DNA of 64,000 nt, from NCBI RefSeq assembly GCF_000972865.1, contig NZ_CP011144.1, positions 2,480,001-2,544,000 of the forward strand. Reading direction: 5' to 3'. A program made the position numbers and the translations under genes. The stretch's first letter is position 1. The number at the start of each line of letters is the position of its first letter. Source of the DNA: Pseudoxanthomonas suwonensis (lineage in GTDB: Bacteria > Pseudomonadota > Gammaproteobacteria > Xanthomonadales > Xanthomonadaceae). Shown piece by piece: positions 1 through 64,000 of this stretch. The notes beneath the pieces were generated by a model. The model was not told the DNA's origin. It saw only the letters and a list, made by a program, of their open reading frames with translations, and made no database searches.

Positions 1-2
1 GG

Positions 3-1040
3 CCGGTGCTGATGATCCGCGCCGACATGGATGCGCTGCCGGTCGAAGAGAAAACCGCGCTCCCGTACAGGTCGACGAAGCGCCAGGTGAACCTCGAAGG
101 CGTCGAGATGCCGGTGATGCATGCCTGTGGCCACGACATGCATGTGACCACGCTGGTCGGGGTCGCGCGGCGGATGGCGGCGCTGAAAGACCAGTGGCGC
201 GGCACCTTGCTGCTGGTCGGGCAGCCGGCGGAGGAGGCCGGTGGCGGCGCCAAGGCGATGGTGGCCGACGGCCTCTACGCCCGCGTCGGCCGGCCCGACC
301 ACGCGCTGGCGCTGCACGTGATCGCGAAATACCCGGCCGGGAAGATCGCCTTCAGCGACGGGCTGATGTATTCGAGCGTGGACACGGTCCGGATCAACCT
401 GCGCACGGTCGCGACCCACGGCGCGTCGCCGCACCTGGGCACCGATCCGGTGGTGATCGGCAGCCAGATCGTGCTGGCGCTGCAGAACATCGTGACCCGC
501 GAGATCTCGCCGATCGAGCCGGCGTTGATCACCGTGGGCGCGTTCCACGCCGGCAGCGCGCCCAACGTCATCTCCGACAACGCGCGCCTGGACATCACTG
601 TGCGCGCGAACAGCGAGGCGACCCGGAAGAAGCTCCTCGCCGGCATCGAGCGGGTCGCGCTGAACACCGCGCGCGCCGCCGGCATCCCCGAGGACCGGTT
701 GCCGGAAGTCGTGGTCGGAGCCGACGGTGCGCCGACCACCACCAACGATGCCGCGCTGGCCCAGCGCGTGCGGGCGGCCATCCGTGCAGGCATGGGCGAG
801 GAGGCGTTCACCGATTGGCGGCAGACCGACATGGGCGCCGAAGACTTCTCGGACCTGGTCGGGGTCGACCCGCCGATCCCCAGCGTCTACTTCGAGGTCG
901 GCGGCACCGCCCCGGAGAAACTCGCCTCCGGGCAATGGGCGGAACATCATTCGCCGCTGTTCGAGATCCAGCCGGAACCTTCGATCAAGGCAGGCGTGGA
1001 AGCGATGACACTCGCGGCGCTGGATCTGTTGAAGAAGTAG
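3..1040 (+). CDS. M20 family amidohydrolase (5'-truncated by window edge)
   Basis: Metal-dependent amidase or carboxypeptidase of the M20D (hippurate hydrolase/IAA-amino-acid hydrolase) family, hydrolysing N-acyl amino acids or related amides. The frame is open from the first bases, so the true start lies upstream. The visible 345 residues begin just before RADMDALPVEE, followed by the metal-ligand motif HACGHDMH and the QPAEEAGGGA segment with the catalytic Glu pair. A His in LALHV and the C-terminal DMGAEDFS and HHSPLFEI segments complete the di-zinc site. Only the N-terminal part, which should carry any signal peptide, is missing, so location cannot be judged. No operon partner is visible. 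The family call is firm; the substrate is unknown. Confidence 0.9.
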   Translation, partial: PVLMIRADMDALPVEEKTALPYRSTKRQVNLEGVEMPVMHACGHDMHVTTLVGVARRMAALKDQWRGTLLLVGQPAEEAGGGAKAMVADGLYARVGRPDHALALHVIAKYPAGKIAFSDGLMYSSVDTVRINLRTVATHGASPHLGTDPVVIGSQIVLALQNIVTREISPIEPALITVGAFHAGSAPNVISDNARLDITVRANSEATRKKLLAGIERVALNTARAAGIPEDRLPEVVVGADGAPTTTNDAALAQRVRAAIRAGMGEEAFTDWRQTDMGAEDFSDLVGVDPPIPSVYFEVGGTAPEKLASGQWAEHHSPLFEIQPEPSIKAGVEAMTLAALDLLKK

Positions 1041-1045
1041 GGAAT

Positions 1046-1059
1046 CGGGCTGCAGCCCG
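1046..1059. terminator. Small palindrome after the M20 gene
   Basis: CGGGCTGCAGCCCG is a perfect inverted repeat six bases after the M20 stop codon. No T-run follows, so it is at best a weak terminator or an mRNA 3' end hairpin. Nothing else was seen between 1060 and the next start at 1328 apart from the ribosome binding site of the next gene. Confidence 0.3.
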
Positions 1060-1327
1060 CTTGAGTCTCCGGCGCGGGAACTCGTCGTGGCTGAAAACAG
1101 GGCTTCCTGATCGGTTCAGGCGAAATGGCAGCGCAGGGCTTCACCTGCACGCCGCCTCCCCAAACCCCACGCCCCGCTGAATCACATTCCATGCGTTACC
1201 GCCGACCCTCCCTGCGCGACGCGCGATTCACGCCACGCCGCCCATGGTGTCATCAACTGCACTTCGCAGGCGCCCGGACCAACGAGAAACGGGCGACGAC
1301 AACCAACGGGAAATGAGGAGTTGCACC

Positions 1328-2110
1328 GTGGACAACACCAAGAAGAACGAAACCCGTGACCTCAACCGCGATCCGCTCACCGGCGCGCCCGGCTCGCATC
1401 CGGTCGGCGTAGGCGTGGGCGGCGTGGGCGGAGCGGCGGCTGGCGTGGTGATCGGCGCGCTGGGAGGCCCGCTGGGCATGCTGATCGGCGGCGGTATCGG
1501 CACGCTGGTCGGTGCGGCCGCCGGCAAGGGCGTGGCCGAGCGCATCGATCCCACCGGTGAGGAAGTGTTCTGGCGCCAGACCCATGCCTCGCGTCCGTAC
1601 CACGACGCCCGCTTCGACTACGAGAACGACTACGCGCCGGCCTACAGCTACGGCGTGGATGCGCGCGCGCGCATGGCCGATCGGGTCTGGGACGATCGCC
1701 TGGAACACGAACTGGGCGCCGGCTGGGGCCAGGTGCGTGGCCAGTCGAAGCTGGAGTGGGACCATGCACGCGACGCCGTACGCGACGCCTGGGACCGCAG
1801 CGACCGTACCTACCGCGCCTACGACGCCAGCGACCGCTACTACGCCGACCAGTTCGAGCGCGTCGACTACCGCGAGGCCGATGCCGGTTTCGACGACTAC
1901 CGCCCGGCCTACCGGTACGGCACCCAGGCGCGCTCCCGTTATGGTGACCGCGAATGGGACGACCACCTGGAAAGCGAACTGGGCCAAGGCTGGGACCAAG
2001 CCAAGGGCAACTCGCGCCTGGGTTGGGAGCAGGCCAAGGCCGCCACGCGCGACGCCTGGCACAACGTGGAGCGCGCCCTGCCGGGCGATGCCGACGGCGA
2101 CGGCCGCTGA
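1328..2110 (+). CDS. Glycine-zipper protein with two copies of a 55-residue Tyr/Arg/Trp-rich module
   Basis: A 260-residue protein of unknown function. The GTG start at 1328 is chosen because GAGGAG lies just upstream; a longer in-frame start at 1244 has no ribosome binding site. Residues about 25-68 are a glycine-rich hydrophobic zipper (VGVGVGGVGGAAAG and onward), typical of stress or envelope proteins that insert in or associate with membranes. Two homologous modules follow at about 102-156 and 191-246. Each reads roughly Y..AY.YG..AR.R..DR.WDD.LE.ELG..W, then KLEW or RLGW, then a DAW end. The same module occurs once in the small gene at 47864-48175. No export signal is evident. A strong terminator follows. 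The module family has no name I recognise. Confidence 0.75.
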   Translation: MDNTKKNETRDLNRDPLTGAPGSHPVGVGVGGVGGAAAGVVIGALGGPLGMLIGGGIGTLVGAAAGKGVAERIDPTGEEVFWRQTHASRPYHDARFDYENDYAPAYSYGVDARARMADRVWDDRLEHELGAGWGQVRGQSKLEWDHARDAVRDAWDRSDRTYRAYDASDRYYADQFERVDYREADAGFDDYRPAYRYGTQARSRYGDREWDDHLESELGQGWDQAKGNSRLGWEQAKAATRDAWHNVERALPGDADGDGR

Positions 2111-2141
2111 GCCGGATCCATCACGCTTCCCGCATAAGGCG

Positions 2142-2168
2142 AAGGCACCGCTCGCGGTGCCTTCTTCT
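2142..2168 (+). terminator. Rho-independent terminator of the glycine-zipper gene
   Basis: AAGGCACCG (2142-2150) pairs perfectly with CGGTGCCTT (2155-2163) across a CTCG loop, followed by a pyrimidine-rich CTTCT tail. It lies 31 bases after the stop codon at 2110. Confidence 0.8.
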
Positions 2169-2240
2169 AAAATGGGGTCAGGTACATTTTTTCAGGCCAG
2201 TGATAACGATCTTCGGAAAATGAACCTGACCCCTTTTTAG
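2169..2240. repeat. Inverted pair of RAYT-associated GGGGTCAGGT repeats
   Basis: A copy of the repeat on the plus strand (core 2174-2190, GGGGTCAGGTACATTTT) faces a second copy in reverse orientation (core 2217-2233, AAAATGAACCTGACCCC), about 26 bases apart. The pair could fold into a long hairpin. The same core surrounds the RAYT transposase at 9750-10451, so this is an unlinked copy of that element, placed between a terminator and the DUF2950 gene. Confidence 0.85.
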
Positions 2241-2263
2241 CTGCAGGTGCTCCGCGTGTCGCG

Positions 2264-3160
2264 CTAGTTCCCCGCCGTCGCCCGGCTCGGCACCGTCGTC
2301 CAGCTGTCGTCCGGGTCGAACCGCTCCATCGCGCTGGCCGCCTGGTCGCCGCGCGGTCCCAGGTCCTTCTGGAACACCTCGCCGTCGTGGCTGACGATGA
2401 AGCTCTTGATTCCTGTCTCGCCGTACTTCGCCGGCCACGCCACCAGGGCGAAGCCGCGGCTCATGTCCTCGCCCAGCCGGTAGCCGTACGCGCCGCCGGG
2501 CGCGGACGGCCCCTGCGCGGCGAGGATCCTGAACCGGTAGCCGTGCCAGTCGCCCTGCGGCGTGGCGTCGCCGAACAGCGGACCCAGCGGGCTGATATGG
2601 CCGTCGTCGTCCTCGGCCCAGTACAGGCCATCGTGGCGGCCGTCGGTGCTGACGAACTTCTGCGCGTACTCCAGCACGCCGTCGCCGTCGCGGTCGACGC
2701 TGGCGTACTCCACCTGGGCGTCGTGGTAGGCGAGGGCGGAATCGATCGCGGCCAGCTCGTTGCGGCCGATGGCGCGGGCGCGGATCTCCTCGGCGCCGGC
2801 CTTCAGGTCGAACGACCAGCCGCTGGCGCCCTTGGCCAGCGGCACCGGGAAGGTCCAGGGGTCGGTGCCCACGCTCAGCACGGCGCGGTCGGCGCCGGCG
2901 GCCTCGATCGCATGGCGTTCGCGGTAGCGGTCGAGGAAGGCCTGCACGTCGCTGCGCTCCACGTCGGCCGGGACGTAGTCCTTCCAGCCTTTGCCGAGTA
3001 CGGTTTCCAGCCTGGCCGGATCGGCGCGGTCCGTGCCGAGCGCGTCGACCAGTGCCTGCGCGGCGTCCTCCGGCGCGGGGAAGGCCTGTTGCGCCAGCGC
3101 CGGCAGCGGAAGCGCCAACGCCAGCAGGGACAGCAGGATCGGATGGCGGATTCGGTTCAC
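2264..3160 (-). CDS. DUF2950 family exported protein
   Basis: A 298-residue protein of the DUF2950 family, which is habitually encoded beside DUF3300 proteins; its biochemical role is not known. A GTG start (3158-3160) is preceded by GAGGAG. The N-terminus is a Sec signal peptide (MNRIRHPILLSLLALALPLP, then ALAQQ). Family features include the YASVDRDGDGVLEYAQKF block, GLYWAEDDDG and SPLGPLFGDA, and the late GYRLGEDMSRGFALVAWP stretch. It lies 17 bases downstream of the DUF3300 gene and is almost certainly co-transcribed with it, so the pair probably acts together in the envelope. Confidence 0.88.
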   Translation of the reverse strand: MNRIRHPILLSLLALALPLPALAQQAFPAPEDAAQALVDALGTDRADPARLETVLGKGWKDYVPADVERSDVQAFLDRYRERHAIEAAGADRAVLSVGTDPWTFPVPLAKGASGWSFDLKAGAEEIRARAIGRNELAAIDSALAYHDAQVEYASVDRDGDGVLEYAQKFVSTDGRHDGLYWAEDDDGHISPLGPLFGDATPQGDWHGYRFRILAAQGPSAPGGAYGYRLGEDMSRGFALVAWPAKYGETGIKSFIVSHDGEVFQKDLGPRGDQAASAMERFDPDDSWTTVPSRATAGN

Positions 3161-3177
3161 CGTGGTTTCTCCTCGTA

Positions 3178-4836
3178 TCAGCGGTGTCCGCGGCGTGGCG
3201 GGTTGGCGGGACGCGACACCTGCTGGCCAGCGGGGCGGCTGGCCGGGGCGTGCTGGCGCGCGGTGGCCTGGCTGGCGTGGCCGCGTTCGGCGGCGGCGCG
3301 CGAACCCGACGGATGGCTGGCGCCCTGGAAGGCGTTGCTGTGCGGGCTGGCCTGCCGGGTCTGGCTGGCCTGCTGGCGGGCGGCGGCGCGGGCCTGGTCG
3401 TTGCCCTGGACCTGGTGGATGCGCTGGGCCGCGTCGGGCCGGTTCTGGACTGCTTCGCGAGCCTGCTCGCGCTGCGCCGGCGTGGCCTGCTGTGCGCGCT
3501 GGGCGGCATCGCGCGGGCGGTCCTCGCGGTTGGTGGCGGCCTGCGCCCGCTCGCGTGCCTGGTCACGGTCGACCTGCTGTGCCCGCTCACGCGCCTGGTC
3601 ACGGTCGACCTGCTGTGCCCGCTCGCGCGCCTGGTCGCGATCGACCTGCTGTGCCCGCTCACGCGCCTGGTCGCGATCGACCTGCTGTGCCCGCTCACGG
3701 GCCTGCTCGCGGCCGGCCTGCTGCGCCCGCTCACGCGCTTCGGTATTGGTGCGCGCCGGTGCTTCCACGCCGCGCTTCTCCATCGAAGCGCGCGCCTGCT
3801 CGCGCGCCTGGGCGCGCGCGTCGTCGTCGCCGCGGAACTCGGCGCGGCGGTCGGCGCCATCGAGCTGGCGGCCATGCCGGTCGCGGTGCGCCTGGTCGCG
3901 GTAGGGCACGCCGTCGCGGTGCGCTGGGTCGTGCCGCCAGGTGTTGTCGCGGGCGTCGAGCCGGTTGACGTTGATGTTGTTGTAGCGGTCGATGTCGATA
4001 TCGATGTCCACGTCGCCGCGGCCCCAGTGGTGCCAGCCGATGTCGCCCCAGATCGCATCGGTGATGGCCAGGCCCACGCCGAAGGCGATGCCGCTGGCCA
4101 GTGCCGTGCCCACCGGGTAGTAGGCGGATGGCGGCGGGTAGTACACGGGCGGGTAGGACGGGTAGGCCCAGGTCCCGTAGACCGTGGTCGGGTCGTAGCT
4201 GGGCACGTAAACCACGTCCGGTTGCGCGGGCTCGATGATGATCGCCTGCTGCGGTGCCGGTTCGATGGCGACAGTGCCGCCAGCGGGCACGGGCGCCGGT
4301 GCCGGCGCTGCGGCGACCGGCTGCGCGGTCACCTTCTGGTACTCGTTGGATTCCAGGTTGCCCGCGGCCTGCGCCTGGCCGCGCAGGCGCTGCACCGCAT
4401 CCATCACGTCGTTGGGTTGCGCCAGGAAGGCGTCGCCCAGTTTCTGCACCCATGCCGGATCCTGGCCCAGCGTCGCCAGCGCCTGAGGGAAGGCCACCAG
4501 CGACTGCACGCTCGCGTCCCACGGCTGGTCGGCGACCTGGCGCACCGCCGCGTCGCCCTGCGCGTCGGGATGCGCCTTGGACCAGGCCGCCGCGTCGGCG
4601 ACCTCGCCCGGATAGGTCGCCGCCATCAGTACCTGCGCCAGCAGCGGGTCCGGGTACAGGGCGATGGGCGCGACCATCTGGTCGAGTTCCTCCTGCCCGA
4701 ACAGCCGTTCCTGCGGCGAGGCGGCCGGGGTGGCGGAGGTGGCAGGCGGCGCGGTGCCGTCGCTGGCCGGAGTGCTCTCCCTGGAGCATCCGGCGACAAG
4801 AATCAGGCTGGCGGCAAACAGGATCCTGAAGCGCAT
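3178..4836 (-). CDS. DUF3300 lipoprotein with Gln/Arg-rich tandem-repeat tail
   Basis: A 552-residue predicted lipoprotein: the signal peptide ends in the lipobox LVAGC (Cys16). An AAGGAG sits seven bases before the ATG. The DUF3300 core occupies about residues 40-270, with the recognisable LDQMVAPIALYPDPLLAQVL and QPDVVYVPSYDP segments. A Tyr/Pro-rich stretch, a short hydrophobic helix and an Asp/Ile-rich strand (VDIDIDIDRYNN) follow. The last half is low-complexity and highly charged, rich in Gln, Arg and Ala, with a 12-residue tandem repeat (QQVDRDQARERA). Such tails vary in length between family members. The function is unknown; the link to DUF2950 is conserved. Confidence 0.88.
   Translation of the reverse strand: MRFRILFAASLILVAGCSRESTPASDGTAPPATSATPAASPQERLFGQEELDQMVAPIALYPDPLLAQVLMAATYPGEVADAAAWSKAHPDAQGDAAVRQVADQPWDASVQSLVAFPQALATLGQDPAWVQKLGDAFLAQPNDVMDAVQRLRGQAQAAGNLESNEYQKVTAQPVAAAPAPAPVPAGGTVAIEPAPQQAIIIEPAQPDVVYVPSYDPTTVYGTWAYPSYPPVYYPPPSAYYPVGTALASGIAFGVGLAITDAIWGDIGWHHWGRGDVDIDIDIDRYNNINVNRLDARDNTWRHDPAHRDGVPYRDQAHRDRHGRQLDGADRRAEFRGDDDARAQAREQARASMEKRGVEAPARTNTEARERAQQAGREQARERAQQVDRDQARERAQQVDRDQARERAQQVDRDQARERAQQVDRDQARERAQAATNREDRPRDAAQRAQQATPAQREQAREAVQNRPDAAQRIHQVQGNDQARAAARQQASQTRQASPHSNAFQGASHPSGSRAAAERGHASQATARQHAPASRPAGQQVSRPANPPRRGHR
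3547..3733 (-). repeat. 36-bp in-frame tandem repeat inside the DUF3300 gene
   Basis: Four near-identical 36-base units encode QQVDRDQARERA, with a diverged fifth unit (QQAGREQARERA) at the upstream end. The units differ only at a few positions (for example CACGGTC versus CGCGATC), and adjacent units share the same variants. That pattern points to recent unequal duplication. Repeat number is likely to vary between strains. Confidence 0.85.
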
Positions 4837-5109
4837 GACAGTCGCTCCTTGGGTGCGGAATCGTGTCGTTGGAAGCGGTGGTGGCTGCCGTCCCCGGGAC
4901 CGGCACGGTGTTGGAAAGTATGGGTACGCGAAAGGTTATTCGGGCGTGATGGCGCGCCGCGATCCGGCCACGCACAAGCGGCTAGTGCCGCTGGCCACCA
5001 CGCCGCTCCCGGGTGCCGGCTTCGGGCGGGTGCGGTTCTACGGGAGCCATCCATGCCCTGGCTGCCGGTGCTGCAGACGCTGGTCGACCTGGCGGAGCCC
5101 CGCCGCCGC

Positions 5110-5583
5110 TTATTCCCCGGTGCGGAAGCGCAGGGTCAGGCCCTTCAGGAAATTGCGCAGGATCTGGTCGCCACAGGGACGGTAGTGCTTGTGGCCTGGC
5201 TGCCGGAACAATGCGGTCAGTTCCGGCTTGGTCAACGGGAAGCCGGCGGCTTCGAAGGTCTCGTGCATGTCCACGTCCTTCAACTGGAAGGCCACGCGCA
5301 GTTTCTTCAGTACCAGGTTGTTGGTGATGCGGCTCTCCACCGGACGCGGCGGCAGGCTTTCGTCGCGGCCGCGGAAGTGCACGACCAGGCCATCGAGGAA
5401 ATGCGCCAGGATCCGGTCGCTGCACACCAGCGCCCCTGCCTCGCCGTCCTTCTTCAGCAGCGCGGGGATATCGGCCTTGTCGAGGGGGAAGTCCGGGTCG
5501 GCCAGGCGCGTGATCTCCACCACCTTGGCATCGCTGAGGTCCAGCATGTAGCGGATGCTGCGCATCACGTCGTTGTTGATCAT
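5110..5583 (-). CDS. yehS: DUF1456 family protein, YehS-like
   Basis: A 157-residue soluble protein that matches the E. coli YehS (DUF1456) family in length and architecture. Two DUF1456 repeats are visible: residues about 3-70 (NNDVMRSIRYMLDLSD, then FLDGLVVHFRGRDE) and about 85-155 (ITNNLVLKKLRVAFQLKD, then FLKGLTLRFRTG). The molecular function of the family is not established. It stands alone between DUF3300 (same strand, 273 bases away, with nothing recognisable between) and the divergent oxidoreductase gene. Confidence 0.88.
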   Translation of the reverse strand: MINNDVMRSIRYMLDLSDAKVVEITRLADPDFPLDKADIPALLKKDGEAGALVCSDRILAHFLDGLVVHFRGRDESLPPRPVESRITNNLVLKKLRVAFQLKDVDMHETFEAAGFPLTKPELTALFRQPGHKHYRPCGDQILRNFLKGLTLRFRTGE

Positions 5584-5748
5584 CGCGTACTCGCTCGGTC
5601 ATCGAGCCTGGAGGAAGCGGGAAAACAGGGGTCGGAGTACATCTTCGACGAGCGCTCCCCTGGCTCCTGTTCGTGCTGCTCGCAGTCTAACCCGGCCCAG
5701 CCCGTGGCATCCTCTTGCATTGAGACGGACCGGAAAAGGAGCGCACGC

Positions 5749-6717
5749 ATGAACTTCGCGACGCGATCCCGCAACGTCCACCTGGTGAGCTGCGCGACGA
5801 AGGCCGCATCCAGCCACAACACCCAGCCCTGGCAGTTCCGGATCGAGGCGGAGCGGATCACGGTCCTGCCCGACCTGTCGCGCCGGTGTCCGGTGGTGGA
5901 CCCGGATGACCACCACCTGTTCGCGAGTCTGGGTTGCGCGGCGGAGAACCTGTCCCTTGCGGCGCGGGCCAATGGCCTGGAGGCCTCGCCGGGCTTCATG
6001 GAGGCCACGTCGGGTATCCAGGTGGATCTCGCGCAATCCTCGCGAGCGGATGACGCACTGTACGCGGCGATCGATCTGCGGCAGTGCAGCCGCTGCCGCT
6101 ACGACGGCACGCCGCTGGTGGCCGGGGAACGCCGGCTGCTCGAGGCTGCCGGCGTCGGCGAGGGCGTGGCCGTCGTGCTGCTGGACGGGCGCGGGCAACT
6201 CGAGCGGGTCGCCGAGTACGTCGCCGCGGGCAACAGTGCGCAGTTCGCGGATCCGGCCTGGCGCGCGGAACTGCGGGAATGGATACGCTTCAATTCGCGC
6301 AGCGCGCGGGCATCCGGCGACGGACTCTACGGCCCGGTGATGGGAAGCCCGGATGTCCCGGACTGGGTGGGCCGGCTGTTCATGCGCTTCGCCTTCTCGG
6401 CCGCCGCCCAGAACCGCAAGGACATCGAGCATGTCCGCAGTTCCTCGGCCGTCGCGGTCTTCGTCTCCGAAGCGGACGACAGGCGGCACTGGGTGGAGGC
6501 GGGCCGGAGCTACGAACGGTTCGCCCTGCAGGCGGCCGCCCTCGATCTGCGCACCGCCTTCATCAACCAGCCGGTGGAAGTGCCGGAACTGCGGTCGCAG
6601 TTCGCCGCCTTCCTCGGCATCGGCCCGCGCCGCCCGGACCTGGTCGTGCGCGTGGGGCGCGGTCCGCGCACGCCGCGCTCGTTCCGTCGGCCGGTGGAGG
6701 ATGTGATTCTCTGGTGA
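5749..6717 (+). CDS. Acg-like FMN-binding nitroreductase-family oxidoreductase
   Basis: A 322-residue protein of the Acg/nitroreductase-like superfamily, whose best-known member is the dormancy-associated Acg of Mycobacterium. The motif AASSHNTQPWQFRI at about residues 22-35 is the flavin-pocket signature. DDHHLFASLGCAAENLSLAA and the late QAAALDLRTAFINQP segment correspond to the paired nitroreductase-like halves. The ATG at 5749 is chosen because AAAAGGA lies ten bases upstream, although the frame stays open far upstream. There is no signal peptide. Members often sit in stress regulons, but no regulator is adjacent here. Substrate and cofactor use cannot be deduced. Confidence 0.82.
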   Translation: MNFATRSRNVHLVSCATKAASSHNTQPWQFRIEAERITVLPDLSRRCPVVDPDDHHLFASLGCAAENLSLAARANGLEASPGFMEATSGIQVDLAQSSRADDALYAAIDLRQCSRCRYDGTPLVAGERRLLEAAGVGEGVAVVLLDGRGQLERVAEYVAAGNSAQFADPAWRAELREWIRFNSRSARASGDGLYGPVMGSPDVPDWVGRLFMRFAFSAAAQNRKDIEHVRSSSAVAVFVSEADDRRHWVEAGRSYERFALQAAALDLRTAFINQPVEVPELRSQFAAFLGIGPRRPDLVVRVGRGPRTPRSFRRPVEDVILW

Positions 6718-6875
6718 CGGAAAGGAAGCTCCAGGGAATTGGGCGCAGGACCGGGAGGATCAAGGAGATCGTCAGCAGGTCTTCCACCTGAACCCTTGAC
6801 TCGTGATCAACCCGTTCATCCTCGCAGCCGCACGCTGCTACGCTGATTGTCCTCCCGTCTTGCAAGGTGATGGAC

Positions 6876-7262
6876 ATGGTCCGATCGCGAAAGTCCCGCA
6901 AGGCGTCCGCGGCGCTGCAGTGGGCGCAGCTGGGCCTGGCCGCGCCCCAGGTCGTGGCCCATCGGCTGGGACGGATGGCGGCTGCCGGGCCGGTCCTGTC
7001 GGCCCGTGACCGCAGGGAATTCCTGGGCATGGCGATGGAGAAGCCGGTCGCCTTTGCCCAGTCGTGGACCGCGATGTGGGTGGAGACGGTGCTCGCGCAG
7101 CAGCAGCTGGCGCTTTCGCTCTTCACCGGCGTGCCCGGACTTGCGTGGCAGGCCCGTCACGCAGAAGCGACGCTCGACCGCATCGCCGCCCGCGGGCTCG
7201 CGCCGGTGCGCCGCAAGGCGGTCGCCAACGCGCGGCGGCTGGCACGACCGAAGGCTCGCTGA
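6876..7262 (+). CDS. Small basic helical protein, possibly phasin-like
   Basis: A 128-residue Ala-rich, strongly basic, helical protein. The ATG at 6876 is favoured over those at 6867 and 6870 because AAGGTG lies at suitable distance. It starts with a lysine/arginine cluster (RSRKSRKAS), has an amphipathic middle (PQVVAHRLGRMAAAGPVLSA, then a Trp-rich WTAMWVETVLAQQQLAL) and ends in an Arg/Ala tail. Size and amphipathic pattern resemble short phasins that coat polyhydroxyalkanoate granules, and a clear phasin lies at 31498. No decisive motif is present, so it may equally be an unrelated hypothetical. Confidence 0.5.
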   Translation: MVRSRKSRKASAALQWAQLGLAAPQVVAHRLGRMAAAGPVLSARDRREFLGMAMEKPVAFAQSWTAMWVETVLAQQQLALSLFTGVPGLAWQARHAEATLDRIAARGLAPVRRKAVANARRLARPKAR

Positions 7263-7483
7263 GGCTGCCTTCAGCATCCGCGGGATCTCGCCCGGTTCCT
7301 GCCGGAAGCACAGGCACCCGGCGGCCTCGGCGCAGTAAGGACGGCCGGCCGTCGCGTTCATCCGGGAGGCGTATGATGGGGGCACCGCTTCCCCGCGCGA
7401 CCTGCCGTCCTGCTTCCCCGGACGCCCTTCGCTCCCTCCACCGCAACGCTTTCCGCACCGGTTTCCGGTCGGAAGGGAGCCAC

Positions 7484-7822
7484 ATGCCACGTTCGGCCGC
7501 ACCCACCCCCGCCTCCGGCGACGCCGACGCCTCGTGCGCCCGTTGCGATGCGGTGTGCTGCCGGCTGACCGTGGTGGTGATGCCCGAGGACGACGCCGTT
7601 CCGCGGCATTTCGTCGTACGCAATGCGCAGGGCGTGGAGGTGATGGCCCGCGACGAGGACGGCTGGTGCGCCGCGGTCGATCCACAGCGCCTGTGCTGTT
7701 CGATCTATGCCGACCGCCCCTTGATCTGCCGCAAGTTTTCCATGGGCGGGCCGTACTGCCTGGATATCCGCGCGACCTACCGCGACCAGCGCCTGCGCGG
7801 CATCCCCTTGACGCTCTACTGA
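7484..7822 (+). CDS. YkgJ-type cysteine-cluster protein
   Basis: A 112-residue protein of the YkgJ/UPF0153 family, thought to bind zinc or an iron-sulfur centre through conserved cysteines. The cluster is seen as CARCDAVCC near residue 20 and then CCSIYADRPLICRKF with a further Cys in PYCLD. The ATG at 7484 follows GGAAGGGAG; upstream in-frame starts lack a ribosome binding site and would add a non-conserved Arg-rich extension. Fifteen bases separate it from the next gene, so the two are probably co-transcribed. The biological role is unknown. Confidence 0.85.
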   Translation: MPRSAAPTPASGDADASCARCDAVCCRLTVVVMPEDDAVPRHFVVRNAQGVEVMARDEDGWCAAVDPQRLCCSIYADRPLICRKFSMGGPYCLDIRATYRDQRLRGIPLTLY

Positions 7823-7837
7823 CCGGAGAATCACGAC

Positions 7838-8113
7838 ATGGCCACACGCAAGCCCATCAAGAGCGTGCCTCCACGCAGGCCCGCCGGCGAGCCTTCCAAG
7901 CCGACGCGCGCGCTCACCAGCGAGCGGATCTCCGACGACCTGGCTGCCTTCGAACGCGCAGGCGGCCAGATCGAAGTGCTCGGCACCACGCGCGTGCTGC
8001 AGCGGGTGGCGGAGCTGGAAGCGCAGAAGGCGCAGGACGGGACAGGAAAAGGGGAAGGCGGCAGCGAGTCCGCATCCGGCGAACGCCAGCTGAAGGTCGG
8101 ATCCGGCGGCTAG
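7838..8113 (+). CDS. Small hypothetical protein
   Basis: A 91-residue soluble protein with basic, proline-rich ends and a central helix (SERISDDLAAFERAGGQIEV, then LGTTRVLQ). A purine-rich GGAGAA precedes the ATG. It follows the YkgJ gene by 15 bases, so it is likely the second gene of that operon. No known domain was recognised. Confidence 0.65.
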   Translation: MATRKPIKSVPPRRPAGEPSKPTRALTSERISDDLAAFERAGGQIEVLGTTRVLQRVAELEAQKAQDGTGKGEGGSESASGERQLKVGSGG

Positions 8114-8235
8114 CTGCCGCTGGTGGCGGGCCGGGAAAACAGCGCCGGAATTCGCCAGCCACCGGGGTGGCGGCCATGCCCGCGGAATCCGTACTCTTCC
8201 CCGCGGTGGCGGAATCCATCCACGACGGGGTAGGC

Positions 8236-8742
8236 ATGAGCAGGGAAGACGTAGTCGCTGTCGCGGTCAGGCTCTTTTCGGTCTTCCTGGTGCTCGGCGT
8301 CCTGCGCCAGCTCCCTGGCACGATCGCGCTGTTCGCCGTGGACGTGGATCGGGGACTGGTCGCGTTGAGCCTGCTGCTGCTGCTGCTGGGCGCCCTGGTG
8401 GCTGTGTTGCTGTGGTTCTTCCCGCTCAGCGTGGCGAGGAAGCTGCTGCCGGTGATGCGGGAGCCGCGGTCGGAACAGGCGATGGACGCCCAGGTCGCCC
8501 TGATGGTGGGCCTGACCCTGATCGGCGTCTGGGTCCTGGCCTATGCGCTGGTGGATGTCGCCTACTGGCTCACGCTGTTCGTGAGGACCCGGCATCCGGG
8601 AGCGGTGTACTTCGAGTGGTCCCACGAGCAGGTCGCGAACGTGGTCGCCACGGGGGTGGAAGTGGCTGTCGCCATCTGGCTGATATTCGGCGCATCCGGC
8701 ATCCGGCGCCTCATCCAGCGCTACAGGCGCGGGGAAGGATGA
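8236..8742 (+). CDS. Membrane protein of unknown function
   Basis: A 168-residue protein with about four hydrophobic helices: residues 8-28, a Leu-rich stretch (LVALSLLLLLLGALVAVLLW) near 40-60, one at about 85-110, and one near 138-155. It ends in a basic cytoplasmic tail (RRLIQRYRRGEG). The ATG at 8236 begins MSREDVVAVAVRLFSVFLVL; an alternative ATG at 8176 would add 20 non-hydrophobic residues. No known family was recognised. Confidence 0.65.
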   Translation: MSREDVVAVAVRLFSVFLVLGVLRQLPGTIALFAVDVDRGLVALSLLLLLLGALVAVLLWFFPLSVARKLLPVMREPRSEQAMDAQVALMVGLTLIGVWVLAYALVDVAYWLTLFVRTRHPGAVYFEWSHEQVANVVATGVEVAVAIWLIFGASGIRRLIQRYRRGEG

Positions 8743-8858
8743 CCGACGCGGCACGCCTCCGCGGTCGAGGGGGAACGCCGGCTGAACGCATGGCCCATGC
8801 CCAACCAATGGCAGGGTGGGACGCGCGGGCGCTGCGCCTAGCCTGAGCCCGAATCCCC

Positions 8859-9584
8859 ATGCCGGGTGTCCTCATGCGCATGACCCTTGTTGCCGTGGTT
8901 CCCCTGCTGCTCGTCATCCCGCTGTCGGCCTGCACCACCGCGCAGGTGCGCATGCCGGAAGGTTTCGCCGCCGACGCGGTGGCTTACGAGGTGAGCGGCC
9001 ACTCGCCGCGCCGGTTCAACGAACCGGTCCGGTTCGGGCCGTACAGTGCGCTGGAAATGCGGGAGGGCTCGACGTTCTCATGGGGCCTGCCGCTGGCTGC
9101 GGTCGACGTCGACCGCAGCTCCAAGCCGTACGCCTACACGATGGTGGCCCGCGGGCTGCCGCCGGTGGAAGTGCAGTGCCGCTCGCGCGCGTGGACGGCC
9201 GGCACTGGCCGCGAGTCGCGACGCGCCACGGTCGACCTGACCCCGATGGCCGGGCCGCTGCTGGCCTGCGGACTGCAGGTCGACGACTACGACGTGCAAT
9301 TGCTGGAAGTCGCGCGCCAGGGCGCCCGCATGCGGGGCCGGCTGCAGGCGCCATGGGGCCGCGAGTACGCCGTGCACGGCTTGAATGCCTACGAGGGCTC
9401 GCCGATCGCCGCGATGGAACCGACCGGCTACGCCATCACCGACGGCGATACCACGCTCGCCGTGGTCGACGTACTCAACCGGGGCCGCGTGCACCTGGAC
9501 GGTTCGCTCGACGACGACCAGCGCGTGTACTTCGCCGCGGCCGCCGCCGCGCTGCTGCTGCTGGATCCCGAACTGGGTGGCTGA
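8859..9584 (+). CDS. Predicted lipoprotein of unknown function
   Basis: A 241-residue protein with a lipoprotein signal peptide ending in the lipobox LSAC, so it should be anchored at the inner face of the outer membrane. The start is uncertain between ATG 8859 and ATG 8874; neither has a strong ribosome binding site. The mature part is soluble with alternating short strands and two cysteines (VQCRSRAW and LLACGLQ). No domain was recognised. A cluster of RAYT-type repeats starts 20 bases after the stop codon. Confidence 0.65.
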   Translation: MPGVLMRMTLVAVVPLLLVIPLSACTTAQVRMPEGFAADAVAYEVSGHSPRRFNEPVRFGPYSALEMREGSTFSWGLPLAAVDVDRSSKPYAYTMVARGLPPVEVQCRSRAWTAGTGRESRRATVDLTPMAGPLLACGLQVDDYDVQLLEVARQGARMRGRLQAPWGREYAVHGLNAYEGSPIAAMEPTGYAITDGDTTLAVVDVLNRGRVHLDGSLDDDQRVYFAAAAAALLLLDPELGG

Positions 9585-9603
9585 AGCGGCCGAAGGCCAA
9601 AAA

Positions 9604-9761
9604 GGGGTCAGGTTCATTTTCTTGCCGCAGGTGCAATTCCTTCCCTGAAAAGGGGTCAGGTTCATTTTCTTGCCGCGGAGGGATTGGCTTCCGGGGTTGC
9701 CGGCAGGCGAGTAACGGACGGCCCCAAAAGGCGTCAGCCCTAAAAGGGGTCAGGTACATTT
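9604..9761 (+). repeat. Cluster of three direct RAYT-associated repeats
   Basis: Three plus-strand copies of the GGGGTCAGGT(T/A)CATTT core lie at 9604-9620, 9652-9668 and 9746-9761. The first two share the longer context ending CTTGCCGC. A degenerate copy (AAAAGGCGTCAGCCC) lies at about 9726-9740. The third copy overlaps the end of the RAYT gene on the opposite strand and supplies its stop codon. The reverse-oriented partners lie on the other side of the gene at 10539-10627. Confidence 0.9.
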
Positions 9762-10451
9762 CCCCGGAATTGATGCCGGTCGCCCGCGTGGTCGGGATTC
9801 CATCGAGCGCAGTACGGATGTTTCCATCTGGCGGCGAAAGCGCTCGCTGCCCCAAGCCTTCTGCTGGCGGGTGTGCAGACGCAGCGCCTCTGCTTCCTCG
9901 GACGGCAGGCCCTGCGCCAGCAGGTCCCGGTACGCCCCTTGCCGGTCGCCATCGCTGCTGCCCAGGGCGAGATAGGCAGGGTGAGGCGTGATCCGTGGCT
10001 CACGTATGCCATAGGCATTGCAGGCGTGGCTGGACCAGGCATAGGCGCCAGGCGCCGACGTAATGCCGGCGCGTACCGGGTTGAGTTCGATGTAGCGGTA
10101 GCACGCCAGCACATAACGTTCGCTGTCGACCAGGGCAGACTTGAACCGCCCTTCCCACAGCGTGCCGGTGCGGTGGTGGCGGGTGTTGAAGGTCGCCACG
10201 TAGCGACGACCGATGGCCTGCATCATCCGCGATGCGCCACCGGGCTCCAGCGGTGTCGCCAGCAGGTGCACGTGGTTGGTCATCAGCACATAGGCATGCA
10301 GCTGGCAGTGGTGGCGCAGGGCTGCCTCGCCCAGTTCGTGCAGGAAGCGCTGGTAGTCGGCGATGTCGGCGAAGCAGGGTTGCCGGTCGTTGCCGCGTTG
10401 CACGATGTGCAGCGGGATGCCAGGGACATCGGGTCGGGGCAGGCGGGCCAT
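9750..10451 (-). CDS. REP-associated tyrosine transposase (RAYT), IS200/Y1 family
   Basis: A 233-residue single-domain transposase that binds and cleaves REP-type repeats. The family N-terminus MARLPRPDVPGIPLHIVQRG sets the start at 10451, although an ATG two codons upstream exists. The HUH metal motif is seen in MTNHVHLL (His60 and His62), and the catalytic Tyr lies in CYRYIELNPVRAG at about residues 118-120. GTLWEGRFKSALV is also typical. The gene is flanked by repeat copies, direct on the 3' side and inverted on the 5' side, forming a complete REPtron-like unit. Its last codons and TGA stop are inside one of those repeats. RAYTs are domesticated and vertically inherited in many Xanthomonadaceae. 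Confidence 0.93.
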   Translation of the reverse strand: MARLPRPDVPGIPLHIVQRGNDRQPCFADIADYQRFLHELGEAALRHHCQLHAYVLMTNHVHLLATPLEPGGASRMMQAIGRRYVATFNTRHHRTGTLWEGRFKSALVDSERYVLACYRYIELNPVRAGITSAPGAYAWSSHACNAYGIREPRITPHPAYLALGSSDGDRQGAYRDLLAQGLPSEEAEALRLHTRQQKAWGSERFRRQMETSVLRSMESRPRGRPASIPGKCT

Positions 10452-10538
10452 GCACATTCACATTCCATCCTTGGGATGGCCAAGTCTGTGCCCGCGCGTC
10501 GCCGCCATCGATCGGCAAAAGTCGCGTCGATCCGTAGG

Positions 10539-10627
10539 AAATGAACCTGACCCCATTTCGGGCGGGCCAGTTGCGGTGGTCGATCAACCGGGGTCGTGCC
10601 AGTCCCCCGGAAAATGAACCTGACCCC
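10539..10627 (-). repeat. Two RAYT-associated repeats upstream of the transposase
   Basis: Minus-orientation copies of the core (AAATGAACCTGACCCC) lie at 10539-10554 and 10611-10627, between the RAYT start and the 3' end of the topoisomerase gene. They face the three plus-strand copies at 9604-9761, so the transposase gene is bracketed by repeats in opposite orientation. Confidence 0.88.
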
Positions 10628-10650
10628 ATTTTGGCTGCGGTCGAGGCGGG

Positions 10651-11730
10651 TCAGGCCTGCGTGCGCCGCGTCGTGCGATGGGTGCGCCCGAGGAAGCGCA
10701 GCGCGGCCTGCTCCCATTGCCGCGGGCCGCGCGCGCCGGCGGCCGCGCGGTGCAGGCGGCCGTCCTGCCAGCCCTCGAACACACGTGGGTCCACGTACGA
10801 CTTGCGGCAGATCGCGGCGGTGTTGCCGAGCATCGCGGCGACCTCGTCGATGACGGCGTTGCGGATCCCGGCCAGTTCGCGTTCGCCGGCCGGGTCGGGA
10901 ACGGCGATGTCGGCCAGCAGCCGGAATGCGGCGGTGGTGGCGCCCCAGGTGCGGAAGTCCTTGGCGCTGAAGTCGCCGGCCATCGCCTCGCGCAGGTAGG
11001 CATTGACGTCGGCCGAATCGATCGGCTGCAGCCCGCCGTCGCCGTCGCGGTACTGGAACAGGCGCTGCCCCGGCAGTTCGTGCATCGCCCGCACCAGCCG
11101 CGCCAGCCGGCGGTCCTCCACGTCCACCTCGTGCAGGCGGCCGCCCTTGCCCTGGAACTGCAGGCGCAGCGTGCCGCCGCGGAAGGTGGCGTGTCGGTTG
11201 CGCAGCGTGGTCAGGCCGTAGGAGCCGTTGTCGCGCGCGTACTCGGGATTGCCGACCCGGAGCAGCGTGGTTGCCAGGATCGCCACCGTGGTGGCCACCG
11301 CCTTCTCGCGCGGCAGGCCGGGCAGGGCCAGGTCGTGGCGCAGGCGCCGGCGCAGCCGCGGCAGCGCCTTGCCGAAGCCGACCAGCCGGTCGAACTTGTG
11401 CGCGTCGCGCAGCGGACGCCACGCCGGGTGGTAGCGGTACTGCCTGCGGCCGCGCGCGTCGCGGCCGATGGCCTGGATGTGGCCGTGCGGCGAGGCGCAG
11501 ATCCACACCTCGCGGTAGGCCGGCGGGATTGCCAGCGCGCGGATCCGCGCCAGCGTCTGCGCGTCCCGCACCGCATGCCCGTCCGGATCGACGTAGCGGA
11601 AGCCGCGCCCGCAGCGCAGCCGGCGGATGCCGGCGCTGGCGTCGTCGATGTAGCGCAGGCCGGCATCGTCGCCGGCCACGCCCTGGATCTGTCGGCGGCG
11701 GACGCGCTGCGCATCTCGGGAAGCGGCCAT
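10651..11730 (-). CDS. DNA topoisomerase IB
   Basis: A 359-residue type IB topoisomerase of the small poxvirus-like bacterial class, which relaxes supercoils through a 3'-phosphotyrosyl intermediate. The N-terminal domain (about 1-100) contains LRYIDDASAGIRR and IPPAYREVWICA. The catalytic domain shows GNPEYARDNGSYGLTTLRNR and FQGKGGRLHEV, with FRTWGATTAAF near the active-site histidine region. The nucleophile lies in RKSYVDPRVF (Tyr about 312). The ATG at 11730 is chosen over longer starts, which add an Arg-rich stretch. It is monocistronic, with RAYT repeats directly downstream. Its physiological role in such bacteria is usually accessory. Confidence 0.93.
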   Translation of the reverse strand: MAASRDAQRVRRRQIQGVAGDDAGLRYIDDASAGIRRLRCGRGFRYVDPDGHAVRDAQTLARIRALAIPPAYREVWICASPHGHIQAIGRDARGRRQYRYHPAWRPLRDAHKFDRLVGFGKALPRLRRRLRHDLALPGLPREKAVATTVAILATTLLRVGNPEYARDNGSYGLTTLRNRHATFRGGTLRLQFQGKGGRLHEVDVEDRRLARLVRAMHELPGQRLFQYRDGDGGLQPIDSADVNAYLREAMAGDFSAKDFRTWGATTAAFRLLADIAVPDPAGERELAGIRNAVIDEVAAMLGNTAAICRKSYVDPRVFEGWQDGRLHRAAAGARGPRQWEQAALRFLGRTHRTTRRTQA

Positions 11731-11791
11731 GCGCCGCACGCTACCAGTGCCGCGTGAGTGGCCCATGAAAAAAGATGGCCGTGCGCCGGCT

Positions 11792-12925
11792 TCAGGCGAC
11801 GCTGGCGACCACCTGGTTGCGGCCGCCCTGCTTGGCCCGGTACAGCGCCTGGTCGGCCGCGGCCAGGCGCGACTCCAGGCTGCCGTCGCCGCTGTCGACA
11901 CCGACGCTCACGCCGCAGTGCAACTGCACGTCGCCGAACGGCACCGGCTGCGCGGACCAGGCGCGGCGCAGGCGCTCGGCGATTTCCTCGGCCTGCTGCG
12001 GCGACACGCCGAGCAGCAGCGCCGCGAACTCCTCGCCCCCGATCCGGCCGATGCTGTCGTCGGGCCGCAACTGCTCGCGCAGCAGCGCGGCGAAGTGGCG
12101 CAACACCGCGTCGCCAGCGGCATGGCCATGGCGGTCGTTGACCTGCTTGAAGCGGTCGAGGTCGAGCATCAGCACGCTGCTGGATCGCTGGCCGGCATGC
12201 CTTTCCAGCAGCCGGTTGGCCTGCTCGAAGAACCCCTGGCGATTGAGCAGGCCGGTCAGCACGTCGGTCCTCGCCAGTCCGCGCAGCACCTTCTCCCGGT
12301 CGGCGTGCAGCAGCACCAGCAGGGCGATGCAGCGCAGCATAAGCAGCGCCGCCGACAGCGGCGCGCCGAGGGCGCTCATGTCGTCGACCCGCCATTCCGG
12401 CATGCGTCCGACGTCGAAGCCGATGAACAGCGCCCGCGCCATCAGCACCGCGCCCGACACCAGGTAGACCCCGGCCACCGACCAGCGCAGCAGCCGCTCT
12501 TCCAGTACCTGCGCGCGCAGCAGGGCGAGGCCGGCGAAGCCGCAGGCGAGCGCCGCCAGCCCCTGGTTCGCCGCGACCTGCCCCGCGTGCGGCAGCGCCG
12601 CCGCCAGCACCCAGGCGAGCAGGAACGCGGCTGCGATCCAGCGGCCGGGGACGCGATGCCGCAGCCGGCAGAACTCGAGGATGCCCAGCCAGATGGCGAG
12701 GTTGCCGCCGAGGAAGCACAGGCCGGCCCACCAGAACAGGGCGCCGGCGGCATCCATGGTGCCGATCAGCCGCAGCGCATAGCCGGTGGCCAGCAGCAGG
12801 CAGCCGGCCAGCCAGTAGCGCAGTCCCGGCCGTTCCGGGTACAGGTGCGCCATGAATGCGAACACCAGCGATGCCGCCGCCATCAGCATCGAGGTGAACA
12901 CCACGATCGTCTGGAAGTGCAGCAT
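11792..12925 (-). CDS. Membrane-bound diguanylate cyclase (GGDEF)
   Basis: A 377-residue protein that should make cyclic di-GMP from two GTP. Residues about 1-205 form an integral membrane region of roughly seven helices, unlike a known MASE domain I can name. The GGDEF domain spans about 218-375, beginning RTDVLTGLLNRQGFFEQ. The active-site motif GGEEF is at 296-300. The inhibitory I-site RxxD is intact as RPDD (287-290), exactly five residues before it, so product feedback is expected. The membrane part probably senses a ligand or membrane state. There is no operon partner. The terminal GGRNQVV matches the usual domain end. Confidence 0.92.
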   Translation of the reverse strand: MLHFQTIVVFTSMLMAAASLVFAFMAHLYPERPGLRYWLAGCLLLATGYALRLIGTMDAAGALFWWAGLCFLGGNLAIWLGILEFCRLRHRVPGRWIAAAFLLAWVLAAALPHAGQVAANQGLAALACGFAGLALLRAQVLEERLLRWSVAGVYLVSGAVLMARALFIGFDVGRMPEWRVDDMSALGAPLSAALLMLRCIALLVLLHADREKVLRGLARTDVLTGLLNRQGFFEQANRLLERHAGQRSSSVLMLDLDRFKQVNDRHGHAAGDAVLRHFAALLREQLRPDDSIGRIGGEEFAALLLGVSPQQAEEIAERLRRAWSAQPVPFGDVQLHCGVSVGVDSGDGSLESRLAAADQALYRAKQGGRNQVVASVA

Positions 12926-13315
12926 CGCCTCCCCGCTCAGCGCACCGGTGCCGCCCAGGGCGACGGCGCCAGTCTAGCCCAGCCTGCGGGTGCCGGCTTG
13001 CCGGTCTGCCCGGGTGGTCGATGCTCGCTGCGCGAGTGCCTGCGCGACCTCTTCTGGCAGGTATTGGCGATGCCAGATTCGCTACCTGACGGTGCGCACG
13101 CAGCCATACCAGGTCGAGTGCATCTGCAGCCAGAGGCAGGTCCTGTTGCTGCCACCGCTACCAACCTCGGAATCGAAGGCCACGCCGGTGGCCCACTTGC
13201 ACCAGCGGATGCGCCGGCGGAGCGATCAGCTCATGCAGGAAGGGCATGAGCGCGTCGAAGCATCGCCGCGGCGATCGCGGGTATGGTGACGGCCCACGTT
13301 CCGCTGTCGGTCTCC
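12926..13315. other. 390-base intergenic region without recognised content
   Basis: Divergent promoter space between the diguanylate cyclase (minus strand) and the DUF1684 lipoprotein gene (plus strand). Short open frames exist on both strands, but none has a ribosome binding site or familiar sequence. I saw no repeat, hairpin or RNA gene here. Confidence 0.5.
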
Positions 13316-14263
13316 ATGAATCCCGGAATCCTGCTGCCCCTCGCCGCCGCCGTTGCGCTCGCGCTGGCCGCCTGTTCGCCACCGCCTGCCCCGCCCGCCG
13401 AGGATCCCGCCGCGGCCGCGGCCCATGCGCCCGCCGATGGCGACTACCTGGCCTCGGTCGAGCAGTGGCGCCGCGAGCGCGAGGAACGACTGCGCCGGCC
13501 CGACGGCTGGCTCAGCTTCACCGGGTCCGGGCAGGTTGCGCCCGGCGCGCACCGTGTCGGCAGCGCGCCGGACAACGCCATCGTCGTGCCCGGCGGGCCG
13601 GCGAACTGGGGCGTGCTGCGCGTGGGCGCCGACGGCGCGCTGTCATTCGAGGCGGCGGCGGATGCCGGCCTGGTCGCCGACGGCCAGCCATTCGCCGGCG
13701 GGCCGCTGCTGACCCAGTTGGACGAAGGCGGGCCGACCAGCCTGCATGCCGGCCGGCAGCGCTTCTACGTGGTCAGGACCGGCGACGTGCACGGCTGGCG
13801 CTTCCGCGATCCCGAATCGCCGGCGCTGCAGGCGTTCGCCGGGGTGCCGCATTTTCCGGTCGATCCGGCCTGGCGGATCGAGGCGCAGTGGCAGGCCTAC
13901 CCGCAGCCGCGCACGATCCAGCTGGTCACCAGCAACGGCACACTGGAGCAGGCGCGGGTCACCGGGCAGGCCGAGTTCGAGCTCCACGGCCGTCGCCACA
14001 CGCTGCTGCCGGTGCAGGAGAAGGAAGGCGACCAGCTGTTCTTCATCCTCGCAGACCGCACCAGCGGCAAGGAGACCTACGGCGGCGGCCGCTTCCTGTA
14101 CACGGCGCCGGCGCAGGACGGCCGGGTGGTGCTGGACTTCAACCGCGCGCAGAACCCGCCGTGCGCGCTCAACGGCCACGTCGTCTGCCCGACCGCGCCG
14201 CCGGAGAATCGCCTGGACCTGCGGATCGCCGCGGGCGAGAAGACCTACCCGCTGGCCCACTGA
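13316..14263 (+). CDS. DUF1684 domain lipoprotein
   Basis: A 315-residue predicted lipoprotein: the signal peptide MNPGILLPLAAAVALALAAC ends at a lipobox Cys. A Pro/Ala linker is followed by the DUF1684 domain from about residue 45 to the C-terminus. Family landmarks include WRREREERLRRPDGWLSFTG, FAGVPHFPVDPAWRIEAQW, RTSGKETYGGGRFLY with VLDFNRAQNPPCA, and the terminal LRIAAGEKTYPLAH. The family is common in Xanthomonadaceae and Bacteroidetes; no activity is established. The ATG at 13316 is preferred to the one at 13283 because it places the signal peptide at the N-terminus. A RAYT-type repeat cluster follows. Confidence 0.88.
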   Translation: MNPGILLPLAAAVALALAACSPPPAPPAEDPAAAAAHAPADGDYLASVEQWRREREERLRRPDGWLSFTGSGQVAPGAHRVGSAPDNAIVVPGGPANWGVLRVGADGALSFEAAADAGLVADGQPFAGGPLLTQLDEGGPTSLHAGRQRFYVVRTGDVHGWRFRDPESPALQAFAGVPHFPVDPAWRIEAQWQAYPQPRTIQLVTSNGTLEQARVTGQAEFELHGRRHTLLPVQEKEGDQLFFILADRTSGKETYGGGRFLYTAPAQDGRVVLDFNRAQNPPCALNGHVVCPTAPPENRLDLRIAAGEKTYPLAH

Positions 14264-14300
14264 GCGGCATCGCGCCGCCCAGCGCAGCCGCCGCTCAAAT

Positions 14301-14473
14301 GGGGTCAGGTTCATTTTCCCGGCCGCGGTGGTCGGCCCCACGACCGGATCTCCATCGACCGCTGCAGAGCGCTTCTACCTGCCGTTGCCCGCGTTCGATC
14401 GGATGGATCAGGCTGCTCTGTGGCGTGCAGGAAATGAACCTGACCCCATTCGGGGAAAATGAACCTGACCCCA
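14301..14473. repeat. Third cluster of RAYT-associated repeats
   Basis: One plus-oriented core (14301-14317) faces two tandem minus-oriented cores (14432-14447 and 14457-14473). The arrangement mirrors the one around the RAYT gene but encloses only about 110 bases of non-coding sequence. The last copy ends 16 bases before the -35 element of the metal-resistance operon. Confidence 0.88.
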
Positions 14474-14488
14474 TTTTGGGGGCTGGGC

Positions 14489-14520
14489 TTGACTCTGGAC
14501 CTGGGTCCGGGGTTCAAGCT
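14489..14520 (+). promoter_or_regulatory. MerR-type operator-promoter of the copper ATPase operon
   Basis: A -35 element TTGACT (14489-14494) is followed by the dyad ACTCTGGAC-CTGG-GTCCGGGGT (14492-14513; 7 of 9 positions pair) and then TCAAGC (14514-14519) as a -10. The spacer is 19 bases, the overlong spacing typical of MerR-activated promoters. The half-site ACTCTGGA is closer to the Zn(II) regulator ZntR operator than to the CueR half-site ACCTTCC. The MerR start codon lies 28 bases downstream. Confidence 0.75.
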
Positions 14521-14547
14521 GGGGGCGTTCCGGCAGGAGTGCGTCCC

Positions 14548-14942
14548 ATGAAGATCGGCGAGTTGGCCCGCAAGGCGGGCGTCAACATCGATACCGTGCG
14601 CTACTACGAGCGGCAGGGGCTGCTGCCGCCGGCCCGGCGGCTGGCGTCGGGCTACCGCGAGTACGCCGAGGCCGACCTGCGCCGCCTGCGCTTCGTGCGC
14701 CAGGCCAGGGCGCTGGGGTTCACCCTGGAGGACATCGGCGAGCTGCTCTCGCTGTCCAGCCGCGGCGACAACGACATGGCCGGGATGAAGGCCACGGCCG
14801 CCGCGCGGCTGGCCGATGTCGACGCGCGCATCGCCGAGCTGGCGCGCATCCGCGACGCGTTGCGCTCGCTGGTGGATGCGTGCCCGGGACATGGCAGTGT
14901 CGAGGGCTGCCCGATCCTGCGCGCGCTGGCGGAGAAGGCGGC

Positions 14943-14946
<4 letters not shown>
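14548..14946 (+). CDS. MerR-family metal-responsive activator
   Basis: A 132-residue MerR-family regulator that should twist the overlong promoter upstream on metal binding and activate the ATPase gene. The winged-helix domain covers residues 1-70 ([47 protein letters not shown]), then the dimer helix to about 110. The metal loop has Cys112, His115 and Cys121 in [13 protein letters not shown]. The position that is Ser77 in CueR (monovalent sensors) or Cys in ZntR (divalent sensors) reads Met77. Its stop codon overlaps the ATPase start (ATGA), so the two are co-transcribed and autoregulated. Cu(I) is the likely inducer because of the ATPase, but the sensing site is atypical. Confidence 0.88.
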
Positions 14947-17321
<2,375 letters not shown>

Positions 17322-17491
17322 GCGGCTGGTCGCCGGCGTTCTCGCCGGGGTCCCGTATCCGTGCGCCCGCTATGAAGGCCAGCCGGATGCCGAATGCTGA
17401 ATCGGAATACGCGCAGCCCCGGCACCTGTAGTAGCGTTCCGTCTGCCGGCGTTCGTCGGCGGGCGGTCGGGCAAGCAAGGGGAGTCGTGGC

Positions 17492-17743
17492 ATGCGCACC
17501 TTGGTCTTAATCGTGGTCGGCCTGCTGCTGGCGGGCGTGTCGATGTGGCTGGCCAGGCCGGCCAGCCGGCCGCTGGTGGCCGGCGGATTCGCGGTCGCAT
17601 GGCTGGCGGTGGTGCTGTGGAACCTGCGTACCGGCCTGTCGCACGGCTACACGCTGGTGCAGGAGCTGCCGATCCAGCTGCTGATCTTCGTGGCGCCGGT
17701 GGCGCTGGCGGCGTGGCTGGCGTTCAAGGTGCGCGGGCACTGA
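17492..17743 (+). CDS. Small three-helix membrane protein
   Basis: An 83-residue hydrophobic protein with segments at about 3-20, 28-45 and 58-78, ending in the basic tail FKVRGH. AAGGGGAG upstream of the ATG is a good ribosome binding site. No family was recognised. The region between the ATPase and this gene (17322-17491) shows no other feature. Confidence 0.65.
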   Translation: MRTLVLIVVGLLLAGVSMWLARPASRPLVAGGFAVAWLAVVLWNLRTGLSHGYTLVQELPIQLLIFVAPVALAAWLAFKVRGH

Positions 17744-17820
17744 CGCGCGGCGCGAGGAACCCGGCCGCGTTCTGCCTTCGGATGGCGGCGGATCCCCGCG
17801 CGGGCTTCGACGGAGGGGCT

Positions 17821-18528
17821 ATGGGACGGGCATGGATGGTGGGAGCCGTGCTGCTGCTGGCGTCGCCGGTGCACGCGAGCAATCCGTTGCGCGACCTGCA
17901 ATCCGGCCGCGGCGGAGCGGTCGTGGAGTACGAGCGCGCCACCGCCGGCGACGATGAATTCGCGCGGCTGGCCGGCGCGGCGCCGACGGTGGCGGTGGTG
18001 GTGGCCGACGGCACCCCGGACGCGCTCGGCCGCACGGTGGCGGCGGCCTATGCCGAGGGACTGCAGACGGTGTTCCCGGGTGCATCGCTGGCCGCCAGCC
18101 GCGGCGAGGCGGCGGCGGCCAACTACGTCGCCGAGGTGGGCGTGGCCAGCGACAGCGCGGTGGTCGAGGGCACCGAGAAGGTCTACAGCACCCGCGCGAC
18201 CGGCACCCACTGCAAGGTCCGGCCGGACGGGTCGGTGACCTGCGACGACGTCGGCGGCGCGCCCATCGTGGTCGGCACGCGCGCCACCGAGGAGGTCGAG
18301 AAGAAGATCGAGGTGACCATCCGCTTTCTGCGCCAGGACGCGGACGGTGCGCGCGCGGCAGTGTTCGAGGACGCGTACTCGGTGCGCCTTCCGCAGGAGG
18401 GCTGCAGGAATGAAGCGGCGGCCGCGGCGACCGTGGCCACGGCGCTGGGCAAGGCCGCGCGGTCGCACGAGCCGCTCAACATCCGCCTGTACAGTACGCC
18501 CAAGCTGCTGCGCTGCGACAAGAAATAG
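17821..18528 (+). CDS. Secreted hypothetical protein
   Basis: A 235-residue protein with a Sec signal peptide (MGRAWMVGAVLLLASPVHAS) and a periplasmic or surface mature part. GGAGGGG precedes the ATG. The body is strand-rich; two short Cys-containing segments (HCKVRPDGSVTCDD) look like a disulfide-linked hairpin. The C-terminus carries further cysteines (EGCRNEAA, LLRCDKK). No domain was recognised. A gene remnant follows 15 bases downstream on the same strand. Confidence 0.65.
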   Translation: MGRAWMVGAVLLLASPVHASNPLRDLQSGRGGAVVEYERATAGDDEFARLAGAAPTVAVVVADGTPDALGRTVAAAYAEGLQTVFPGASLAASRGEAAAANYVAEVGVASDSAVVEGTEKVYSTRATGTHCKVRPDGSVTCDDVGGAPIVVGTRATEEVEKKIEVTIRFLRQDADGARAAVFEDAYSVRLPQEGCRNEAAAAATVATALGKAARSHEPLNIRLYSTPKLLRCDKK

Positions 18529-18543
18529 AGGCGGGTGATCGCC

Positions 18544-18663
18544 ATGGCCTCGATCGAGATCCGGCTCGATTCGCTCGCCCAGCTGTTCGATTCGCTGGAC
18601 CCGGCGCCGTTCCACGATCGGCCTGGGGCTGCTGTGGAGCGCTTCCCGCCTGCGCGGGGGTGA
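18544..18663 (+). pseudogene. Truncated N-terminal fragment of a conserved hypothetical gene
   Basis: The frame starting at ATG 18544 reads MASIEIRLDSLAQLFDSLDP and APFHDR. I recall this as the N-terminus of a longer conserved Xanthomonadaceae protein. After His-Asp-Arg the sequence becomes unrelated (PGAAVERFPPARG) and stops at 18661. GGCGGGTGATC upstream gives only a poor ribosome binding site. The breakpoint lies near 18620, next to the convergent SDR gene. This is best read as the remnant of a gene whose body was deleted; a real 39-residue peptide is less likely. Confidence 0.5.
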
Positions 18664-18682
18664 CGGACAAAACCGGAGTCGA

Positions 18683-19522
18683 TCAGGCCCACTGTCCGTC
18701 CACCGACGCGGACAGGGCGCGTTCGGCGTCCAGTTCCGCGCCCAGCTGGGCCAGGCGCGCGCCGACCATCTCCAGCGCGTCGCTGCCGGCGGAAAAGCGC
18801 AGCGGCGGGTCGGCGCGGTCGGCCAGCTGCAGCAGCGCCTGCGCCAGCCGCACCGGGTCGCCGGGCTGCAGGTGGTTGTAGGGCAGGTAGGTGTTGCGCA
18901 GCTGTGCGTCCATGTCGGCGTAGTCCGGGACCGCGATGTCGGGCAGCCTGAACGAGGACGGATCCAGGAAATCGGTGCGGATGAAGCCCGGCCCGACGAT
19001 GGTCACGCAGATGCCGAACTGCCGCACTTCCTCGGCCAGCGACAGCGAGAACCCTTCCACCGCGAACTTGCTGGCGCAGTAGATGCCGGCCATGGCGAAG
19101 CCGGCGATGCCGGCGACCGAGGACAGGTTGATCACGTGGCCGCCGCGCTGCGCGCGCATCAGCGGCAGCACCGCGCGGGTGACGTTGAACAGGCCGAACA
19201 CGTTGGTCTCGAACTGCGCGCGCACATCGGCGTCGGTGGTCTGCTCGAACAGGCCAAGGTGGCCGTAGCCGGCGTTGTTGACCAGCACGTCGATGCGCCC
19301 GAAGCGTTCGCGCGCGGCGTCCACCGCGGCGGCGATCTGCGCCGGCACGGTCACGTCCAGCTCCAGCGCGAGCAACGCCTCGCTCTCGCCCAGCGCGGCG
19401 ATGACGTCGCCGCGGCGGCGTCCGGTCGCCACTACCTGGTGTCCGGCGGCCAGTGCCGCGCGCGCGGTTTCCAGGCCGATGCCGCGGCTGGCGCCGGTGA
19501 TGAACCAGGTGCGGGTGGTCAT
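18683..19522 (-). CDS. Short-chain dehydrogenase/reductase (SDR)
   Basis: A 279-residue classical SDR oxidoreductase. The NAD(P)-binding motif TGASRGIG is at residues 9-16. The structural motif VNNAGYGHLG and the catalytic Ser134/Ser135, Tyr148 and Lys152 (INLSS, YCASK) are intact. ATGRRRGD after the second strand favours NADP(H). After the core, residues 190-279 form a substrate lid (RTDFLDPSSFRLPDI, then a helical C-terminus), as in oxidoreductases acting on bulky hydrophobic substrates. The gene stands alone and converges with the remnant at 18544. Substrate unknown. Confidence 0.9.
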   Translation of the reverse strand: MTTRTWFITGASRGIGLETARAALAAGHQVVATGRRRGDVIAALGESEALLALELDVTVPAQIAAAVDAARERFGRIDVLVNNAGYGHLGLFEQTTDADVRAQFETNVFGLFNVTRAVLPLMRAQRGGHVINLSSVAGIAGFAMAGIYCASKFAVEGFSLSLAEEVRQFGICVTIVGPGFIRTDFLDPSSFRLPDIAVPDYADMDAQLRNTYLPYNHLQPGDPVRLAQALLQLADRADPPLRFSAGSDALEMVGARLAQLGAELDAERALSASVDGQWA

Positions 19523-19643
19523 GGCGCGCTGTCCCGTGGCGGAAGGTCGGCGATGGTAGGCACAGGTCCATCCCGGCGGTGTTCAATTTCCGTGTGCGAC
19601 CTGGCCTTGGCGACGCTGGCCGGGGGCGTGCGGAAGTCAACGG

Positions 19644-19663
19644 GTCCCGGCTTTTGCCGGGAC
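19644..19663. repeat. GTCCCGGC-TTTT-GCCGGGAC hairpin element
   Basis: A perfect 8-bp stem with a TTTT loop, surrounded by GGGT and GACGACGGGGAT. It is one copy of a short palindromic family also present at 30771-30790, 30845-30864 and, in a related form, 33559-33576. It lies in the 265-base space between the SDR and the permease genes, which holds nothing else I recognise. Confidence 0.7.
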
Positions 19664-19787
19664 GACGGGGATCGGTGAGCGTCGCTGTCGCCGTCGGCCG
19701 GGATGGCGCCTGAGGCCTGGGCGCAGGTGCCCGCGGGCCGGAATCCGGCGGACCGCATGGGCAGTCGCCACCGGCCGGCGGCGACAG

Positions 19788-21095
19788 TCAGCGCACGCGC
19801 CGCGGGAAGCGGTAGAACAGGCTGCCCACCCCCATCGCGATCGCCACCGCGACCAGGTGCGCGGCGCTGGCGCTCAGCAGCATCGCCAGCGACAGCGCCA
19901 GCGCGGCGACCGGCACCAGCGGCCCGCCCGGCAGCCGCCACGAACCGGGCGGGTCGCCGTAGCGGCGGTGCAGCACCAGCACGCTGGCGGCGGTGGTGAT
20001 GTAGGCCAGCAGGCGGGTGACCATCGACAGCAGCGCCAGCTGCACGAACGAGCCGCTCAACGCCAGCGCCAGGGCCAGCGCGCACTGGAACGCGATCGCC
20101 ACCGCCGGCGTGTGCCAGCGCGGGTGCACGTGCGCCAGCAGGCGCGGGCCGTAGCCGTCGGCGGCCAGGGTGTGCAGGAAGCGCGGGCCCAGCAGCATGG
20201 TCGCGTTGCTGGTGCCCAGGATCGACAACGCCGCGCCGACGGTCAGCAGCAACGCCAGCCCCTCGCCGCCGAACATCGCCGCCGCGTCGGCCAGTGGCGT
20301 ACTCGACGCGGCCAGGCCGGGCAGCGTGCCCTGCGCCACCAGCTGCACGGATGCATACAGCACGGTGACCAGCACGATCATCGCCACCAGCGCGAACGGC
20401 ACGTTGCGCCGCGGGTTGTGGTACTCGCCGGCGGCCACCGACAGGTTCTCGAAGCCGGCGTAGGCGAACAGCAGCAGCAACGCGGCCTGGCCCGCCTGCC
20501 GCCAGTCCAGCGCGCCGGGCACCGGCCCGCCGAAGGCCAGTCCCCAGTCGACGTGGAACAGGCCGATGCACACGAACAGCAGCAGCGGCAGCAGCTTGCC
20601 GAACACCAGCACCATCGACAGGTTCGCTGCGCCGCGCACGCCGGCGATGTTGATCCCGGCCAGCAGCAGCAGCGAACCGGCGATCACCGCGATGCGCCCG
20701 CCGCCGTCGCCAGCCTGCGGCCAGAAGCGCGCCACCGCCGCGGCCAGGCCGTTGGCCAGCGTGGCGGCAGTGGCGATCCGGGTGAGCCAGATCGTCCAGC
20801 CGACCTGGAACCCGGCGAACGGGCCGAACGCCTCGCGCGCGTACAGCGCGCTGCCGCCCTGCACGTCGAAGTAGCTGCCGGCCTTGGCGTAGCACAGCAC
20901 CAGCAGGCCCACGGTCACCCCGGCCAGCAGCACGCCCCAGACGCTGAAGGGGCCGAGCAGCGCGAACGCCGCCGCCGGCAGCAGGTACACGCCGCTGCCG
21001 ACCACGCTGTTGATCGACAGTCCCAGGATCTGCCAGCGGCCGACGGCGCGCAGCAGGCCCTGCGGCGAATGCGGGCTCGGGGCAGGGTGGCTCAT
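19788..21095 (-). CDS. APC-family amino acid permease
   Basis: A 435-residue inner-membrane transporter of the amino acid-polyamine-organocation superfamily, with about 12 hydrophobic helices. The hallmark unwound helix 1 reads SINSVVGSGVYLLPAAAFAL. The helix 2-3 loop has AKAGSYFDVQGGSALYAREA and the helix 6 region FAYAGFENLSVAAGEYHNPR. The ATG at 21095 is used; an upstream ATG adds ten residues without clear support. No neighbour indicates the substrate. The C-terminus ends in the basic FYRFPRRVR. Confidence 0.88.
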   Translation of the reverse strand: MSHPAPSPHSPQGLLRAVGRWQILGLSINSVVGSGVYLLPAAAFALLGPFSVWGVLLAGVTVGLLVLCYAKAGSYFDVQGGSALYAREAFGPFAGFQVGWTIWLTRIATAATLANGLAAAVARFWPQAGDGGGRIAVIAGSLLLLAGINIAGVRGAANLSMVLVFGKLLPLLLFVCIGLFHVDWGLAFGGPVPGALDWRQAGQAALLLLFAYAGFENLSVAAGEYHNPRRNVPFALVAMIVLVTVLYASVQLVAQGTLPGLAASSTPLADAAAMFGGEGLALLLTVGAALSILGTSNATMLLGPRFLHTLAADGYGPRLLAHVHPRWHTPAVAIAFQCALALALALSGSFVQLALLSMVTRLLAYITTAASVLVLHRRYGDPPGSWRLPGGPLVPVAALALSLAMLLSASAAHLVAVAIAMGVGSLFYRFPRRVR

Positions 21096-21234
21096 CGTCG
21101 TCCTTGCATGGATCGGCTGGCGCACCCGGGCGGGGAGGTCGGGGCAGGGTAACCGCTCCGGCCCGTCGCGCGGCCGGCGCGTCTTCCGGAATTGCTACCC
21201 TCGGCCCGGTTTCCCGTTGCGAGCCGCCGCGCGC

Positions 21235-21513
21235 ATGGCGCCCACCGTCCTGTCCATCGCCCTGTTCGGCTTCGTCGCGGTCGCCGCGGTGATCATCGGC
21301 CTGCTGTTCGCCTGGGCCTGGCATCGGCGGCGGCGCTGGCCGCTGCTGCTCGCCTCGGTGCTGTGGATCGGCTATGGCCTGTGGCAGGCCGGCGTGCAGT
21401 GGCTCGCGCCGGAGGCCGACATCGGTGGCGGCCTGCTGCTGGTCTACCCGTTGCTGCTGCTGGCCACCGCGCTGGCGCTGCTGGGACTGCGCCGGCCGCG
21501 CGCACCGCGCTGA
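21235..21513 (+). CDS. Small three-helix membrane protein
   Basis: A 92-residue hydrophobic protein with helices at about 6-28, 35-53 and 64-84, separated by a basic loop (WHRRRRW), and ending RRPRAPR. It is divergent from the permease and convergent with the SMP-30-like gene. No family was recognised. The ATG at 21235 is chosen from the position of the first hydrophobic helix. Confidence 0.6.
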   Translation: MAPTVLSIALFGFVAVAAVIIGLLFAWAWHRRRRWPLLLASVLWIGYGLWQAGVQWLAPEADIGGGLLLVYPLLLLATALALLGLRRPRAPR

Positions 21514-21538
21514 CGCGACCCGGCCGGCGTTACCCGGC

Positions 21539-22447
21539 TCAGTCGGCCGCAGGCGCCCAGCGGTAGGCGCGCAGCACGTCGTCGAGCAGGAACGGGATCA
21601 GCAGCAGCTGCCGGTCCGGCAAGTAGACGTGGTCGGCCGAGCCCTTGACCAGGGTGAGCAGGCGCGTGGGCGTGCCGTCGGCGTCGACGTGCAGCAACGC
21701 GCCGTGGGTCCAGTCGGTCACCGTCCAGCCGCCGCGGCCGTCCGGCTCGATCCCGTCGATGTGGCCGATCGGCATGCTGCCGATGCGGCCGACGCTGCCG
21801 TCGGCCAGGTCGATGGTGGTGAGATGGCCGAGCTGCTCGCCGTCCGGGCCGGGCACCTGCCAGCTGCCCAGCAGCAGGCGGTCGCCGTCGGCGCGCAGGC
21901 CGTTGAACTTGCCGGTGACGTGGGTGTCGACCTTGACCCACGGCGCGAACGTGCCGCCGGACAGGCGGTACACGGTGTCCAGGCGGCGGCTGAAGACGTA
22001 GACATTGCCGTCCGCATCGGCGGTGGCGTCGTTGAACTGGCCGGGGCCGCCGTCCTCGGGCGCGTGGCGGGCGACGATCGCCGCGGCGTCCAGGTCGATT
22101 TCCACCAGCGCGTCGTCGTCGCCCGCGTACAGGCGGCCGTTGGCCAGCGCCAGGCCCTTGGGATTCTGCAGGCCGGTGACCCACTTCAGCTCGGCGATGT
22201 TGCCGTGGCCGTCGAGGCGGCTGATGAAACCGTCGCCCGGGGTGGCGCCCTCGCCGCGGGTGGCCATGTTGGAGACGTAGAACTGGTCGCGATCGCGGTC
22301 GTACACCACCGACTCGGGAGTGGCGAAGCCGCCGACGCTCCAGGCCAGTTCGGGCACCGGTTGCGCGGCATGGGCCGGGACCATGCCGGCGAGCGCGATC
22401 AGCAGCGGCAGGAGCAGCGAAGCGGTGCGGCATGTGGTCGGGTGCAT
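21539..22447 (-). CDS. Exported SMP-30/gluconolactonase-like beta-propeller protein
   Basis: A 302-residue periplasmic protein with a Sec signal peptide (TASLLLPLLIALAGMVPAHA). The mature part has the six-bladed propeller pattern of the SMP-30/gluconolaconase/NHL-like group: GGFATPESVVYDRDRDQFYV, LQNPKGLALANGRLYAGDDD, GGPGQFNDATADADGNVYV, KFNGLRADGDRLLL, and HIDGIEPDGRGGWTVTDW. Acidic residues suited to a divalent metal centre (FND, DGIE) are present. The ATG at 22447 sets the signal peptide at the N-terminus. It may be a lactonase or a non-enzymatic binding protein; no neighbour helps decide. Confidence 0.75.
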   Translation of the reverse strand: MHPTTCRTASLLLPLLIALAGMVPAHAAQPVPELAWSVGGFATPESVVYDRDRDQFYVSNMATRGEGATPGDGFISRLDGHGNIAELKWVTGLQNPKGLALANGRLYAGDDDALVEIDLDAAAIVARHAPEDGGPGQFNDATADADGNVYVFSRRLDTVYRLSGGTFAPWVKVDTHVTGKFNGLRADGDRLLLGSWQVPGPDGEQLGHLTTIDLADGSVGRIGSMPIGHIDGIEPDGRGGWTVTDWTHGALLHVDADGTPTRLLTLVKGSADHVYLPDRQLLLIPFLLDDVLRAYRWAPAAD

Positions 22448-22560
22448 GGTGTCTCTCCACCGAGGAGGGTGCCAGGGCGCAGGATAGTCGCAACGGCCGC
22501 CGCACGATGCCATGCCCCATCGGGGCGTGCGTCGGTTGCAAAAGAGCCCCCTCACTCCAA

Positions 22561-22595
22561 CCCTCTCCCCCATCGCATGGCGATGGGAGAGAGGG
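22561..22595. repeat. Near-perfect hairpin in a CCCTCTCCC-type intergenic element
   Basis: CCCTCTCCCCCATCG pairs with CGATGGGAGAGAGGG across a short CATGG loop with one mismatch. It is preceded by CCCCCTCACTCCAA, a common leader of such elements in pseudomonads and xanthomonads. The rest of the 319-base divergent gap (22448-22766) contains only the ribosome binding site of the next gene. Confidence 0.65.
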
Positions 22596-22766
22596 AGCAT
22601 ATTTCGCCAGGCGCCCGTACGATGTGGCCGGACACGGCGTGATGCCGGATGCAGCGGGTGGGCGGATGCGGATCATCGGCGTGGATTGCGCCGCCAACGG
22701 AAGCAGGTCGATCCGGCAGCGCTTCGGTCACCGCGCGCGGCCGGCCGCGACGGAGGGCGTGCCACG

Positions 22767-24026
22767 GTGAAATCCCTGCGCATCGCCATCGTCGGCTATG
22801 GCAGCGCCGGCCAGGCCGGGGCCGTGCTGCTGTCGCGCGACGGCCACGACGTGACCGTGTTCGAGCGCGTGCCGCGGCCCGGGCCGGTGGGCGCAGGCTT
22901 CCTGCTTCAGCCCAGCGGCCTGCAGGTGCTGTGGCGGATGGGACTGCTCGAGCCGGTGCTGCGCCACGGCGCGCGCGTGGACCGGCTGTTCGGGGACACG
23001 CCGTGCGGGCGCGCGGTGATGGACATGCGCTACGCGGGCCTGGAGCCGCGCCTGTACGGCGTGGGCCTGCAGCGCGGCGCGCTGTTCTCGATCCTGGACG
23101 CGGCCTGGCCGGCGCGTGGGCAGGCCCTGCGTGCCGGCGTGGAGATCGTCGCGGTGGACCACGCCCGCGGCCTGCTGCGCGACGCGCAGGGCGGCGGACA
23201 CGGTCCGTTCGACCTGGTGGTCGTGGCCGACGGCGCGACCTCGCGCCTGCGCGGAGAGGTGGCCGCGCCGCGCCTCGACCGGCCCTATCCCTGGGGCGCG
23301 CTGTGGTGCCTGCTGCCGGCCGGCGACTGGCCGTGGGTCGCCGAACTGCGCCAGCGCTACGTCGCCGCACGGCGGATGGTCGGGCTACTGCCGGTCGGGA
23401 GCTGCCCCGGCGACCCGGTCCGCCGGCTGAGCTTCTTCTGGAGCCTGCGTACCGATGCCTTCGACGCCTGGCAGGCGCAGGACCTGGCCGCGTGGCTGGA
23501 TGAATTGAAACAGCTGTGGCCGGAGGCCGCCGGCGTGTTCGCCGGCATCGCCGATCCGGCGCAGCTGGCGCGGGCGCGCTACCGCGACACGATCGTGCGT
23601 GGCTGGCATCGCGGGCGCACGGTGCTGGTTGGCGACGCGGCGCATGCAATGAGCCCGCAGCTGGGGCAGGGCGTGAACATGGCGCTGATGGACGCGGCAG
23701 CACTGGCGCAGGCGTTGCGCGGCATCGGGCCGCTCGACGCCGCGCTGGCCGCCTACCAGCGCGAGCGCCGCGCCCACGTGTGGATCTACCAGTTGTGGAG
23801 CCGCTGGCTGACCCCGCTGTTCCAGTCCGAGCGCGACACCGCTGCGAAACTGCGCGATGCGGCGTTCCTGCCGCTGGGCCGGCTGCCCGGCGGGCGCGGG
23901 CAGATGCTGCGCGTGCTCACCGGCACCCGCCGCGGTGTGTTCGGCGCCTTGCCGCTGGATCCGGGTTTCATCGATGCGCTGGAGCAGCCCGCCGTGGTTG
24001 CCGGTTGCGTGGCCACCGCGGACTGA
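22767..24026 (+). CDS. FAD-dependent aromatic-type monooxygenase
   Basis: A 419-residue flavoprotein monooxygenase of the PHBH/UbiH fold. The GTG at 22767 is supported by GGAGGG nine bases upstream. The dinucleotide-binding motif is IVGYGSAGQAGAVLLSRDGH (residues 7-26), with Glu at the end of strand 2 (TVFERVPRP). The second motif is DLVVVADGATSRLR. The FAD ribityl motif is VLVGDAAHAMSPQLGQGVNM (about 288-307). The first Gly of the usual GxGxxG is followed by Tyr, a tolerated change. The following gene starts ten bases downstream. Whether the substrate is a quinone precursor, antibiotic or phenolic compound cannot be told. Confidence 0.87.
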   Translation: MKSLRIAIVGYGSAGQAGAVLLSRDGHDVTVFERVPRPGPVGAGFLLQPSGLQVLWRMGLLEPVLRHGARVDRLFGDTPCGRAVMDMRYAGLEPRLYGVGLQRGALFSILDAAWPARGQALRAGVEIVAVDHARGLLRDAQGGGHGPFDLVVVADGATSRLRGEVAAPRLDRPYPWGALWCLLPAGDWPWVAELRQRYVAARRMVGLLPVGSCPGDPVRRLSFFWSLRTDAFDAWQAQDLAAWLDELKQLWPEAAGVFAGIADPAQLARARYRDTIVRGWHRGRTVLVGDAAHAMSPQLGQGVNMALMDAAALAQALRGIGPLDAALAAYQRERRAHVWIYQLWSRWLTPLFQSERDTAAKLRDAAFLPLGRLPGGRGQMLRVLTGTRRGVFGALPLDPGFIDALEQPAVVAGCVATAD

Positions 24027-24035
24027 CGGCCGCGC

Positions 24036-24479
24036 ATGCTCGCCACGCTCGCGGTGTACGGCGGCCTGTTCCTGGCCGCGTTCCTCGCCGCCACGTTGCT
24101 GCCGATGCAGTCGGAGGCCGCGCTGGTGGCGCTGCTGCTGGCCGACTATCCGCCGTGGCTGCTGGTGCTGGTGGCCAGCGTCGGCAACGTGCTCGGCTCG
24201 ACGGTGAACTGGTGGCTGGGGCGGGAACTGCTGCGCTTCCAGGACCGGCGCTGGTTCCCGGTGTCGCCGGCGGCGATGGCGCGGGCGCAGGCGCGCTACC
24301 GGCGCTGGGGCCGCTGGTCGCTGCTGCTGAGCTGGATGCCGGTGGTCGGCGATCCGCTGACCCTGGTCGCCGGGGTGATGCGCGAGCCGCTGCGGGTGTT
24401 CCTGCCGCTGGTGGCCGTGGCCAAGACCGGCCGTTACGTGGTGCTGGCCTGGGTCACGCTGCGCTACGTCGGCGCATGA
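24036..24479 (+). CDS. yqaA: YqaA-family membrane protein
   Basis: A 147-residue inner-membrane protein of the YqaA branch of the DedA/SNARE-associated superfamily, whose distant members act as lipid scramblases or transporters. Visible features: AAFLAATLLPMQSEAALVAL, the re-entrant-type VASVGNVLGSTVNWWLGREL, RRWGRWSLLLSWMPVVGDPL and VAGVMREPLRVFLPLVA. The conserved Gly/Asn/Pro positions are intact. It follows the monooxygenase by nine bases. Function is unknown for the bacterial family as a whole. Confidence 0.87.
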   Translation: MLATLAVYGGLFLAAFLAATLLPMQSEAALVALLLADYPPWLLVLVASVGNVLGSTVNWWLGRELLRFQDRRWFPVSPAAMARAQARYRRWGRWSLLLSWMPVVGDPLTLVAGVMREPLRVFLPLVAVAKTGRYVVLAWVTLRYVGA

Positions 24480-24489
24480 GCCGGCTCAC

Positions 24490-24655
24490 GAGGGCGTCGC
24501 CTGTGGCGACATCGTCGGGTCGCGGGCAAGCCCGGCTCCTACAACAGCCGCGACGCCGGCATTTGTAGGAGCACAGCTTGCTGGCGACACGGGCGTCGGG
24601 ACCACGAGAGCGTCGCCCGTGCCGGCGACGTCGCATCGCAGGCAAGCCCAGCCCC
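24490..24655. repeat. Two partial GTAGGAGC..GGCTCCTAC intergenic elements
   Basis: Remnants of the roughly 97-base palindromic element found intact at 43165-43380 and 47388-47843. The first copy has lost its left arm and ends GGCTCCTACA at about 24544. The second starts GTAGGAGCACAGC at 24565 and has a decayed right arm (GCAAGCCCAGCCCCC). Both lie in the convergent gap between yqaA and the SHOCT gene. Confidence 0.75.
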
Positions 24656-24663
24656 CATGCAAC

Positions 24664-24713
24664 GCCAAACAAAAAACAACGGCCCGGTCCGCGCGTGGCG
24701 GAACCGGGCCGTT
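24664..24713 (-). terminator. Rho-independent terminator of the SHOCT gene
   Basis: On the minus strand, AACGGCCCGGTTCC (24700-24713) pairs with GGACCGGGCCGTT (24678-24690), followed by GTTTTTTGTTTGG. It starts about 25 bases after the stop codon at 24738. One of the clearest terminators in the window. Confidence 0.88.
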
Positions 24714-24737
24714 GGACAGCGTGCCGGAGGTCTGGCG

Positions 24738-25118
24738 TCAGCCCAGCGCCCGGGCCTTCAGCTTGGCGAACTCTTCGGCATTGATGGTGCCCGCATCCAG
24801 CAGCGCCTTGGCTTCGGCGATCTGCTCGGCCGCCGACTTGCCGCCGGCGATGTTGCGGATGTAGGCGTCGGTCTCCGCGCGCGCCTCGTGCACTGCCGCC
24901 ACCTGCCGCTCGGACATGCCGCGGCCGCGGGCGATGATGTACAGCAGCGCGGTGAGGAACGGCAGGAAGATCAGGCCGATGAACCAGACCGCCTTGGCGA
25001 AGCCGCCCAGGTTCTTGTCGCGGAACAGGTCCACGATGATCTGGAACAGCACGAGCAGGTAGGCGACCAGGACGAAGGTCATCAGGATCAGCCAGACGGT
25101 ATCCCAGAAATTGCTCAT
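24738..25118 (-). CDS. PLDc_N plus SHOCT domain membrane protein
   Basis: A 126-residue protein. Two transmembrane helices (about 7-32 and 42-64) make the PLDc_N-type domain found at the N-terminus of cardiolipin synthases (FAKAVWFIGLIFLPFLTALL). After a linker, a C-terminal SHOCT domain (about 93-125) reads AAEQIAEAKALLDAGTINAE, then EFAKLKARAL. SHOCT is a short oligomerisation or membrane-associated domain. A single gene with its own terminator; the upstream 292 bases to 25411 show no further feature. Role unknown. Confidence 0.85.
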   Translation of the reverse strand: MSNFWDTVWLILMTFVLVAYLLVLFQIIVDLFRDKNLGGFAKAVWFIGLIFLPFLTALLYIIARGRGMSERQVAAVHEARAETDAYIRNIAGGKSAAEQIAEAKALLDAGTINAEEFAKLKARALG

Positions 25119-25410
25119 TTCGGTATCCCCAAGCAGTGACGACGGAACGGACGCCCGGCCAGTGCCCCCTGTGCCGGACAGGTTGTGTCGCCGGCCACAC
25201 TAGCACCGGCCCCATGGCAAGTCATCGCCTGTGCGCGGTTGCGGCGTGCCGGCGCATGCTGGCCCCGGGCCCGGCTTTTCAGAGGATTCTGATGGGGCGC
25301 TGCATCGGCCGGCGGCACCATCGCCGGCATGCGATGGCGTTCGCCGGATGCCAGGCGCGGCGGCGCCGGATTGGCGCCGCACCTTCCAGGGGCACGCAGG
25401 CAGGCGACGC

Positions 25411-26028
25411 ATGGCAGAGGTCAGGACAGTGCTGGCGGTGGGCGCGCATCCGGACGACCTGGAGCTGGGCTGCGGAGCTACCCTGGCCAAGCTCGTGCGC
25501 GGCGGCGTGCGCGTACGTGCGCTGGTCCTGACCGAAGGTGTGGCCGGTGCGGCCGCCGGGCAGGACCGTTGCACCGAGACCCGGGCCGCGCTCGGTGCGC
25601 TGGGCGTGGACGACCTGCACCAGGCGCGATTGCCCGATACCGGCCTGCCGGGCGCGATCGCCGAGGCGGTGCGCCTGCTGGAGGTGCAGTGCCGGGAATT
25701 GCGGCCGGACCGGGTGTACACGATGTTCAAGGACGATCGCCACCAGGACCACCGCGCCGTTTACGAGGCCTGCATGGTCGCCTGCCGCGGCGTGCCGCAG
25801 CTGCTGGGTTACGAGACGCCCAGCTCGTGGCCGAACTATGTGCCGTCGGTGTTCGAACCGGTGGACGACCTGCTCGAACGCAAGATCGCCGCCCTGCGCT
25901 TCCATGCCAGCCAGCGCCAGCGCAGCTACATGGATCCGGGGCAGATCCGCTGCAGCGCGCGGTTCCGCGGCCAGCAGGTCGGGCTGGGGCCGTGCGAGGG
26001 CTTCATCCCGTACCGGATGGTGCTGTAG
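25411..26028 (+). CDS. yaiS: PIG-L family N-acetylglucosaminyl deacetylase, YaiS-like
   Basis: A 205-residue cytoplasmic zinc-dependent deacetylase of the LmbE/PIG-L fold, expected to remove an N-acetyl group from a GlcNAc-type sugar or glycolipid. The zinc motif is VGAHPDDLELGCGATLAKL (His13, Asp15, Asp16), with the partner RHQDHRAV (His111, His114). The ATG at 25411 is chosen because the HPDD motif normally lies within the first 20 residues. The stop TAG abuts the next ATG, so it is translationally coupled to the GT2 gene. It is the first gene of a four-gene operon matching E. coli yaiS-yaiP-yaiX-yaiO in content and order. Confidence 0.88.
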   Translation: MAEVRTVLAVGAHPDDLELGCGATLAKLVRGGVRVRALVLTEGVAGAAAGQDRCTETRAALGALGVDDLHQARLPDTGLPGAIAEAVRLLEVQCRELRPDRVYTMFKDDRHQDHRAVYEACMVACRGVPQLLGYETPSSWPNYVPSVFEPVDDLLERKIAALRFHASQRQRSYMDPGQIRCSARFRGQQVGLGPCEGFIPYRMVL

Positions 26029-27168
26029 ATGGACCTGCTCTTCTTCGGCATGTGCCTGCTCGCGTTGGCGGCCCTGCTGGGGCGCCAGCGGCGAGGTCCC
26101 AGCCTGGCGTTCGGCTCGGTCGACGCGATCGTGCCAGCCTACAACGAGGCGCCGTGCATCGAGCGGTCGCTGCTGGACCTGCTGCGCAACCCGTACGTGC
26201 GGCGGGTGATCTGCGTGGACGACGGCTCCACCGACGGCACGGCCGCGGTGCTGGCACGGATGGCCGCGCAGTGGCGCGGGCGCCTGCTGGTGGTCAGCCA
26301 GCGCAACACCGGCAAGGGCGGGGCGCTGATGGCCGGGCTGGCGCACGCCACCGCCCCGCAGGTGTTCCTCACCGATGCCGACACCCGGGTGCCGCCCGAT
26401 CGCGCGGGCCTGGGCTACCTGCTGGCCGAGATCGAGGACGGCGCTGACGCGGTAGGCGGGGTGCCGTCCTCCAACCTGGAAGGCGCCGGCCTGCTGCCCT
26501 GCATCCGGGCCACGGTGAAGCTGCCGATGATCGTGATCCGGCGCACCTGCCAGCAGGTGTTCGGCGGCGCGCCGTTCATCGTGTCCGGTGCCTGTGGCAT
26601 GTTCCGCACCGATGTGCTGCGCCGGCACGGCTTCTCCGACCGCACCCGGGTCGAGGACCTGGACCTGACCTGGACCCTGGTCGCGCACGGTTGCAAGGTG
26701 CGCCAGGCCAACCGCTGCATCGTCTATCCGCAGGAGTGCAACACGCTGCGCGAGGAATGGCGGCGGTGGCGGCGCTGGATCGTCGGCTACGCGGTGTGCA
26801 TGCGCCTGCACAGGCGCCTGCTGCCGACCCGCTTCGGCCTGGTCTGCATCATGCCGATGCTGCTGGTGGTGCTGGTCGGGGTGGCGGTCTATGCGCTGCA
26901 TTGGACTTCGCTGGCCACCGCACACGGTCCGCTGCGGGGGCTGGCGCTGGCGTTTTTCCCCTGGGTGTGGGTGGTGGCGGTGAGCGGGCTGGGCACGATC
27001 AGCGCCGTGCACCACCGGCGCCCGGTGCTGGTGCCGCTGGCCTCGCTGGCGGTGGTCTACGTGCTGCTGGCGTACGCGATATGGGTGGTGCACGGGCTGA
27101 AGGGCCTGGTCACCGGGCGCGAGCCGGCGCGCGACAAGCCGACGCGGTACGCGCATGTGGTGGACTGA
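26029..27168 (+). CDS. yaiP: Family 2 processive-type glycosyltransferase, YaiP-like
   Basis: A 379-residue inner-membrane glycosyltransferase. One N-terminal helix (2-18) precedes the GT-A domain: DAIVPAYNE (32-40), VDDGSTDG (63-70), the DxD motif TDAD (115-118), the catalytic-base region VEDLDLTW (208-215) and the acceptor motif WRRWRRW (244-250), comparable to QxxRW of polymerising GT2 enzymes. Three to four C-terminal helices follow (from about 280). The architecture fits synthesis and translocation of a beta-linked polysaccharide or glycolipid. It starts at the base after the yaiS stop and overlaps the next gene by 14 bases. Confidence 0.87.
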   Translation: MDLLFFGMCLLALAALLGRQRRGPSLAFGSVDAIVPAYNEAPCIERSLLDLLRNPYVRRVICVDDGSTDGTAAVLARMAAQWRGRLLVVSQRNTGKGGALMAGLAHATAPQVFLTDADTRVPPDRAGLGYLLAEIEDGADAVGGVPSSNLEGAGLLPCIRATVKLPMIVIRRTCQQVFGGAPFIVSGACGMFRTDVLRRHGFSDRTRVEDLDLTWTLVAHGCKVRQANRCIVYPQECNTLREEWRRWRRWIVGYAVCMRLHRRLLPTRFGLVCIMPMLLVVLVGVAVYALHWTSLATAHGPLRGLALAFFPWVWVVAVSGLGTISAVHHRRPVLVPLASLAVVYVLLAYAIWVVHGLKGLVTGREPARDKPTRYAHVVD

Positions 27169-27751
27169 GCTCCAGGCGCAGGCCGAGCGCCTGCAGTCGT
27201 TGCAGCCGCACCGGGACGCGGGCGTGCGGATCGCGCCGGGCGCTGTGCTGGAAGGTGCGGTGCGGGTGGAGGCCGGCGCGGTGGTCTGCCATGGTGCCTG
27301 CATCGCCGGTCCGGTGGTGATCGGCGCAGGCTGCCGGATCGGCAACTACGCCATGATCCGGGGCCCGGCGTGGATCGGGCCGGGCACGCGCGTGGGCTAT
27401 GCGACCGAGATCAAGAACGCCATCGTCGGTCGCGGCGTGTGCATCGGACCGTTGTGCTTCGTCGCCGACAGCCGGCTGGAGGACGAGGTCTACCTCGGCG
27501 CCATGGTGCGCACCAGCAACCATCGCCTGGACGGGAAGACGGTCGCGGTGCGGATCGACGGCGCCGAGCACGACACCGGCCTGGAAAAGCTGGGGTGCCT
27601 GGTTGGCGCGCGCGCGCGGCTGGGCATCCAGGTCGTGGTCCTGCCCGGCCGCGTCGTGGCGCCCGGATCGCTGTTCGCGCCACGCATCACCATCGAACGC
27701 AACCTGCCCGCCGGACGCTACCGGTTGCGGCAGGCACTGGAACGCTTCTGA
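27155..27751 (+). CDS. yaiX: Left-handed beta-helix (hexapeptide) acyltransferase, YaiX-like
   Basis: A 198-residue acyltransferase of the LbH superfamily, probably O- or N-acetylating the sugar product of this operon. Hexapeptide-repeat turns run from about residue 25 (VRIAPGAVLEGAVRVEAGAV) through IGAGCRIGNYAMIRG, IGPGTRVGYATEIKN and VGRGVCIGPLCFVADS. After an insertion (NHRLDGKTVAVRIDG) coils resume at LVGARARLGIQVVVLPGRVV. The ATG at 27155 lies inside the yaiP gene, so translation is coupled. In E. coli K-12 the corresponding gene is interrupted; here it appears complete. Confidence 0.82.
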   Translation: MWWTELQAQAERLQSLQPHRDAGVRIAPGAVLEGAVRVEAGAVVCHGACIAGPVVIGAGCRIGNYAMIRGPAWIGPGTRVGYATEIKNAIVGRGVCIGPLCFVADSRLEDEVYLGAMVRTSNHRLDGKTVAVRIDGAEHDTGLEKLGCLVGARARLGIQVVVLPGRVVAPGSLFAPRITIERNLPAGRYRLRQALERF

Positions 27752-27766
27752 CCGACGGGAGTCCGC

Positions 27767-28549
27767 ATGAACGCCATGCCACGCCTGGTTCCACTGCTGC
27801 TCGCCACCGTTGCGGCGCAGGCATTCGCGGCCGACGACAGCCTGAGTGTCGGCTTCGGCCGCACCGATTACAGCAACGGCTATGGAACCCGCGACCTGTT
27901 CACGGTCGAGTACGTCAACCGGTCCGGCGCCAACACCGCGGTCGTGCAGGCATCCGCCGCCGAACGCAGCTACGACGACGGCGACGATTTCGACGGCGTC
28001 GCCCTGTCGGGCACGCTCTACCGGGACTGGAGCCCGGGGATCTCGACCCGCACCAGCGTGGCGGTGGCCAGCGACGATCCGGTGTTCGTGCGGCGGGCGG
28101 TGGACCAGGACGTCACCTTCAAGCCGATGGCCCGCACCACCCTTACCCTGGGCGCGCGCTATGCCGAGTACTACGGCGACAACCACGCCGGCATCGCGTA
28201 CCTGGCCGGCGCCTACTACTTCCCGCGGCTGATGCTGCGCTACCGATACTCGCACTACCGCCTGTCCGGCAGCGGCTCCAGCCACGGCAACCTGCTGATG
28301 CTGCGCTATCGCGACCGCGGCGGCGAGGGCGCGACCCAGCTGTGGCTGGGACAGGGAACCTCGATCCGCGAATACGACTGGTCGCCGATCGTGCAGGCGG
28401 GTGATTTCCGCAGCGTGACACTGCGTCGCGTGCAGCCTCTTGCGCCCGGGCTCGCGCTCAACGCCTTGGTCGAGCAGGCGTGGTACGAGACACCGGTGGG
28501 CGACTACGAGGGCGTCACCGTCGGGCTCGGCCTGGCCTGGAAATGGTGA
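27767..28549 (+). CDS. yaiO: YaiO-family outer-membrane beta-barrel
   Basis: A 260-residue outer-membrane protein with a Sec signal peptide ending AAQAFAADD. The mature part has the alternating polar/aromatic strands of a barrel: LSVGFGRTDYSNGYGTRDLF, TLTLGARYAEYYGDNHAGIA, LMLRYRYSHYRLSGSG. It ends in the consensus barrel terminus VGLGLAWKW with a C-terminal aromatic. Length and motifs match the YaiO family. It follows yaiX by 15 bases with GACGGGAG as ribosome binding site. The likely role is export or surface display of the polysaccharide or glycolipid made by the preceding enzymes. Confidence 0.87.
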   Translation: MNAMPRLVPLLLATVAAQAFAADDSLSVGFGRTDYSNGYGTRDLFTVEYVNRSGANTAVVQASAAERSYDDGDDFDGVALSGTLYRDWSPGISTRTSVAVASDDPVFVRRAVDQDVTFKPMARTTLTLGARYAEYYGDNHAGIAYLAGAYYFPRLMLRYRYSHYRLSGSGSSHGNLLMLRYRDRGGEGATQLWLGQGTSIREYDWSPIVQAGDFRSVTLRRVQPLAPGLALNALVEQAWYETPVGDYEGVTVGLGLAWKW

Positions 28550-28570
28550 GAGGCGGCCACCGGGCCGCGA

Positions 28571-28708
28571 ATGGGTCGAGCCGCAGCGCGCCTGGACCCG
28601 ATGAGCGTGGCCCGGGTGCGCGACCAGGTGCTGCTGGACAACACCTTCCTGCAGGCGCTGGACGGGCGCACCTTCAGCGTGGCCGGTGCACGCCGCATGG
28701 AGCGGTGA
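28571..28708 (+). CDS. Short orphan open frame, possibly a gene remnant
   Basis: A 45-codon frame between yaiO and the carboxypeptidase gene reads MGRAAARLDPMSVARVRDQV, then LLDNTFLQALDGRTFSVAGA and RRMER. Codon use is as GC-biased as real genes here, and the peptide looks like a natural helix-loop-strand piece. There is no convincing ribosome binding site, and I recognise no family. It may be the 3' remnant of a deleted gene. The rest of the 243-base gap shows nothing. Confidence 0.3.
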   Translation: MGRAAARLDPMSVARVRDQVLLDNTFLQALDGRTFSVAGARRMER

Positions 28709-28792
28709 CAGGCGCCACGGAAAGTGCTGAACTGGCCGCGGACCGCATGCCCGGTCCACTGCGTATGTCCTGTGCAGGGAGGCTTTCGACCC

Positions 28793-30070
28793 ATGAACGC
28801 CGCAACACTGGTACGTACCTGCCTGCTGGCCGGCCTGGCCATCGCCTTCGCCCCGCCGGCCGCCGCGGCCGACGTCGCGCTGCTGGCCGCCGCCCGCGCC
28901 CAGGAACCGGTGGTCATCCAGTCGCTGCAGGACATGGTGGCGATCGAGTCCGGCTCGGACGATGCCGAGGGCCTGGCCGCCCTGGCCCGCTACCTGGAAG
29001 TGCGGCTGCAGGCACTGGGCGCGCGCACCGAACGGGTGCCCGGCGCCACCGGCAAGCCGCCGGGCCTGGTCAAGGGCACGTTCCAGGGCCGCGGCAAGGC
29101 GCGGATCGGGCTGATCGCGCACATGGACACGGTCTATCGCCGCGGCATCCTGCAGAGCGAGCCGTACCGGCGCGACGGCAACCGGCTGTACGGGCCTGGC
29201 ATCGCCGACGCCAAGGGCGGCATCGCGGTGATCCTGCATGCGCTGGAGCTGCTCAAGGCGCGCGGCTGGGACGACTACGCCGAACTGGTGGTGCTGTTCA
29301 ACGCCGACGAGGAGGTCGGCTCGGCCGAGTCGGGCGAGATCATCGCCGCACTCGGCGAACGCGCCGACGTGGTCCTCTCGTTCGAGCCCACCGCGGCCAA
29401 GGCGGTCGCCGGCAGCGAGGGCGTGCTGCTGAAGGCCGCCGGCACCGCGCAGGCCCGGCTGCGGGTCGAAGGTCGCGCCGCCCATGCCGGTGCGGCGCCG
29501 GAGCAGGGCCGCAATGCGCTGCTGGAACTGTCGCACCAGCTGGTGCGCACGCGCGACGTCGCCGCCACGGTGCCAGGCGCGCAGATGAACTGGACCACCG
29601 CCAGCGCCGGCACGGTGCGCAACCAGATCCCCGACCACGCCGAGGCCGGCGCCGACGTGCGCTTCCTGCAGGCCGATGCGCCGGAGCGGCTGCTGGCGGC
29701 ATTGCAGGACACGGTGTCGCGCGGGCAACTGGTGCCGGACACGCGCAGCACGGTCACGCTCGAGGTCGCGCGGCCGATGTACGTCGCCGGCGACAAGGGC
29801 ATGGCGCTGGCGCGGCTGGCGCAGTCGATCTACGCCGAACTGGACGGCCGGCCGCTGCTCCTGATCCCGGAAACCAGTGGCGGCACCGACGCCGGCTTTG
29901 CCGGACGCCCGGACCATGCCGCGGTGCTGGAAAGCCTCGGCCTGGCCGGCTGGGGCTACCACGCGCGCGACGAGTACATCGAGGTCGACTCGATCGTGCC
30001 GCGCCTGTACCTGGCTGCACGCATGCTGGTCGAACTGGGCCGGCAGGCCTCGCAGGACCCGGCGCGGTGA
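28793..30070 (+). CDS. Secreted M20 glutamate carboxypeptidase (carboxypeptidase G2-like)
   Basis: A 425-residue exported zinc peptidase that should release C-terminal glutamate from peptides or folate-like compounds. The signal peptide ends PPAAAADV. M20A metal motifs are complete: IAHMDTVY (His, Asp), GPGIADAKGG (bridging Asp), NADEEVGSAES (catalytic Glu and ligand Glu), SFEPT (ligand Glu) and the C-terminal WGYHARDEYIEV (ligand His). The dimerisation insert GRAAHAGAAPEQGRNALLEL is also typical. The ATG at 28793 gives the proper signal peptide. Its stop overlaps the GTG start of the next gene (GTGA), indicating coupling. Confidence 0.9.
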   Translation: MNAATLVRTCLLAGLAIAFAPPAAAADVALLAAARAQEPVVIQSLQDMVAIESGSDDAEGLAALARYLEVRLQALGARTERVPGATGKPPGLVKGTFQGRGKARIGLIAHMDTVYRRGILQSEPYRRDGNRLYGPGIADAKGGIAVILHALELLKARGWDDYAELVVLFNADEEVGSAESGEIIAALGERADVVLSFEPTAAKAVAGSEGVLLKAAGTAQARLRVEGRAAHAGAAPEQGRNALLELSHQLVRTRDVAATVPGAQMNWTTASAGTVRNQIPDHAEAGADVRFLQADAPERLLAALQDTVSRGQLVPDTRSTVTLEVARPMYVAGDKGMALARLAQSIYAELDGRPLLLIPETSGGTDAGFAGRPDHAAVLESLGLAGWGYHARDEYIEVDSIVPRLYLAARMLVELGRQASQDPAR

Positions 30071-30738
30071 AGGCGCTGCGCGGTCCGCTGGCGGCGCTGC
30101 TGCTGTCGCTGGCGGCGTTCGCCGCCATGGCGGCCGAAGACGATCCGCCGCCGACCTTCGCCTTCGTCGGTCGCCTGCTGTCGATCGAGCCGGAGCCGGA
30201 TCCGTGCGCGGCGAAGAACCGCCAGTCCGGCGAACTGGCGTGCCTGATGCTGGATTCGCTGTGGCGCGCGCGCTACCGGGTGCTGCAGCCGGTGGCCGGC
30301 CGGCAGGCGGACGAGGTCGTCGAGTTCCTGGTCGCCGACCACTACGGCTTCCCGCCGTTCGCCCGTTTCCCGCAGGCGCTGCTGTTCGTGAGCCAGGGGC
30401 CGGACGGCGCCTGGCTGCACAAGTACCAGGGCATCGCCGTGTTCCCGACCCGCGACGGGCAATGGGCCTCGTGCGGGCAACCGTTCGCCCGCCGCAGCGA
30501 CGCGCCGGTGCCTGCGCCGCGGCCCATCGCCTATCGCGACGACCTCGACGCCGGTACCACGATCGATCGCGCGGAACTGCGCCAGCGGTTCGAGCCGGAC
30601 GACTACACGGTCGTCGACGGCCACCTGCGTTGCCGCCGCGGCCTGCCCCTGCCGGAGCTGTACGAAGGCGTGCGCAGCGGGGTGATGCGGGCGCGCGGCG
30701 TGCCGTTGCCGCCGTGGACGGCGGACGGCGCGTCCTAG
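30067..30738 (+). CDS. Exported hypothetical protein coupled to the carboxypeptidase
   Basis: A 223-residue protein beginning at GTG 30067, four bases inside the carboxypeptidase gene. The signal peptide MKALRGPLAALLLSLAAFAA is followed by AEDDPPPTFAFVGRLLSIE. The mature part has cysteines in PDPCAAKN, ELACLML, ASCGQPF and LRCRRG, perhaps forming disulfides in the periplasm. A segment like AFVGRLLSIEPEPDPC with RYRVLQPVAG resembles a short strand-rich binding domain. No domain name can be given. Translational coupling suggests it works with or modulates the M20 enzyme. Confidence 0.65.
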   Translation: MKALRGPLAALLLSLAAFAAMAAEDDPPPTFAFVGRLLSIEPEPDPCAAKNRQSGELACLMLDSLWRARYRVLQPVAGRQADEVVEFLVADHYGFPPFARFPQALLFVSQGPDGAWLHKYQGIAVFPTRDGQWASCGQPFARRSDAPVPAPRPIAYRDDLDAGTTIDRAELRQRFEPDDYTVVDGHLRCRRGLPLPELYEGVRSGVMRARGVPLPPWTADGAS

Positions 30739-30770
30739 GCCGGCGACCGACCGTCGGCTCCTCGCCCGTC

Positions 30771-30864
30771 GTCCCGGCGAAAGCCGGGACCCAGTGCCTT
30801 TGTCGCCACGCCAACCTGTCGCGGCAAAGCATTCAAGTCGCTGGGTCCCGGCGTGCGCCGGGAC
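30771..30864. repeat. Facing pair of GTCCCGGC hairpin elements
   Basis: Two perfect 8-bp hairpins, GTCCCGGC-GAAA-GCCGGGAC (30771-30790) and GTCCCGGC-GTGC-GCCGGGAC (30845-30864), are flanked by CCCAG and CTGGG so that the pair forms a larger inverted repeat. Same family as 19644-19663. The rest of the 308-base gap (30739-31046) contains no gene or motif I recognise. Confidence 0.75.
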
Positions 30865-31046
30865 GACGGTGCTGGCTGTTGCAGGCGGCATCTGCGACTC
30901 GGCGTCGCGCTTGCATTCGACCTCGTTCGGCTGGGCTGGCGCCCGGCGAATCGCTGCGGGCCTGGTCCCGGATAGGGTGGCGCCAGCCGCTTGCTTCCTT
31001 TCGTCGATGGCTGCGCCAACATCGCCGCGGCTTATGCTTCCCGCCC

Positions 31047-31433
31047 ATGACCCTCCGACGCCGCGCCTGGACCGCCTTCCGCTCGCTGCTGGCCGTGCTG
31101 CTGGCATTCGCCGCGGTGTTCGCGGTCAATCTCCTCGGCAGCTGGCTGGCCGCGTGGCTGGTCCTGCCGGCGGGCGGTTCGCCGCGCCTGGCCTGGGATC
31201 TGCTGTGGGTGGTGCTGTCCGGCATCGCCGGCGCCTGGGTGGCGGTGCGCTCGGCGCCGTGCACGCCGCGCGGCCATGCGCTGGCGTTCTTGCTGCTGAT
31301 GCTGGCGATGGACACTGCCGCGGTGGTGCGGATGGGCGCCGATTTCCCGCTCTGGTTCAGCGCCGGGCTGCTGCTGACCCTGCCGCTGCAGGTGTGGCTG
31401 GGGATGCGGCTGGCGCTGGGCCGTAGCCGCTGA
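31047..31433 (+). CDS. Four-helix membrane protein of unknown function
   Basis: A 128-residue hydrophobic protein with helices at about 12-37, 47-65, 77-92 and 100-122. It starts with a basic TLRRRAW segment and ends ALGRSR, consistent with both termini in the cytoplasm. No family was recognised. It converges with the phasin gene; the 64 bases between hold no clear terminator. Confidence 0.62.
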   Translation: MTLRRRAWTAFRSLLAVLLAFAAVFAVNLLGSWLAAWLVLPAGGSPRLAWDLLWVVLSGIAGAWVAVRSAPCTPRGHALAFLLLMLAMDTAAVVRMGADFPLWFSAGLLLTLPLQVWLGMRLALGRSR

Positions 31434-31497
31434 CCGGAGATCGCGCGGCCCGGCATCGCGCGGCCGCAGCGCGGCGCCGGGAAAGCCGGCAGCCACC

Positions 31498-32106
31498 TCA
31501 GCGCGCCTTGCCGGCCTTCTTCGCGGTTTTCTTCGTGGCCTTCTTCGCCGCTTTCCTGGCGGGCCTGGCGGCGGTCTTGCCTGCCGCCTTTTTCGCAGGG
31601 GCCTTCTTCGCGGCGGCCTTGCGCGGCGCGGCCTTCTTCGCCGGTCGCTGCGCCGGCGCAGCGGGGGTCGGGGCCGCCGGCTGCAGCGCCGCCTCCCAGC
31701 CGCCGAACAGCGCGGTCCAGTCCGCCTCCAGCGTCGGCAGCGGCAGCCCCGCCTCGTCCAGCGCGGCGAAGGTGTCGCGCTGCCATTCCAGCAGCGCGTC
31801 CTGCAGGCCCTGGGTGAAGGCCGACTGCGCGGCCACCGCGATCTGCGCGGCCGCCTGCTGGTCGCCGAAGCGCTGCTGCAGCTGGCGCCAGAACGCGTCG
31901 GCCGGCACCGACGCCAGCTTCTGCCAGTCCTGCGTGTACAGGATCTCCTGCAGTTCGGCGCTGCCTTCGACGATGCCGTCGTTGACCAGGCGCTGGCCCA
32001 GTTCCAGCCAGTGCCGGCTGCTGTCCTGGGCCAGCTCGGCCAGGCGCGCCTGCAGGTTGACGTTGGCTTGGTACAGGGCCAGGGGAAGGGCGGTGGGATC
32101 CTTCAT
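31498..32106 (-). CDS. PhaF-like phasin with histone H1-like Ala/Lys tail
   Basis: A 202-residue granule-associated protein. Residues about 5-130 form an amphipathic helical phasin region (LYQANVNLQARLAELAQDSS, FWRQLQQRFGDQQAAAQIAV, QGLQDALLEWQRDTFAAL), expected to coat polyhydroxyalkanoate granules. After a Pro/Ala linker, residues about 150-202 are a histone H1-like tail built from AKKAAP, KKAPAKKAAG and KKATKKTAKKAGKAR. Such tails bind DNA and help granules segregate with the nucleoid. The ATG at 32106 is chosen because MKDPTALPLALYQANV matches the family start. No PHA synthase lies in this window. Confidence 0.82.
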   Translation of the reverse strand: MKDPTALPLALYQANVNLQARLAELAQDSSRHWLELGQRLVNDGIVEGSAELQEILYTQDWQKLASVPADAFWRQLQQRFGDQQAAAQIAVAAQSAFTQGLQDALLEWQRDTFAALDEAGLPLPTLEADWTALFGGWEAALQPAAPTPAAPAQRPAKKAAPRKAAAKKAPAKKAAGKTAARPARKAAKKATKKTAKKAGKAR

Positions 32107-32236
32107 GCGTGCGTCCTCATGTGGGGAGGGAGGCATGGGCGGCGGACCGGGGCGCGCTTGCACGGTTGCGCGCCGGCACGCGGCCGCACCGCCACGCTAG
32201 CCGCTGCAGGAGTGCCAGGCAACGCCGCCGGTCGGT

Positions 32237-32671
32237 TCATTGGTCGAAGGTCACCCGGACCGAGGCGGCGCTGCGTTCGGCCGGGCCGTGGTACACGGCC
32301 TCGATGTTGTTGCCGTCCGGATCGAGCGCGAACGCGGCGTAGTAGCCCGGGTGGTAGGGGCGTTCGCCCGGGGCGCCGTTGTCGCGCCCGCCGTGGGCCA
32401 GCGCGGCGGCGTGGAAGGCGTCGACCGCCGCACGGTCGCGCGCCTGGAAGGCCAGGTGGTGGCGGCCGGTGAGCTGGCCCGCGGCGGCTTCGCTGCCGGC
32501 GGTGGAGACGAACAGCTCGTCGGCCCAGAACCAGTCCTCGCCGCTGCCGGCCAGCGGGATTCCCAGTACGTCGAATACCGCGGCGTAGAACTCTCGGCTG
32601 GCTTCCAAGTCGCGCACCACCAGCTGCAGGTGGTCGATCAGGCGGCCGCGGTGCAGTTCCATGGTTTCCAT
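32237..32671 (-). CDS. VOC (glyoxalase/dioxygenase) family protein
   Basis: A 144-residue single VOC module. It opens LIDHLQLVVRDLEASREFYA (metal-ligand His in the first strand), continues HHLAFQARDRAAVDAFHAAA (second His), and ends AAFALDPDGNNIEAVYHGP (ligand Glu in IEAVY). The metal triad is therefore intact. Fold members include glyoxalase I, extradiol dioxygenases and thiol transferases, and the sequence does not tell which. The ATG at 32671 is preferred to an upstream start that would add an Arg/Pro-rich stretch. Confidence 0.85.
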   Translation of the reverse strand: METMELHRGRLIDHLQLVVRDLEASREFYAAVFDVLGIPLAGSGEDWFWADELFVSTAGSEAAAGQLTGRHHLAFQARDRAAVDAFHAAALAHGGRDNGAPGERPYHPGYYAAFALDPDGNNIEAVYHGPAERSAASVRVTFDQ

Positions 32672-32823
32672 CGGCGATTCTCCGGTCGAAGTGGGCCCGT
32701 GAGTGTGTCGCGGGCGGGTAAAGCGCGCGTGAGCGTCCGCCGGGACGTGCGGGGTCCCGGCCGCTCCGGTGCGGGCCGGGTATGCTGTGCGCACCGTTCC
32801 GTCCGAGCCGCAGGAGCCGTCCC

Positions 32824-33474
32824 TTGAGCACTCCCCGTCTTCGCATCGCAGGTATCGCCGGGCCGCTGCTGCTGTGCGGCCTGCTCGCCGCCACCGCCGG
32901 CTGTTCGTTCTCGCCCACCGCCGCGCGCAGCACGCCCGCCGGCAAGGTGACGGTGGTGCTGCCGGCGTCGGCCCTGCCGGGACAGGGCTACGCGTTCGTG
33001 CCGATGCCGGCGGTCACCGCGCCGGAGCAGGACGCGCGGGTCCAGGACGCGCAGTTCCGCGCGCGCCTGCAGCAGTCGCTGGACAGCGCCCTGCAGGCCA
33101 AGGGCTACCGCCCGGTGGAGCTGGCCCGCGCCGACTTCCTGGTCGCCTGGCGGGTGGGCGTGCGCGACGTGCGCGAGGTCACCGCGGTGCAGGAGGACGT
33201 GGGCGGCACCACGCCGATGGCGGCGATCCAGTGCACCGGCGGCCGCTGCTCGCAGCTGGTGGTGCGCAGCGACGACGGCACGCCTGTGGTGCGTTACAAC
33301 ACCCGCGAGCGGACCGAGGGCGGGCTGCTGGTGGAGATGATCGAGCCTGGCTCGATCCAGGTGGTCTGGCGCGCGCTGAACACCGGCACCGTGAGCCCAG
33401 GCGATGCCGGGCAGGCGCGGCTGGATGCGATCGCCGGCAACACCTTGTCGCAGCTGCCGGCACATCGTCCCTGA
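32824..33474 (+). CDS. DUF4136-type lipoprotein
   Basis: A 216-residue predicted lipoprotein. The TTG at 32824 is chosen because CAGGAG sits seven bases upstream and it gives a clean signal peptide ending in the lipobox TAGC; an ATG at 32782 would add a charged extension. The mature part fits the DUF4136 pattern: a conserved aromatic YAFVPMP strand early, RARLQQSLDSALQAKGYRPV mid-way, ADFLVAWRVGV, and LDAIAGNTLSQLP at the end. Such proteins are probable envelope components of unknown function. It is monocistronic. Confidence 0.72.
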   Translation: MSTPRLRIAGIAGPLLLCGLLAATAGCSFSPTAARSTPAGKVTVVLPASALPGQGYAFVPMPAVTAPEQDARVQDAQFRARLQQSLDSALQAKGYRPVELARADFLVAWRVGVRDVREVTAVQEDVGGTTPMAAIQCTGGRCSQLVVRSDDGTPVVRYNTRERTEGGLLVEMIEPGSIQVVWRALNTGTVSPGDAGQARLDAIAGNTLSQLPAHRP

Positions 33475-33558
33475 CGACGAAGCGGCGCGTCGCCTTTGCG
33501 AAGGCCTGATAGCTACCGGCATCCCCATGCAGGCGGGCAGTGCAGCCAAGGCGCTGGG

Positions 33559-33576
33559 TTCCCGCCTACGCGGGAA
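33559..33576. repeat. TTCCCGC-CTAC-GCGGGAA hairpin element
   Basis: A perfect 7-bp stem in the context GCTGGG and TGACGAG. It is a variant of the GTCCCGGC hairpin family at 19644 and 30771, lying downstream of the DUF4136 gene. Confidence 0.65.
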
Positions 33577-33613
33577 TGACGAGCAAAAGGCAAACTGACG
33601 AATTGAACCGCAG

Positions 33614-33648
33614 CCATGCACGCCCGGCCATTGGCCGGGCGTGCATGG
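33614..33648. terminator. Strong 17-bp perfect hairpin between convergent genes
   Basis: CCATGCACGCCCGGCCA pairs with TGGCCGGGCGTGCATGG with a minimal loop. It lies 10 bases beyond the stop of the EF-hand gene (minus strand) and 140 bases beyond the DUF4136 gene (plus strand). No T-run follows on either side, so it is a bidirectional stabiliser or weak terminator, not a classical one. Confidence 0.55.
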
Positions 33649-33658
33649 GCCGGCGTTA

Positions 33659-34003
33659 CTACGGCGTCGGGTCGGGCGACTTCGGGTTGGTGGACGGCAC
33701 CGGCCGCGCCTTGGCGCGGGTGTCCTTCTTCTCGCCCGGGGTCATGCCGCGCTCCTTGCCGGCATCGAATTCCTCGTCGGTGATGTAGCCGTCGCCGTTG
33801 ATGTCGTAGCGGGCGAAGTCGTCAGCGGTCTTGCGCCCGCCGGCGGTGAACTCGGCCAGCGACAGGCGGCTGTCGCCATCGGTGTCCATCTTCCGCACCT
33901 TGTCGGTGCTGGACAGGTTGCCGTCGCCGGCCGTGGCGCTTCCCGCGGCGAAGGCGCTGGCGGCGGCCAGGGCGATCAGGCAGGGCAGGGTCTTGCGGTT
34001 CAT
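33659..34003 (-). CDS. Exported EF-hand calcium-binding protein
   Basis: A 114-residue periplasmic protein with a Sec signal peptide (LIALAAASAFAAGSATAG). Two EF-hand loops are visible: MDTDGDSRLSLAEF at about 39-52 and YDINGDGYITDEEF at about 66-79, each with the Asp/Asn ligands and the final Glu. A Pro/Lys tail follows. Calcium sensing or buffering in the periplasm is the likely role. A second exported EF-hand protein of similar size is at 62591. The ATG at 34003 follows a GGAG in the mRNA sense. Confidence 0.85.
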   Translation of the reverse strand: MNRKTLPCLIALAAASAFAAGSATAGDGNLSSTDKVRKMDTDGDSRLSLAEFTAGGRKTADDFARYDINGDGYITDEEFDAGKERGMTPGEKKDTRAKARPVPSTNPKSPDPTP

Positions 34004-34177
34004 GGGGGGGCTCCTGTTGTGGAAACGGGGACACACAAGGCATCCGTGCCGCCATCGTTCGATACATCGCGTTGCCGTGGCGAGAACGCAACGCACAGGT
34101 CGCGTGAAAACACCGGTGCCACGCGCCCGTGGCGGGCGTGAGGCCTTTGCGGAACGGACGCGCGGCGCAGCCGCGGT

Positions 34178-35035
34178 TCAGCCGGCCAGCGCCAGGCGCA
34201 CGGCTTCGCGTTCGCCGGACAGGACCGGATCCGCGGTCTCGTCGGTCCAGACGCGGAAGTGTTCGAGCGTGTTCGGGCCGAAGGTGCTGCTGATCGCCAC
34301 GTCCGCCGCGTCGCGGCCGCGCGCGATCAGCACCCGGCCGATGCGCGGGACGTTGTGGCGCGCGTCGAACGCGTACCAGTCGCCGTCCAGCCAGACCTCG
34401 AACCAGGCCGAGAAGTCCATCGGCGCGTCCATCGGCGGCACCCCGATGTCGCCCAGGTAGCCGGTGCAGTAGCGCGCCGGGATGTTCAGGCACCGGCACA
34501 GCGCGATCGCGGCATGGGCGAAGTCGCGGCACACGCCGCGGCCTTCCTCCAGCGCGCGCAGCGCGCCGCGGGTGGCGTCGGCGTGGGCGTAGCCGAACGC
34601 GATCGCGCCGTGCACGTGGTCGCAGATCGCCTGCACCCGTGCCCAGCCAGCCTCGACGTGGCCGAACCGGTCCCAGGCGTACTGCATCAGCGCATCGGTC
34701 TCGCAGTAGCGGCTGCCGCGCAGGAACAGCAGGGTGTCGTCGGGCAGCGCCTCCACCGGCACCTGCATCGCCTCGGGCTGCTGCCGGTCGGGCAGGCCGC
34801 TGTCGCGCACGATCGCGTCGGCGGTCAGCATCAGCAGGCCGGCCGGGGCGGTCAGGCGGGTGCAGGTGTTGCCGAAGCCGTCGCGGTACTGGCGCAGTGG
34901 CACCGCCGGCAGGGTGCCGAGGGGCAGCGAGGCGACGACGTCGTGGCTGCGCGAGCCATGAACGTCCAGCATCACCATCATCGGCGTGGGCTGGACGAAG
35001 CGGTAGGCGATCTCGAAACCGAGGCGGATCAGCAT
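34178..35035 (-). CDS. Transglutaminase-like family protein
   Basis: A 285-residue soluble protein. The N-terminal strand-rich part (about 1-100) resembles the bacterial transglutaminase-like N-terminal domain. The core has the catalytic-Cys motif ALEEGRGVCRDFAHAAIALC, with NIPARYCTGYLGD after it, and the acid-containing YAFDARHNVPRIGRVLIARG. In the usual His position the text reads DFSAWFEVWL, with Ser where many relatives have His. The family hydrolyses or transfers amide bonds in peptides or polymers, but this substitution leaves activity uncertain. No signal peptide. It is divergent from the cupin gene, 161 bases away. Confidence 0.82.
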   Translation of the reverse strand: MLIRLGFEIAYRFVQPTPMMVMLDVHGSRSHDVVASLPLGTLPAVPLRQYRDGFGNTCTRLTAPAGLLMLTADAIVRDSGLPDRQQPEAMQVPVEALPDDTLLFLRGSRYCETDALMQYAWDRFGHVEAGWARVQAICDHVHGAIAFGYAHADATRGALRALEEGRGVCRDFAHAAIALCRCLNIPARYCTGYLGDIGVPPMDAPMDFSAWFEVWLDGDWYAFDARHNVPRIGRVLIARGRDAADVAISSTFGPNTLEHFRVWTDETADPVLSGEREAVRLALAG

Positions 35036-35196
35036 CGGCGTGCCCGGGAGCGGAGGGGGGATGGCCAGTGAAGCGGAGCGGCGCGCAACATCGCGTGAAA
35101 CGGTTCGCGGCAGGCTGTCCGGTTCAGGTCCGCCGCATACGCGCCATTCACGGCTTCGTCGCCAAGGTCGGGCGCGTTCCCTGTGGAGTGTCCGCC

Positions 35197-35550
35197 ATGC
35201 AGCATCGCCGATTGCGTTTCGGCCGCGGCTTCCGCGTGCTGTTCGACTGCCGCGGCGTGCAGGCCGCGCAGATGGTGATCGCGCCCGGCGGCTGCGAGGG
35301 CGGGCCGGACAACCGCCACCGCGGCGCCGAGCAGTGGCTCTACGTGGTCTCCGGCAGCGGCGTGGCGATCGTCGACGGCGCGCGGCGCGCGCTGGCGGCC
35401 GGCAGCCTGCTGCTGATCGAGCGCGGCGAGCCGCACGAGATCCGCAACACCGGGCGCACGCCGCTGAAGACGCTCAATTTCTACGCACCGCCGGCGTACA
35501 CGCCGGCGGGCGACGAGCGGCCGGCCGGGCGCGCGCCGCGGCGCGGCTGA
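35197..35550 (+). CDS. Single-domain cupin protein
   Basis: A 117-residue small beta-barrel. Cupin motif 1 is seen as GPDNRHRGAEQWLYVVSGSG (metal ligands His, Glu and others) and motif 2 as GSLLLIERGEPHEIRNTGRT with the second His. The C-terminus is a Pro-rich tail. A metal-binding isomerase, dioxygenase or sensor role is possible. The ATG at 35197 is chosen because the upstream open frame is Arg-rich and lacks homology. It converges with the diguanylate cyclase gene 15 bases away. Confidence 0.83.
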   Translation: MQHRRLRFGRGFRVLFDCRGVQAAQMVIAPGGCEGGPDNRHRGAEQWLYVVSGSGVAIVDGARRALAAGSLLLIERGEPHEIRNTGRTPLKTLNFYAPPAYTPAGDERPAGRAPRRG

Positions 35551-35565
35551 GGGCGCCGCCGCGGC

Positions 35566-37023
35566 TCAGTGCGCGACGACCACGCGATTGCGGCCGTCGT
35601 GCTTGGCCTGGTACATGGCGCGGTCGGCGCGTCGGACCAGGTGCTCGCGGCTCTCGCCCAGCTGCCGCACCGCTACCCCGGCGCTGAAGGCCACCGTGAT
35701 GCGCTGGCCCTCGTGCACCGCCGGCTGCGACGCCAGCAGCTTCTGCAGCCGCTGCACCACCGCGCGGGCCTCGGCCAGCGGCGTGCCCGGCAGCAGAAGC
35801 ACGAACTCCTCGCCGCCGTGGCGGCAGACCGCGTCGCCGGCGCGCAGGCCGGCGTTGGCGGTGGCCACGACGTGGCGCAGCGCGGCGTCGCCGCCGGCGT
35901 GGCCGTGGCGTGCGTTGAGCCGGCCGAACTCGTCCAGGTCCAGCACCACCAGCGACAGCGGCCGGCCCTCGCGCTCGGCGCGCGCCGCCTCGGTCTCGTA
36001 CAGTTCCTCGAAGCCGCGCCGGTTCAGCGCACCGGTCAGCGGATCGCTGCGCAGCAGGTCGCCCACGTCGCGCAGCTGCAACTCCAGTTCGCGGATCCGC
36101 GCTTCGGCCGCCTCGACCTCGGCACGCGCGGCGAGCATCTGCTCGCGCGAGCGCAGCGCCTGCTGCTGCAGCCGCGCGGTGTCGTCGAGCACGTCCTCCA
36201 GGCGGTGGCCGAGGTCGGCGATGGTGCGCGACTCGCGGATCGCGTGCATGTGCGCCTCGAGCCGGCACTGGTACTCACCGGTGTCGGTGGCCATCCCGTC
36301 CAGGCGTTCGACGAAGGAGACCATCATCAACCGCATCGCGTCCTTGGACTGATCGATGCCGTTCTTCAGCAGGCCCTGCTGGTAGGCCAGCTCGCGCAGG
36401 CCCTGGCGGGTGGCCTCCAGGGTCTGGCGGTCGGGGTTGCCGGCCAGCAGCTCGCGCACCACCGACACCTGGCCACGCAACCAGCTGCCGTCGTCGAGCA
36501 GTTCGAACAGGTTCTCCAGCAGCAGGTCGAACAGGCTCAGCATCAGCGCCTGCTGCTCGGCGGCATCGCCGGCATGCACGCCGACCTGGTGGCACAGCTC
36601 GCGGACCCGGCGCGCCAGCGGCGCCAGGTCGCTGCCCGGGCGCCACTGCTTCAGCGCCGTGCCCAGCGCGCTGGACTCGTCGGCCAGTGCCGGCAGCGGC
36701 TGCAGCAGCGAGGCCAGGGCCACGCCCACGGCCTGCCGCAGTAGCTCGCGCAGCTGGTCCGACTCGACCAGCGCGCCGCCGGCGTCCAGGCTCGCGGCGA
36801 AGTCGCGCAGGTACTTGTCCAGGAACTGGTGCAGCAGGCGCTGGCAGGTGCGCCAGTCGTCCTCGCGCAGCGCCGACTGCAGGCGCCGGCCCAGCCCGCC
36901 CAGTTCGCCCGGCAGGAGCGCCATGCCGTCGGCGAACGCCGGCAGCACCGCCGCCGGTCCGGCAGCCACGGTCGCGGCCGCGGGATCGCGGGCGGGGACG
37001 GCGGGGCTGGGGTCGAACGGCAT
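35566..37023 (-). CDS. Cytoplasmic diguanylate cyclase with long helical N-terminus
   Basis: A 485-residue GGDEF protein without membrane segments. Residues about 35-280 are helical, with repeated Leu-rich segments (MLSLFDLLLENLFELLDDGS) that may bind a partner. A coiled coil at about 275-322 (EDVLDDTARLQQQALRSREQ and AEARIRELELQLRDVGDLL) leads into the GGDEF domain at SDPLTGALNRRGF. The catalytic motif GGEEF is at 403-407. The I-site RAGD (394-397) is five residues before it, so feedback inhibition by c-di-GMP is expected. Longer in-frame starts exist upstream, but the ATG at 37023 begins MPFDPSPAVP and gives a normal length. Confidence 0.9.
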   Translation of the reverse strand: MPFDPSPAVPARDPAAATVAAGPAAVLPAFADGMALLPGELGGLGRRLQSALREDDWRTCQRLLHQFLDKYLRDFAASLDAGGALVESDQLRELLRQAVGVALASLLQPLPALADESSALGTALKQWRPGSDLAPLARRVRELCHQVGVHAGDAAEQQALMLSLFDLLLENLFELLDDGSWLRGQVSVVRELLAGNPDRQTLEATRQGLRELAYQQGLLKNGIDQSKDAMRLMMVSFVERLDGMATDTGEYQCRLEAHMHAIRESRTIADLGHRLEDVLDDTARLQQQALRSREQMLAARAEVEAAEARIRELELQLRDVGDLLRSDPLTGALNRRGFEELYETEAARAEREGRPLSLVVLDLDEFGRLNARHGHAGGDAALRHVVATANAGLRAGDAVCRHGGEEFVLLLPGTPLAEARAVVQRLQKLLASQPAVHEGQRITVAFSAGVAVRQLGESREHLVRRADRAMYQAKHDGRNRVVVAH

Positions 37024-37209
37024 GGTCGGGCTCCGGTTGGCCGGCGCGTGGAGGCGGCGCACGGCCGGCAGGCATGCGCAGGGACAGGTTTTGGGATTAG
37101 CGGCCGCTCCCGGCCCGGGTTTAGCCCGCGCCGCAGCATGCCGCGGCGGCCGCCGAGGGCGTAGGCTCTGCGGCGCGGCACTGGCGCCGCGGGACGAGGG
37201 GAGACCTTC

Positions 37210-38271
37210 ATGCAGACGCAGACCGGGCCGGTGCGGCCTCGGGGCTACTGGTGGGTGGCGATCCTGGCGCTGGTGTGGAACTTGATCGGGCTGGTCTTTT
37301 TCGCCGCGCAGGCGACCCTGGATGAGGCGGGCATGGCCGCGCTGTCGGAGGCGGACCGGCAGGTCCATCTGGCCACGCCGGGATGGGTGTACGTGGCTTT
37401 CGGCTTCGCGGTGGTAGGTGGCGTGCTCGGCGCGCTGTGCCTGCTGCTGCGCCGGCGCTGGGCAGTGTTGATGTTCGGTGTGTCGCTACTGGCGCTATTG
37501 TTACAGATCACCGGTATTTACTTGGTCACGCCGGCTTGGGAGGCCTATGCCTTTGCGGGTCTGAAGATGCCTGTGTTGCTAGTGGCCATCGCCGCGGCGC
37601 TGCTGACGTATGCGAAACACTGTGAATCGCTTGGGTGGCTACGTTCCACATGGGGGGTGAAGATAAATTGTCAGAAATGCAATGCACAGATACTAGATTC
37701 CTCAAAATTCTGCGCCGCATGTGGCAATCAGGTGGACAGAGCCGGGAATCTTAATGTGTCAACGTCCGTACAAAGACCTGCAGCGGTGCGTGTTGGTGGT
37801 TGGCTCACTCTGTTTTGCATCTTGCTCACTGTCATTTTTCCATTGAGTAGTTGTTCGGGAATGGCGGAGTATTCAGATTTAGCCACCAAGCATGGAGTTA
37901 GCGCTGATTCTCCGCTTTATGCCGCAATAGGACAAAATGCTTTTGGCGGCGCAATTGCGGGCATATATGCATTTATCGTGGGATTGCGAATCTGGACTGG
38001 ATCCCCTAACGGAAGAAGGATAGCTATAACCTTTTTAGTTATATATCCACTCATTACGTTTCTATTCAATGTCATTGCATTGAGCATGCTGGGTGATGCG
38101 CAAGGCTCCGGGGAAATTCGTGTGGCGCTTATTTCCAGTATTCTTGGATCGTTTTTATTCAGCGCAATTTGGCTTCCTTACTTTAAATGGTCAAAGCGAG
38201 TAAAGGCCACGTACGCCAGTGGCGATAACGTGAAGCCAGATAACACCCTTGGCGTGTCCCGCGACGGATAA
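37210..38271 (+). CDS. Chimeric membrane protein: four-helix domain fused to zinc ribbon and DUF2569
   Basis: A 353-residue protein. Residues 1-143 form a four-helix domain resembling a free-standing Xanthomonadaceae membrane protein that normally ends near a GWLR sequence (here CESLGWLR). It continues without a stop into a zinc ribbon (CQKCNAQI, then FCAACGN; about 155-177), then a DUF2569-like domain with four hydrophobic helices (RVGGWLTLFCILL, GLRIWTGSPNGRRIAITFLV). Base composition changes at the junction: 38 of 60 bases are G/C at 37261-37320 and 24 of 60 at 38041-38100. This looks like an in-frame fusion created by insertion of foreign DNA at the end of a native gene. Function unknown. 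Confidence 0.78.
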   Translation: MQTQTGPVRPRGYWWVAILALVWNLIGLVFFAAQATLDEAGMAALSEADRQVHLATPGWVYVAFGFAVVGGVLGALCLLLRRRWAVLMFGVSLLALLLQITGIYLVTPAWEAYAFAGLKMPVLLVAIAAALLTYAKHCESLGWLRSTWGVKINCQKCNAQILDSSKFCAACGNQVDRAGNLNVSTSVQRPAAVRVGGWLTLFCILLTVIFPLSSCSGMAEYSDLATKHGVSADSPLYAAIGQNAFGGAIAGIYAFIVGLRIWTGSPNGRRIAITFLVIYPLITFLFNVIALSMLGDAQGSGEIRVALISSILGSFLFSAIWLPYFKWSKRVKATYASGDNVKPDNTLGVSRDG

Positions 38272-38413
38272 CACAGGCCGGCATCGCCTCATGCAATTAC
38301 ATGCTCCGAGTCCCTGACCAAACGCAGGATCCGTCCGGCTTGCCGGGAGATGCGGGGCAGCATCCCCCATTCTAGGGGAGGCTAATAGTAGTTTAGGGCC
38401 ATAGGATCGTTCG

Positions 38414-39229
38414 ATGCTCGATGCAAACTTTATAAATCGCTACTCGAGGCTGCTTGAGGCTCGCACTGCCGAACGATTACGGCAGTTTCCCTCTGAGCTT
38501 CGACAAATCTCAGCAAGAGCGGCACAAAGAGGCATTTTTCACTCTAGTGTTCACGCATCACAAGTACACCAAGCGCATGAGCGAGAACTCGAAGTTCGCG
38601 CCATATTGGCTTGGGAAAGCCTGGCTAGAGTTCAACGCACACTCGGAACTCAGCCGGATGGTACGCTCAGACAAGATCTTAAGCGGCAGCTATCTTCACA
38701 GGTCAACTCGTTCTGCGCTGAACTGTCTCAGTCTCTACAACAGCAGCTCCAGCGCCTTCCGAGGAATCAAGTTCTTTCACTTGATGCGATGCGTCAACAC
38801 TTGATCCAGAAGCACGATGTTGAGATTGATCTCTACGTGGATTCACTGATGAACAGTCCTGAACAAGACTCGGCACAGGCACAGTACAACTTTTACGGTT
38901 CTGTTGGTGCAGTGCAAACGGGCGCAAATGCACAGGCAAACGTTGTCCAAAATCTGGGTGCTGATGACCGCGCCGCGCTCACAGAGTCACTAACGCTTAT
39001 TCGTGACGCATTACAACAAGCGAGCGATCTAGCCGAGACACAGAGACAAGAACTGCTAGAGATTGCTGCAGAGTGTGAAACCCAGGTGGTTGCCGACTCT
39101 CCAAATAATACAAAGCTCCTGACAATGCTTACGATACTTGGGACAGCAGTCCAGTCAATTGCGAGTGCGCGTCCCGCGTATCAAGCACTCAGAACGGCCC
39201 TTTTCCCACTAGGCATTACTCTGCCATGA
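38414..39229 (+). CDS. Unknown cytoplasmic protein with a Gly/Val/Gln motif
   Basis: A 271-residue soluble protein of no recognised family. Residues 1-150 are helical and Gln/Arg-rich (RLLEARTAERLRQFPSELRQ and SLQQQLQRLPRNQVLSLDA). Residues about 158-181 hold FYGSVGAVQTGANAQANVVQ, a Gly/Val/Gln/Asn stretch resembling short beta-forming signalling motifs. A second helical part (ALTESLTLIRDALQQASDLA) and a hydrophobic C-terminal helix (TMLTILGTAVQSIASARPAY) follow. The composition is AT-richer than the genome, so it belongs to the acquired stretch. An AGGA lies about eight bases before the ATG. Confidence 0.65.
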   Translation: MLDANFINRYSRLLEARTAERLRQFPSELRQISARAAQRGIFHSSVHASQVHQAHERELEVRAILAWESLARVQRTLGTQPDGTLRQDLKRQLSSQVNSFCAELSQSLQQQLQRLPRNQVLSLDAMRQHLIQKHDVEIDLYVDSLMNSPEQDSAQAQYNFYGSVGAVQTGANAQANVVQNLGADDRAALTESLTLIRDALQQASDLAETQRQELLEIAAECETQVVADSPNNTKLLTMLTILGTAVQSIASARPAYQALRTALFPLGITLP

Positions 39230-39305
39230 TGGCCCTTGGCAATTCTTTCAAGCCGATGTCGCTTCGCGGCACATAAGGCGTTAGTTCCTTCTGTAGGAAT
39301 AACAC

Positions 39306-40121
39306 GTGACCCGATTTTTGTCGCTCGCACTCTTGCTCGCGCTGTCGTCCCCTGCCAGCGCCATCGTCATCCGGCATGATGTTGACGACTCGAAGTATCG
39401 CATTACGGCCTCTGAATTCCCTGCGCTCGTCGATATGCCCAGTGAGGGGCACGGCGTACTGATTGCCCCGCAGTGGGTGATCACCGCTGCCCATACGATC
39501 CCGCTGCACTCCGAACTCAAACAAGTAGGTATCAACGGAAAGCCCAGGGACGTTGAGCGCACCGTCATCCACGCTGGATACAAGCCGCTGCCACAAGAAC
39601 TGATCGACCACGCGATGGCCAGTGGCGAAGCAATTTTGATCGTGGTGTTTATTTCGTCGTCTGACGACATCGCGCTGGTCAAGCTGGTCGAGCCCGTCAC
39701 GGATGTCGTCCCTGTCGCACTCCACGAAGACAGCGTGCGGCCCGGCGAGATCGTCAAGATCATCGGGAAAGGGGCGACCGGCAACGGCGCTGCAGGATAC
39801 AGTCTCGGTGGGCGTAACCGGACGGAGCTTCGTCGTGCCTACAACGAGATCACCAGTGCTTACGACCGCTGGTTTTGCTATCGGTTCGACGAGCCGTCAT
39901 CGGCTTTGCCCCTAGAGGGTGCCCTTGGCAACGGGGACAGCGGTGGTCCCGCGCTTATCCAGGTCGAAGATCAATGGCTTTTGTCCGGGTTGGCCTCTTG
40001 GAAAGTGATTGAGGGCCATGTGGTGAGTGCCAAATACGGTCGCTATGACCAGGTGACCTGCAATGTGCGTTTGAGCCATTACGCCGACTGGATTGAAAGT
40101 GTAGTGTCTGGACAGCCGTAG
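39306..40121 (+). CDS. Secreted trypsin-like serine protease (S1 family)
   Basis: A 271-residue exported protease. GTG start at 39306 with AGGA seven bases upstream. The signal peptide MTRFLSLALLLALSSPASA is followed by a short pro-like segment, with no typical IVGG activation site visible. The catalytic triad is intact: His63 in TAAHTI, Asp121 in DIALVKL and Ser212 in GNGDSGGPALI. Only a few Cys residues are present, so disulfide content is low. Location in the low-GC stretch suggests acquisition; a role in extracellular protein breakdown or host/competitor interaction is possible but unproven. Confidence 0.85.
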   Translation: MTRFLSLALLLALSSPASAIVIRHDVDDSKYRITASEFPALVDMPSEGHGVLIAPQWVITAAHTIPLHSELKQVGINGKPRDVERTVIHAGYKPLPQELIDHAMASGEAILIVVFISSSDDIALVKLVEPVTDVVPVALHEDSVRPGEIVKIIGKGATGNGAAGYSLGGRNRTELRRAYNEITSAYDRWFCYRFDEPSSALPLEGALGNGDSGGPALIQVEDQWLLSGLASWKVIEGHVVSAKYGRYDQVTCNVRLSHYADWIESVVSGQP

Positions 40122-40252
40122 GTGAATTGACACTCGAAGTGCAACGCCCCGCATAGCTCTTGGATTCCCGTGGAATTCGCTGTCGTTGTCCGCTCGTCGC
40201 ATCGTCGGCCTTCCGGTCGCTACACTGCGTGCCCGTTTCCCCGGCGATTCCC

Positions 40253-40990
40253 ATGACCGCTCCGGTTCGACTGGCCCAGCGCGTGGCCGGACTGTTCAAC
40301 CTCTCGCGCGCCGAAGCCGAGCAGTTCATCCGCAACGGCTGGGTGTCGGTGGACGGGCAGGTGGTGGAGGCGCCGCAGCACAAGGTGACCGTCGAGCGGG
40401 TCGAACTCGACCCGGGCGCCCGCCTGGAAGCGGTGGAACCGGCCACGATCCTGCTGCACAAGCCGCCCGGTTTCGATGCGATCACTGGCCCCCGGCCCGC
40501 CAGTGCCCTGGTAGCGCCGGTGTCACGCTGGGCCGACGACCCCAGCGGCGTGCGCCTGCTGCGGCGGCATTTCCATCGCTTGACCCCGCTGGTGCCGCTG
40601 GAGACCGAGGCCAGCGGGCTGATGGTGTTGACCCAGGACGGTCGGGTGTGGCGCCGCCTGAGCGAAGACGCGGACCAGATCGAGCACGAGTACATCGTCG
40701 AGATCCGCGGCGGGATCGCCCCTTACGGCCTGCATCGCCTGTGCCATGGCCTGACGTACGACGGCCGGGTGCTGGCGCCGTGCAAGGTCAGCTGGCAGAA
40801 CGAGACCCGGCTGCGCTTCGCGATCAAGGGCGTGCGGGAAGGGCAGCTGCACGGCATGTGCGAGCAGGTGGGCCTGGAGGTGGTGTCGATCCGCCGGCTG
40901 CGCATCGGCAAGGTCGCATTGGGCAAGGGTCCGGACGGCGCGATGCCGCCCGGCGCATGGCGCTACCTGCCGGTGGGCGAGCGGTTCTGA
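40253..40990 (+). CDS. RsuA/RluF-like pseudouridine synthase homologue, probably catalytically altered
   Basis: A 245-residue protein with an N-terminal S4 RNA-binding domain (about 5-60: LAQRVAGLFNLSRAEAEQFI, NGWVSVDGQ) and an RsuA-type synthase domain beginning ILLHKPPGFDAITG. In active enzymes the catalytic motif reads RLDxDTSGL; here the equivalent is PLETEASGLMVL, with Glu in place of the catalytic Asp and Pro in place of Arg. RRLRIGKVALGKGPDGAMPP GAW at the C-terminus matches the family end. It could be an RNA-binding protein that has lost modification activity. The ATG at 40253 fits the S4 start. It marks the right edge of the low-GC stretch. Confidence 0.82.
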   Translation: MTAPVRLAQRVAGLFNLSRAEAEQFIRNGWVSVDGQVVEAPQHKVTVERVELDPGARLEAVEPATILLHKPPGFDAITGPRPASALVAPVSRWADDPSGVRLLRRHFHRLTPLVPLETEASGLMVLTQDGRVWRRLSEDADQIEHEYIVEIRGGIAPYGLHRLCHGLTYDGRVLAPCKVSWQNETRLRFAIKGVREGQLHGMCEQVGLEVVSIRRLRIGKVALGKGPDGAMPPGAWRYLPVGERF

Positions 40991-41090
40991 GGCCGGCTCG
41001 CGCGCGGCTGCACCGCTTCGTCGACCGACGGCCCGTCTGCTGTTCCGCGTGGACAGGACCGGGTCGGTCGCAACCGCCCGGTCGCCTGGC

Positions 41091-41951
41091 CTAGTTCCCG
41101 TCTTCCGCCGCCGCCTCGCGGCCCTGTTGCCGGATCAGCGCTTCCTCGCGCGCATCATTGATGGCGTGGCGGACGCTGTCCAGGTCGACCGCGCCCTCGT
41201 CCGGCGTGAACTCGCCGGTCAGCTCGGTATCGGGCCGCAGTGCGCCGGCCTCGAACAGGGCCCACATCTCCTCGCCGTACCAGGTGTCCAGCAGCTCGGG
41301 CGCCCAGCGGCCGAGGCTTGCGGTGAGGTTGTTGACGTCGCGCAGCAGCATCGTGCGCGCCGCGTTGTTGCCGCCGGCGCTGACGACCTGCGGGAAATCG
41401 ATCACCACCGGCCCGTCCGGGCCGACCAGCACGTTGTAGGCGGACAGGTCGCCATGGATCAGCCCGCAGCACAGCATCAGCACCACCTGCCGGACCAGCA
41501 CGCGGTGGTATTCGCGCGCCTGCTCCGCGCCCAGCTCGACCTCGCCTAGGCGCGGGGCGGAGAAGCCCTCCGCGTCGGTGACCAGTTCCATCACCAGCAC
41601 GCCGTGGAAGTAGCCGAACGGCTCGGGCACGCGCACGCCGGCGGCGCGCAACTGGTAGAGCGCTTCGACCTCGGTGTTCTTCCAGGCGGTTTCCTGCTGC
41701 TTGCGCCCGTACTTGCTGGCCTTGCCGATCGCGCGCGCCTCGCGGCTGCCGCGCACTTTGCGGCCTTCCTGGTACTGCACGCGTTGCTGGAAGCTGCGCT
41801 GCGCCATGTCCTTGTAGACCTTCGCACAACGCACCTCGTCGCCGCTGCGGACGACGTACACCGCCGCTTCCTTGCCGCTCTTGAGCGGTCGCAGCACGTG
41901 ATCGATGACGCCGTCATCGATCAGCGCCTGCAGGCCTGGGGGAGTCTTCAC
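41091..41951 (-). CDS. RIO1-like serine protein kinase
   Basis: A 286-residue atypical protein kinase of the bacterial RIO1 group. Motifs: the nucleotide loop SGKEAAVYVV (about 24-33), CAKVYKD with the catalytic Lys, the catalytic loop LIHGDLSAYNVLV and the metal-binding VIDFPQVVS. The segment GREARAIGKASKYGRKQQET-like between lobes matches RIO flexible loops. A GTG at 41951 is used, since upstream sequence in frame is Arg/Pro-rich and unrelated. In Pseudomonas a related kinase affects stress and persister physiology; substrates here are unknown. It is monocistronic and divergent from the gnd gene. Confidence 0.87.
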   Translation of the reverse strand: MKTPPGLQALIDDGVIDHVLRPLKSGKEAAVYVVRSGDEVRCAKVYKDMAQRSFQQRVQYQEGRKVRGSREARAIGKASKYGRKQQETAWKNTEVEALYQLRAAGVRVPEPFGYFHGVLVMELVTDAEGFSAPRLGEVELGAEQAREYHRVLVRQVVLMLCCGLIHGDLSAYNVLVGPDGPVVIDFPQVVSAGGNNAARTMLLRDVNNLTASLGRWAPELLDTWYGEEMWALFEAGALRPDTELTGEFTPDEGAVDLDSVRHAINDAREEALIRQQGREAAAEDGN

Positions 41952-42233
41952 GGGTTCTCTGGGGGAGGTGGCGCGGCGAGGCCGGCCATGAGGCGGCAGA
42001 TTTTCGCATCTTCGGGCAGGTGTAGCCATGGCGGGATGCGGCTGCCTGCAGGCAGCGCCCGGCACGGGCCTGGGGGAGGCCGCGCCCGGCAGTCTGCGGC
42101 CTCCCGGCTTTGAACGGTCCGCATGCCGGCGTGGCGGTCGCGGTCCGCCCTGGGTGGCCGCCGTCTGCGGATGCGCCTGTGGCATGCGCCGGCGCCCCAT
42201 GCAAGGCTGTACCCCACGTACGCAGGAGGTCGC

Positions 42234-43142
42234 ATGGACATCGGCATGATCGGACTGGGGCGGATGGGCGCGAACATGGCCGCGCGGCTGCAGCGGGACG
42301 GACACCGCGTGGCGGGGTTCGATCCCGGTGCGGCCGCGCGCCAGGCGGCGGCGCAGGCGCACGGACTGGAGGCGTTCGATTCGCTGCAGGCGTTGCTGGC
42401 GGCGTTGCCGGCACCGCGCGCGCTGTGGCTGATGGTGCCGGCGGGTGCGCCGGTGGACGCGACCCTGGAAGCACTGCGGCCGCTGCTGCAGGTGGGCGAC
42501 GTGGTGGTGGACGGCGGCAACTCCAACTACCAGGACAGCCAGCGTCGCGCCGCGGACTGTCGCAGGGACGGCGTGCACTTCCTCGACTGCGGGACCAGCG
42601 GCGGCGTCTGGGGGCTGGCCGAAGGCTACAGCCTGATGGTCGGCGGCGACGCGGCCGCGTGCGAGCGGCTGCGGCCGCTGTTCGAGACCCTGGCGCCGGC
42701 GCCCGATCGCGGCTGGGGCCGGGTGGGGCCCAGCGGTGCCGGGCATTTCGCCAAGATGGTCCACAACGGCATCGAGTACGGAATGATGCAGGCCTACGCG
42801 GAAGGCTTCGCGATCATGCAGCGCAAGGAGTCGCTGGCGCTGGACCTGCCGCAGCTGGCGGAGATCTGGCGGCATGGCAGCGTGGTGCGCTCGTGGCTGC
42901 TGGACCTGGCCGCCGAGGCGCTGCATGACAATCCGTCGCTGGAGGGCATCGCGCCCTACGTGGCCGACTCCGGCGAGGGCCGCTGGACGGTGGCCGAGGC
43001 GATCGAGCTGGACGTGGCCGCGCCGGTGATCACCCTGTCGCTGCTGGAGCGGCTGCGCTCGCGCGAGAAGGACTCCTTCGCCGACAAGATGCTGGCGGCG
43101 TTGCGGGACCGGTTCGGCGGGCATGGGGTGAGGCAGGGCTGA
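42234..43142 (+). CDS. gnd: 6-phosphogluconate dehydrogenase (decarboxylating), short form
   Basis: A 302-residue enzyme converting 6-phosphogluconate to ribulose 5-phosphate and CO2 with reduction of NAD or NADP. It is the short, roughly 300-residue class, unlike the 470-residue E. coli Gnd. Motifs: Rossmann MIGLGRMGANMAARL, substrate DGGNSNYQDS, the LDCGTSGGVWGL block and the catalytic Lys in GHFAKMVHNGIEYGMMQ. The ATG at 42234 follows GCAGGAGG, a strong ribosome binding site; an earlier ATG at 42123 is not needed. It is followed by an intergenic repeat array. Confidence 0.9.
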   Translation: MDIGMIGLGRMGANMAARLQRDGHRVAGFDPGAAARQAAAQAHGLEAFDSLQALLAALPAPRALWLMVPAGAPVDATLEALRPLLQVGDVVVDGGNSNYQDSQRRAADCRRDGVHFLDCGTSGGVWGLAEGYSLMVGGDAAACERLRPLFETLAPAPDRGWGRVGPSGAGHFAKMVHNGIEYGMMQAYAEGFAIMQRKESLALDLPQLAEIWRHGSVVRSWLLDLAAEALHDNPSLEGIAPYVADSGEGRWTVAEAIELDVAAPVITLSLLERLRSREKDSFADKMLAALRDRFGGHGVRQG

Positions 43143-43164
43143 GGTGCATGTCGCCCTGCCTTCT

Positions 43165-43380
43165 GTAGGAGCCGGGTTCAGCCGGCGACACGCCACCTCG
43201 GCACAGGCGACTCGCTCATGGTTCCGACGCCCGTGTCGCCGGCTGAACCCGGCTCCTACAAAAGAGCCTGGCGACATGGCCGTTGTAGGAGCTGGCTTCA
43301 GCCGGCGACATGCCACGCAGGCACAGGCGACTTCCTCGTATTCCCGACGCCCGTGTCGCCGGCTGAACCCGGCTCCTACA
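43165..43380. repeat. Two tandem GTAGGAGC..GGCTCCTAC palindromic elements
   Basis: Units at 43165-43260 and 43285-43380, each about 96 bases with a 120-base period. Each starts GTAGGAGC(C/T)GG(G/C)TTCAGC and ends GCTGAACCCGGCTCCTACA, so the ends are inverted repeats of each other. The inner part carries CACAGGCGACT and GACGCCCGTGTCGCC. They fill the convergent gap between gnd and the Gfo/Idh/MocA gene. The element family recurs at 24490 and 47388. Confidence 0.88.
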
Positions 43381-43393
43381 GGGACGCCGCTGG

Positions 43394-44437
43394 TCAGGGG
43401 AAGGGGATCTCGCGGCGCTGGGCGTCGCTGAGCAGGCCGGCTTCGATCACGCGCATGACCTGCAGCGCCTCGTCGGCGGTGACCGGCGGCGGTGCGCCGC
43501 GGAGGATCGCGTCGCGCATGCCCGCGTAGAAGGCCAGGTAGTCGCCGGCCGGCGCGGGTGATGGCGCTTCCTGCACGCTGCCGTCGTCGCCCGCCCGCAG
43601 CAGCGTGCCCGGGCGCGGGTCGCGGCCCCAGCCGGCGGCGCCGGGCACGGCGCCGGCGCGCAGTGCGTCCTCCTGCGGGTCCAGGCCGTGCTTGATCCAG
43701 CTGCCGCCAGTGCCGTGCACGGCGAAGCGCAGGCCGTGGCCGGGCACCAGCGCGCCGGCGTGCAGGACCGCGCGCAGCCGCGGGTAGCGCAGCTGCACGT
43801 GGAAGTAGTCGGTGGCCGAGGCGCCGCTGCGCTGGCGGGCCAGGTCGGCGGCGACCGCCAGCGGCGGGCCGAACAGCTGCAGCACCTGATCGACCAGGTG
43901 CGGACCCAGGTCGTACCACAGGCCGCTGCCGGGGCCTTCGCGGTCGCGCCAGCGGTCGGGCACCTGCGGCCGGAAGCGGTCGAAGTGCGAGTGCAGCTCG
44001 GCCACCTCGCCCAGCGCGCCGTCGTCGAGCAGGGCGCGCAGGGCGAGGAAGTCGGCATCCCAGCGCCGGTTGTGGAACACGCCCAGCACGCGGCCGGTGC
44101 GCGCGGCCGCGTCGCGAACGGCCTGCGCCTGGGCCACGTTCAAGGCGAACGGTTTGTCCACCACCACGTGCTTGCCGGCGGCCAGCGCAGCCAGTGCCAG
44201 TGGTGCGTGGCTGTCGTTGGGCGTGGCCACGACCACCAGGTCGATGGCCGGGTCGGCGAACGCCTGCGCCGGATCGGCGAGCACGCGCGCCTGCGGGTAC
44301 GTGGCTGCGACCTTGTCCGCCTGGCGCGAGACCACCGTATGCAGGTGCAGGCCCGGCGTGGCCGCCAGCAACGGTGCGTGGAAGACGCTGCCGGCCAGGC
44401 CGTAGCCGATCAGTGCGACATGCAGGTCGTTGGCCAT
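43394..44437 (-). CDS. Gfo/Idh/MocA family oxidoreductase
   Basis: A 347-residue NAD(P)-dependent oxidoreductase, likely acting on a sugar or inositol derivative. The N-terminal Rossmann domain begins VALIGYGLAGSVFHAPLLAA, with the family motif GKHVVVDKPFALN (EKP equivalent reads DKP, Lys conserved). The C-terminal domain contains VFHNRRWDADFLALRALL and SGLWYDLGPHLVDQVLQLFG with the catalytic His region. It resembles the E. coli YdgJ group. The ATG at 44437 places the Rossmann motif at the N-terminus. No operon partner. Confidence 0.9.
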   Translation of the reverse strand: MANDLHVALIGYGLAGSVFHAPLLAATPGLHLHTVVSRQADKVAATYPQARVLADPAQAFADPAIDLVVVATPNDSHAPLALAALAAGKHVVVDKPFALNVAQAQAVRDAAARTGRVLGVFHNRRWDADFLALRALLDDGALGEVAELHSHFDRFRPQVPDRWRDREGPGSGLWYDLGPHLVDQVLQLFGPPLAVAADLARQRSGASATDYFHVQLRYPRLRAVLHAGALVPGHGLRFAVHGTGGSWIKHGLDPQEDALRAGAVPGAAGWGRDPRPGTLLRAGDDGSVQEAPSPAPAGDYLAFYAGMRDAILRGAPPPVTADEALQVMRVIEAGLLSDAQRREIPFP

Positions 44438-44602
44438 CGGCGGAACTCCGTGATTCCGGCCCGGCATTACACGCGGCGATGACGCCATCGTGCAAGCGCG
44501 CTCACCGCGCTGAACGCAGCACAACCTTCACGCCTGGATTCACTGCTGCTGTACGCGGCGCCGCCGAGACTCCCACCACACCCACCCGACGAGGAGTTAC
44601 CG

Positions 44603-44947
44603 ATGCGCAAGCAAGCTTCCATCCTGGCGGTCGCCATGGTTGCGGCCCTGAGCGGCGCCACCGCACTGGCCAACGACGACAACAAGCCGGCCAAGAACCC
44701 GGCCGCCGAGAGGGAATCGGCGCAGCCGGTCAACGACACCTGGATCACCACCAAGGTCAAGTCCAGCCTGCTGGCCGACACCGACGTGTCTGGCACCGAC
44801 ATCAAGGTCGACACGGTCAACGGCGTGGTCCACCTCAGCGGTACGGCCGCAACCCAGGTCCAGGCCGACAAGGCCAAGAAGATCGCCCGCGACATCGAGG
44901 GCGTGGCCAGCGTCGACACCTCGGCGCTGCGGGTGGCCGGTCGCTGA
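44603..44947 (+). CDS. BON-domain periplasmic protein, OsmY-like
   Basis: A 114-residue exported protein with signal peptide (ILAVAMVAALSGATALAND) and one BON domain at about 45-112: NDTWITTKVKSSLLADTDVS, IKVDTVNGVVHLSGTA, and AKKIARDIEGVASVDTSALR. BON proteins bind membranes or phospholipid and support envelope stress tolerance; OsmY carries two copies, this protein one. ACGAGGAG seven bases before the ATG is a strong ribosome binding site. It is followed by a good terminator, so it is a single-gene unit. Confidence 0.88.
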   Translation: MRKQASILAVAMVAALSGATALANDDNKPAKNPAAERESAQPVNDTWITTKVKSSLLADTDVSGTDIKVDTVNGVVHLSGTAATQVQADKAKKIARDIEGVASVDTSALRVAGR

Positions 44948-44995
44948 TAGCCGGACACACGGTTCTGGCGCACCGGAGTGACGACGGGCGCCATG

Positions 44996-45030
44996 GCGGC
45001 GCGGAGCTTCGCGGCTCCGCGCCGCTTTCT
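44996..45030 (+). terminator. Rho-independent terminator of the BON gene
   Basis: GCGGCGCGGAGC (44996-45007) pairs perfectly with GCTCCGCGCCGC (45014-45025) across TTCGCG, followed by TTTCTGTT. It is 48 bases after the stop codon. Confidence 0.85.
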
Positions 45031-45181
45031 GTTGCATCCGCCAACCTCCCGCAAACCTTCTGTTACATCGGGTTACATGCCCGCGCATGCGTGGTGCAGT
45101 GCCCGTTTATGCGTACGCGTTGACCGCCGCGGCGGATGCCTCCGCTAGAATCGGGTCGCCCCCGTCCCGCCCCCCGCCCCG

Positions 45182-47371
45182 ATGCCGAGCGACCCCAAGC
45201 CCACCGACGCGAGAGTCGAGTCCCTGCTCGCGCGCATGACCCTCGAGGAGAAGGTCGGGCAGCTGGGGGTGTTCGCCGACATGGTCCGGCCATTCGCGCC
45301 GGACGTGAACCCCGACGCCAACGTGCACAACGCCGCCGAAGTGCTCGAGCAGGTGCGCGCCGGGGGCGTGGGCGCGCTGTTCAATGGCGTCGGCGCCGCG
45401 CAGGGCCTCGAGATCCAGCGCGTGGCGGTGGAGGAGAGCAGGCTCGGCATCCCGGTGCTGCTGGCCGCCGACGTGATCCACGGCATGCGCACCGTGTTCC
45501 CGATCCCGCTGGGCGAGGCGGCCAGCTTCGAGCCGGCACTGGCCGAGCGCACCGCGCGCGCTACCGCGGTGGAGGCCACTGCCGCCGGCATCCACTGGAC
45601 CTACGCGCCGGCGGTGGACATCGCCCGCGACCAGCGCTGGGGCCGCGGTGCCGAGGGCGCCGGCGAGGATACCTTCCTCGGCTGTGCGTTCGCCGCCGCG
45701 CGGGTGCGCGGCTTCCAGGGCCAGGACCTGCGCGCCGCCGACTCGCTGCTGGCCACGCCCAAGCACTTCGTCGGCTACGGCGCGGTGGCCGCGGGCATGG
45801 ACTACAACTACGTGGAGATCGCCGAGGGCACGCTGCGCGACGTGCACCTGCCGCCGTTCGAGGCCGCCCTGGACGCGGGCGCGCTGGCGGTGATGACCGC
45901 CTTCAACGACATCAACGGCGTGCCGGCCAGCGCCAACCACGCGCTGCTGACCGGGGTGCTGCGCGAGCAGTGGCGGTTCCCCGGGGTGGTGGTGTCCGAC
46001 TACACCGCCGACATGGAGCTGGTCGCGCACGGCTACGCCGAGGACGACCGCGACGCCACCCGGCGCGCGTTCCTGGCCGGGATGGACATGAGCATGCAGA
46101 GCGGCTTCTACGCCGCGCACCTGCCGGCGCTGGTCGAGTCCGGTGAGGTACCGATGGCGGCGCTGGACGCGGCGGTGCGGCGGGTGCTGTCGCTGAAGGC
46201 CGCCATCGGCCTGCTCGACGATCCGTACCGCTCGCTGGACCCGGCGCGCGAGGCCGACACTTCGCACTTGGCCGCGCACGAGGCGCTGGCCCGCGACGCG
46301 GCGCGGCGCTCGATCGTGCTGCTCAGGAACGAGGGCGAGCTGCTGCCGCTGCGCCGCGATGCGCGCATCGCGCTGGTCGGCCCGTTCGCCCGCGACACCG
46401 ACAACATCGAAGGTTGCTGGACGCTGTTCGGCGACAAGTCACGCTACGTGACCCTGGAGTCCGGTATCCGCGCCGCGCTGCCCGACGATGCCGTGCTCGA
46501 GGTGGTCGACGGCTGTGCGCTGGAGGCGCCGATGGAGGGCGGCATCGAGGCGGCGGTCGCCGCCGCGCGCCGCGCCGGGGTGGTGCTGCTGGCGGTGGGC
46601 GAGCCGCAGCGCTACAGCGGCGAAGCACAGTCGCGTACCCGGATCGTGCTGCCGCCGGCGCAGCAGGCGCTGGCCGAGGCGGTGGCCGCGACCGGCACGC
46701 CGGTGGTGGTGCTGTTGCGCAACGGGCGTGCGCTGGCGCTGGAGGGCGCGGTGCGCGACGCGCAGGCGATCCTGGTGACCTGGTTCCTGGGCAGCCAGAC
46801 CGGGCATGCGGTGGCCGACGTGGTGTTCGGCGACTACAGCCCCTCGGGCCGGTTGCCGGTGAGCTTCCCGCACGACTCCGGGCAGCAGCCGTTCTTCTAC
46901 AATCATCCGCGCACCGGGCGGCCGGAAACGCCGGCGATGTCCGAGTTCAAGGCGCGCTGGCGCGAATATCCCAATACCGCGCTGTATCCGTTCGGCCATG
47001 GCCTGGGTTATAGCCGCATCGAATACGGCGCCACTTGCGTCGATGCGCCGGCGATGGCGTGGGACGGCAGGGTGGTGGTGCGCGCCACGGTGCGCAACGC
47101 CGGAGACCGTGTTGCCGAGGAGGTGGTGCAGCTGTACGTGCACGATCGGGTCGGCAGCCGGGTGCGGCCGGTGCGCGAACTGAAGGGGTTCCGCAAGCTG
47201 CGGCTGCAGCCGGGCGAGGCGCGCGAGGTAGTGTTCGAGCTGTCGCGCGCGCAGCTGGCCTTTACCTGCGCCGATGGAAGCCGTGGCGCCGAGCCGGGGA
47301 CGTTCGATGTCTGGATCGCGCCATCGTCCGCGACCGGCGAGCCGGCGCGATTCGAACTGCTGCCACCCTGA
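45182..47371 (+). CDS. GH3 beta-glucosidase (BglX-type)
   Basis: A 729-residue family 3 glycoside hydrolase, releasing terminal beta-linked glucose or xylose. The N-terminal barrel starts RMTLEEKVGQLGVF and includes IPVLLAADVIHGMRTVFPIP, DQRWGRGAEGAGEDTFLG and TPKHFVGYG. The nucleophile Asp273 lies in GVVVSDYTADMEL. The second domain (ARRSIVLLRNEGELLPL onward) contains GEAQSRTRI. A C-terminal FnIII-like domain includes EVVQLYVHDRVGS and ELKGFRKL. No signal peptide is seen at the ATG chosen (45182), unlike periplasmic BglX, so it may be cytoplasmic. The ribosome binding site is weak. A repeat array follows. Confidence 0.9.
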   Translation: MPSDPKPTDARVESLLARMTLEEKVGQLGVFADMVRPFAPDVNPDANVHNAAEVLEQVRAGGVGALFNGVGAAQGLEIQRVAVEESRLGIPVLLAADVIHGMRTVFPIPLGEAASFEPALAERTARATAVEATAAGIHWTYAPAVDIARDQRWGRGAEGAGEDTFLGCAFAAARVRGFQGQDLRAADSLLATPKHFVGYGAVAAGMDYNYVEIAEGTLRDVHLPPFEAALDAGALAVMTAFNDINGVPASANHALLTGVLREQWRFPGVVVSDYTADMELVAHGYAEDDRDATRRAFLAGMDMSMQSGFYAAHLPALVESGEVPMAALDAAVRRVLSLKAAIGLLDDPYRSLDPAREADTSHLAAHEALARDAARRSIVLLRNEGELLPLRRDARIALVGPFARDTDNIEGCWTLFGDKSRYVTLESGIRAALPDDAVLEVVDGCALEAPMEGGIEAAVAAARRAGVVLLAVGEPQRYSGEAQSRTRIVLPPAQQALAEAVAATGTPVVVLLRNGRALALEGAVRDAQAILVTWFLGSQTGHAVADVVFGDYSPSGRLPVSFPHDSGQQPFFYNHPRTGRPETPAMSEFKARWREYPNTALYPFGHGLGYSRIEYGATCVDAPAMAWDGRVVVRATVRNAGDRVAEEVVQLYVHDRVGSRVRPVRELKGFRKLRLQPGEAREVVFELSRAQLAFTCADGSRGAEPGTFDVWIAPSSATGEPARFELLPP

Positions 47372-47387
47372 TCTCCCCCGCGACTGT

Positions 47388-47843
47388 GTAGGAGCCGGCT
47401 TCAGCCGGCGACACGAGCGTTGGAACCATGAGGGCGTCGCCTGTGCCGACGGCGTCGCGTCGCGGGCAAGCCCGGCTCCTACAACAACGGTGTGGCTGCT
47501 GTTCTGTAGGAACACAGCTTGCTGGCGACTCGGGCGTCGGGATCATGAGAGCGTCGCGTGTGCCGACGGCGTCGCGTCGCCGGCTGAACCCGGCTCCTAC
47601 AACAGTTGCGGCGCGGGCGCCTTCTGTAGGAGCTGACTTCAGTCGGCGACACGGGCGTCGGGACCACGAGAGCGTCGCCTGTGCCGATGGCGTCGAGTCG
47701 CCGGCTGAACCCGGCTCCTACAACAGTTGCGGCGCGGGCGCCTTCTGTAGGAGCTGACTTCAGTCGGCGACACGGGCGTCGGGACCACGAGAGCGTCGCC
47801 TGTGCCGACGGCGTCGGGTCGCCGGCTGAACCCGGCTCCTACA
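47388..47843. repeat. Array of four GTAGGAGC..GGCTCCTAC palindromic elements
   Basis: Units at 47388-47484, 47506-47601, 47626-47722 and 47747-47843. Units 3 and 4 are near-identical (period 121 bases) and share the spacer ACAGTTGCGGCGCGGGCGCC with the gap between units 2 and 3, so the last units arose by tandem duplication. Each unit is a long imperfect palindrome. The array fills the 492-base convergent gap between the GH3 gene and the small module gene. There is no gene inside it. Confidence 0.9.
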
Positions 47844-47863
47844 GGAAGCAAAGAGCGGCGGGG

Positions 47864-48175
47864 TCAGGTGCCGTGCGGCTCGCCGCGTTCCCAGGCGCGC
47901 AGGACGGCCTGGCGTGCGCGGTTCCAGTCCAGCCGCGACGGGCCCTTGCTGGTTTCCCATTCGTGCTGCAGGTCGCTTTCCAGGCTGTTGAAGTCGCGGT
48001 CGGCATAGCGGCGCCGCGCACCGTAACCGAGCCGGTAGGCCGCGTCGTAGTCGTCGTAGCTGTCGCCCTCCAGGAAATACGGCTCGCTGGTGAACTTCTG
48101 GTTCCAGTACCCCGAATCGGGGAACGGCTCGACCGGGGCGCGTCCGGGAATCTGGTAGCCGGGTTGCGGGCTCAT
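47864..48175 (-). CDS. Small protein with one copy of the Tyr/Arg/Trp-rich module
   Basis: A 103-residue acidic/aromatic protein. Residues about 22-97 align with each module of the protein at 1328-2110: a lead GYWNQKFTSEPYF with S-x-P-Y, then YDAAYRLGYGARRRYADRDF, SLESDLQHEWETSKGPSRLD and WNRARQAVLRAW. GAGGAG precedes the ATG at 48175 on the minus strand. There is no export signal. It lies 146 bases from a separate glycine-zipper protein gene on the same strand (48322-48819), whereas in the first protein zipper and modules are fused. Function unknown. Confidence 0.72.
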   Translation of the reverse strand: MSPQPGYQIPGRAPVEPFPDSGYWNQKFTSEPYFLEGDSYDDYDAAYRLGYGARRRYADRDFNSLESDLQHEWETSKGPSRLDWNRARQAVLRAWERGEPHGT

Positions 48176-48321
48176 GATGCGTCTCCTCGTGCTGATCGTC
48201 GATGACCACACCTTAACGACGCGACGGTTAACCACCGCGATAGGCGGCGTGATCGTGAAGTTATGCGGGCAGCCACCATGCACGCGCGTGGCGCGTACAT
48301 GTTCCTGCATGCGCAAGCGCA

Positions 48322-48819
48322 TCAACTCACCGCGCTGGCTGCCTCGTACGGCAGCGGCACCGCGCCGGCCTGCATCACCGCCGCCTCGGCGCGCTGCAGT
48401 GCTGCCTCTTCGGCGTCGATCACCACCAGGATCTGCCCGGCCTCGATCGCGTCCTCGAAGCGGCGCCGCACCGGATCGGGCACGGTGGCGCCCACCAGCG
48501 CCGCCGACCAGCTGCCGACCAGCGCGCCGACCGCGGCCATCAGGCCGGCGCCGGCCAGGGTGATGCCCAGCGGTGGCACGGCCACCGCGACCAGCCCGGC
48601 GACCAGGCCGACCGCGCCGCCGCCGGCGGCGCCGCGCAGCGCGGCCGGCACCGAATCGGTGTGCGCCTCGCGCAGGTCGTCGGGCACCGACTCCATCTCG
48701 ATGTCGGAGCGGGCGATCAGCGACAGCGAGTCGCGGTCGATGCCGGTATCGCGCGCGGCCGCCAGGGCGGCCTGCGCGGCGGCGAGGTTGGGCGTGGCGT
48801 AGATGCGGCGGGTCTTCAT
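48322..48819 (-). CDS. Glycine-zipper stress-type protein
   Basis: A 165-residue protein. The N-terminal part (KTRRIYATPNLAAAQAALAA, IDRDSLSLIARSDIEME) and C-terminal part (ILVVIDAEEAALQRAEAAVM) form ferredoxin-like strands. They flank a Gly/Ala-rich hydrophobic hairpin at about 68-117 (LRGAAGGGAVGLVAGLVAVA, VGALVGSWSAALVGA). This layout recurs in general-stress proteins that insert a glycine zipper in the membrane. The ATG at 48819 is chosen over one 11 codons upstream. It is probably functionally linked to the adjacent module protein. Confidence 0.72.
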   Translation of the reverse strand: MKTRRIYATPNLAAAQAALAAARDTGIDRDSLSLIARSDIEMESVPDDLREAHTDSVPAALRGAAGGGAVGLVAGLVAVAVPPLGITLAGAGLMAAVGALVGSWSAALVGATVPDPVRRRFEDAIEAGQILVVIDAEEAALQRAEAAVMQAGAVPLPYEAASAVS

Positions 48820-48913
48820 GGTACGGGCGCTCCGACGGCCTGCGGCCGTCACTGTGGAGCGTCACTGTCGGCCCGCCGCGGTGATCCGGGCGTGAGCGCG
48901 AGGACGCCGCGGT

Positions 48914-50173
48914 TCAGCCGGCGTCGGACGGGTCGGCAGCCTCCGGGCTGCTGCGCGCCACGATCGCGGTCGCGGTCAGATCACCGGTGACGTTGCCGGT
49001 GGTGGCGAACACGTCGGGGATGGTGTCCACCGCCAGCAGCAGGCCCAGCGGCTCCACCGGCAGGCCCATCGACTGGGTCACCGGCATCACCGTGGCCATG
49101 AAGCTGACCTGGCCAGGCAGGCCGACCGAGCCCAGGCTGATCACCACCGCCAGCGCCGAACCGGCCGCCAGCTGCATCGCGCTCAGCTCGATGCCGTAGG
49201 CCCAGGCCACGAACGCCGCGGCGACGATGTACTGGATCGGGCTGGTGATCCGGAACAGGGTCACCGCCATCGGCAGCACCAGCGCGGCCACCGCGCGCGG
49301 CAGGCCCAGGCGGTCGCGCGCGCTCTCCAGCATCGCCGGCAGCGAGGCCAGCGAGGACTGGGTGCTGGCCGCCACCACCTGCGCCGGCAGGATGCCGCTG
49401 GCGAACGCCGCCGGCGAACGCCCGGCGAACATCGCCACCAGCCCGTAGCAGATGAAGATCGCGCCGATGTACATGGCGCACTGCAGGACGATGTAGCCGG
49501 CCAGCGCGCCGACCACGCCCAGCCCGGCCTGCGCGCACACCGCCAGCATCAGCGCGAACACGCCCAGCGGCGCGGCCAGCAGCACCCAGCGCACGATCAC
49601 GATCATGGTGTCGGCGATGCCGTGGCACAGGCCGATGACCTGGGCGCGGCGCTCGGACTCGATCCGGGTCAGGGCGAAGCCGAAGAACAGGGCGAACACC
49701 ACCAGCGGCAGCATCGCGCCCTGCGCGGCGGCCATGATCGCGTTGGACGGGATGACCCCGCTGATCCACTGCGCCAGGGTCGGCGCGGCGCCGGCCTCGA
49801 CCGTGGCGGCCGAGCCCTGCAGGGTCGCGGCGAGCGCTTCGCTGCGCGGCACCAGCGACAGCAGCGCCGGCGCCGCCAGCGCCGCGTAGGCGGCGAAGAA
49901 CGACAGCATTGCCACGAACACCGTCATCGCCCGCCGCGCCACCCGTCCGGAGGCGGCCGCATCCGAGGCGGTGGCCACGCCCAGGATCACCAGCGCCAGC
50001 ACCAGCGGCACCACGGTCATCTGCAGCGCGCTCAGCCACAGCCGGCCGACCGGCTGGGCGACGCCGGCGGCGGCCAGCGCCGCGTCCGGGTGCCAGTGCG
50101 CCAGCGACAGGCCGACGATCGCGCCGGCGGCCAGCGCCAGCAGCACGCGCGCGGTCGCGCCCGGCCAGCGCAT
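48914..50173 (-). CDS. Dicarboxylate/amino acid:cation symporter (DAACS)
   Basis: A 419-residue inner-membrane transporter of the GltP/DctA type, taking up glutamate, aspartate or C4-dicarboxylates with Na+ or H+. About eight helices and two re-entrant loops are visible: WLSALQMTVVPLVLALVILG, VAASTQSSLASLPAMLESAR (Ser-rich first hairpin), SLGSVGLPGQVSFMATVMPV and VDTIPDVFATTGNVTGDLTA (substrate and cation motif). It overlaps the transpeptidase gene by one base (TGATG), so it is the last gene of the leftward murein-peptide operon. Uptake of Glu or Ala released by the other enzymes would fit. Confidence 0.9.
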   Translation of the reverse strand: MRWPGATARVLLALAAGAIVGLSLAHWHPDAALAAAGVAQPVGRLWLSALQMTVVPLVLALVILGVATASDAAASGRVARRAMTVFVAMLSFFAAYAALAAPALLSLVPRSEALAATLQGSAATVEAGAAPTLAQWISGVIPSNAIMAAAQGAMLPLVVFALFFGFALTRIESERRAQVIGLCHGIADTMIVIVRWVLLAAPLGVFALMLAVCAQAGLGVVGALAGYIVLQCAMYIGAIFICYGLVAMFAGRSPAAFASGILPAQVVAASTQSSLASLPAMLESARDRLGLPRAVAALVLPMAVTLFRITSPIQYIVAAAFVAWAYGIELSAMQLAAGSALAVVISLGSVGLPGQVSFMATVMPVTQSMGLPVEPLGLLLAVDTIPDVFATTGNVTGDLTATAIVARSSPEAADPSDAG

Positions 50174-50988
50174 CAGCGCACTCCCAGGAACGGCAGGTGC
50201 CAGGTCGGCGCCAGGCGCCGGTACTCGGCCTCGGGCAGCAGCACGAAGCGCGGCGCGCGGGCTGGGTCGAGCCAGGCCAGCAGCGCTTCCATGTCGGCGT
50301 CGGCCATCGCCGTGCAGCCGGCGGTGGCCTCGCCGGGCGTGCGCCAGAGGTGGGCGAAGATGCAGCTGCCGCCGCCGGGCGCGTGCTCCGGGTTGTGCCC
50401 GATGACGAAGCCGAGGCGGTAGCGCGGGTCGCCGTCATGGTGCAGGTCCAGGCGCATCGGCTCGGTCGAGCCGGCCACGGCGGCCTGGCCGACCACGCGC
50501 GCGTCGACGATGCGGTTGTAGAGCGGCGAGTCGGGCACGTCCATGCACCAGTCGCTTTCCCGCATCGCCTGGTAGGGCAGGGCGCTGGCGGTGGCGTCGG
50601 CGTAGCCGAAGGCGGTGCCCAGCGCGAACACACCGGCCGGGCTGCGCCCATCGCCTTCGCGCTTGCGCGGCCCCTGGCCCTGGTCGGTCTGCGGATGCAG
50701 GCCCACGCCCCAGGCGCTGCCGTTGCGGCCGAGGCTGACGTCGAAGGCATCCACCTCGCGCCACACCGCGGTCTCGCCGGCGCGCTCGAGCCGGTGCAGG
50801 CGGCCCTGGTGCTCGTCCCAGCCGGCGGTGGTCACCACCACCAGCTGGCGGGCGTCGTGCAGCGGCTCGACGGGCATGGATGCCGGGTCGTGCGCCATGG
50901 CCGCGATGCCCCAGGCCAGGGCCAGGGCGGCGGCCACGGGCCAGGCGAAGCGGGATGGGCGTGCGGGTCCGGCGTGCGATGCGGCCAT
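50173..50988 (-). CDS. YkuD-type L,D-transpeptidase family protein
   Basis: A 271-residue exported protein. After a basic N-terminus and hydrophobic signal segment (FAWPVAAALALAWGIAAMA), the YkuD domain covers about 45-235: RQLVVVTTAGWDEHQGRLHR, REGDGRSPAGVFALGTAFGY and YRLGFVIGHNPEHAPGGGSC. The catalytic part IFAHLWRTPGEATAGCTAM carries the His and Cys of the family. Such enzymes make or break bonds at L-centre-D-centre positions in peptidoglycan stems. In this operon a carboxypeptidase or endopeptidase use is plausible. It lies 24 bases after the regulator gene. Confidence 0.83.
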   Translation of the reverse strand: MAASHAGPARPSRFAWPVAAALALAWGIAAMAHDPASMPVEPLHDARQLVVVTTAGWDEHQGRLHRLERAGETAVWREVDAFDVSLGRNGSAWGVGLHPQTDQGQGPRKREGDGRSPAGVFALGTAFGYADATASALPYQAMRESDWCMDVPDSPLYNRIVDARVVGQAAVAGSTEPMRLDLHHDGDPRYRLGFVIGHNPEHAPGGGSCIFAHLWRTPGEATAGCTAMADADMEALLAWLDPARAPRFVLLPEAEYRRLAPTWHLPFLGVR

Positions 50989-51012
50989 GCGGTCTCGTTC
51001 GTTGTCGGGGGA

Positions 51013-51876
51013 TCACGTGTCCAGCAGGTGCCGGATGCGCTCGAGGTTGATGCCGAGCTGGCGGTGCCGGTCCGGGTTGGCCTGGCACAGCAGCACGAAC
51101 AGGAAGTCGAGCAGGTACTGCAGCGAGGAACGGTACAGCAGCGCCTCGATGTGCGGCGAGGAGTCGTGCGCGGACACCACCAGTGCCGCGTCGGCGTGCG
51201 CGCGCAGCGGGTTGGCGGTGTGCCGGGTGATCGACACCACCTTGCCCTCGCAGGCCTGGAACTGGCGGCTGATCTGCGACAGCTGCGGCAGCTGGCCGAA
51301 CTCGGAGAACACCAGCAGCACGTCGCCGGGCCGGGCCGCCGACAGGTTGGCCATCATCAGGATCGGGTCGGAATGGTGCACCGTGAGCACGCCCAGCAGC
51401 GACAGGCGCATGCCGAACTCGCGCGCGAACAGGCCGTCGTCGCCCAGCCCGCAGACGAACACCTTGCCGGCGCCGTCGACCAGCCCGACGATCCGCTCCA
51501 TGCCCTCGCGCGGGTTGAGCAGGCGGGTCTCCTCCTCGGCGGCGGCCTTGCTGCGGCGCAGGCTCTCCTCCAGCCGGGTGTACTCGTCGCCGTCGGCCGC
51601 CGGCGCGGCCTGGGCCGGAGCGTCGGCGCCGTTGCGCGCCACCGCCTGGCCGATGCTGTACTTCAGGTCCGGGTAGCCGCGGAAGCCGAACTTCTGGCTG
51701 AACTTGACCACCGACGACTGGCTGATCCCCAGCGCGCTGGCCAGCTGCTGCGAGGAGTAGTCGCGCAGCAGGTGGGCGTTGTCGAGGATGAAGTCGGCGA
51801 TGCGGCGTTCGATCGCCGACATCTGGTCGCGTTCTGAGCGGATCTTCACCAGCGGCGGCATGGGTGCGATCTTCAT
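51013..51876 (-). CDS. RpiR/MurR-family transcriptional regulator (HTH plus SIS)
   Basis: A 287-residue regulator with an N-terminal HTH_6 domain (about 10-85: IADFILDNAHLLRDYSSQQL, ASALGISQSSVVKFSQKFGF) and a C-terminal SIS domain (about 125-270: KVFVCGLGDDGLFAREFGMR and PGDVLLVFSEFGQLPQLSQI). SIS domains of this family bind phosphosugars such as MurNAc 6-phosphate, or related cell-wall products. The gene lies within the murein-peptide operon, 32 bases after the epimerase. The palindromes at 54516-54558 are the obvious candidate operators. The exact effector is unknown. Confidence 0.87.
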   Translation of the reverse strand: MKIAPMPPLVKIRSERDQMSAIERRIADFILDNAHLLRDYSSQQLASALGISQSSVVKFSQKFGFRGYPDLKYSIGQAVARNGADAPAQAAPAADGDEYTRLEESLRRSKAAAEEETRLLNPREGMERIVGLVDGAGKVFVCGLGDDGLFAREFGMRLSLLGVLTVHHSDPILMMANLSAARPGDVLLVFSEFGQLPQLSQISRQFQACEGKVVSITRHTANPLRAHADAALVVSAHDSSPHIEALLYRSSLQYLLDFLFVLLCQANPDRHRQLGINLERIRHLLDT

Positions 51877-51908
51877 CCGGGACGGGCGCACCTGGCAACC
51901 GGCGCGGC

Positions 51909-53006
51909 TCAGCGCGCCAGCAGCTCCAGCCCGCGGATCTCGCGGATGCCCAGGCCGGGCGCGTCGGTGACGGTGATTTCCGACTCGTCGAAGATCACCC
52001 CGCCCTCGACCGGGTTGAACTGGCCCAGCGAGGGGCCGTCCAGGTCGACCTTGGTGATGACGTCGGCCTTGGCCACCGCCAGGTGCACGGCGGCGGCCAC
52101 CGAGATGGCCGACTCGATCATGCAGCCGATCATGCACTGCACCCCGTACAGCGCGGCGATGTCGGCGATCCGGATGGCGTTGGACAGGCCGCCGGTCTTC
52201 ATCAGCTTGATGTTGATGATGTCGGCGGCGCGGCGCTCGATCAGGTCGAACACGTCGGTCGGGCCGAACACGCTCTCGTCGGCCATGACCGGGGTGTGCA
52301 CGCGCTCGGTGACGTACTTCAGGCCCTCGATGTCGGCGGCCTTGACCGGCTGCTCGAGCAGTTCCAGCAGCACCCCGGCGTCCTCCAGGGTGCTCATCGC
52401 GTACACCGCCTGCTTGGGGGTCCAGCCCTGGTTGGCGTCCAGGCGCAGCAGGGCGCGGCCCTCGACCGCGGCGTGGATCGCCTTGACCCGCTCGATGTCC
52501 AGGCCGATGTCCTTGCCGACCTTGATCTTCAGCGAGTCGAAGCCGCGATCGACCGCGGCGATCGAGTCGGCCACCATCTTGTCGATGTGGTCCACGCTGA
52601 TGGTGATGTCGGTGGTGATCACCGGGTCGCCGCCGCCGAGCATCTTGTACAGCGGCGCGCCGTAGAGCTGGCCCCACAGGTCGTAGACGGCGATCTCCAC
52701 CGCGGCCTTGGCGCTGGTGTTGCGCTCCAGCGCGCCCTGGATCAGCCCGCAGACGCGGTTGAGGTTGGCCACGTCCTGGCCGATCAGGCGCGGCTTGATG
52801 TGGCGGTCGATCGCCTCGACGATCGAACCATGGGTGTCGCCGGTGATCACCGCGGTGGCCGGCGCCTCGCCGTAGCCGGTGTGGCCGCTGTCGGTGCGCA
52901 CCAGCACCACGATGTCCTCGACCGTGTCGACGGTGCGCAGCGCGGTCTTGAACGGGGTCTTCAGCGGCACGCGCAGCATGCCGAGTTCGATGTCCGTGAT
53001 CTTCAT
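51909..53006 (-). CDS. L-Ala-D/L-Glu (dipeptide) epimerase, enolase superfamily
   Basis: A 365-residue muconate-lactonising-subgroup enolase homologue expected to epimerise L-Ala-D-Glu to L-Ala-L-Glu in murein peptide breakdown. Catalytic Lys pair K160-I-K162 (DSLKIKVGKD), metal ligands Asp190 (LRLDANQGW), Glu218 (LLEQPV) and Asp243 (VMADESV), and Lys267 (INIKLMKTGG) are all present. The substrate-specificity region near the C-terminus reads CMIESAISVAAAVHLA, with the DLDGPS motif typical of dipeptide epimerases. It overlaps the NlpC/P60 gene by four bases (ATGA). Dipeptide scope could be broader than Ala-Glu. Confidence 0.87.
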   Translation of the reverse strand: MKITDIELGMLRVPLKTPFKTALRTVDTVEDIVVLVRTDSGHTGYGEAPATAVITGDTHGSIVEAIDRHIKPRLIGQDVANLNRVCGLIQGALERNTSAKAAVEIAVYDLWGQLYGAPLYKMLGGGDPVITTDITISVDHIDKMVADSIAAVDRGFDSLKIKVGKDIGLDIERVKAIHAAVEGRALLRLDANQGWTPKQAVYAMSTLEDAGVLLELLEQPVKAADIEGLKYVTERVHTPVMADESVFGPTDVFDLIERRAADIINIKLMKTGGLSNAIRIADIAALYGVQCMIGCMIESAISVAAAVHLAVAKADVITKVDLDGPSLGQFNPVEGGVIFDESEITVTDAPGLGIREIRGLELLAR

Positions 53007-54481
53007 GGAGTGGCCGGATTGGGGGAGGACACGGGCCGTATCCTCTGGATGCTGGTCATGCGGTCGACGTAGGTCTCGGTCTCGCCGAACAGCATCGGCT
53101 CGAGCGGGGTGACCGCCACGCCGTTGAGGCCGGCGCGCACGCGGGCGCCGTCGGCGCCGCGCCAGCTGCCGCCGTTGGTGTCGTGGATCACGAACGCCAG
53201 GCCGCGCTGGTGGCCGATGGCCATCATCACGTGGCCGGGGATGTATATCAGGTCGCCGACCTGCAGCTGGCGCACCGCGGCCATGCGCTTGTCGCGGCCG
53301 TCCTCCGGGGCGAAGCCGATCCGGTCCAGCGCCGGGCTCACCGCCTGGTCACGGGTGTTGCGCGGGACCAGGATGCCGAAGCTGCGGTAGATCTCCGAGA
53401 CGAAGCCGCTGCAGTCGCGCGCGTCGTAGCTGTGGCCCCAGCCGTAGCGCTCGCCGAGGAACTTGAACGACTGGCGGACCAGGTGCGCCGGGGTCAGCGG
53501 CAGGTAGTCGTGGGCGACGTCGGCCGAGCGGGCGATCAGCGCCGGCGCCAGCGCCAGGCTGCCGTCGGCGTTGCGCACCGGCAGCTCGACCACGTGCGAG
53601 GCGTAGGGATGCTGGCCGTTGACCGGCCGGTCCGGCGGCAGGTCGGTGCGCAGCGGCAGGCGCACGCCCATGTCCAGCTGCAGCGCCGACACGCGTGGTT
53701 CTTCCGGCGTGTAGTTGGTGCGCACGGTGGCGCCTGTCATGACCAGGTACGGCGCGCGCTGCGCGTAGCCGAGGACCGTGCCGCGGTCGCCGGTGGCCAC
53801 GTGCCGGGCCTCGATCCAGGCCGCGTAGCGCTCGCTGGCCACGAACAGCCACTGCCGGTCGCGGCTCTCGTGCAGCACCGCCACCGCGTCGCCCGGGAAC
53901 AGCGCCGATTCCTGGAAGCGGTCGATGTCGGTCTCGCCCGCGCTGCTGAACGCCCGCAGCCGGGTCGGGAAGGCGCGCAGGTCGGCGCGGTGCACGACCA
54001 GGCCGTAGCGCAGCGGGCGGGTGGCCGGGATCGCGTCCAGCGCCAGCGCGCGCTGCAGCGCGGCCAGCTCGCGCGGCGGCAGCGGCTTGCCGTGCACGTC
54101 GTACAGGGTGCGGGTGGGCGGCGCCGACAGCGCCTCGATCTTCTCCCGCACCAGCGCCCGCGGCAGCGGCTCGGGCAGAGCGGCGATGTCGACGATCGAC
54201 TTGTCTTCGCTGCGCATGCGCGCGTTCTGCGCGGCGATGCCGGCGCGGTCGAGGATCACCCGGTCCGGGTCGGCCAGCTGCGCGAGCCAGTGCCCGGGCG
54301 TCAGGTCGGCGTGGCGGACCTCGACCACCGCGGTCGGCGCATCGGCGGCCGGCGGCGCGGCCAGGGCGGGCAGGGCGGCCGCAAGCAGCGCAGCCAGCAG
54401 CGGCGCGGACAGCCACGGCCGGGCGCACCCGTGGCGGAGCGGGTACGGCCGTGCAATCGAAACCTTGTTCGCGGCGCTCAT
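53003..54481 (-). CDS. Exported SH3-NlpC/P60 murein peptide endopeptidase
   Basis: A 492-residue exported cysteine peptidase. The signal peptide is LSAPLLAALLAAALPALAAP. Middle strands (about 155-235: YGLVVHRADLRAFPTRLRAF, WLFVASERYAAWIEARHVA) form SH3-like domains as in YkfC. The NlpC/P60 domain at about 335-490 has Cys357 (DARDCSGFVSEI), His417 (IPGHVMMAIG) and His433 (VIHDTNGG). YkfC-type enzymes cut gamma-D-Glu to diaminopimelate in tri- and tetrapeptides. First gene of the leftward operon, starting 34 bases from the nearest palindrome of the intergenic operator region. Confidence 0.88.
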   Translation of the reverse strand: MSAANKVSIARPYPLRHGCARPWLSAPLLAALLAAALPALAAPPAADAPTAVVEVRHADLTPGHWLAQLADPDRVILDRAGIAAQNARMRSEDKSIVDIAALPEPLPRALVREKIEALSAPPTRTLYDVHGKPLPPRELAALQRALALDAIPATRPLRYGLVVHRADLRAFPTRLRAFSSAGETDIDRFQESALFPGDAVAVLHESRDRQWLFVASERYAAWIEARHVATGDRGTVLGYAQRAPYLVMTGATVRTNYTPEEPRVSALQLDMGVRLPLRTDLPPDRPVNGQHPYASHVVELPVRNADGSLALAPALIARSADVAHDYLPLTPAHLVRQSFKFLGERYGWGHSYDARDCSGFVSEIYRSFGILVPRNTRDQAVSPALDRIGFAPEDGRDKRMAAVRQLQVGDLIYIPGHVMMAIGHQRGLAFVIHDTNGGSWRGADGARVRAGLNGVAVTPLEPMLFGETETYVDRMTSIQRIRPVSSPNPATP

Positions 54482-54515
54482 CTGGCCGGTCCTCCCCTGG
54501 GGGCGCAGTGCGGAA

Positions 54516-54558
54516 GAATAGTTATTCCGAATATTCGCGCAGTCAAGAATAAATTATT
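54516..54558. promoter_or_regulatory. Bidirectional promoter with three phased palindromes
   Basis: The 134 bases between divergent operons contain an AT-rich core unlike the surroundings. Three perfect palindromes lie there: GAATA-GT-TATTC (54516-54527), GAATATTC (54529-54536) and AATAA-A-TTATT (54548-54558). Centres are about 11 and 20.5 bases apart, near one and two helical turns. A leftward -35 (TTGACT, minus strand, 54541-54546) and a rightward -35 (TTGACC, 54557-54562, with TACACC 17 bases on) are plausible. The palindromes would then overlap both promoters. The RpiR/MurR-type regulator in the leftward operon is the likely binder. Confidence 0.65.
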
Positions 54559-54615
54559 GACCCGCTACCGGACCCGTGTTACACCAGCGCTACCACCGGC
54601 CGGGGAAGTGTCGTC

Positions 54616-56187
54616 GTGGAAGCCCGCTGTTGCCAGCCTGTCGCCTCGAACCCGCCGCCGCGCCCCCCGCGCCGCGGCCGGCGTGCCGTGTGGCCGGCGT
54701 TGTGCCTGCTGGCCGCCGCGATCGGGGCCAGCGCCCAGGCCGGCGCGCCGGCGTCGGCCCTGGAGACGACCGTCGCCGCGGTGGACCGGGGCGATTTCCT
54801 CGGCGCCGAAGCGGCGATCGAGGCGGCGCTGTCGCAGCCGGGCCTGGCCGCCGCCCAGCGCCAGGCGCTGCTGTTCGAGCGCGAGCGCATGCGCCGCATC
54901 CGCCTGGACTTCACCCTGGACCGCGCCGCCGCGCTGGCGCAGCTGCGCCGGTCCATCCCCGACCTGCGCGAGGCCGAATTCGACGCCTGGGACCAGGCCG
55001 GGCTGGTCGAGCGCATGGACATCGATGGCGAGCCACGCTACTTCAAGCGCGCCGTTTCCAACCTGTTCCGGCTCAGCCCGGAGGCCGCCGCACGCCGCGC
55101 GCCGCCGGTGCGGCCGTTCAGCGAAGGGCCGTATGAACGCCTGCACCCGCACCACGCCGAAGTGCTCGCCGCCGCGGGCGGCGGCGCGACCAGCGTGGCG
55201 CCGCGCCGGCTGCGGGTGACCCAGTCGCTGGTGGTCGACGCCGACGCGGTGCCGGCCGGCGAGACCATTCGCGCCTGGATCCCGTACCCGCGCGCGATCG
55301 CGGGCCAGCAGGAGGACATCCGCCTGCTCGGCAGCGTGCCGGCCGGCGGCCAGGTCGCGCCGGAGTCGGCGCTGCAGCGCACCGCCTACCTGGAGCGCAC
55401 CGCAGTGGCCGGCGAGCCGACGCCGTTCTCGGTGAGCTACGAGCTGACCGTGTACGGCCGCCACTTCGCGATCGACCCGCAGCACGTGCAGCCCACGCCC
55501 GGCGACCCGGCGCTGGCGCCGTACCTGGCCGAACAGCCGCCGCACATCGTGTTCACCCCGGCGCTGCGCGAGTTCTCGGCGCGGGTCGTCGGCGACGAGA
55601 CCCATCCCTACCGGATCGCGCAGAAGCTGTTCGCGGCGGTGGACGACATTCCGTGGGCCGGTGCGCGCGAATACTCGACGATCTCCAACATCAGCGACCA
55701 CGCGCTGCACGCCGGCCACGCCGACTGCGGCCAGCAGACCCTGCTGCTGATGGCGCTGCTGCGGCTCAACGGCATCCCCGCGCGCTGGCAGTCCGGCTGG
55801 GTCTACTCCGACGACGCGGTCGGCTACGACAACATGCACGACTGGGGCTGGCTGTACCTGGCGCCCTACGGCTGGGTGCCGATGGACGTGACCACCGGCC
55901 GGCTCGACAGCGACGACCCGGCGCTGCGCTGGTTCTACCTCGGCGGCCTGGACGCGTACCGGATCGCCTTCAACGACGACTATTCGCGGGACTTCGTTCC
56001 GGCCAAGCACCACTTCCGCTCCGAGACCGTGGATTCGCAGCGCGGCGAGGCGGAGTGGCGCCGCGGGAACCTCTATTTCGACCAATGGGACTACCGGTTC
56101 GAATGGCAACTGCTGCCGGCAGGCAATGAAGCCACCAAGGCGGGCGGGGACAACATCAACACCACTGTGGGAGAGACACGGGGATGA
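54616..56187 (+). CDS. Exported transglutaminase-like cysteine peptidase
   Basis: A 523-residue exported protein of the transglutaminase-like superfamily. GTG start at 54616 with GGGGAAG upstream; the signal segment is AVWPALCLLAAAIGASAQAG. The N-terminal half (about 45-300) is helical then strand-rich (RLRVTQSLVVDADAVPAGET, IRAWIPYPRA). The catalytic domain has Cys371 (GHADCGQQTLLLMALLRL), His408 (NMHDWGWLYL) and Asp424 (GWVPMDVTTG). It probably cleaves peptides, possibly stem peptides, in the periplasm. It is the first gene of the rightward operon and overlaps the receptor gene by four bases. Confidence 0.85.
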   Translation: MEARCCQPVASNPPPRPPRRGRRAVWPALCLLAAAIGASAQAGAPASALETTVAAVDRGDFLGAEAAIEAALSQPGLAAAQRQALLFERERMRRIRLDFTLDRAAALAQLRRSIPDLREAEFDAWDQAGLVERMDIDGEPRYFKRAVSNLFRLSPEAAARRAPPVRPFSEGPYERLHPHHAEVLAAAGGGATSVAPRRLRVTQSLVVDADAVPAGETIRAWIPYPRAIAGQQEDIRLLGSVPAGGQVAPESALQRTAYLERTAVAGEPTPFSVSYELTVYGRHFAIDPQHVQPTPGDPALAPYLAEQPPHIVFTPALREFSARVVGDETHPYRIAQKLFAAVDDIPWAGAREYSTISNISDHALHAGHADCGQQTLLLMALLRLNGIPARWQSGWVYSDDAVGYDNMHDWGWLYLAPYGWVPMDVTTGRLDSDDPALRWFYLGGLDAYRIAFNDDYSRDFVPAKHHFRSETVDSQRGEAEWRRGNLYFDQWDYRFEWQLLPAGNEATKAGGDNINTTVGETRG

Positions 56188-59100
56188 ACAGCAGGACTTT
56201 CAGGAAAGCCGCACTGTGCGTGGCGCTGGGTGCATGCATCGGGGCGATGGCGCCGATGGCGATGGCGCAGAGCGCCACCGGCGCAGTCGCCGGCCGTGCC
56301 ACCGCGGGCGACCAGATCACCATCATCAACACCGCCACCGGCACCAGCCGGACGGTCACCGTCGGCACGGACGGCAGCTACCGCCTGACCCAGCTGCCGA
56401 TCGGCGACTACCGGTTGCAGCTGGTGCGCAACGGCCAGCCGGTGGGCGACGGCGTCGTCGTCAACGTGACCATCGGCGGCACCACCGCGGTCAACCTGGG
56501 CACCGAAGGTGCCCTGGTCAACCTGGACGTGGTCGAGGTGGTCGGCTCGCGCGTGATCAACCGCGTCGACGTGTACTCCACCGAGGTGTCGACCACCATC
56601 AACCGCGAGGAACTGGCGCGCCTGCCGGTGGCGCAGAGCCTGACCTCGGTGGCCCTGCTCGCGCCCGGCGTGATCACCGGCAACTCGTCGTTCGGCGGCA
56701 TCTCCTTCGGCGGTTCCTCGGTGGCCGAGAACTCGGTGTTCATCAACGGCCTGAACGTCACCGACTTCTACCGGCGCCAGAGCTTCTCCACCGCGCCGTT
56801 CGACTTCTTCCAGGAGTTCCAGGTCAAGACCGGCGGCTATTCGGTCGAGTTCGGCCGCGCCACCGGCGGCGTGCTCAACGCGGTCACCCGCCGCGGCAGC
56901 AACGAGTTCGACGGCGGCGTGACCTTCACCTTCGAGCCGGCCGCGTTGGAGTCCACCGCCAAGGACCACTACTACGACGACGGCAACATCAACGTCCGCT
57001 CCAGCCGCGACCACGACAGCTTCATGAAGGCCAACGTCTGGGCCTCCGGTCCGGTGGTCAAGGACCGGGTGTTCCTGTTCGCGATGTACGAACAGCGCGA
57101 AGGCAACGCCGGCTACACCAATGCCCTGGGCAGCACCTGGACCGAGACCGAAGGCAGCAACGGTTTCTGGGGCGCCAAGCTGGACTGGAACATCACCGAC
57201 AACCACCTGCTCGAGCTGCTGGCATTCTCCGACAAGACCGAGACCGGGCTGAACGCCTACGCCTACAACTGGGCCAACGCGACCACCACCAGCTTCACCG
57301 GCAGCAGCACGTCGCAGGGCGGCGGCGACAGCGGGTCGATCACCTACACCGGCCGCTTCGGCGAGAACTTCACCGCCAAGGCCATGTACGGCGTGAACCA
57401 GAGCCGCGCGCTGGTGTTCTCGCCAGCCGACGGCGCCTGCTCGCAGGTGCTGATCGACAACGCCAGCTACGGCACCGCCTACGCCGCCATGGGGCGTCCG
57501 CCGGTGAGCTGCCATCCCAGTCCGAGCAGTTCGGTGGTCGACCACCACGACGAGCGCGAAGTGGGGCGTCTGGATTTCGAGTGGTCGCTTGGCGACCACC
57601 TGGTGCGCTTCGGCCTCGACCGCGAGCTGATGAGCACCGAGCGCAGCACCTTCTATCCGGGTCCGACCCAGCAGCGCTATACGGTCTACGGCCGGACCAC
57701 TCCCTTCCCGAACCAGGTGCTCGGCAACAACGTGCCGCTGCCCGCGGGTGTCGATGCCTTCGTCATGGGCCGCAGGCGCATCGACGGCGGCAAGTTCGAC
57801 ACCACCGCCAACGCCTGGTACGTGGAGGACATCTGGAGCGTCACCCCCAGCCTGGTGCTGAACCTGGGCGTGCGCGTGGATGCGTTCGAGAACAAGACCG
57901 CCGCTGGCGGCAGCTTCATCAAGATGGACAACCTGGTGTCCCCGCGCCTGGGCTTCTCGTGGGACGTGAAGGACGACGGCCGGATGAAGCTGTTCGGCAA
58001 CGCCGGCCGCTACTACCTGCCGGTCACCAACAACATCAACTACACCTTCGCCGGCGGCCTGATCGACGAGTACACCTACTGGGCGCTCAATGGCTGGCAG
58101 CAGGCGACCAATCCGGTCACCGGCGCGTCGTACATGACGCCGGTGCTGGGTGCGCAGATCGGACCGGTGGACGACGACATGAACGTCACCGTCGGCGACC
58201 TGCGCCAGAGCGTGGACCGCGACCTGGAGGCGGTCTACCAGGACGAGTTCATCCTCGGCTTCCAGGGCATGATCAGCCAGACCTGGTCGTGGGGTGTCAA
58301 CGGCACCTACCGCAAGATGGAAGGTGCGCTGGACGACGTCCGCATCAACGCGATCTGCGGCGTCCGCCACGGCACCCTGTTCCCGATCGCCAACCCGGGC
58401 GACGAACTGACCCTGTGGGGCACCACGGCGATGGGCTGCGCCCAGGACGGCTGGGTCACCATCGATACCTCCAAGGAGGGTTACATCACCGTCGGCAGCA
58501 ACCGCATCGTCGGCTACAAGGACCCGCGCCGCACCTACAAGGCGGTGGAGTTCCAGATCGACCGCGCCTGGGACGACAAGTGGGCGTTCAACGCCTCCTA
58601 CCTGTGGTCGAAGCTGGAGGGCAACCACGAGGGCCCGGTCAACTCCGACACCAACTACGGCGACACCGGCATGGTCCAGCACTGGGACCACCCGGCCAAC
58701 AACGAGCGCTACGGCGACCTGTTCAACGATCATCGCCACCAGGTCAAGCTGCGCGGCAGCTACAAGCTCAACGAGATGTGGACCTTCGGCAGCACGCTGA
58801 CCGCGCTGTCCGGCGCCCCGATCACCGCCTTCGGCGTGACCTGGCCGGACGAGAACTTCGCCGTGGCCAGCTTCACCACCGAGGGCAGCGGCGGCGGCAC
58901 GGGCTGGATCTGCGTGGCCAACTGCGGCGTCTGGGACCAGCGCGTGCACGAGTTCACCGAGCGCGGTGCGTTCGGGCGCATGCCATGGACCTACAACCTC
59001 GGCGCCAGCGTGACCTGGACTTTCCCGGTCGACGGGATCGACCTGAGGGCACGGTTCTCGATCTACAACCTGCTCAACGAGCAGGAAGTGATCAACGTGC

Positions 59101-59207
59101 GCCAGCGCTATGAGTCCAGCCCGGGTACGGTCCGCCCGTACTTCGGCACCGGCACCCGCTGGCAGTCCCCGCGCTACGCGCAGCTGGTGGTGAGCTGGAA
59201 CTTCTGA
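56184..59207 (+). CDS. Oar-like TonB-dependent receptor
   Basis: A 1007-residue outer-membrane receptor for active uptake. Signal peptide about 1-28 (AALCVALGACIGAMAPMAMA). A carboxypeptidase-regulatory-like domain (about 32-105: GAVAGRATAGDQITIINTAT, GSYRLTQLPIGDYRLQLV) precedes a probable TonB box near LDVVEVVGSR. The plug (about 135-240) includes INREELARLPVAQSLTSVAL, FINGLNVTDFYRRQSF and YSVEFGRATGGVLNAVTRRG. The 22-strand barrel follows and ends RYAQLVVSWNF. In its operon it is flanked by cell-wall peptidases, so muropeptides or other peptides are the likely cargo. Complete, with no frameshift. Confidence 0.92.
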   Translation: MNSRTFRKAALCVALGACIGAMAPMAMAQSATGAVAGRATAGDQITIINTATGTSRTVTVGTDGSYRLTQLPIGDYRLQLVRNGQPVGDGVVVNVTIGGTTAVNLGTEGALVNLDVVEVVGSRVINRVDVYSTEVSTTINREELARLPVAQSLTSVALLAPGVITGNSSFGGISFGGSSVAENSVFINGLNVTDFYRRQSFSTAPFDFFQEFQVKTGGYSVEFGRATGGVLNAVTRRGSNEFDGGVTFTFEPAALESTAKDHYYDDGNINVRSSRDHDSFMKANVWASGPVVKDRVFLFAMYEQREGNAGYTNALGSTWTETEGSNGFWGAKLDWNITDNHLLELLAFSDKTETGLNAYAYNWANATTTSFTGSSTSQGGGDSGSITYTGRFGENFTAKAMYGVNQSRALVFSPADGACSQVLIDNASYGTAYAAMGRPPVSCHPSPSSSVVDHHDEREVGRLDFEWSLGDHLVRFGLDRELMSTERSTFYPGPTQQRYTVYGRTTPFPNQVLGNNVPLPAGVDAFVMGRRRIDGGKFDTTANAWYVEDIWSVTPSLVLNLGVRVDAFENKTAAGGSFIKMDNLVSPRLGFSWDVKDDGRMKLFGNAGRYYLPVTNNINYTFAGGLIDEYTYWALNGWQQATNPVTGASYMTPVLGAQIGPVDDDMNVTVGDLRQSVDRDLEAVYQDEFILGFQGMISQTWSWGVNGTYRKMEGALDDVRINAICGVRHGTLFPIANPGDELTLWGTTAMGCAQDGWVTIDTSKEGYITVGSNRIVGYKDPRRTYKAVEFQIDRAWDDKWAFNASYLWSKLEGNHEGPVNSDTNYGDTGMVQHWDHPANNERYGDLFNDHRHQVKLRGSYKLNEMWTFGSTLTALSGAPITAFGVTWPDENFAVASFTTEGSGGGTGWICVANCGVWDQRVHEFTERGAFGRMPWTYNLGASVTWTFPVDGIDLRARFSIYNLLNEQEVINVRQRYESSPGTVRPYFGTGTRWQSPRYAQLVVSWNF

Positions 59208-59272
59208 CCGGCATTCCGGTGCCACGCCGCGCGGTCCGTGCGGCGTGGCACCGGAGGCGGGCACGAGGAACG

Positions 59273-60841
59273 ATGGTCATGCGTTGTCCCCTCCCTTTTG
59301 CGGCCGCCCTGGCGGCCGCCCTTGTTTTCGCCGTCCCGCCGTCCCGCGCCGCGACCGACGAGGCGGCACGCATCGCGCGCGCGGTGGACGACACCGTCGC
59401 CCGCTACGGTCTGCCCGGGATCGCGGTGGGCGTGGTCCGCGACGGACGGGTCGTTGCGGTGGAAACGCGCGGCGAACTGTCGGCCGGTGGCGGCGAGCCG
59501 GTCTCCCCGGACACCTTGTTCAAGATCGCCTCCAACACCAAGGCGATGACCGCCGGCGTGCTGGCACGGCTGGTCGATGCCGGCAAGCTGCAGTGGGACG
59601 ACCCGGTGACCAGGCACCTGCCGCAGTTCCGCATGCACGACCCCTGGGTTACCGCGAACATGCAGGTGCGCGACCTGCTGATCCACAACAGCGGGCTGGG
59701 CCTGGGCGCCGGCGACCTGATGCTGTGGCCTGAGCCCAACGACTTCACCCGCGCCGACATCATCGCCGGGTTGCAGCACCTCAAGCCGGTGGGCAGCTTC
59801 CGTTCGGAGTACGCCTACGACAACCTGCTGTACGTGGTCGCCGGCGAGGTCGCGGCGGCGGCAGCCGGCATGCCCTTCGACGAGCTGGTGCGGCGCGAAC
59901 TGTTCGAGCCGCTGGGCATGGACGGCTGCCGGGTCGGCCAGTGGCGGCTGGACCAGGCCGGCAGCGTCGCCCAGCCGCACCGGCGCGTGGACGGCCGCAG
60001 CGTGCCCGTGCGCGAGGACGGCGCGGTGGTGCCCGACATCACCTCGATGGCCGCCGGCGGCATCCGCTGTGGCCTGGACGACATGCTCAGGTGGGTCGGC
60101 ATGTGGCTGGACCCTGCGCATCCGTGGCTGTCGCCGGCGCAGCGGCGCGCGGTATGGACCGCGCACATGCCGATGCCGGTCAGCGAGCGCATGCGCCAGT
60201 GGGACAACAGCCACTTCTCCGCCTACGGCTACGGCTGGCGCCTGTCCGACGTGCAGGGCCAGTGGAAAGTGGCCCATACCGGCACGCTGATGGGCATGTA
60301 CTCCTCGGTGATCCTGCTACCGGACCTGCGCACCGGCATCGTGATCCTGATCAACGGCCCGGGCGAGGCGGCGCGTACTGCCCTGGGCCAGGTGCTGATG
60401 GAGCAGGCGATCGACCCGGCCTCGCGCTCCGACGTGGCCCACTACGCAGGGCTGTTGGACCAGGAGCGCGCGAACCGCGCCGCGCGCCAGCCGCTGCCGG
60501 ATACCTCGTCGCGACGGCCGGCCGGAGCCGCCGAAGCCGCGGCCCTGCTGGGCGTCTGGCGCGATCCGTGGTTCGGCGAGGTGGCGATCTGCCCGCGCGC
60601 CGACGGGATCGGCGTCGCCTCGGCGCGTTCGCCGCTGATGCGCGGCCGCCTGATGCGGGTCGGCGAGCGCTGGCTGGTGGACTGGGACGACGACAGCGTC
60701 GATGCCGAAGCCTGGCTGCACCCGCCTTCCCGCGACGGTGGCGACGGCGCTACCCTGACCGTGTCGCACGTCGATCCGGATGCGGACTTCAGCTACGACT
60801 ATGCCGACCTCGCCTTCGCCCGCCAGCGTGATTGCCCCTGA
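59273..60841 (+). CDS. Serine beta-lactamase-fold hydrolase (S12 family) with C-terminal domain
   Basis: A 522-residue exported penicillin-recognising hydrolase. ATG at 59273 follows GAGGAA; ATG 59279 is an alternative. The signal peptide is LPFAAALAAALVFAVPPSRA. The class-C type active site is complete: Ser87-x-x-Lys90 (ASNTK), Tyr182-x-Asn184 (YDN) and His335-Thr-Gly (AHTGTLMG). Residues about 420-520 form a separate strand-rich domain (LGVWRDPWFGEVAI, GRLMRVGERWLVDWD), as in D-aminopeptidase or AmpH-like proteins. In the locus it may be a D,D-peptidase or D-amino-acid amidase acting on wall peptides. It is not a clear antibiotic-resistance enzyme. Confidence 0.88.
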   Translation: MVMRCPLPFAAALAAALVFAVPPSRAATDEAARIARAVDDTVARYGLPGIAVGVVRDGRVVAVETRGELSAGGGEPVSPDTLFKIASNTKAMTAGVLARLVDAGKLQWDDPVTRHLPQFRMHDPWVTANMQVRDLLIHNSGLGLGAGDLMLWPEPNDFTRADIIAGLQHLKPVGSFRSEYAYDNLLYVVAGEVAAAAAGMPFDELVRRELFEPLGMDGCRVGQWRLDQAGSVAQPHRRVDGRSVPVREDGAVVPDITSMAAGGIRCGLDDMLRWVGMWLDPAHPWLSPAQRRAVWTAHMPMPVSERMRQWDNSHFSAYGYGWRLSDVQGQWKVAHTGTLMGMYSSVILLPDLRTGIVILINGPGEAARTALGQVLMEQAIDPASRSDVAHYAGLLDQERANRAARQPLPDTSSRRPAGAAEAAALLGVWRDPWFGEVAICPRADGIGVASARSPLMRGRLMRVGERWLVDWDDDSVDAEAWLHPPSRDGGDGATLTVSHVDPDADFSYDYADLAFARQRDCP

Positions 60842-61586
60842 GCCACGGCGCCAGACCGGCGCGGCCCCATCGCGCCGTCGCGGTACCGGCGTGGCGGCGC
60901 TGCTGCTGTCCGTGCTTGCCACGGGGTGGGCCGCGGCGGCCGAGCCGCCGCGCCTGTCATCCGCGCGCGACGCCGGCGAGGCCGGCATGGTCGACGTCCT
61001 GCAGCTGGCGCCGGACATCGAAGTGGAGATGCGCTACGCCGGCAGCGACAACTTCACCGGCGCGCCGGTGCCCGGCTACGACGCCAACCGCTGCTACCTG
61101 CTGCAGCCGGTCGCCGAGGCGCTGGCCCGGGTGCAGGCCTCGCTGCGCGCTGAAGGCCTGGGCCTGCGCGTGTACGACTGCTACCGGCCCACGCATTCGG
61201 TACAAAGCTTCGTGCGCTGGATCGAGCGGCCAGACGATCCGGCGCTCAAGGCGCGCTGGTACCCCAACGTCGACAAGTCGGCGCTGATGCCCGGCTACAT
61301 CGGCCAGGTCTCCGGCCACAGCCGCGGCGCGACCGTCGACCTGACCCTGGTCCGCTGCGACGGGGACGGCTGCACGCCGCTGGACATGGGCACGCCCTAC
61401 GACTTCTTCGATCCGCTGGCGAACACCGACGACCCCGGGATCGACGCGCGACAGCGCGCCCACCGCCACCACCTGCGCGAGGCGATGGCCGCGCAGGGGC
61501 TGGCCAACTATCCGATGGAGTGGTGGCACTTCACCCTGCGCCCGGAGCCGGACCCGCACACCGCCTACGACTTCCCGGTGCGCTGA
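60828..61586 (+). CDS. VanX/DdpX-type D-Ala-D-Ala dipeptidase
   Basis: A 252-residue exported zinc dipeptidase of family M15D, cleaving D-Ala-D-Ala. GTG at 60828 lies 14 bases inside the preceding gene and yields a signal peptide (VAALLLSVLATGWAAAAEP); ATGs upstream add residues without benefit. Zinc ligands His164 and Asp171 (SGHSRGATVDLTLV) and His234 (MEWWHFTL), the catalytic base Glu231, and the Arg in DCYRPTHSVQSF are all present. The export signal separates it from cytoplasmic VanX of glycopeptide resistance and fits periplasmic breakdown of murein peptides. Confidence 0.88.
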   Translation: MIAPEPRRQTGAAPSRRRGTGVAALLLSVLATGWAAAAEPPRLSSARDAGEAGMVDVLQLAPDIEVEMRYAGSDNFTGAPVPGYDANRCYLLQPVAEALARVQASLRAEGLGLRVYDCYRPTHSVQSFVRWIERPDDPALKARWYPNVDKSALMPGYIGQVSGHSRGATVDLTLVRCDGDGCTPLDMGTPYDFFDPLANTDDPGIDARQRAHRHHLREAMAAQGLANYPMEWWHFTLRPEPDPHTAYDFPVR

Positions 61587-61777
61587 TGGCGGACTGGGTG
61601 GAACGGTGCTGTCCGTACTGCGGCGAGCGCATCGACCTGGCGATCGACGCCAGCGCCGGCGACCAGGACTACGTCGAGGACTGCCAGGTCTGCTGCCGCC
61701 CGATCGCGATCCGGGTGCGGGTGGAGGACGCGGATGGCGGGCCGCGGGTCAGCCTCCGGCGCGACGACGAGGCCTGA
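61586..61777 (+). CDS. CPXCG-motif cysteine-rich protein
   Basis: A 63-residue protein with two Cys pairs: CCPYCGE near residue 8 and DCQVCCRPI near residue 33, the CPXCG (zinc-ribbon-like) family. It starts in a TGATG overlap with the VanX-type gene, so it is the last gene of the rightward operon. The family is small and uncharacterised, probably zinc binding. Its C-terminus is strongly acidic then basic. Confidence 0.85.
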   Translation: MADWVERCCPYCGERIDLAIDASAGDQDYVEDCQVCCRPIAIRVRVEDADGGPRVSLRRDDEA

Positions 61778-61861
61778 TCCGCGCGCTGCAACCGAGGCCC
61801 GGTACGCGCAATTTCCCGCAGCACACTGCGGGCGTTCCGTTGGCTTGCGAAGGCTCGAACA

Positions 61862-61907
61862 CCCACCACCCGTCATCCCCGCCTTCGCGGGGATGACGGG
61901 TGGTGGG
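61862..61907. repeat. 21-bp perfect stem hairpin
   Basis: CCCACCACCCGTCATCCCCG and C (61862-61882) pair without mismatch with the sequence 61887-61907 across a CTTC loop. The inner GTCATCCCCGC-type core is related to the CCCGC hairpin elements elsewhere in the window. It lies 85 bases after the CPXCG gene and may also act as a transcription stop, but there is no T-run. Confidence 0.75.
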
Positions 61908-61975
61908 GACGCGCCCGGCGCGATGGGCGCGGCCACGCTTCGCTGCCCGCTCGTCTAGACTGCACCCGGCTTCCA

Positions 61976-62401
61976 ATGCACCCACTCATGAACCTGCCAC
62001 TGCACACAGGCTTGCTAGGCGCCCTCGAAGCCGGCCTCATCGCCTTCGCCATCGGCGTGCTCGTCTACGCGCTGTGGGCCTGGATCTGCCGCCGCGCCGG
62101 TTTGGCCATCGGCCATGCGTTGGGCTGGGGAATGGCGATCGCGGTCGTCATCGCCGCCGGCCTGGACAGCTGGAACCTGTTCTACCTGGGTATTGCCCGA
62201 CTGGAATCACCGCTCTACGCGCGCCTGGCGCTGGCCGGTATCCACGATCCGGATTTCCTCGGCACCCGCGTGTTGCTGCAGATCGTCGGTGCGCTGTCGG
62301 GCACGGTGCTGGGCTGGTGGCTGTTCAGCGGGCGCATGGCTGGCCGGCACGACGTTGAAGTGCCGGGTAGCGGCGAAAATCCGCCCGGACAGGGCCATTG
62401 A
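61976..62401 (+). CDS. Three-helix membrane protein of unknown function
   Basis: A 141-residue protein with hydrophobic segments at about 12-38, 46-68 and 98-118 and a soluble, charged tail (RHDVEVPGSGENPPGQG). ATG at 61976 or 61988. No domain was recognised. The 198-base gap upstream contains the 21-bp hairpin and no other feature. Confidence 0.6.
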   Translation: MHPLMNLPLHTGLLGALEAGLIAFAIGVLVYALWAWICRRAGLAIGHALGWGMAIAVVIAAGLDSWNLFYLGIARLESPLYARLALAGIHDPDFLGTRVLLQIVGALSGTVLGWWLFSGRMAGRHDVEVPGSGENPPGQGH

Positions 62402-62590
62402 ACCGGCCGCTAACCGGCCACTGACGGGATCCTAACCAAGCCCATAACCGCATCGGCGCGTGTTGTGGTTAACGCTGCGTGCATGCCGCGATTGCGGCGC
62501 AAGCGTGGTTCATGGCGACCGCGGCAATGTCCGCTTCGTGCACTGCCGATGGCACGTCACGCAACTTCCACCCGATTGCAGGAGCAAGCC

Positions 62591-62938
62591 ATGAGCAAGA
62601 AGAACAAGCGCCTCACCACCGGTTTCCTGATCCTGGGCATGGTCGCCGCGGCCCCGCTGGCCTTCGCGCAGACGCCCACCGAGGCCGAAGAGCAGACGCC
62701 GCCGGCCACCGGCGCCGCCGAGCAGCAGCCGACCCAGTCCTCGGCCGCCGGCCAGGGCCTGAGCTGGGCCGACCTGGATGTCGACGGCAACGGCAGCCTC
62801 AGCCGCCAGGAGGCCCAGGTCCATGCCGGCCTGAGCAATGTCTTCGCCGAGGCCGACGTCGACGCCAACGGCGAACTGACCGCCGACGAGTACCGCGGCT
62901 TCATCCAGAAGCAGCAGGACGAGGCGACCCAGGACTGA
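62591..62938 (+). CDS. Exported EF-hand protein
   Basis: A 115-residue protein with signal peptide (FLILGMVAAAPLAFAQTP), a Thr/Glu/Pro linker and two EF-hand loops: DVDGNGSLSRQEA at about 61-73 and DVDANGELTADEY at about 83-95, with acidic ligands in place. GGAGCAAGCC precedes the ATG. It is similar in plan to the protein at 33659. A periplasmic calcium-binding role is likely. A strong terminator follows. Confidence 0.85.
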   Translation: MSKKNKRLTTGFLILGMVAAAPLAFAQTPTEAEEQTPPATGAAEQQPTQSSAAGQGLSWADLDVDGNGSLSRQEAQVHAGLSNVFAEADVDANGELTADEYRGFIQKQQDEATQD

Positions 62939-62964
62939 TCATCTCCTGAGTTGTCCCACAGCGG

Positions 62965-62992
62965 AGCGGGCCTGCGGGCCCGCTCTTTTTTG
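62965..62992 (+). terminator. Rho-independent terminator of the EF-hand gene
   Basis: AGCGGGCC (62965-62972) pairs with GGCCCGCT (62977-62984) across TGCG and is followed by CTTTTTT. It starts 26 bases after the stop codon. From here to 63255 I saw no further gene, repeat or hairpin. Confidence 0.88.
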
Positions 62993-63255
62993 TCCGTTGG
63001 TCCGGGTATAGGCCGCACGGCAACGGCAAGAGCGTTTGGGGTGCTGGGCTTCGGTCTGAGCCGCGGCAGGCCGGGTGTGTTGCTGGTCGTCCCGGCGGCA
63101 CATTCATGTGCCGACTCGCCGACGCGGCCATCCCTGGCCGCTGCCGCAGCACACCCGGCCCGCACGTCTTCGGGGCGCCCACCGTTCGTGGCTTCGTTCG
63201 ATGCGTGGGACGCACTGCTATCCTGCGCGCTATTACGCATCGGCCGGTGCCCCAC

Positions 63256-63984
63256 ATGCACGACATCCGCCTGGTCGGCTTCGACGGCGACGACACGCTC
63301 TGGCGCAGCGAGGACTACTACCGCGCCGCCGAGAAGCAGTACGAGGAAATCATCGGCCGCTACATCGACCTGCACGACGCCGGCACCCTGCGCCACCTGC
63401 TCGAGGTCGAGCGGCGCAACCTCCAGGTGTTCGGCTACGGCGTCAAGGGCATGACCCTGTCGATGATCGAGGCGGCGATCGAACTGACCGACGGCCGCAT
63501 CGCCGCGCGCGACCTGCAGCAAGTGGTGGAGATCGGTCGCGCCACGCTGCAGCACCCGGTCGAACTGATCGACGGCGTCCGCGAGGCGGTGTCGGCGATC
63601 GCCGCCGAACTGCCGGTGGTGCTGATCACCAAGGGCGACCTGTTCCACCAGGAGGCCAAGATCGCCAGCTCGGGGCTGGCCGACCTGTTCCCGCGGATCG
63701 AGATCGTCTCGGAGAAGGACCCGCCGACCTACGCGCGCGTGCTGGCGGAGTTCGGCATCGACGCGGCGCAGTTCGTGATGGTCGGCAATTCGCTGCGCTC
63801 GGACATCGAGCCGGTGGTGCGGCTGGGCGGCTGGGGCGTGCACGTGCCCTACGCACTGACCTGGGCGCACGAGGCCGAACATGGCCTGGCCGAGGCGCAT
63901 CCGCGCGTGCTGTCGGTGGAATCGGCGGCGCAGTTGCCGCCGGCGGTGCGCGGCATCGTCGAAGCGGCGCGCAACGGCGGCTGA
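63256..63984 (+). CDS. HAD-superfamily hydrolase (YjjG/phosphatase-like)
   Basis: A 242-residue phosphatase of the haloacid dehalogenase superfamily. Motif I is VGFDGDDTLWRSED (nucleophile Asp8 or 10 in the DxDxT-like DGDDTLW), motif II VLITKGDLFHQEAK, motif III the Lys in SEKDPPTYARVLAEFG and motif IV VMVGNSLRSDIEPVVRLGGW. The cap domain lies between residues about 18 and 95. ATG at 63256 places motif I at the N-terminus. Small-molecule phosphate monoesters such as nucleotides are typical substrates. The gene is complete; the last 16 bases of the window hold no feature. Confidence 0.88.
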   Translation: MHDIRLVGFDGDDTLWRSEDYYRAAEKQYEEIIGRYIDLHDAGTLRHLLEVERRNLQVFGYGVKGMTLSMIEAAIELTDGRIAARDLQQVVEIGRATLQHPVELIDGVREAVSAIAAELPVVLITKGDLFHQEAKIASSGLADLFPRIEIVSEKDPPTYARVLAEFGIDAAQFVMVGNSLRSDIEPVVRLGGWGVHVPYALTWAHEAEHGLAEAHPRVLSVESAAQLPPAVRGIVEAARNGG

Positions 63985-64000
63985 ACACCTTCGGCGGCCG

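Follow-up and report, generated by a model that had tools for sequence, protein, structure and literature searches.

The recycling of cell wall peptides is known mostly as an inward, cytoplasmic process. Its catabolic branch, as set out in PMC2954226, is represented by Bacillus ykfABCD and Escherichia coli ycjG-mpaA, where an endopeptidase that cuts between gamma-D-Glu and DAP adjoins an L-Ala-D/L-Glu epimerase. The same paper marks out the YkfC subfamily by an Asp (Asp256 in BcYkfC) that binds the free amine of L-Ala, with a Tyr of the SH3b1 domain (BcYkfC Tyr118) as a further sign. Lysins of the DvLysin/PnpA type, which combine a c-clip, two SH3b domains and an NlpC/P60 domain, cut the gamma-D-Glu-mDAP bond in muropeptides, and PnpA is proposed in PMC7860986 to aid nutrient acquisition. 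Finally, in the MurD2-MurL pathway of Xanthomonas oryzae, as reported in PMC5808125, MurL makes the D-Glu of the wall on the UDP-MurNAc-dipeptide, from L to D only, no D to L activity being detected.

The locus described here, from Pseudoxanthomonas suwonensis, is probably a regulated utilisation locus for the stem peptides of peptidoglycan, obtained at least partly from outside the cell.

Gene content and conservation of the locus

The window analysed is a 64,000-nucleotide stretch of contig NZ_CP011144.1. All ten genes that a first-pass annotation had claimed for its positions 48914..61777 are present as open frames, just where they had been placed, and they diverge, as was also claimed, from one AT-rich region: the divergent gap of 134 bases (54482-54615) has an A+T content of 42%, against 29% in the window, and that of 54516-54565 is 62%. 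With the starts chosen here, neighbouring genes overlap by 1-4 bases or lie 24-65 bases apart; the one exception is the S12-VanX pair, which overlaps by 62 bases if the first VanX start codon is used. The features are as follows.

48914..50173, minus strand: DAACS (SDF) transporter, with FRITS replacing NMDGT and Ala replacing the substrate Arg (PF00375, 274.7 bits)
50173..50988, minus strand: YkuD-domain protein, L,D-transpeptidase-like, with a predicted N-terminal helix (PF03734, 26.4 bits, cut-off 23.4)
51013..51861, minus strand: RpiR-family regulator (HTH_6 and SIS); start (about 51861) set by the ortholog in locus L013
51909..53006, minus strand: L-Ala-D/L-Glu-type dipeptide epimerase, by eye without a signal peptide (closest structure 1jpm/1tkk)
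53003..54481, minus strand: NlpC/P60 endopeptidase with SH3_6, N terminus signal-like by eye (nearest DvLysin)
54545..54561, minus strand: conserved 17-bp element GTCAATAATTTATTCTT, the proposed operator for both divergent operons
54616..56187, plus strand: transglutaminase-like cysteine peptidase, looks exported (PF01841, 57.8 bits)
56184..59207, plus strand: Oar-type TonB-dependent receptor (Pfam domains plug and OMP_b-brl_4)
59273..60841 (start approximate; alternative start 59219), plus strand: S12 serine hydrolase with SxxK, YxN and HxG (PF00144, 217 bits)
60780..61586, plus strand: M15/VanX-type dipeptidase, looks exported (VanX structure 1r44, 152 bits)
61586..61777, plus strand: CPXCG cysteine-rich protein, of doubtful membership in the system (PF14255, 81.8 bits)

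Conservation was assessed both by locus and by genome. Among 93 fully covered, de-duplicated loci, the NlpC, epimerase, RpiR, S12 and TonB receptor genes occur together in 83, within about 21 kb at most. One further neighbourhood, L118, a second NlpC neighbourhood of an already counted genome that lacks both the regulator and the 17-bp site, was excluded from this set by hand. Gene counts were first made from any match of at least 60 bits (35 for CPXCG) and then, more strictly, at 40% identity or above, which changed those for the receptor from 81 to 80, for an alternative receptor from 13 to 11 and for DUF819 from 14 to 13. All nine gene types of the window, CPXCG aside, are present in only 22 of the 93 loci, a figure that rises to 52 if any of three transporter types may replace SDF. 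The epimerase gene immediately follows that of NlpC in all 116 epimerase-bearing loci (120 examined, duplicates included). Across 247 genomes of the family, NlpC/P60 is found in 177 and the epimerase in 164, always with NlpC (both 164, epimerase alone 0, NlpC alone 13, neither 70). Since the arrangement recurs in relatives while the genes flanking it are found in fewer loci, it is not due to chance. The lack of a conserved neighbourhood in relatives, which would have counted against the first-pass reading, is thus not observed. As far as gene content can tell, a locus for degrading murein stem peptides, shared with relatives, is upheld, its core being present in most sampled family members.

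An association with predation, also raised in the first-pass annotation, is not supported by the distribution. Genomes of Stenotrophomonas, Pseudoxanthomonas, Lysobacter and Luteimonas carry the locus; of 80 named loci, 59 have Stenotrophomonas or Pseudoxanthomonas in their titles and about 9 have Lysobacter, so that the locus is not confined to lytic genera. A plasmid search with the NlpC protein gave no match at 1e-20.

Enzymes of the locus and D-glutamate

Across the enzymes of the locus, nearly all orthologs retain the catalytic residues. The NlpC/P60 protein had been taken for a YkfC-type enzyme, an assignment that we reject: the window protein has Asn375 in place of the Asp that defines the subfamily, and 116 of 116 orthologs likewise have Asn there, this position being matched to BcYkfC Asp256 through the YGW..DCS..PR pattern rather than through structure. 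The NlpC/P60 chain 3h41 aligned with the catalytic part only, and SH3_6 and NLPC_P60 are the only Pfam domains called. Its best solved relatives are DvLysin (3m1u, 94.4 bits) and then 6sqx (56.1 bits).

The closest solved relative of the epimerase is the Bacillus subtilis L-Ala-D/L-Glu epimerase (1jpm/1tkk, 341 bits). Arg24 is present in 111 of 112 orthologs and both Asp of the DxD motif in all 112; this Asp pair and the Arg24 loop are what we take to be the functional residues of that enzyme. Scores are below the NCBIfam equivalog cut-offs (257.9 vs 500 and 107.9 vs 343). The genome encodes MurL (824.8 bits, cut-off 700) and a search of it gave no glutamate racemase match. Glutamate racemase exceeds its cut-off in only two of the 247 family genomes; the epimerase is in neither of these and in 164 of the other 245, a contrast that rests on two genomes (p 0.11). 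Because MurL, reportedly one-way, is present and no racemase was detected, the epimerase is a plausible means of returning D-Glu to L-Glu.

The YkuD protein, with His213 and Cys225 in 94 of 94 orthologs, gave a model of pLDDT 88 whose best fold matches are weak (E 0.03-0.16), with L,D-transpeptidase as the name of two of the first three; it is possibly an L,D-carboxypeptidase. Cys371, His408 and Asp424 of the transglutaminase-like peptidase are each present in 93 of 94 orthologs. Its model (pLDDT 84) best matched the fold of 3isr, a putative cysteine protease, with pseudomurein endoisopeptidases appearing only at E 0.03-0.14. The S12 motifs SxxK, YxN and HxG are kept in 97-98 of 98 orthologs, and among the solved relatives are a D-amino acid amidase and esterases. 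In the VanX-type protein, SxHxxGxxxD and EWWH, presumably the VanX motif, align with 1r44, and their His, Asp, Glu and His are present in 71-72 of 73 orthologs. It scores under the NCBIfam VanX equivalog cut-off (185.4 vs 320), and relatives occur in only 62 of the 93 loci. CPXCG was found in 14 full loci by a search that is insensitive at 63 residues.

Further genes occur in some orthologous loci. Relatives of diaminopimelate (DAP) decarboxylase, at 64% identity or more, are present in 20 of 93 (one example scores 456.5 bits with TIGR01048, cut-off 297.9). In 11 of 11 genomes checked this is an extra copy, the other lysA-type match scoring 282-311 bits within an open frame of 882-1214 residues. 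An Amidase_2 protein of N-acetylmuramoyl-L-alanine amidase type is found in 12 of the 93 loci (one example is under the AmpD cut-off, 99.3 vs 143) and an M19 dipeptidase in six. An AmpG-family permease, an S66 carboxypeptidase and Mpl are sited elsewhere in the genome, and the locus is therefore not the housekeeping recycling set. Neither a cytoplasmic dipeptidase nor any sugar gene is among its ten genes.

Receptor, transporters and the 17-bp element

The receptor, of what we take to be the Oar type, is assigned by family membership, and muropeptides are its putative ligand. At 40% identity or above, relatives are found in 80 of the 93 full loci, or 84 counting a second receptor type. The transporter had been read as a Glu/Ala symporter, which its residues do not support. 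In an alignment with aspartate transporters of solved structure, two features of the DAACS family are seen to be replaced, the NMDGT motif and the substrate Arg, presumably determinants of binding of the substrate carboxylate in the glutamate/aspartate symporters. All 57 orthologs begin the motif with Phe-Arg, and the Arg near the last helix is Ala in 45, Cys in eight and Ser in four. An unrelated APC permease is present in 38 of 93 loci.

Nor is the supposed MurR type upheld for the regulator: it scores 78.9 bits with the MurR equivalog model (cut-off 408), and the best MurQ match in the genome (TIGR00274) scores 26.8 bits against 302. The element GTCAATAATTTATTCTT is found in 92 of the 247 family genomes, each of them NlpC-positive, and 91 of its 96 copies lie upstream of NlpC at a distance of no more than 1.5 kb; a control with the reversed pattern gave 0. 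It is absent from all seven full loci without an RpiR gene, a count that ignores the relatedness of loci; three regulator-bearing loci (L075, L094 and L123) have no site within three mismatches. Most loci without RpiR are also without the usual receptor operon, and the element could therefore be part of the receptor promoter. A scan of the divergent gap gave one terminator-like match and one promoter-like match, the latter on the NlpC strand (0.0 expected in shuffles) with its second hexamer, AATAAT (54558-54553), inside the element. The element may thus be partly a core promoter with a -10-like hexamer. We retain the operator reading because all 17 bases are conserved and the element tracks the regulator: it is probably a switch almost private to the cluster and a putative RpiR site.

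A proposed route and its relation to known systems

Of the first-pass interpretation, then, the degradation locus stands, shorn of its YkfC, MurR, symporter and predation elements. We propose that the TonB receptor would carry murein fragments across the outer membrane. The exported lysin-type NlpC/P60 enzyme would cut between gamma-D-Glu and DAP, YkuD and S12 would act at D-Ala ends and M15 at D-Ala dipeptides, with the transglutaminase-like peptidase sharing in the breakdown. The expected end products of the exported enzymes, amino acids and L-Ala-D-Glu, would be taken into the cytoplasm by the inner-membrane transporter, and a cytoplasmic epimerase would convert L-Ala-D-Glu to L-Ala-L-Glu, cleavable by ordinary dipeptidases. 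In some relatives the amidase could release peptide from MurNAc and the extra decarboxylase would convert DAP to lysine. The RpiR protein would govern both operons through the element, and MurL-made D-Glu would be returned in catabolism by the epimerase.

An outside origin of the peptides is what we infer, and the main competitor is salvage of the cell's own wall peptides, shed into the periplasm in turnover, while the receptor imports something else or recaptures fragments. Lying outside the free-stem-peptide subfamily, an NlpC of lysin type could have the cell's own sacculus as its substrate, and in some reduced loci that lack the usual receptor operon, among them L093 and L097, NlpC persists together with YkuD, a permease and mostly the epimerase. 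Yet those 84 full loci have a TonB receptor of one type or the other, which the element adjoins, and the AmpG-family permease, S66 and Mpl already suit own-wall recycling; we consider this reading unlikely, though worth keeping in view. Broad scavenging of D-residue peptides (nonribosomal, D-Ala-containing), with murein as one source, would suit the many D-residue substrates of S12 proteins and a receptor and transporters that are unspecific by sequence. It is made quite improbable by the DAP decarboxylase and Amidase_2 of orthologous loci, which indicate murein, and by epimerase pocket residues that agree with the L-Ala-D/L-Glu enzyme. The overlap with beta-lactamase and VanX models and with L,D-transpeptidases might even suggest an envelope-stress or cell-wall-antibiotic response in which VanX-like, S12 and YkuD proteins remodel the wall. 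However, van clusters carry a ligase gene, of which there is none among the ten, and the epimerase, DAP decarboxylase, M19 and permeases suit catabolism more than resistance, so that such a role seems very improbable indeed.

Returning to stem-peptide utilisation, we offer a fuller version more tentatively, as plausible rather than probable: MurL-using, racemase-less bacteria of the family would have a dedicated system to import murein peptides through TonB and catabolise them under a private RpiR switch, the epimerase undoing, at the level of the dipeptide, the stereochemistry set by MurL, so that handling of free D-Glu would not be needed. If true, this would be an outer-membrane muropeptide receptor system whose receptor and inner-membrane transporter modules are interchangeable. 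The open-licence literature gave, among the matches listed, no paper on the locus or on TonB muropeptide import in the family, which is weak evidence of absence. The locus suggests that wall peptides have in this family a regulated, outer-membrane-linked route of their own, connected with the family's unusual D-glutamate synthesis, and it offers a receptor open to testing, a candidate operator and, for most of the enzymes, a predicted substrate.

TonB loci for polysaccharide utilisation group a receptor, exported hydrolases, an inner-membrane transporter and a local regulator. The present locus resembles them in this grouping but its substrate would be a peptide, and no SusD partner is among the ten genes. 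With the MurD2-MurL pathway (PMC5808125) it shares glutamate epimerisation at the peptide level and, in this genome, MurL itself; MurL builds D-Glu into the wall precursor, whereas the enzyme of this locus, an epimerase of the enolase superfamily, is expected to be catabolic. The likeness to DvLysin, PnpA and EcgA lies in the closest solved relative, 3m1u, and an expected gamma-D-Glu-mDAP specificity; unlike these (PMC7860986), the NlpC gene of the locus shares a conserved operon with epimerase and uptake genes. Lastly, the locus shares with ykfABCD and ycjG-mpaA (PMC2954226) the adjoining endopeptidase and epimerase. It differs in having a lysin-type, apparently exported NlpC in place of YkfC or MpaA, along with a TonB receptor, an RpiR regulator and conserved element, D-Ala-type enzymes and, in some loci, a DAP decarboxylase.

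Conservation of the gene neighbourhood

All ten genes named in the first-pass annotation are open frames where it had placed them, the CPXCG gene lying at 61586-61777. The window spans 2480001-2544000 on one contig of 3.89 Mb. For the RpiR gene the most probable start is 51861, judging by the match to its ortholog in a relative's locus, L013. The 12 best named relatives of the NlpC protein, 11 from Pseudoxanthomonas and one from a Lysobacterales MAG, share best-segment identities of 74-85% with it. Judging by these named relatives, the family is probably Xanthomonadaceae/Lysobacteraceae. Scanning genome contigs with this protein gave 323 relatives, and the best 80 of the 323, which were used here, come from Pseudoxanthomonas, Stenotrophomonas, Luteimonas, Lysobacter, Xanthomonas, Fulvimonas, one [Pseudomonas] hibiscicola and same-order MAGs. 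For other genera, 40 further stretches were hand-picked from family genomes with NlpC, making 120 loci, or 116 without four duplicates. The full set comprises the 93 loci that extend 8.9 kb or more towards the receptor and 5.5 kb or more in the opposite direction, L118 being excluded by hand.

Table. Gene presence in the 93 full loci (at least 40% identity, anywhere in the stretch, order not strict)
NlpC: 93 (by selection)
Epimerase: 90
S12: 87
RpiR: 86
YkuD: 83
Oar-type receptor: 80
Transglutaminase-like: 78
M15: 62
SDF: 50
CPXCG: 14
Flanking gene 48322-48852: 13
Flanking gene 61976-62401: 40
Flanking HAD gene 63250-63984: 40

The expectation of a conserved neighbourhood in relatives is borne out, since NlpC, epimerase, RpiR, S12 and a receptor co-occur in 83 of the 93 loci. 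The window's nine gene types, leaving CPXCG aside, are all present in 22 loci, and in 52 when any of three transporters is accepted. These are SDF (50 loci), an APC permease (38) and a DUF819 protein (13), at least one being found in 89. The Oar-type receptor and the transglutaminase-like gene are linked, with both in 77 loci, the transglutaminase alone in one, the receptor alone in three and neither in 12 (Fisher 1.4e-11, kinship of loci ignored). An alternative TonB receptor occurs in 11 loci, and either receptor type in 84.

In an independent survey of 247 family genomes, NlpC turned up in 177. The epimerase turned up in 164, every one of them with NlpC as well; NlpC stood alone in 13 genomes, the epimerase alone in none, and 70 had neither. 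Among 321 drawn genomes of the class there were six matches at E 1e-20, of which two, weak ones at 29-30% identity, come from beyond the family.

Three window genes beyond the locus may be recorded here: an APC amino acid permease (19788-21125, minus), 66% identical to that of the Stenotrophomonas rhizophila locus (L020); a 285-residue second transglutaminase-core protein (34178-35035, minus); and, just outside, a GH3 glycosidase with an Fn3-like domain (45182-47371, plus).

Enzymes, transporter and wall metabolism

The epimerase shares with the B. subtilis L-Ala-D/L-Glu enzyme Arg24, kept in 111 of 112 orthologs, and both Asp residues of the DxD motif, kept in all 112. Motif residues are likewise conserved among orthologs of S12 (SxxK, YxN, HxG) and M15, as is the triad of the transglutaminase-like peptidase. 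Reading N-terminal stretches by eye, the basis of all export calls, we saw nothing export-like in the epimerase or the RpiR regulator.

The closest solved relative of the NlpC protein is 3m1u, followed by 6sqx (499 residues), which we take to be PnpA. PMC7860986 identifies 3m1u as DvLysin and describes PnpA, DvLysin and EcgA as enzymes that are active on muropeptides and specifically target the gamma-D-Glu-mDAP bond. Because these relatives act on muropeptides, the NlpC enzyme would be expected to accept sugar-bearing stems.

In the DAACS protein (48914-50173, minus), Phe-Arg occupies positions 1-2 of NMDGT in all 57 orthologs, and Ala, Cys or Ser replaces the substrate Arg, the positions being set by alignment to solved aspartate transporters. 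With an Arg within NMDGT and the usual one gone, this subclade could possibly represent a new substrate class.

Classical wall recycling seems to be in place, with its genes elsewhere in the genome: an AmpG-family permease scores 417.8 bits against a cut-off of 350, Mpl 594.2 against 388.7, and an S66 carboxypeptidase 145.7 bits. A profile search of this genome gave no match to glutamate racemase. Across the 247 family genomes racemase scores above cut-off in two, and some match, mostly weak, occurs in 83; both racemase genomes are without the epimerase (0/2 versus 164/245, p 0.11). Since MurL (824.8 bits, cut-off 700) is encoded next to MurD and racemase is unmatched, the locus epimerase would be one route returning wall D-Glu to L-Glu.

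Some orthologous loci carry accessory genes. The decarboxylase of one relative's locus, L068, scores 456.5 bits against a lysA equivalog cut-off of 297.9, and its relatives occur in 20 of the 93 loci. As all 11 family genomes tested, each with a decarboxylase in its fetched locus, have a second lysA-type match elsewhere (282-311 bits), the locus copy looks dedicated. These second matches lie in open frames of 882-1214 residues, a length fitting a fused aspartokinase-decarboxylase; the window's own genome has two lysA-type matches, none in the locus, the better being of this long type. An Amidase_2 protein is found in 12 loci and an M19 dipeptidase in six, each family assigned by searching with one example.

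A candidate operator

The divergent gap contains a 17-bp element, found by scanning for palindromes upstream of NlpC in the window and the 120 loci, duplicates included:
54545-54561, minus strand, element GTCAATAATTTATTCTT

AATAA-N-TTATT precedes NlpC in 91 of these 121, against about two in random slices. Allowing three mismatches, the window has one copy (0.00 expected). The genome has two, one exact and one with three mismatches; the reversed-pattern control also gives two, which leaves the exact copy as the one notable match. Within one mismatch the 247 genomes hold 96 copies in 92 genomes (reversed pattern, 0); all 92 are NlpC-positive, the 70 NlpC-negative genomes have none, and a copy is absent from 85 of the 177 with NlpC. 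Of the 96, 70 are at most 450 bases upstream of NlpC and share its orientation, and a further 21 do so at a distance of up to 1500 bases; three are elsewhere and two have no assigned place. In fetched loci the element adjoins the receptor operon even where another receptor or a DUF819 gene fills the gap.

Regulator and site, at up to three mismatches, occur together in 83 of the 93 loci, with the regulator alone in three, the site alone in none and neither in seven (p 1.3e-8, kinship of loci ignored). Part of the element may be core promoter.

Reduced loci without regulator and element are L092, L093, L096, L097, L099, L102 and L129. Extra elements are seen at L109:14665 (two mismatches), ahead of an alternative receptor and away from NlpC, and in one family genome at G375:C4:40159 (one mismatch), 22 kb from NlpC and 1.4 kb from a second epimerase.

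The locus as a whole

We read the locus as a conserved system for using murein stem peptides. Sequence comparison gives good support to stem-peptide catabolism; import from outside and control by RpiR are both predicted and likely. The open-licence papers searched offered no name for it. Set against known wall-peptide catabolism and TonB utilisation loci, it appears to be a variant of both.
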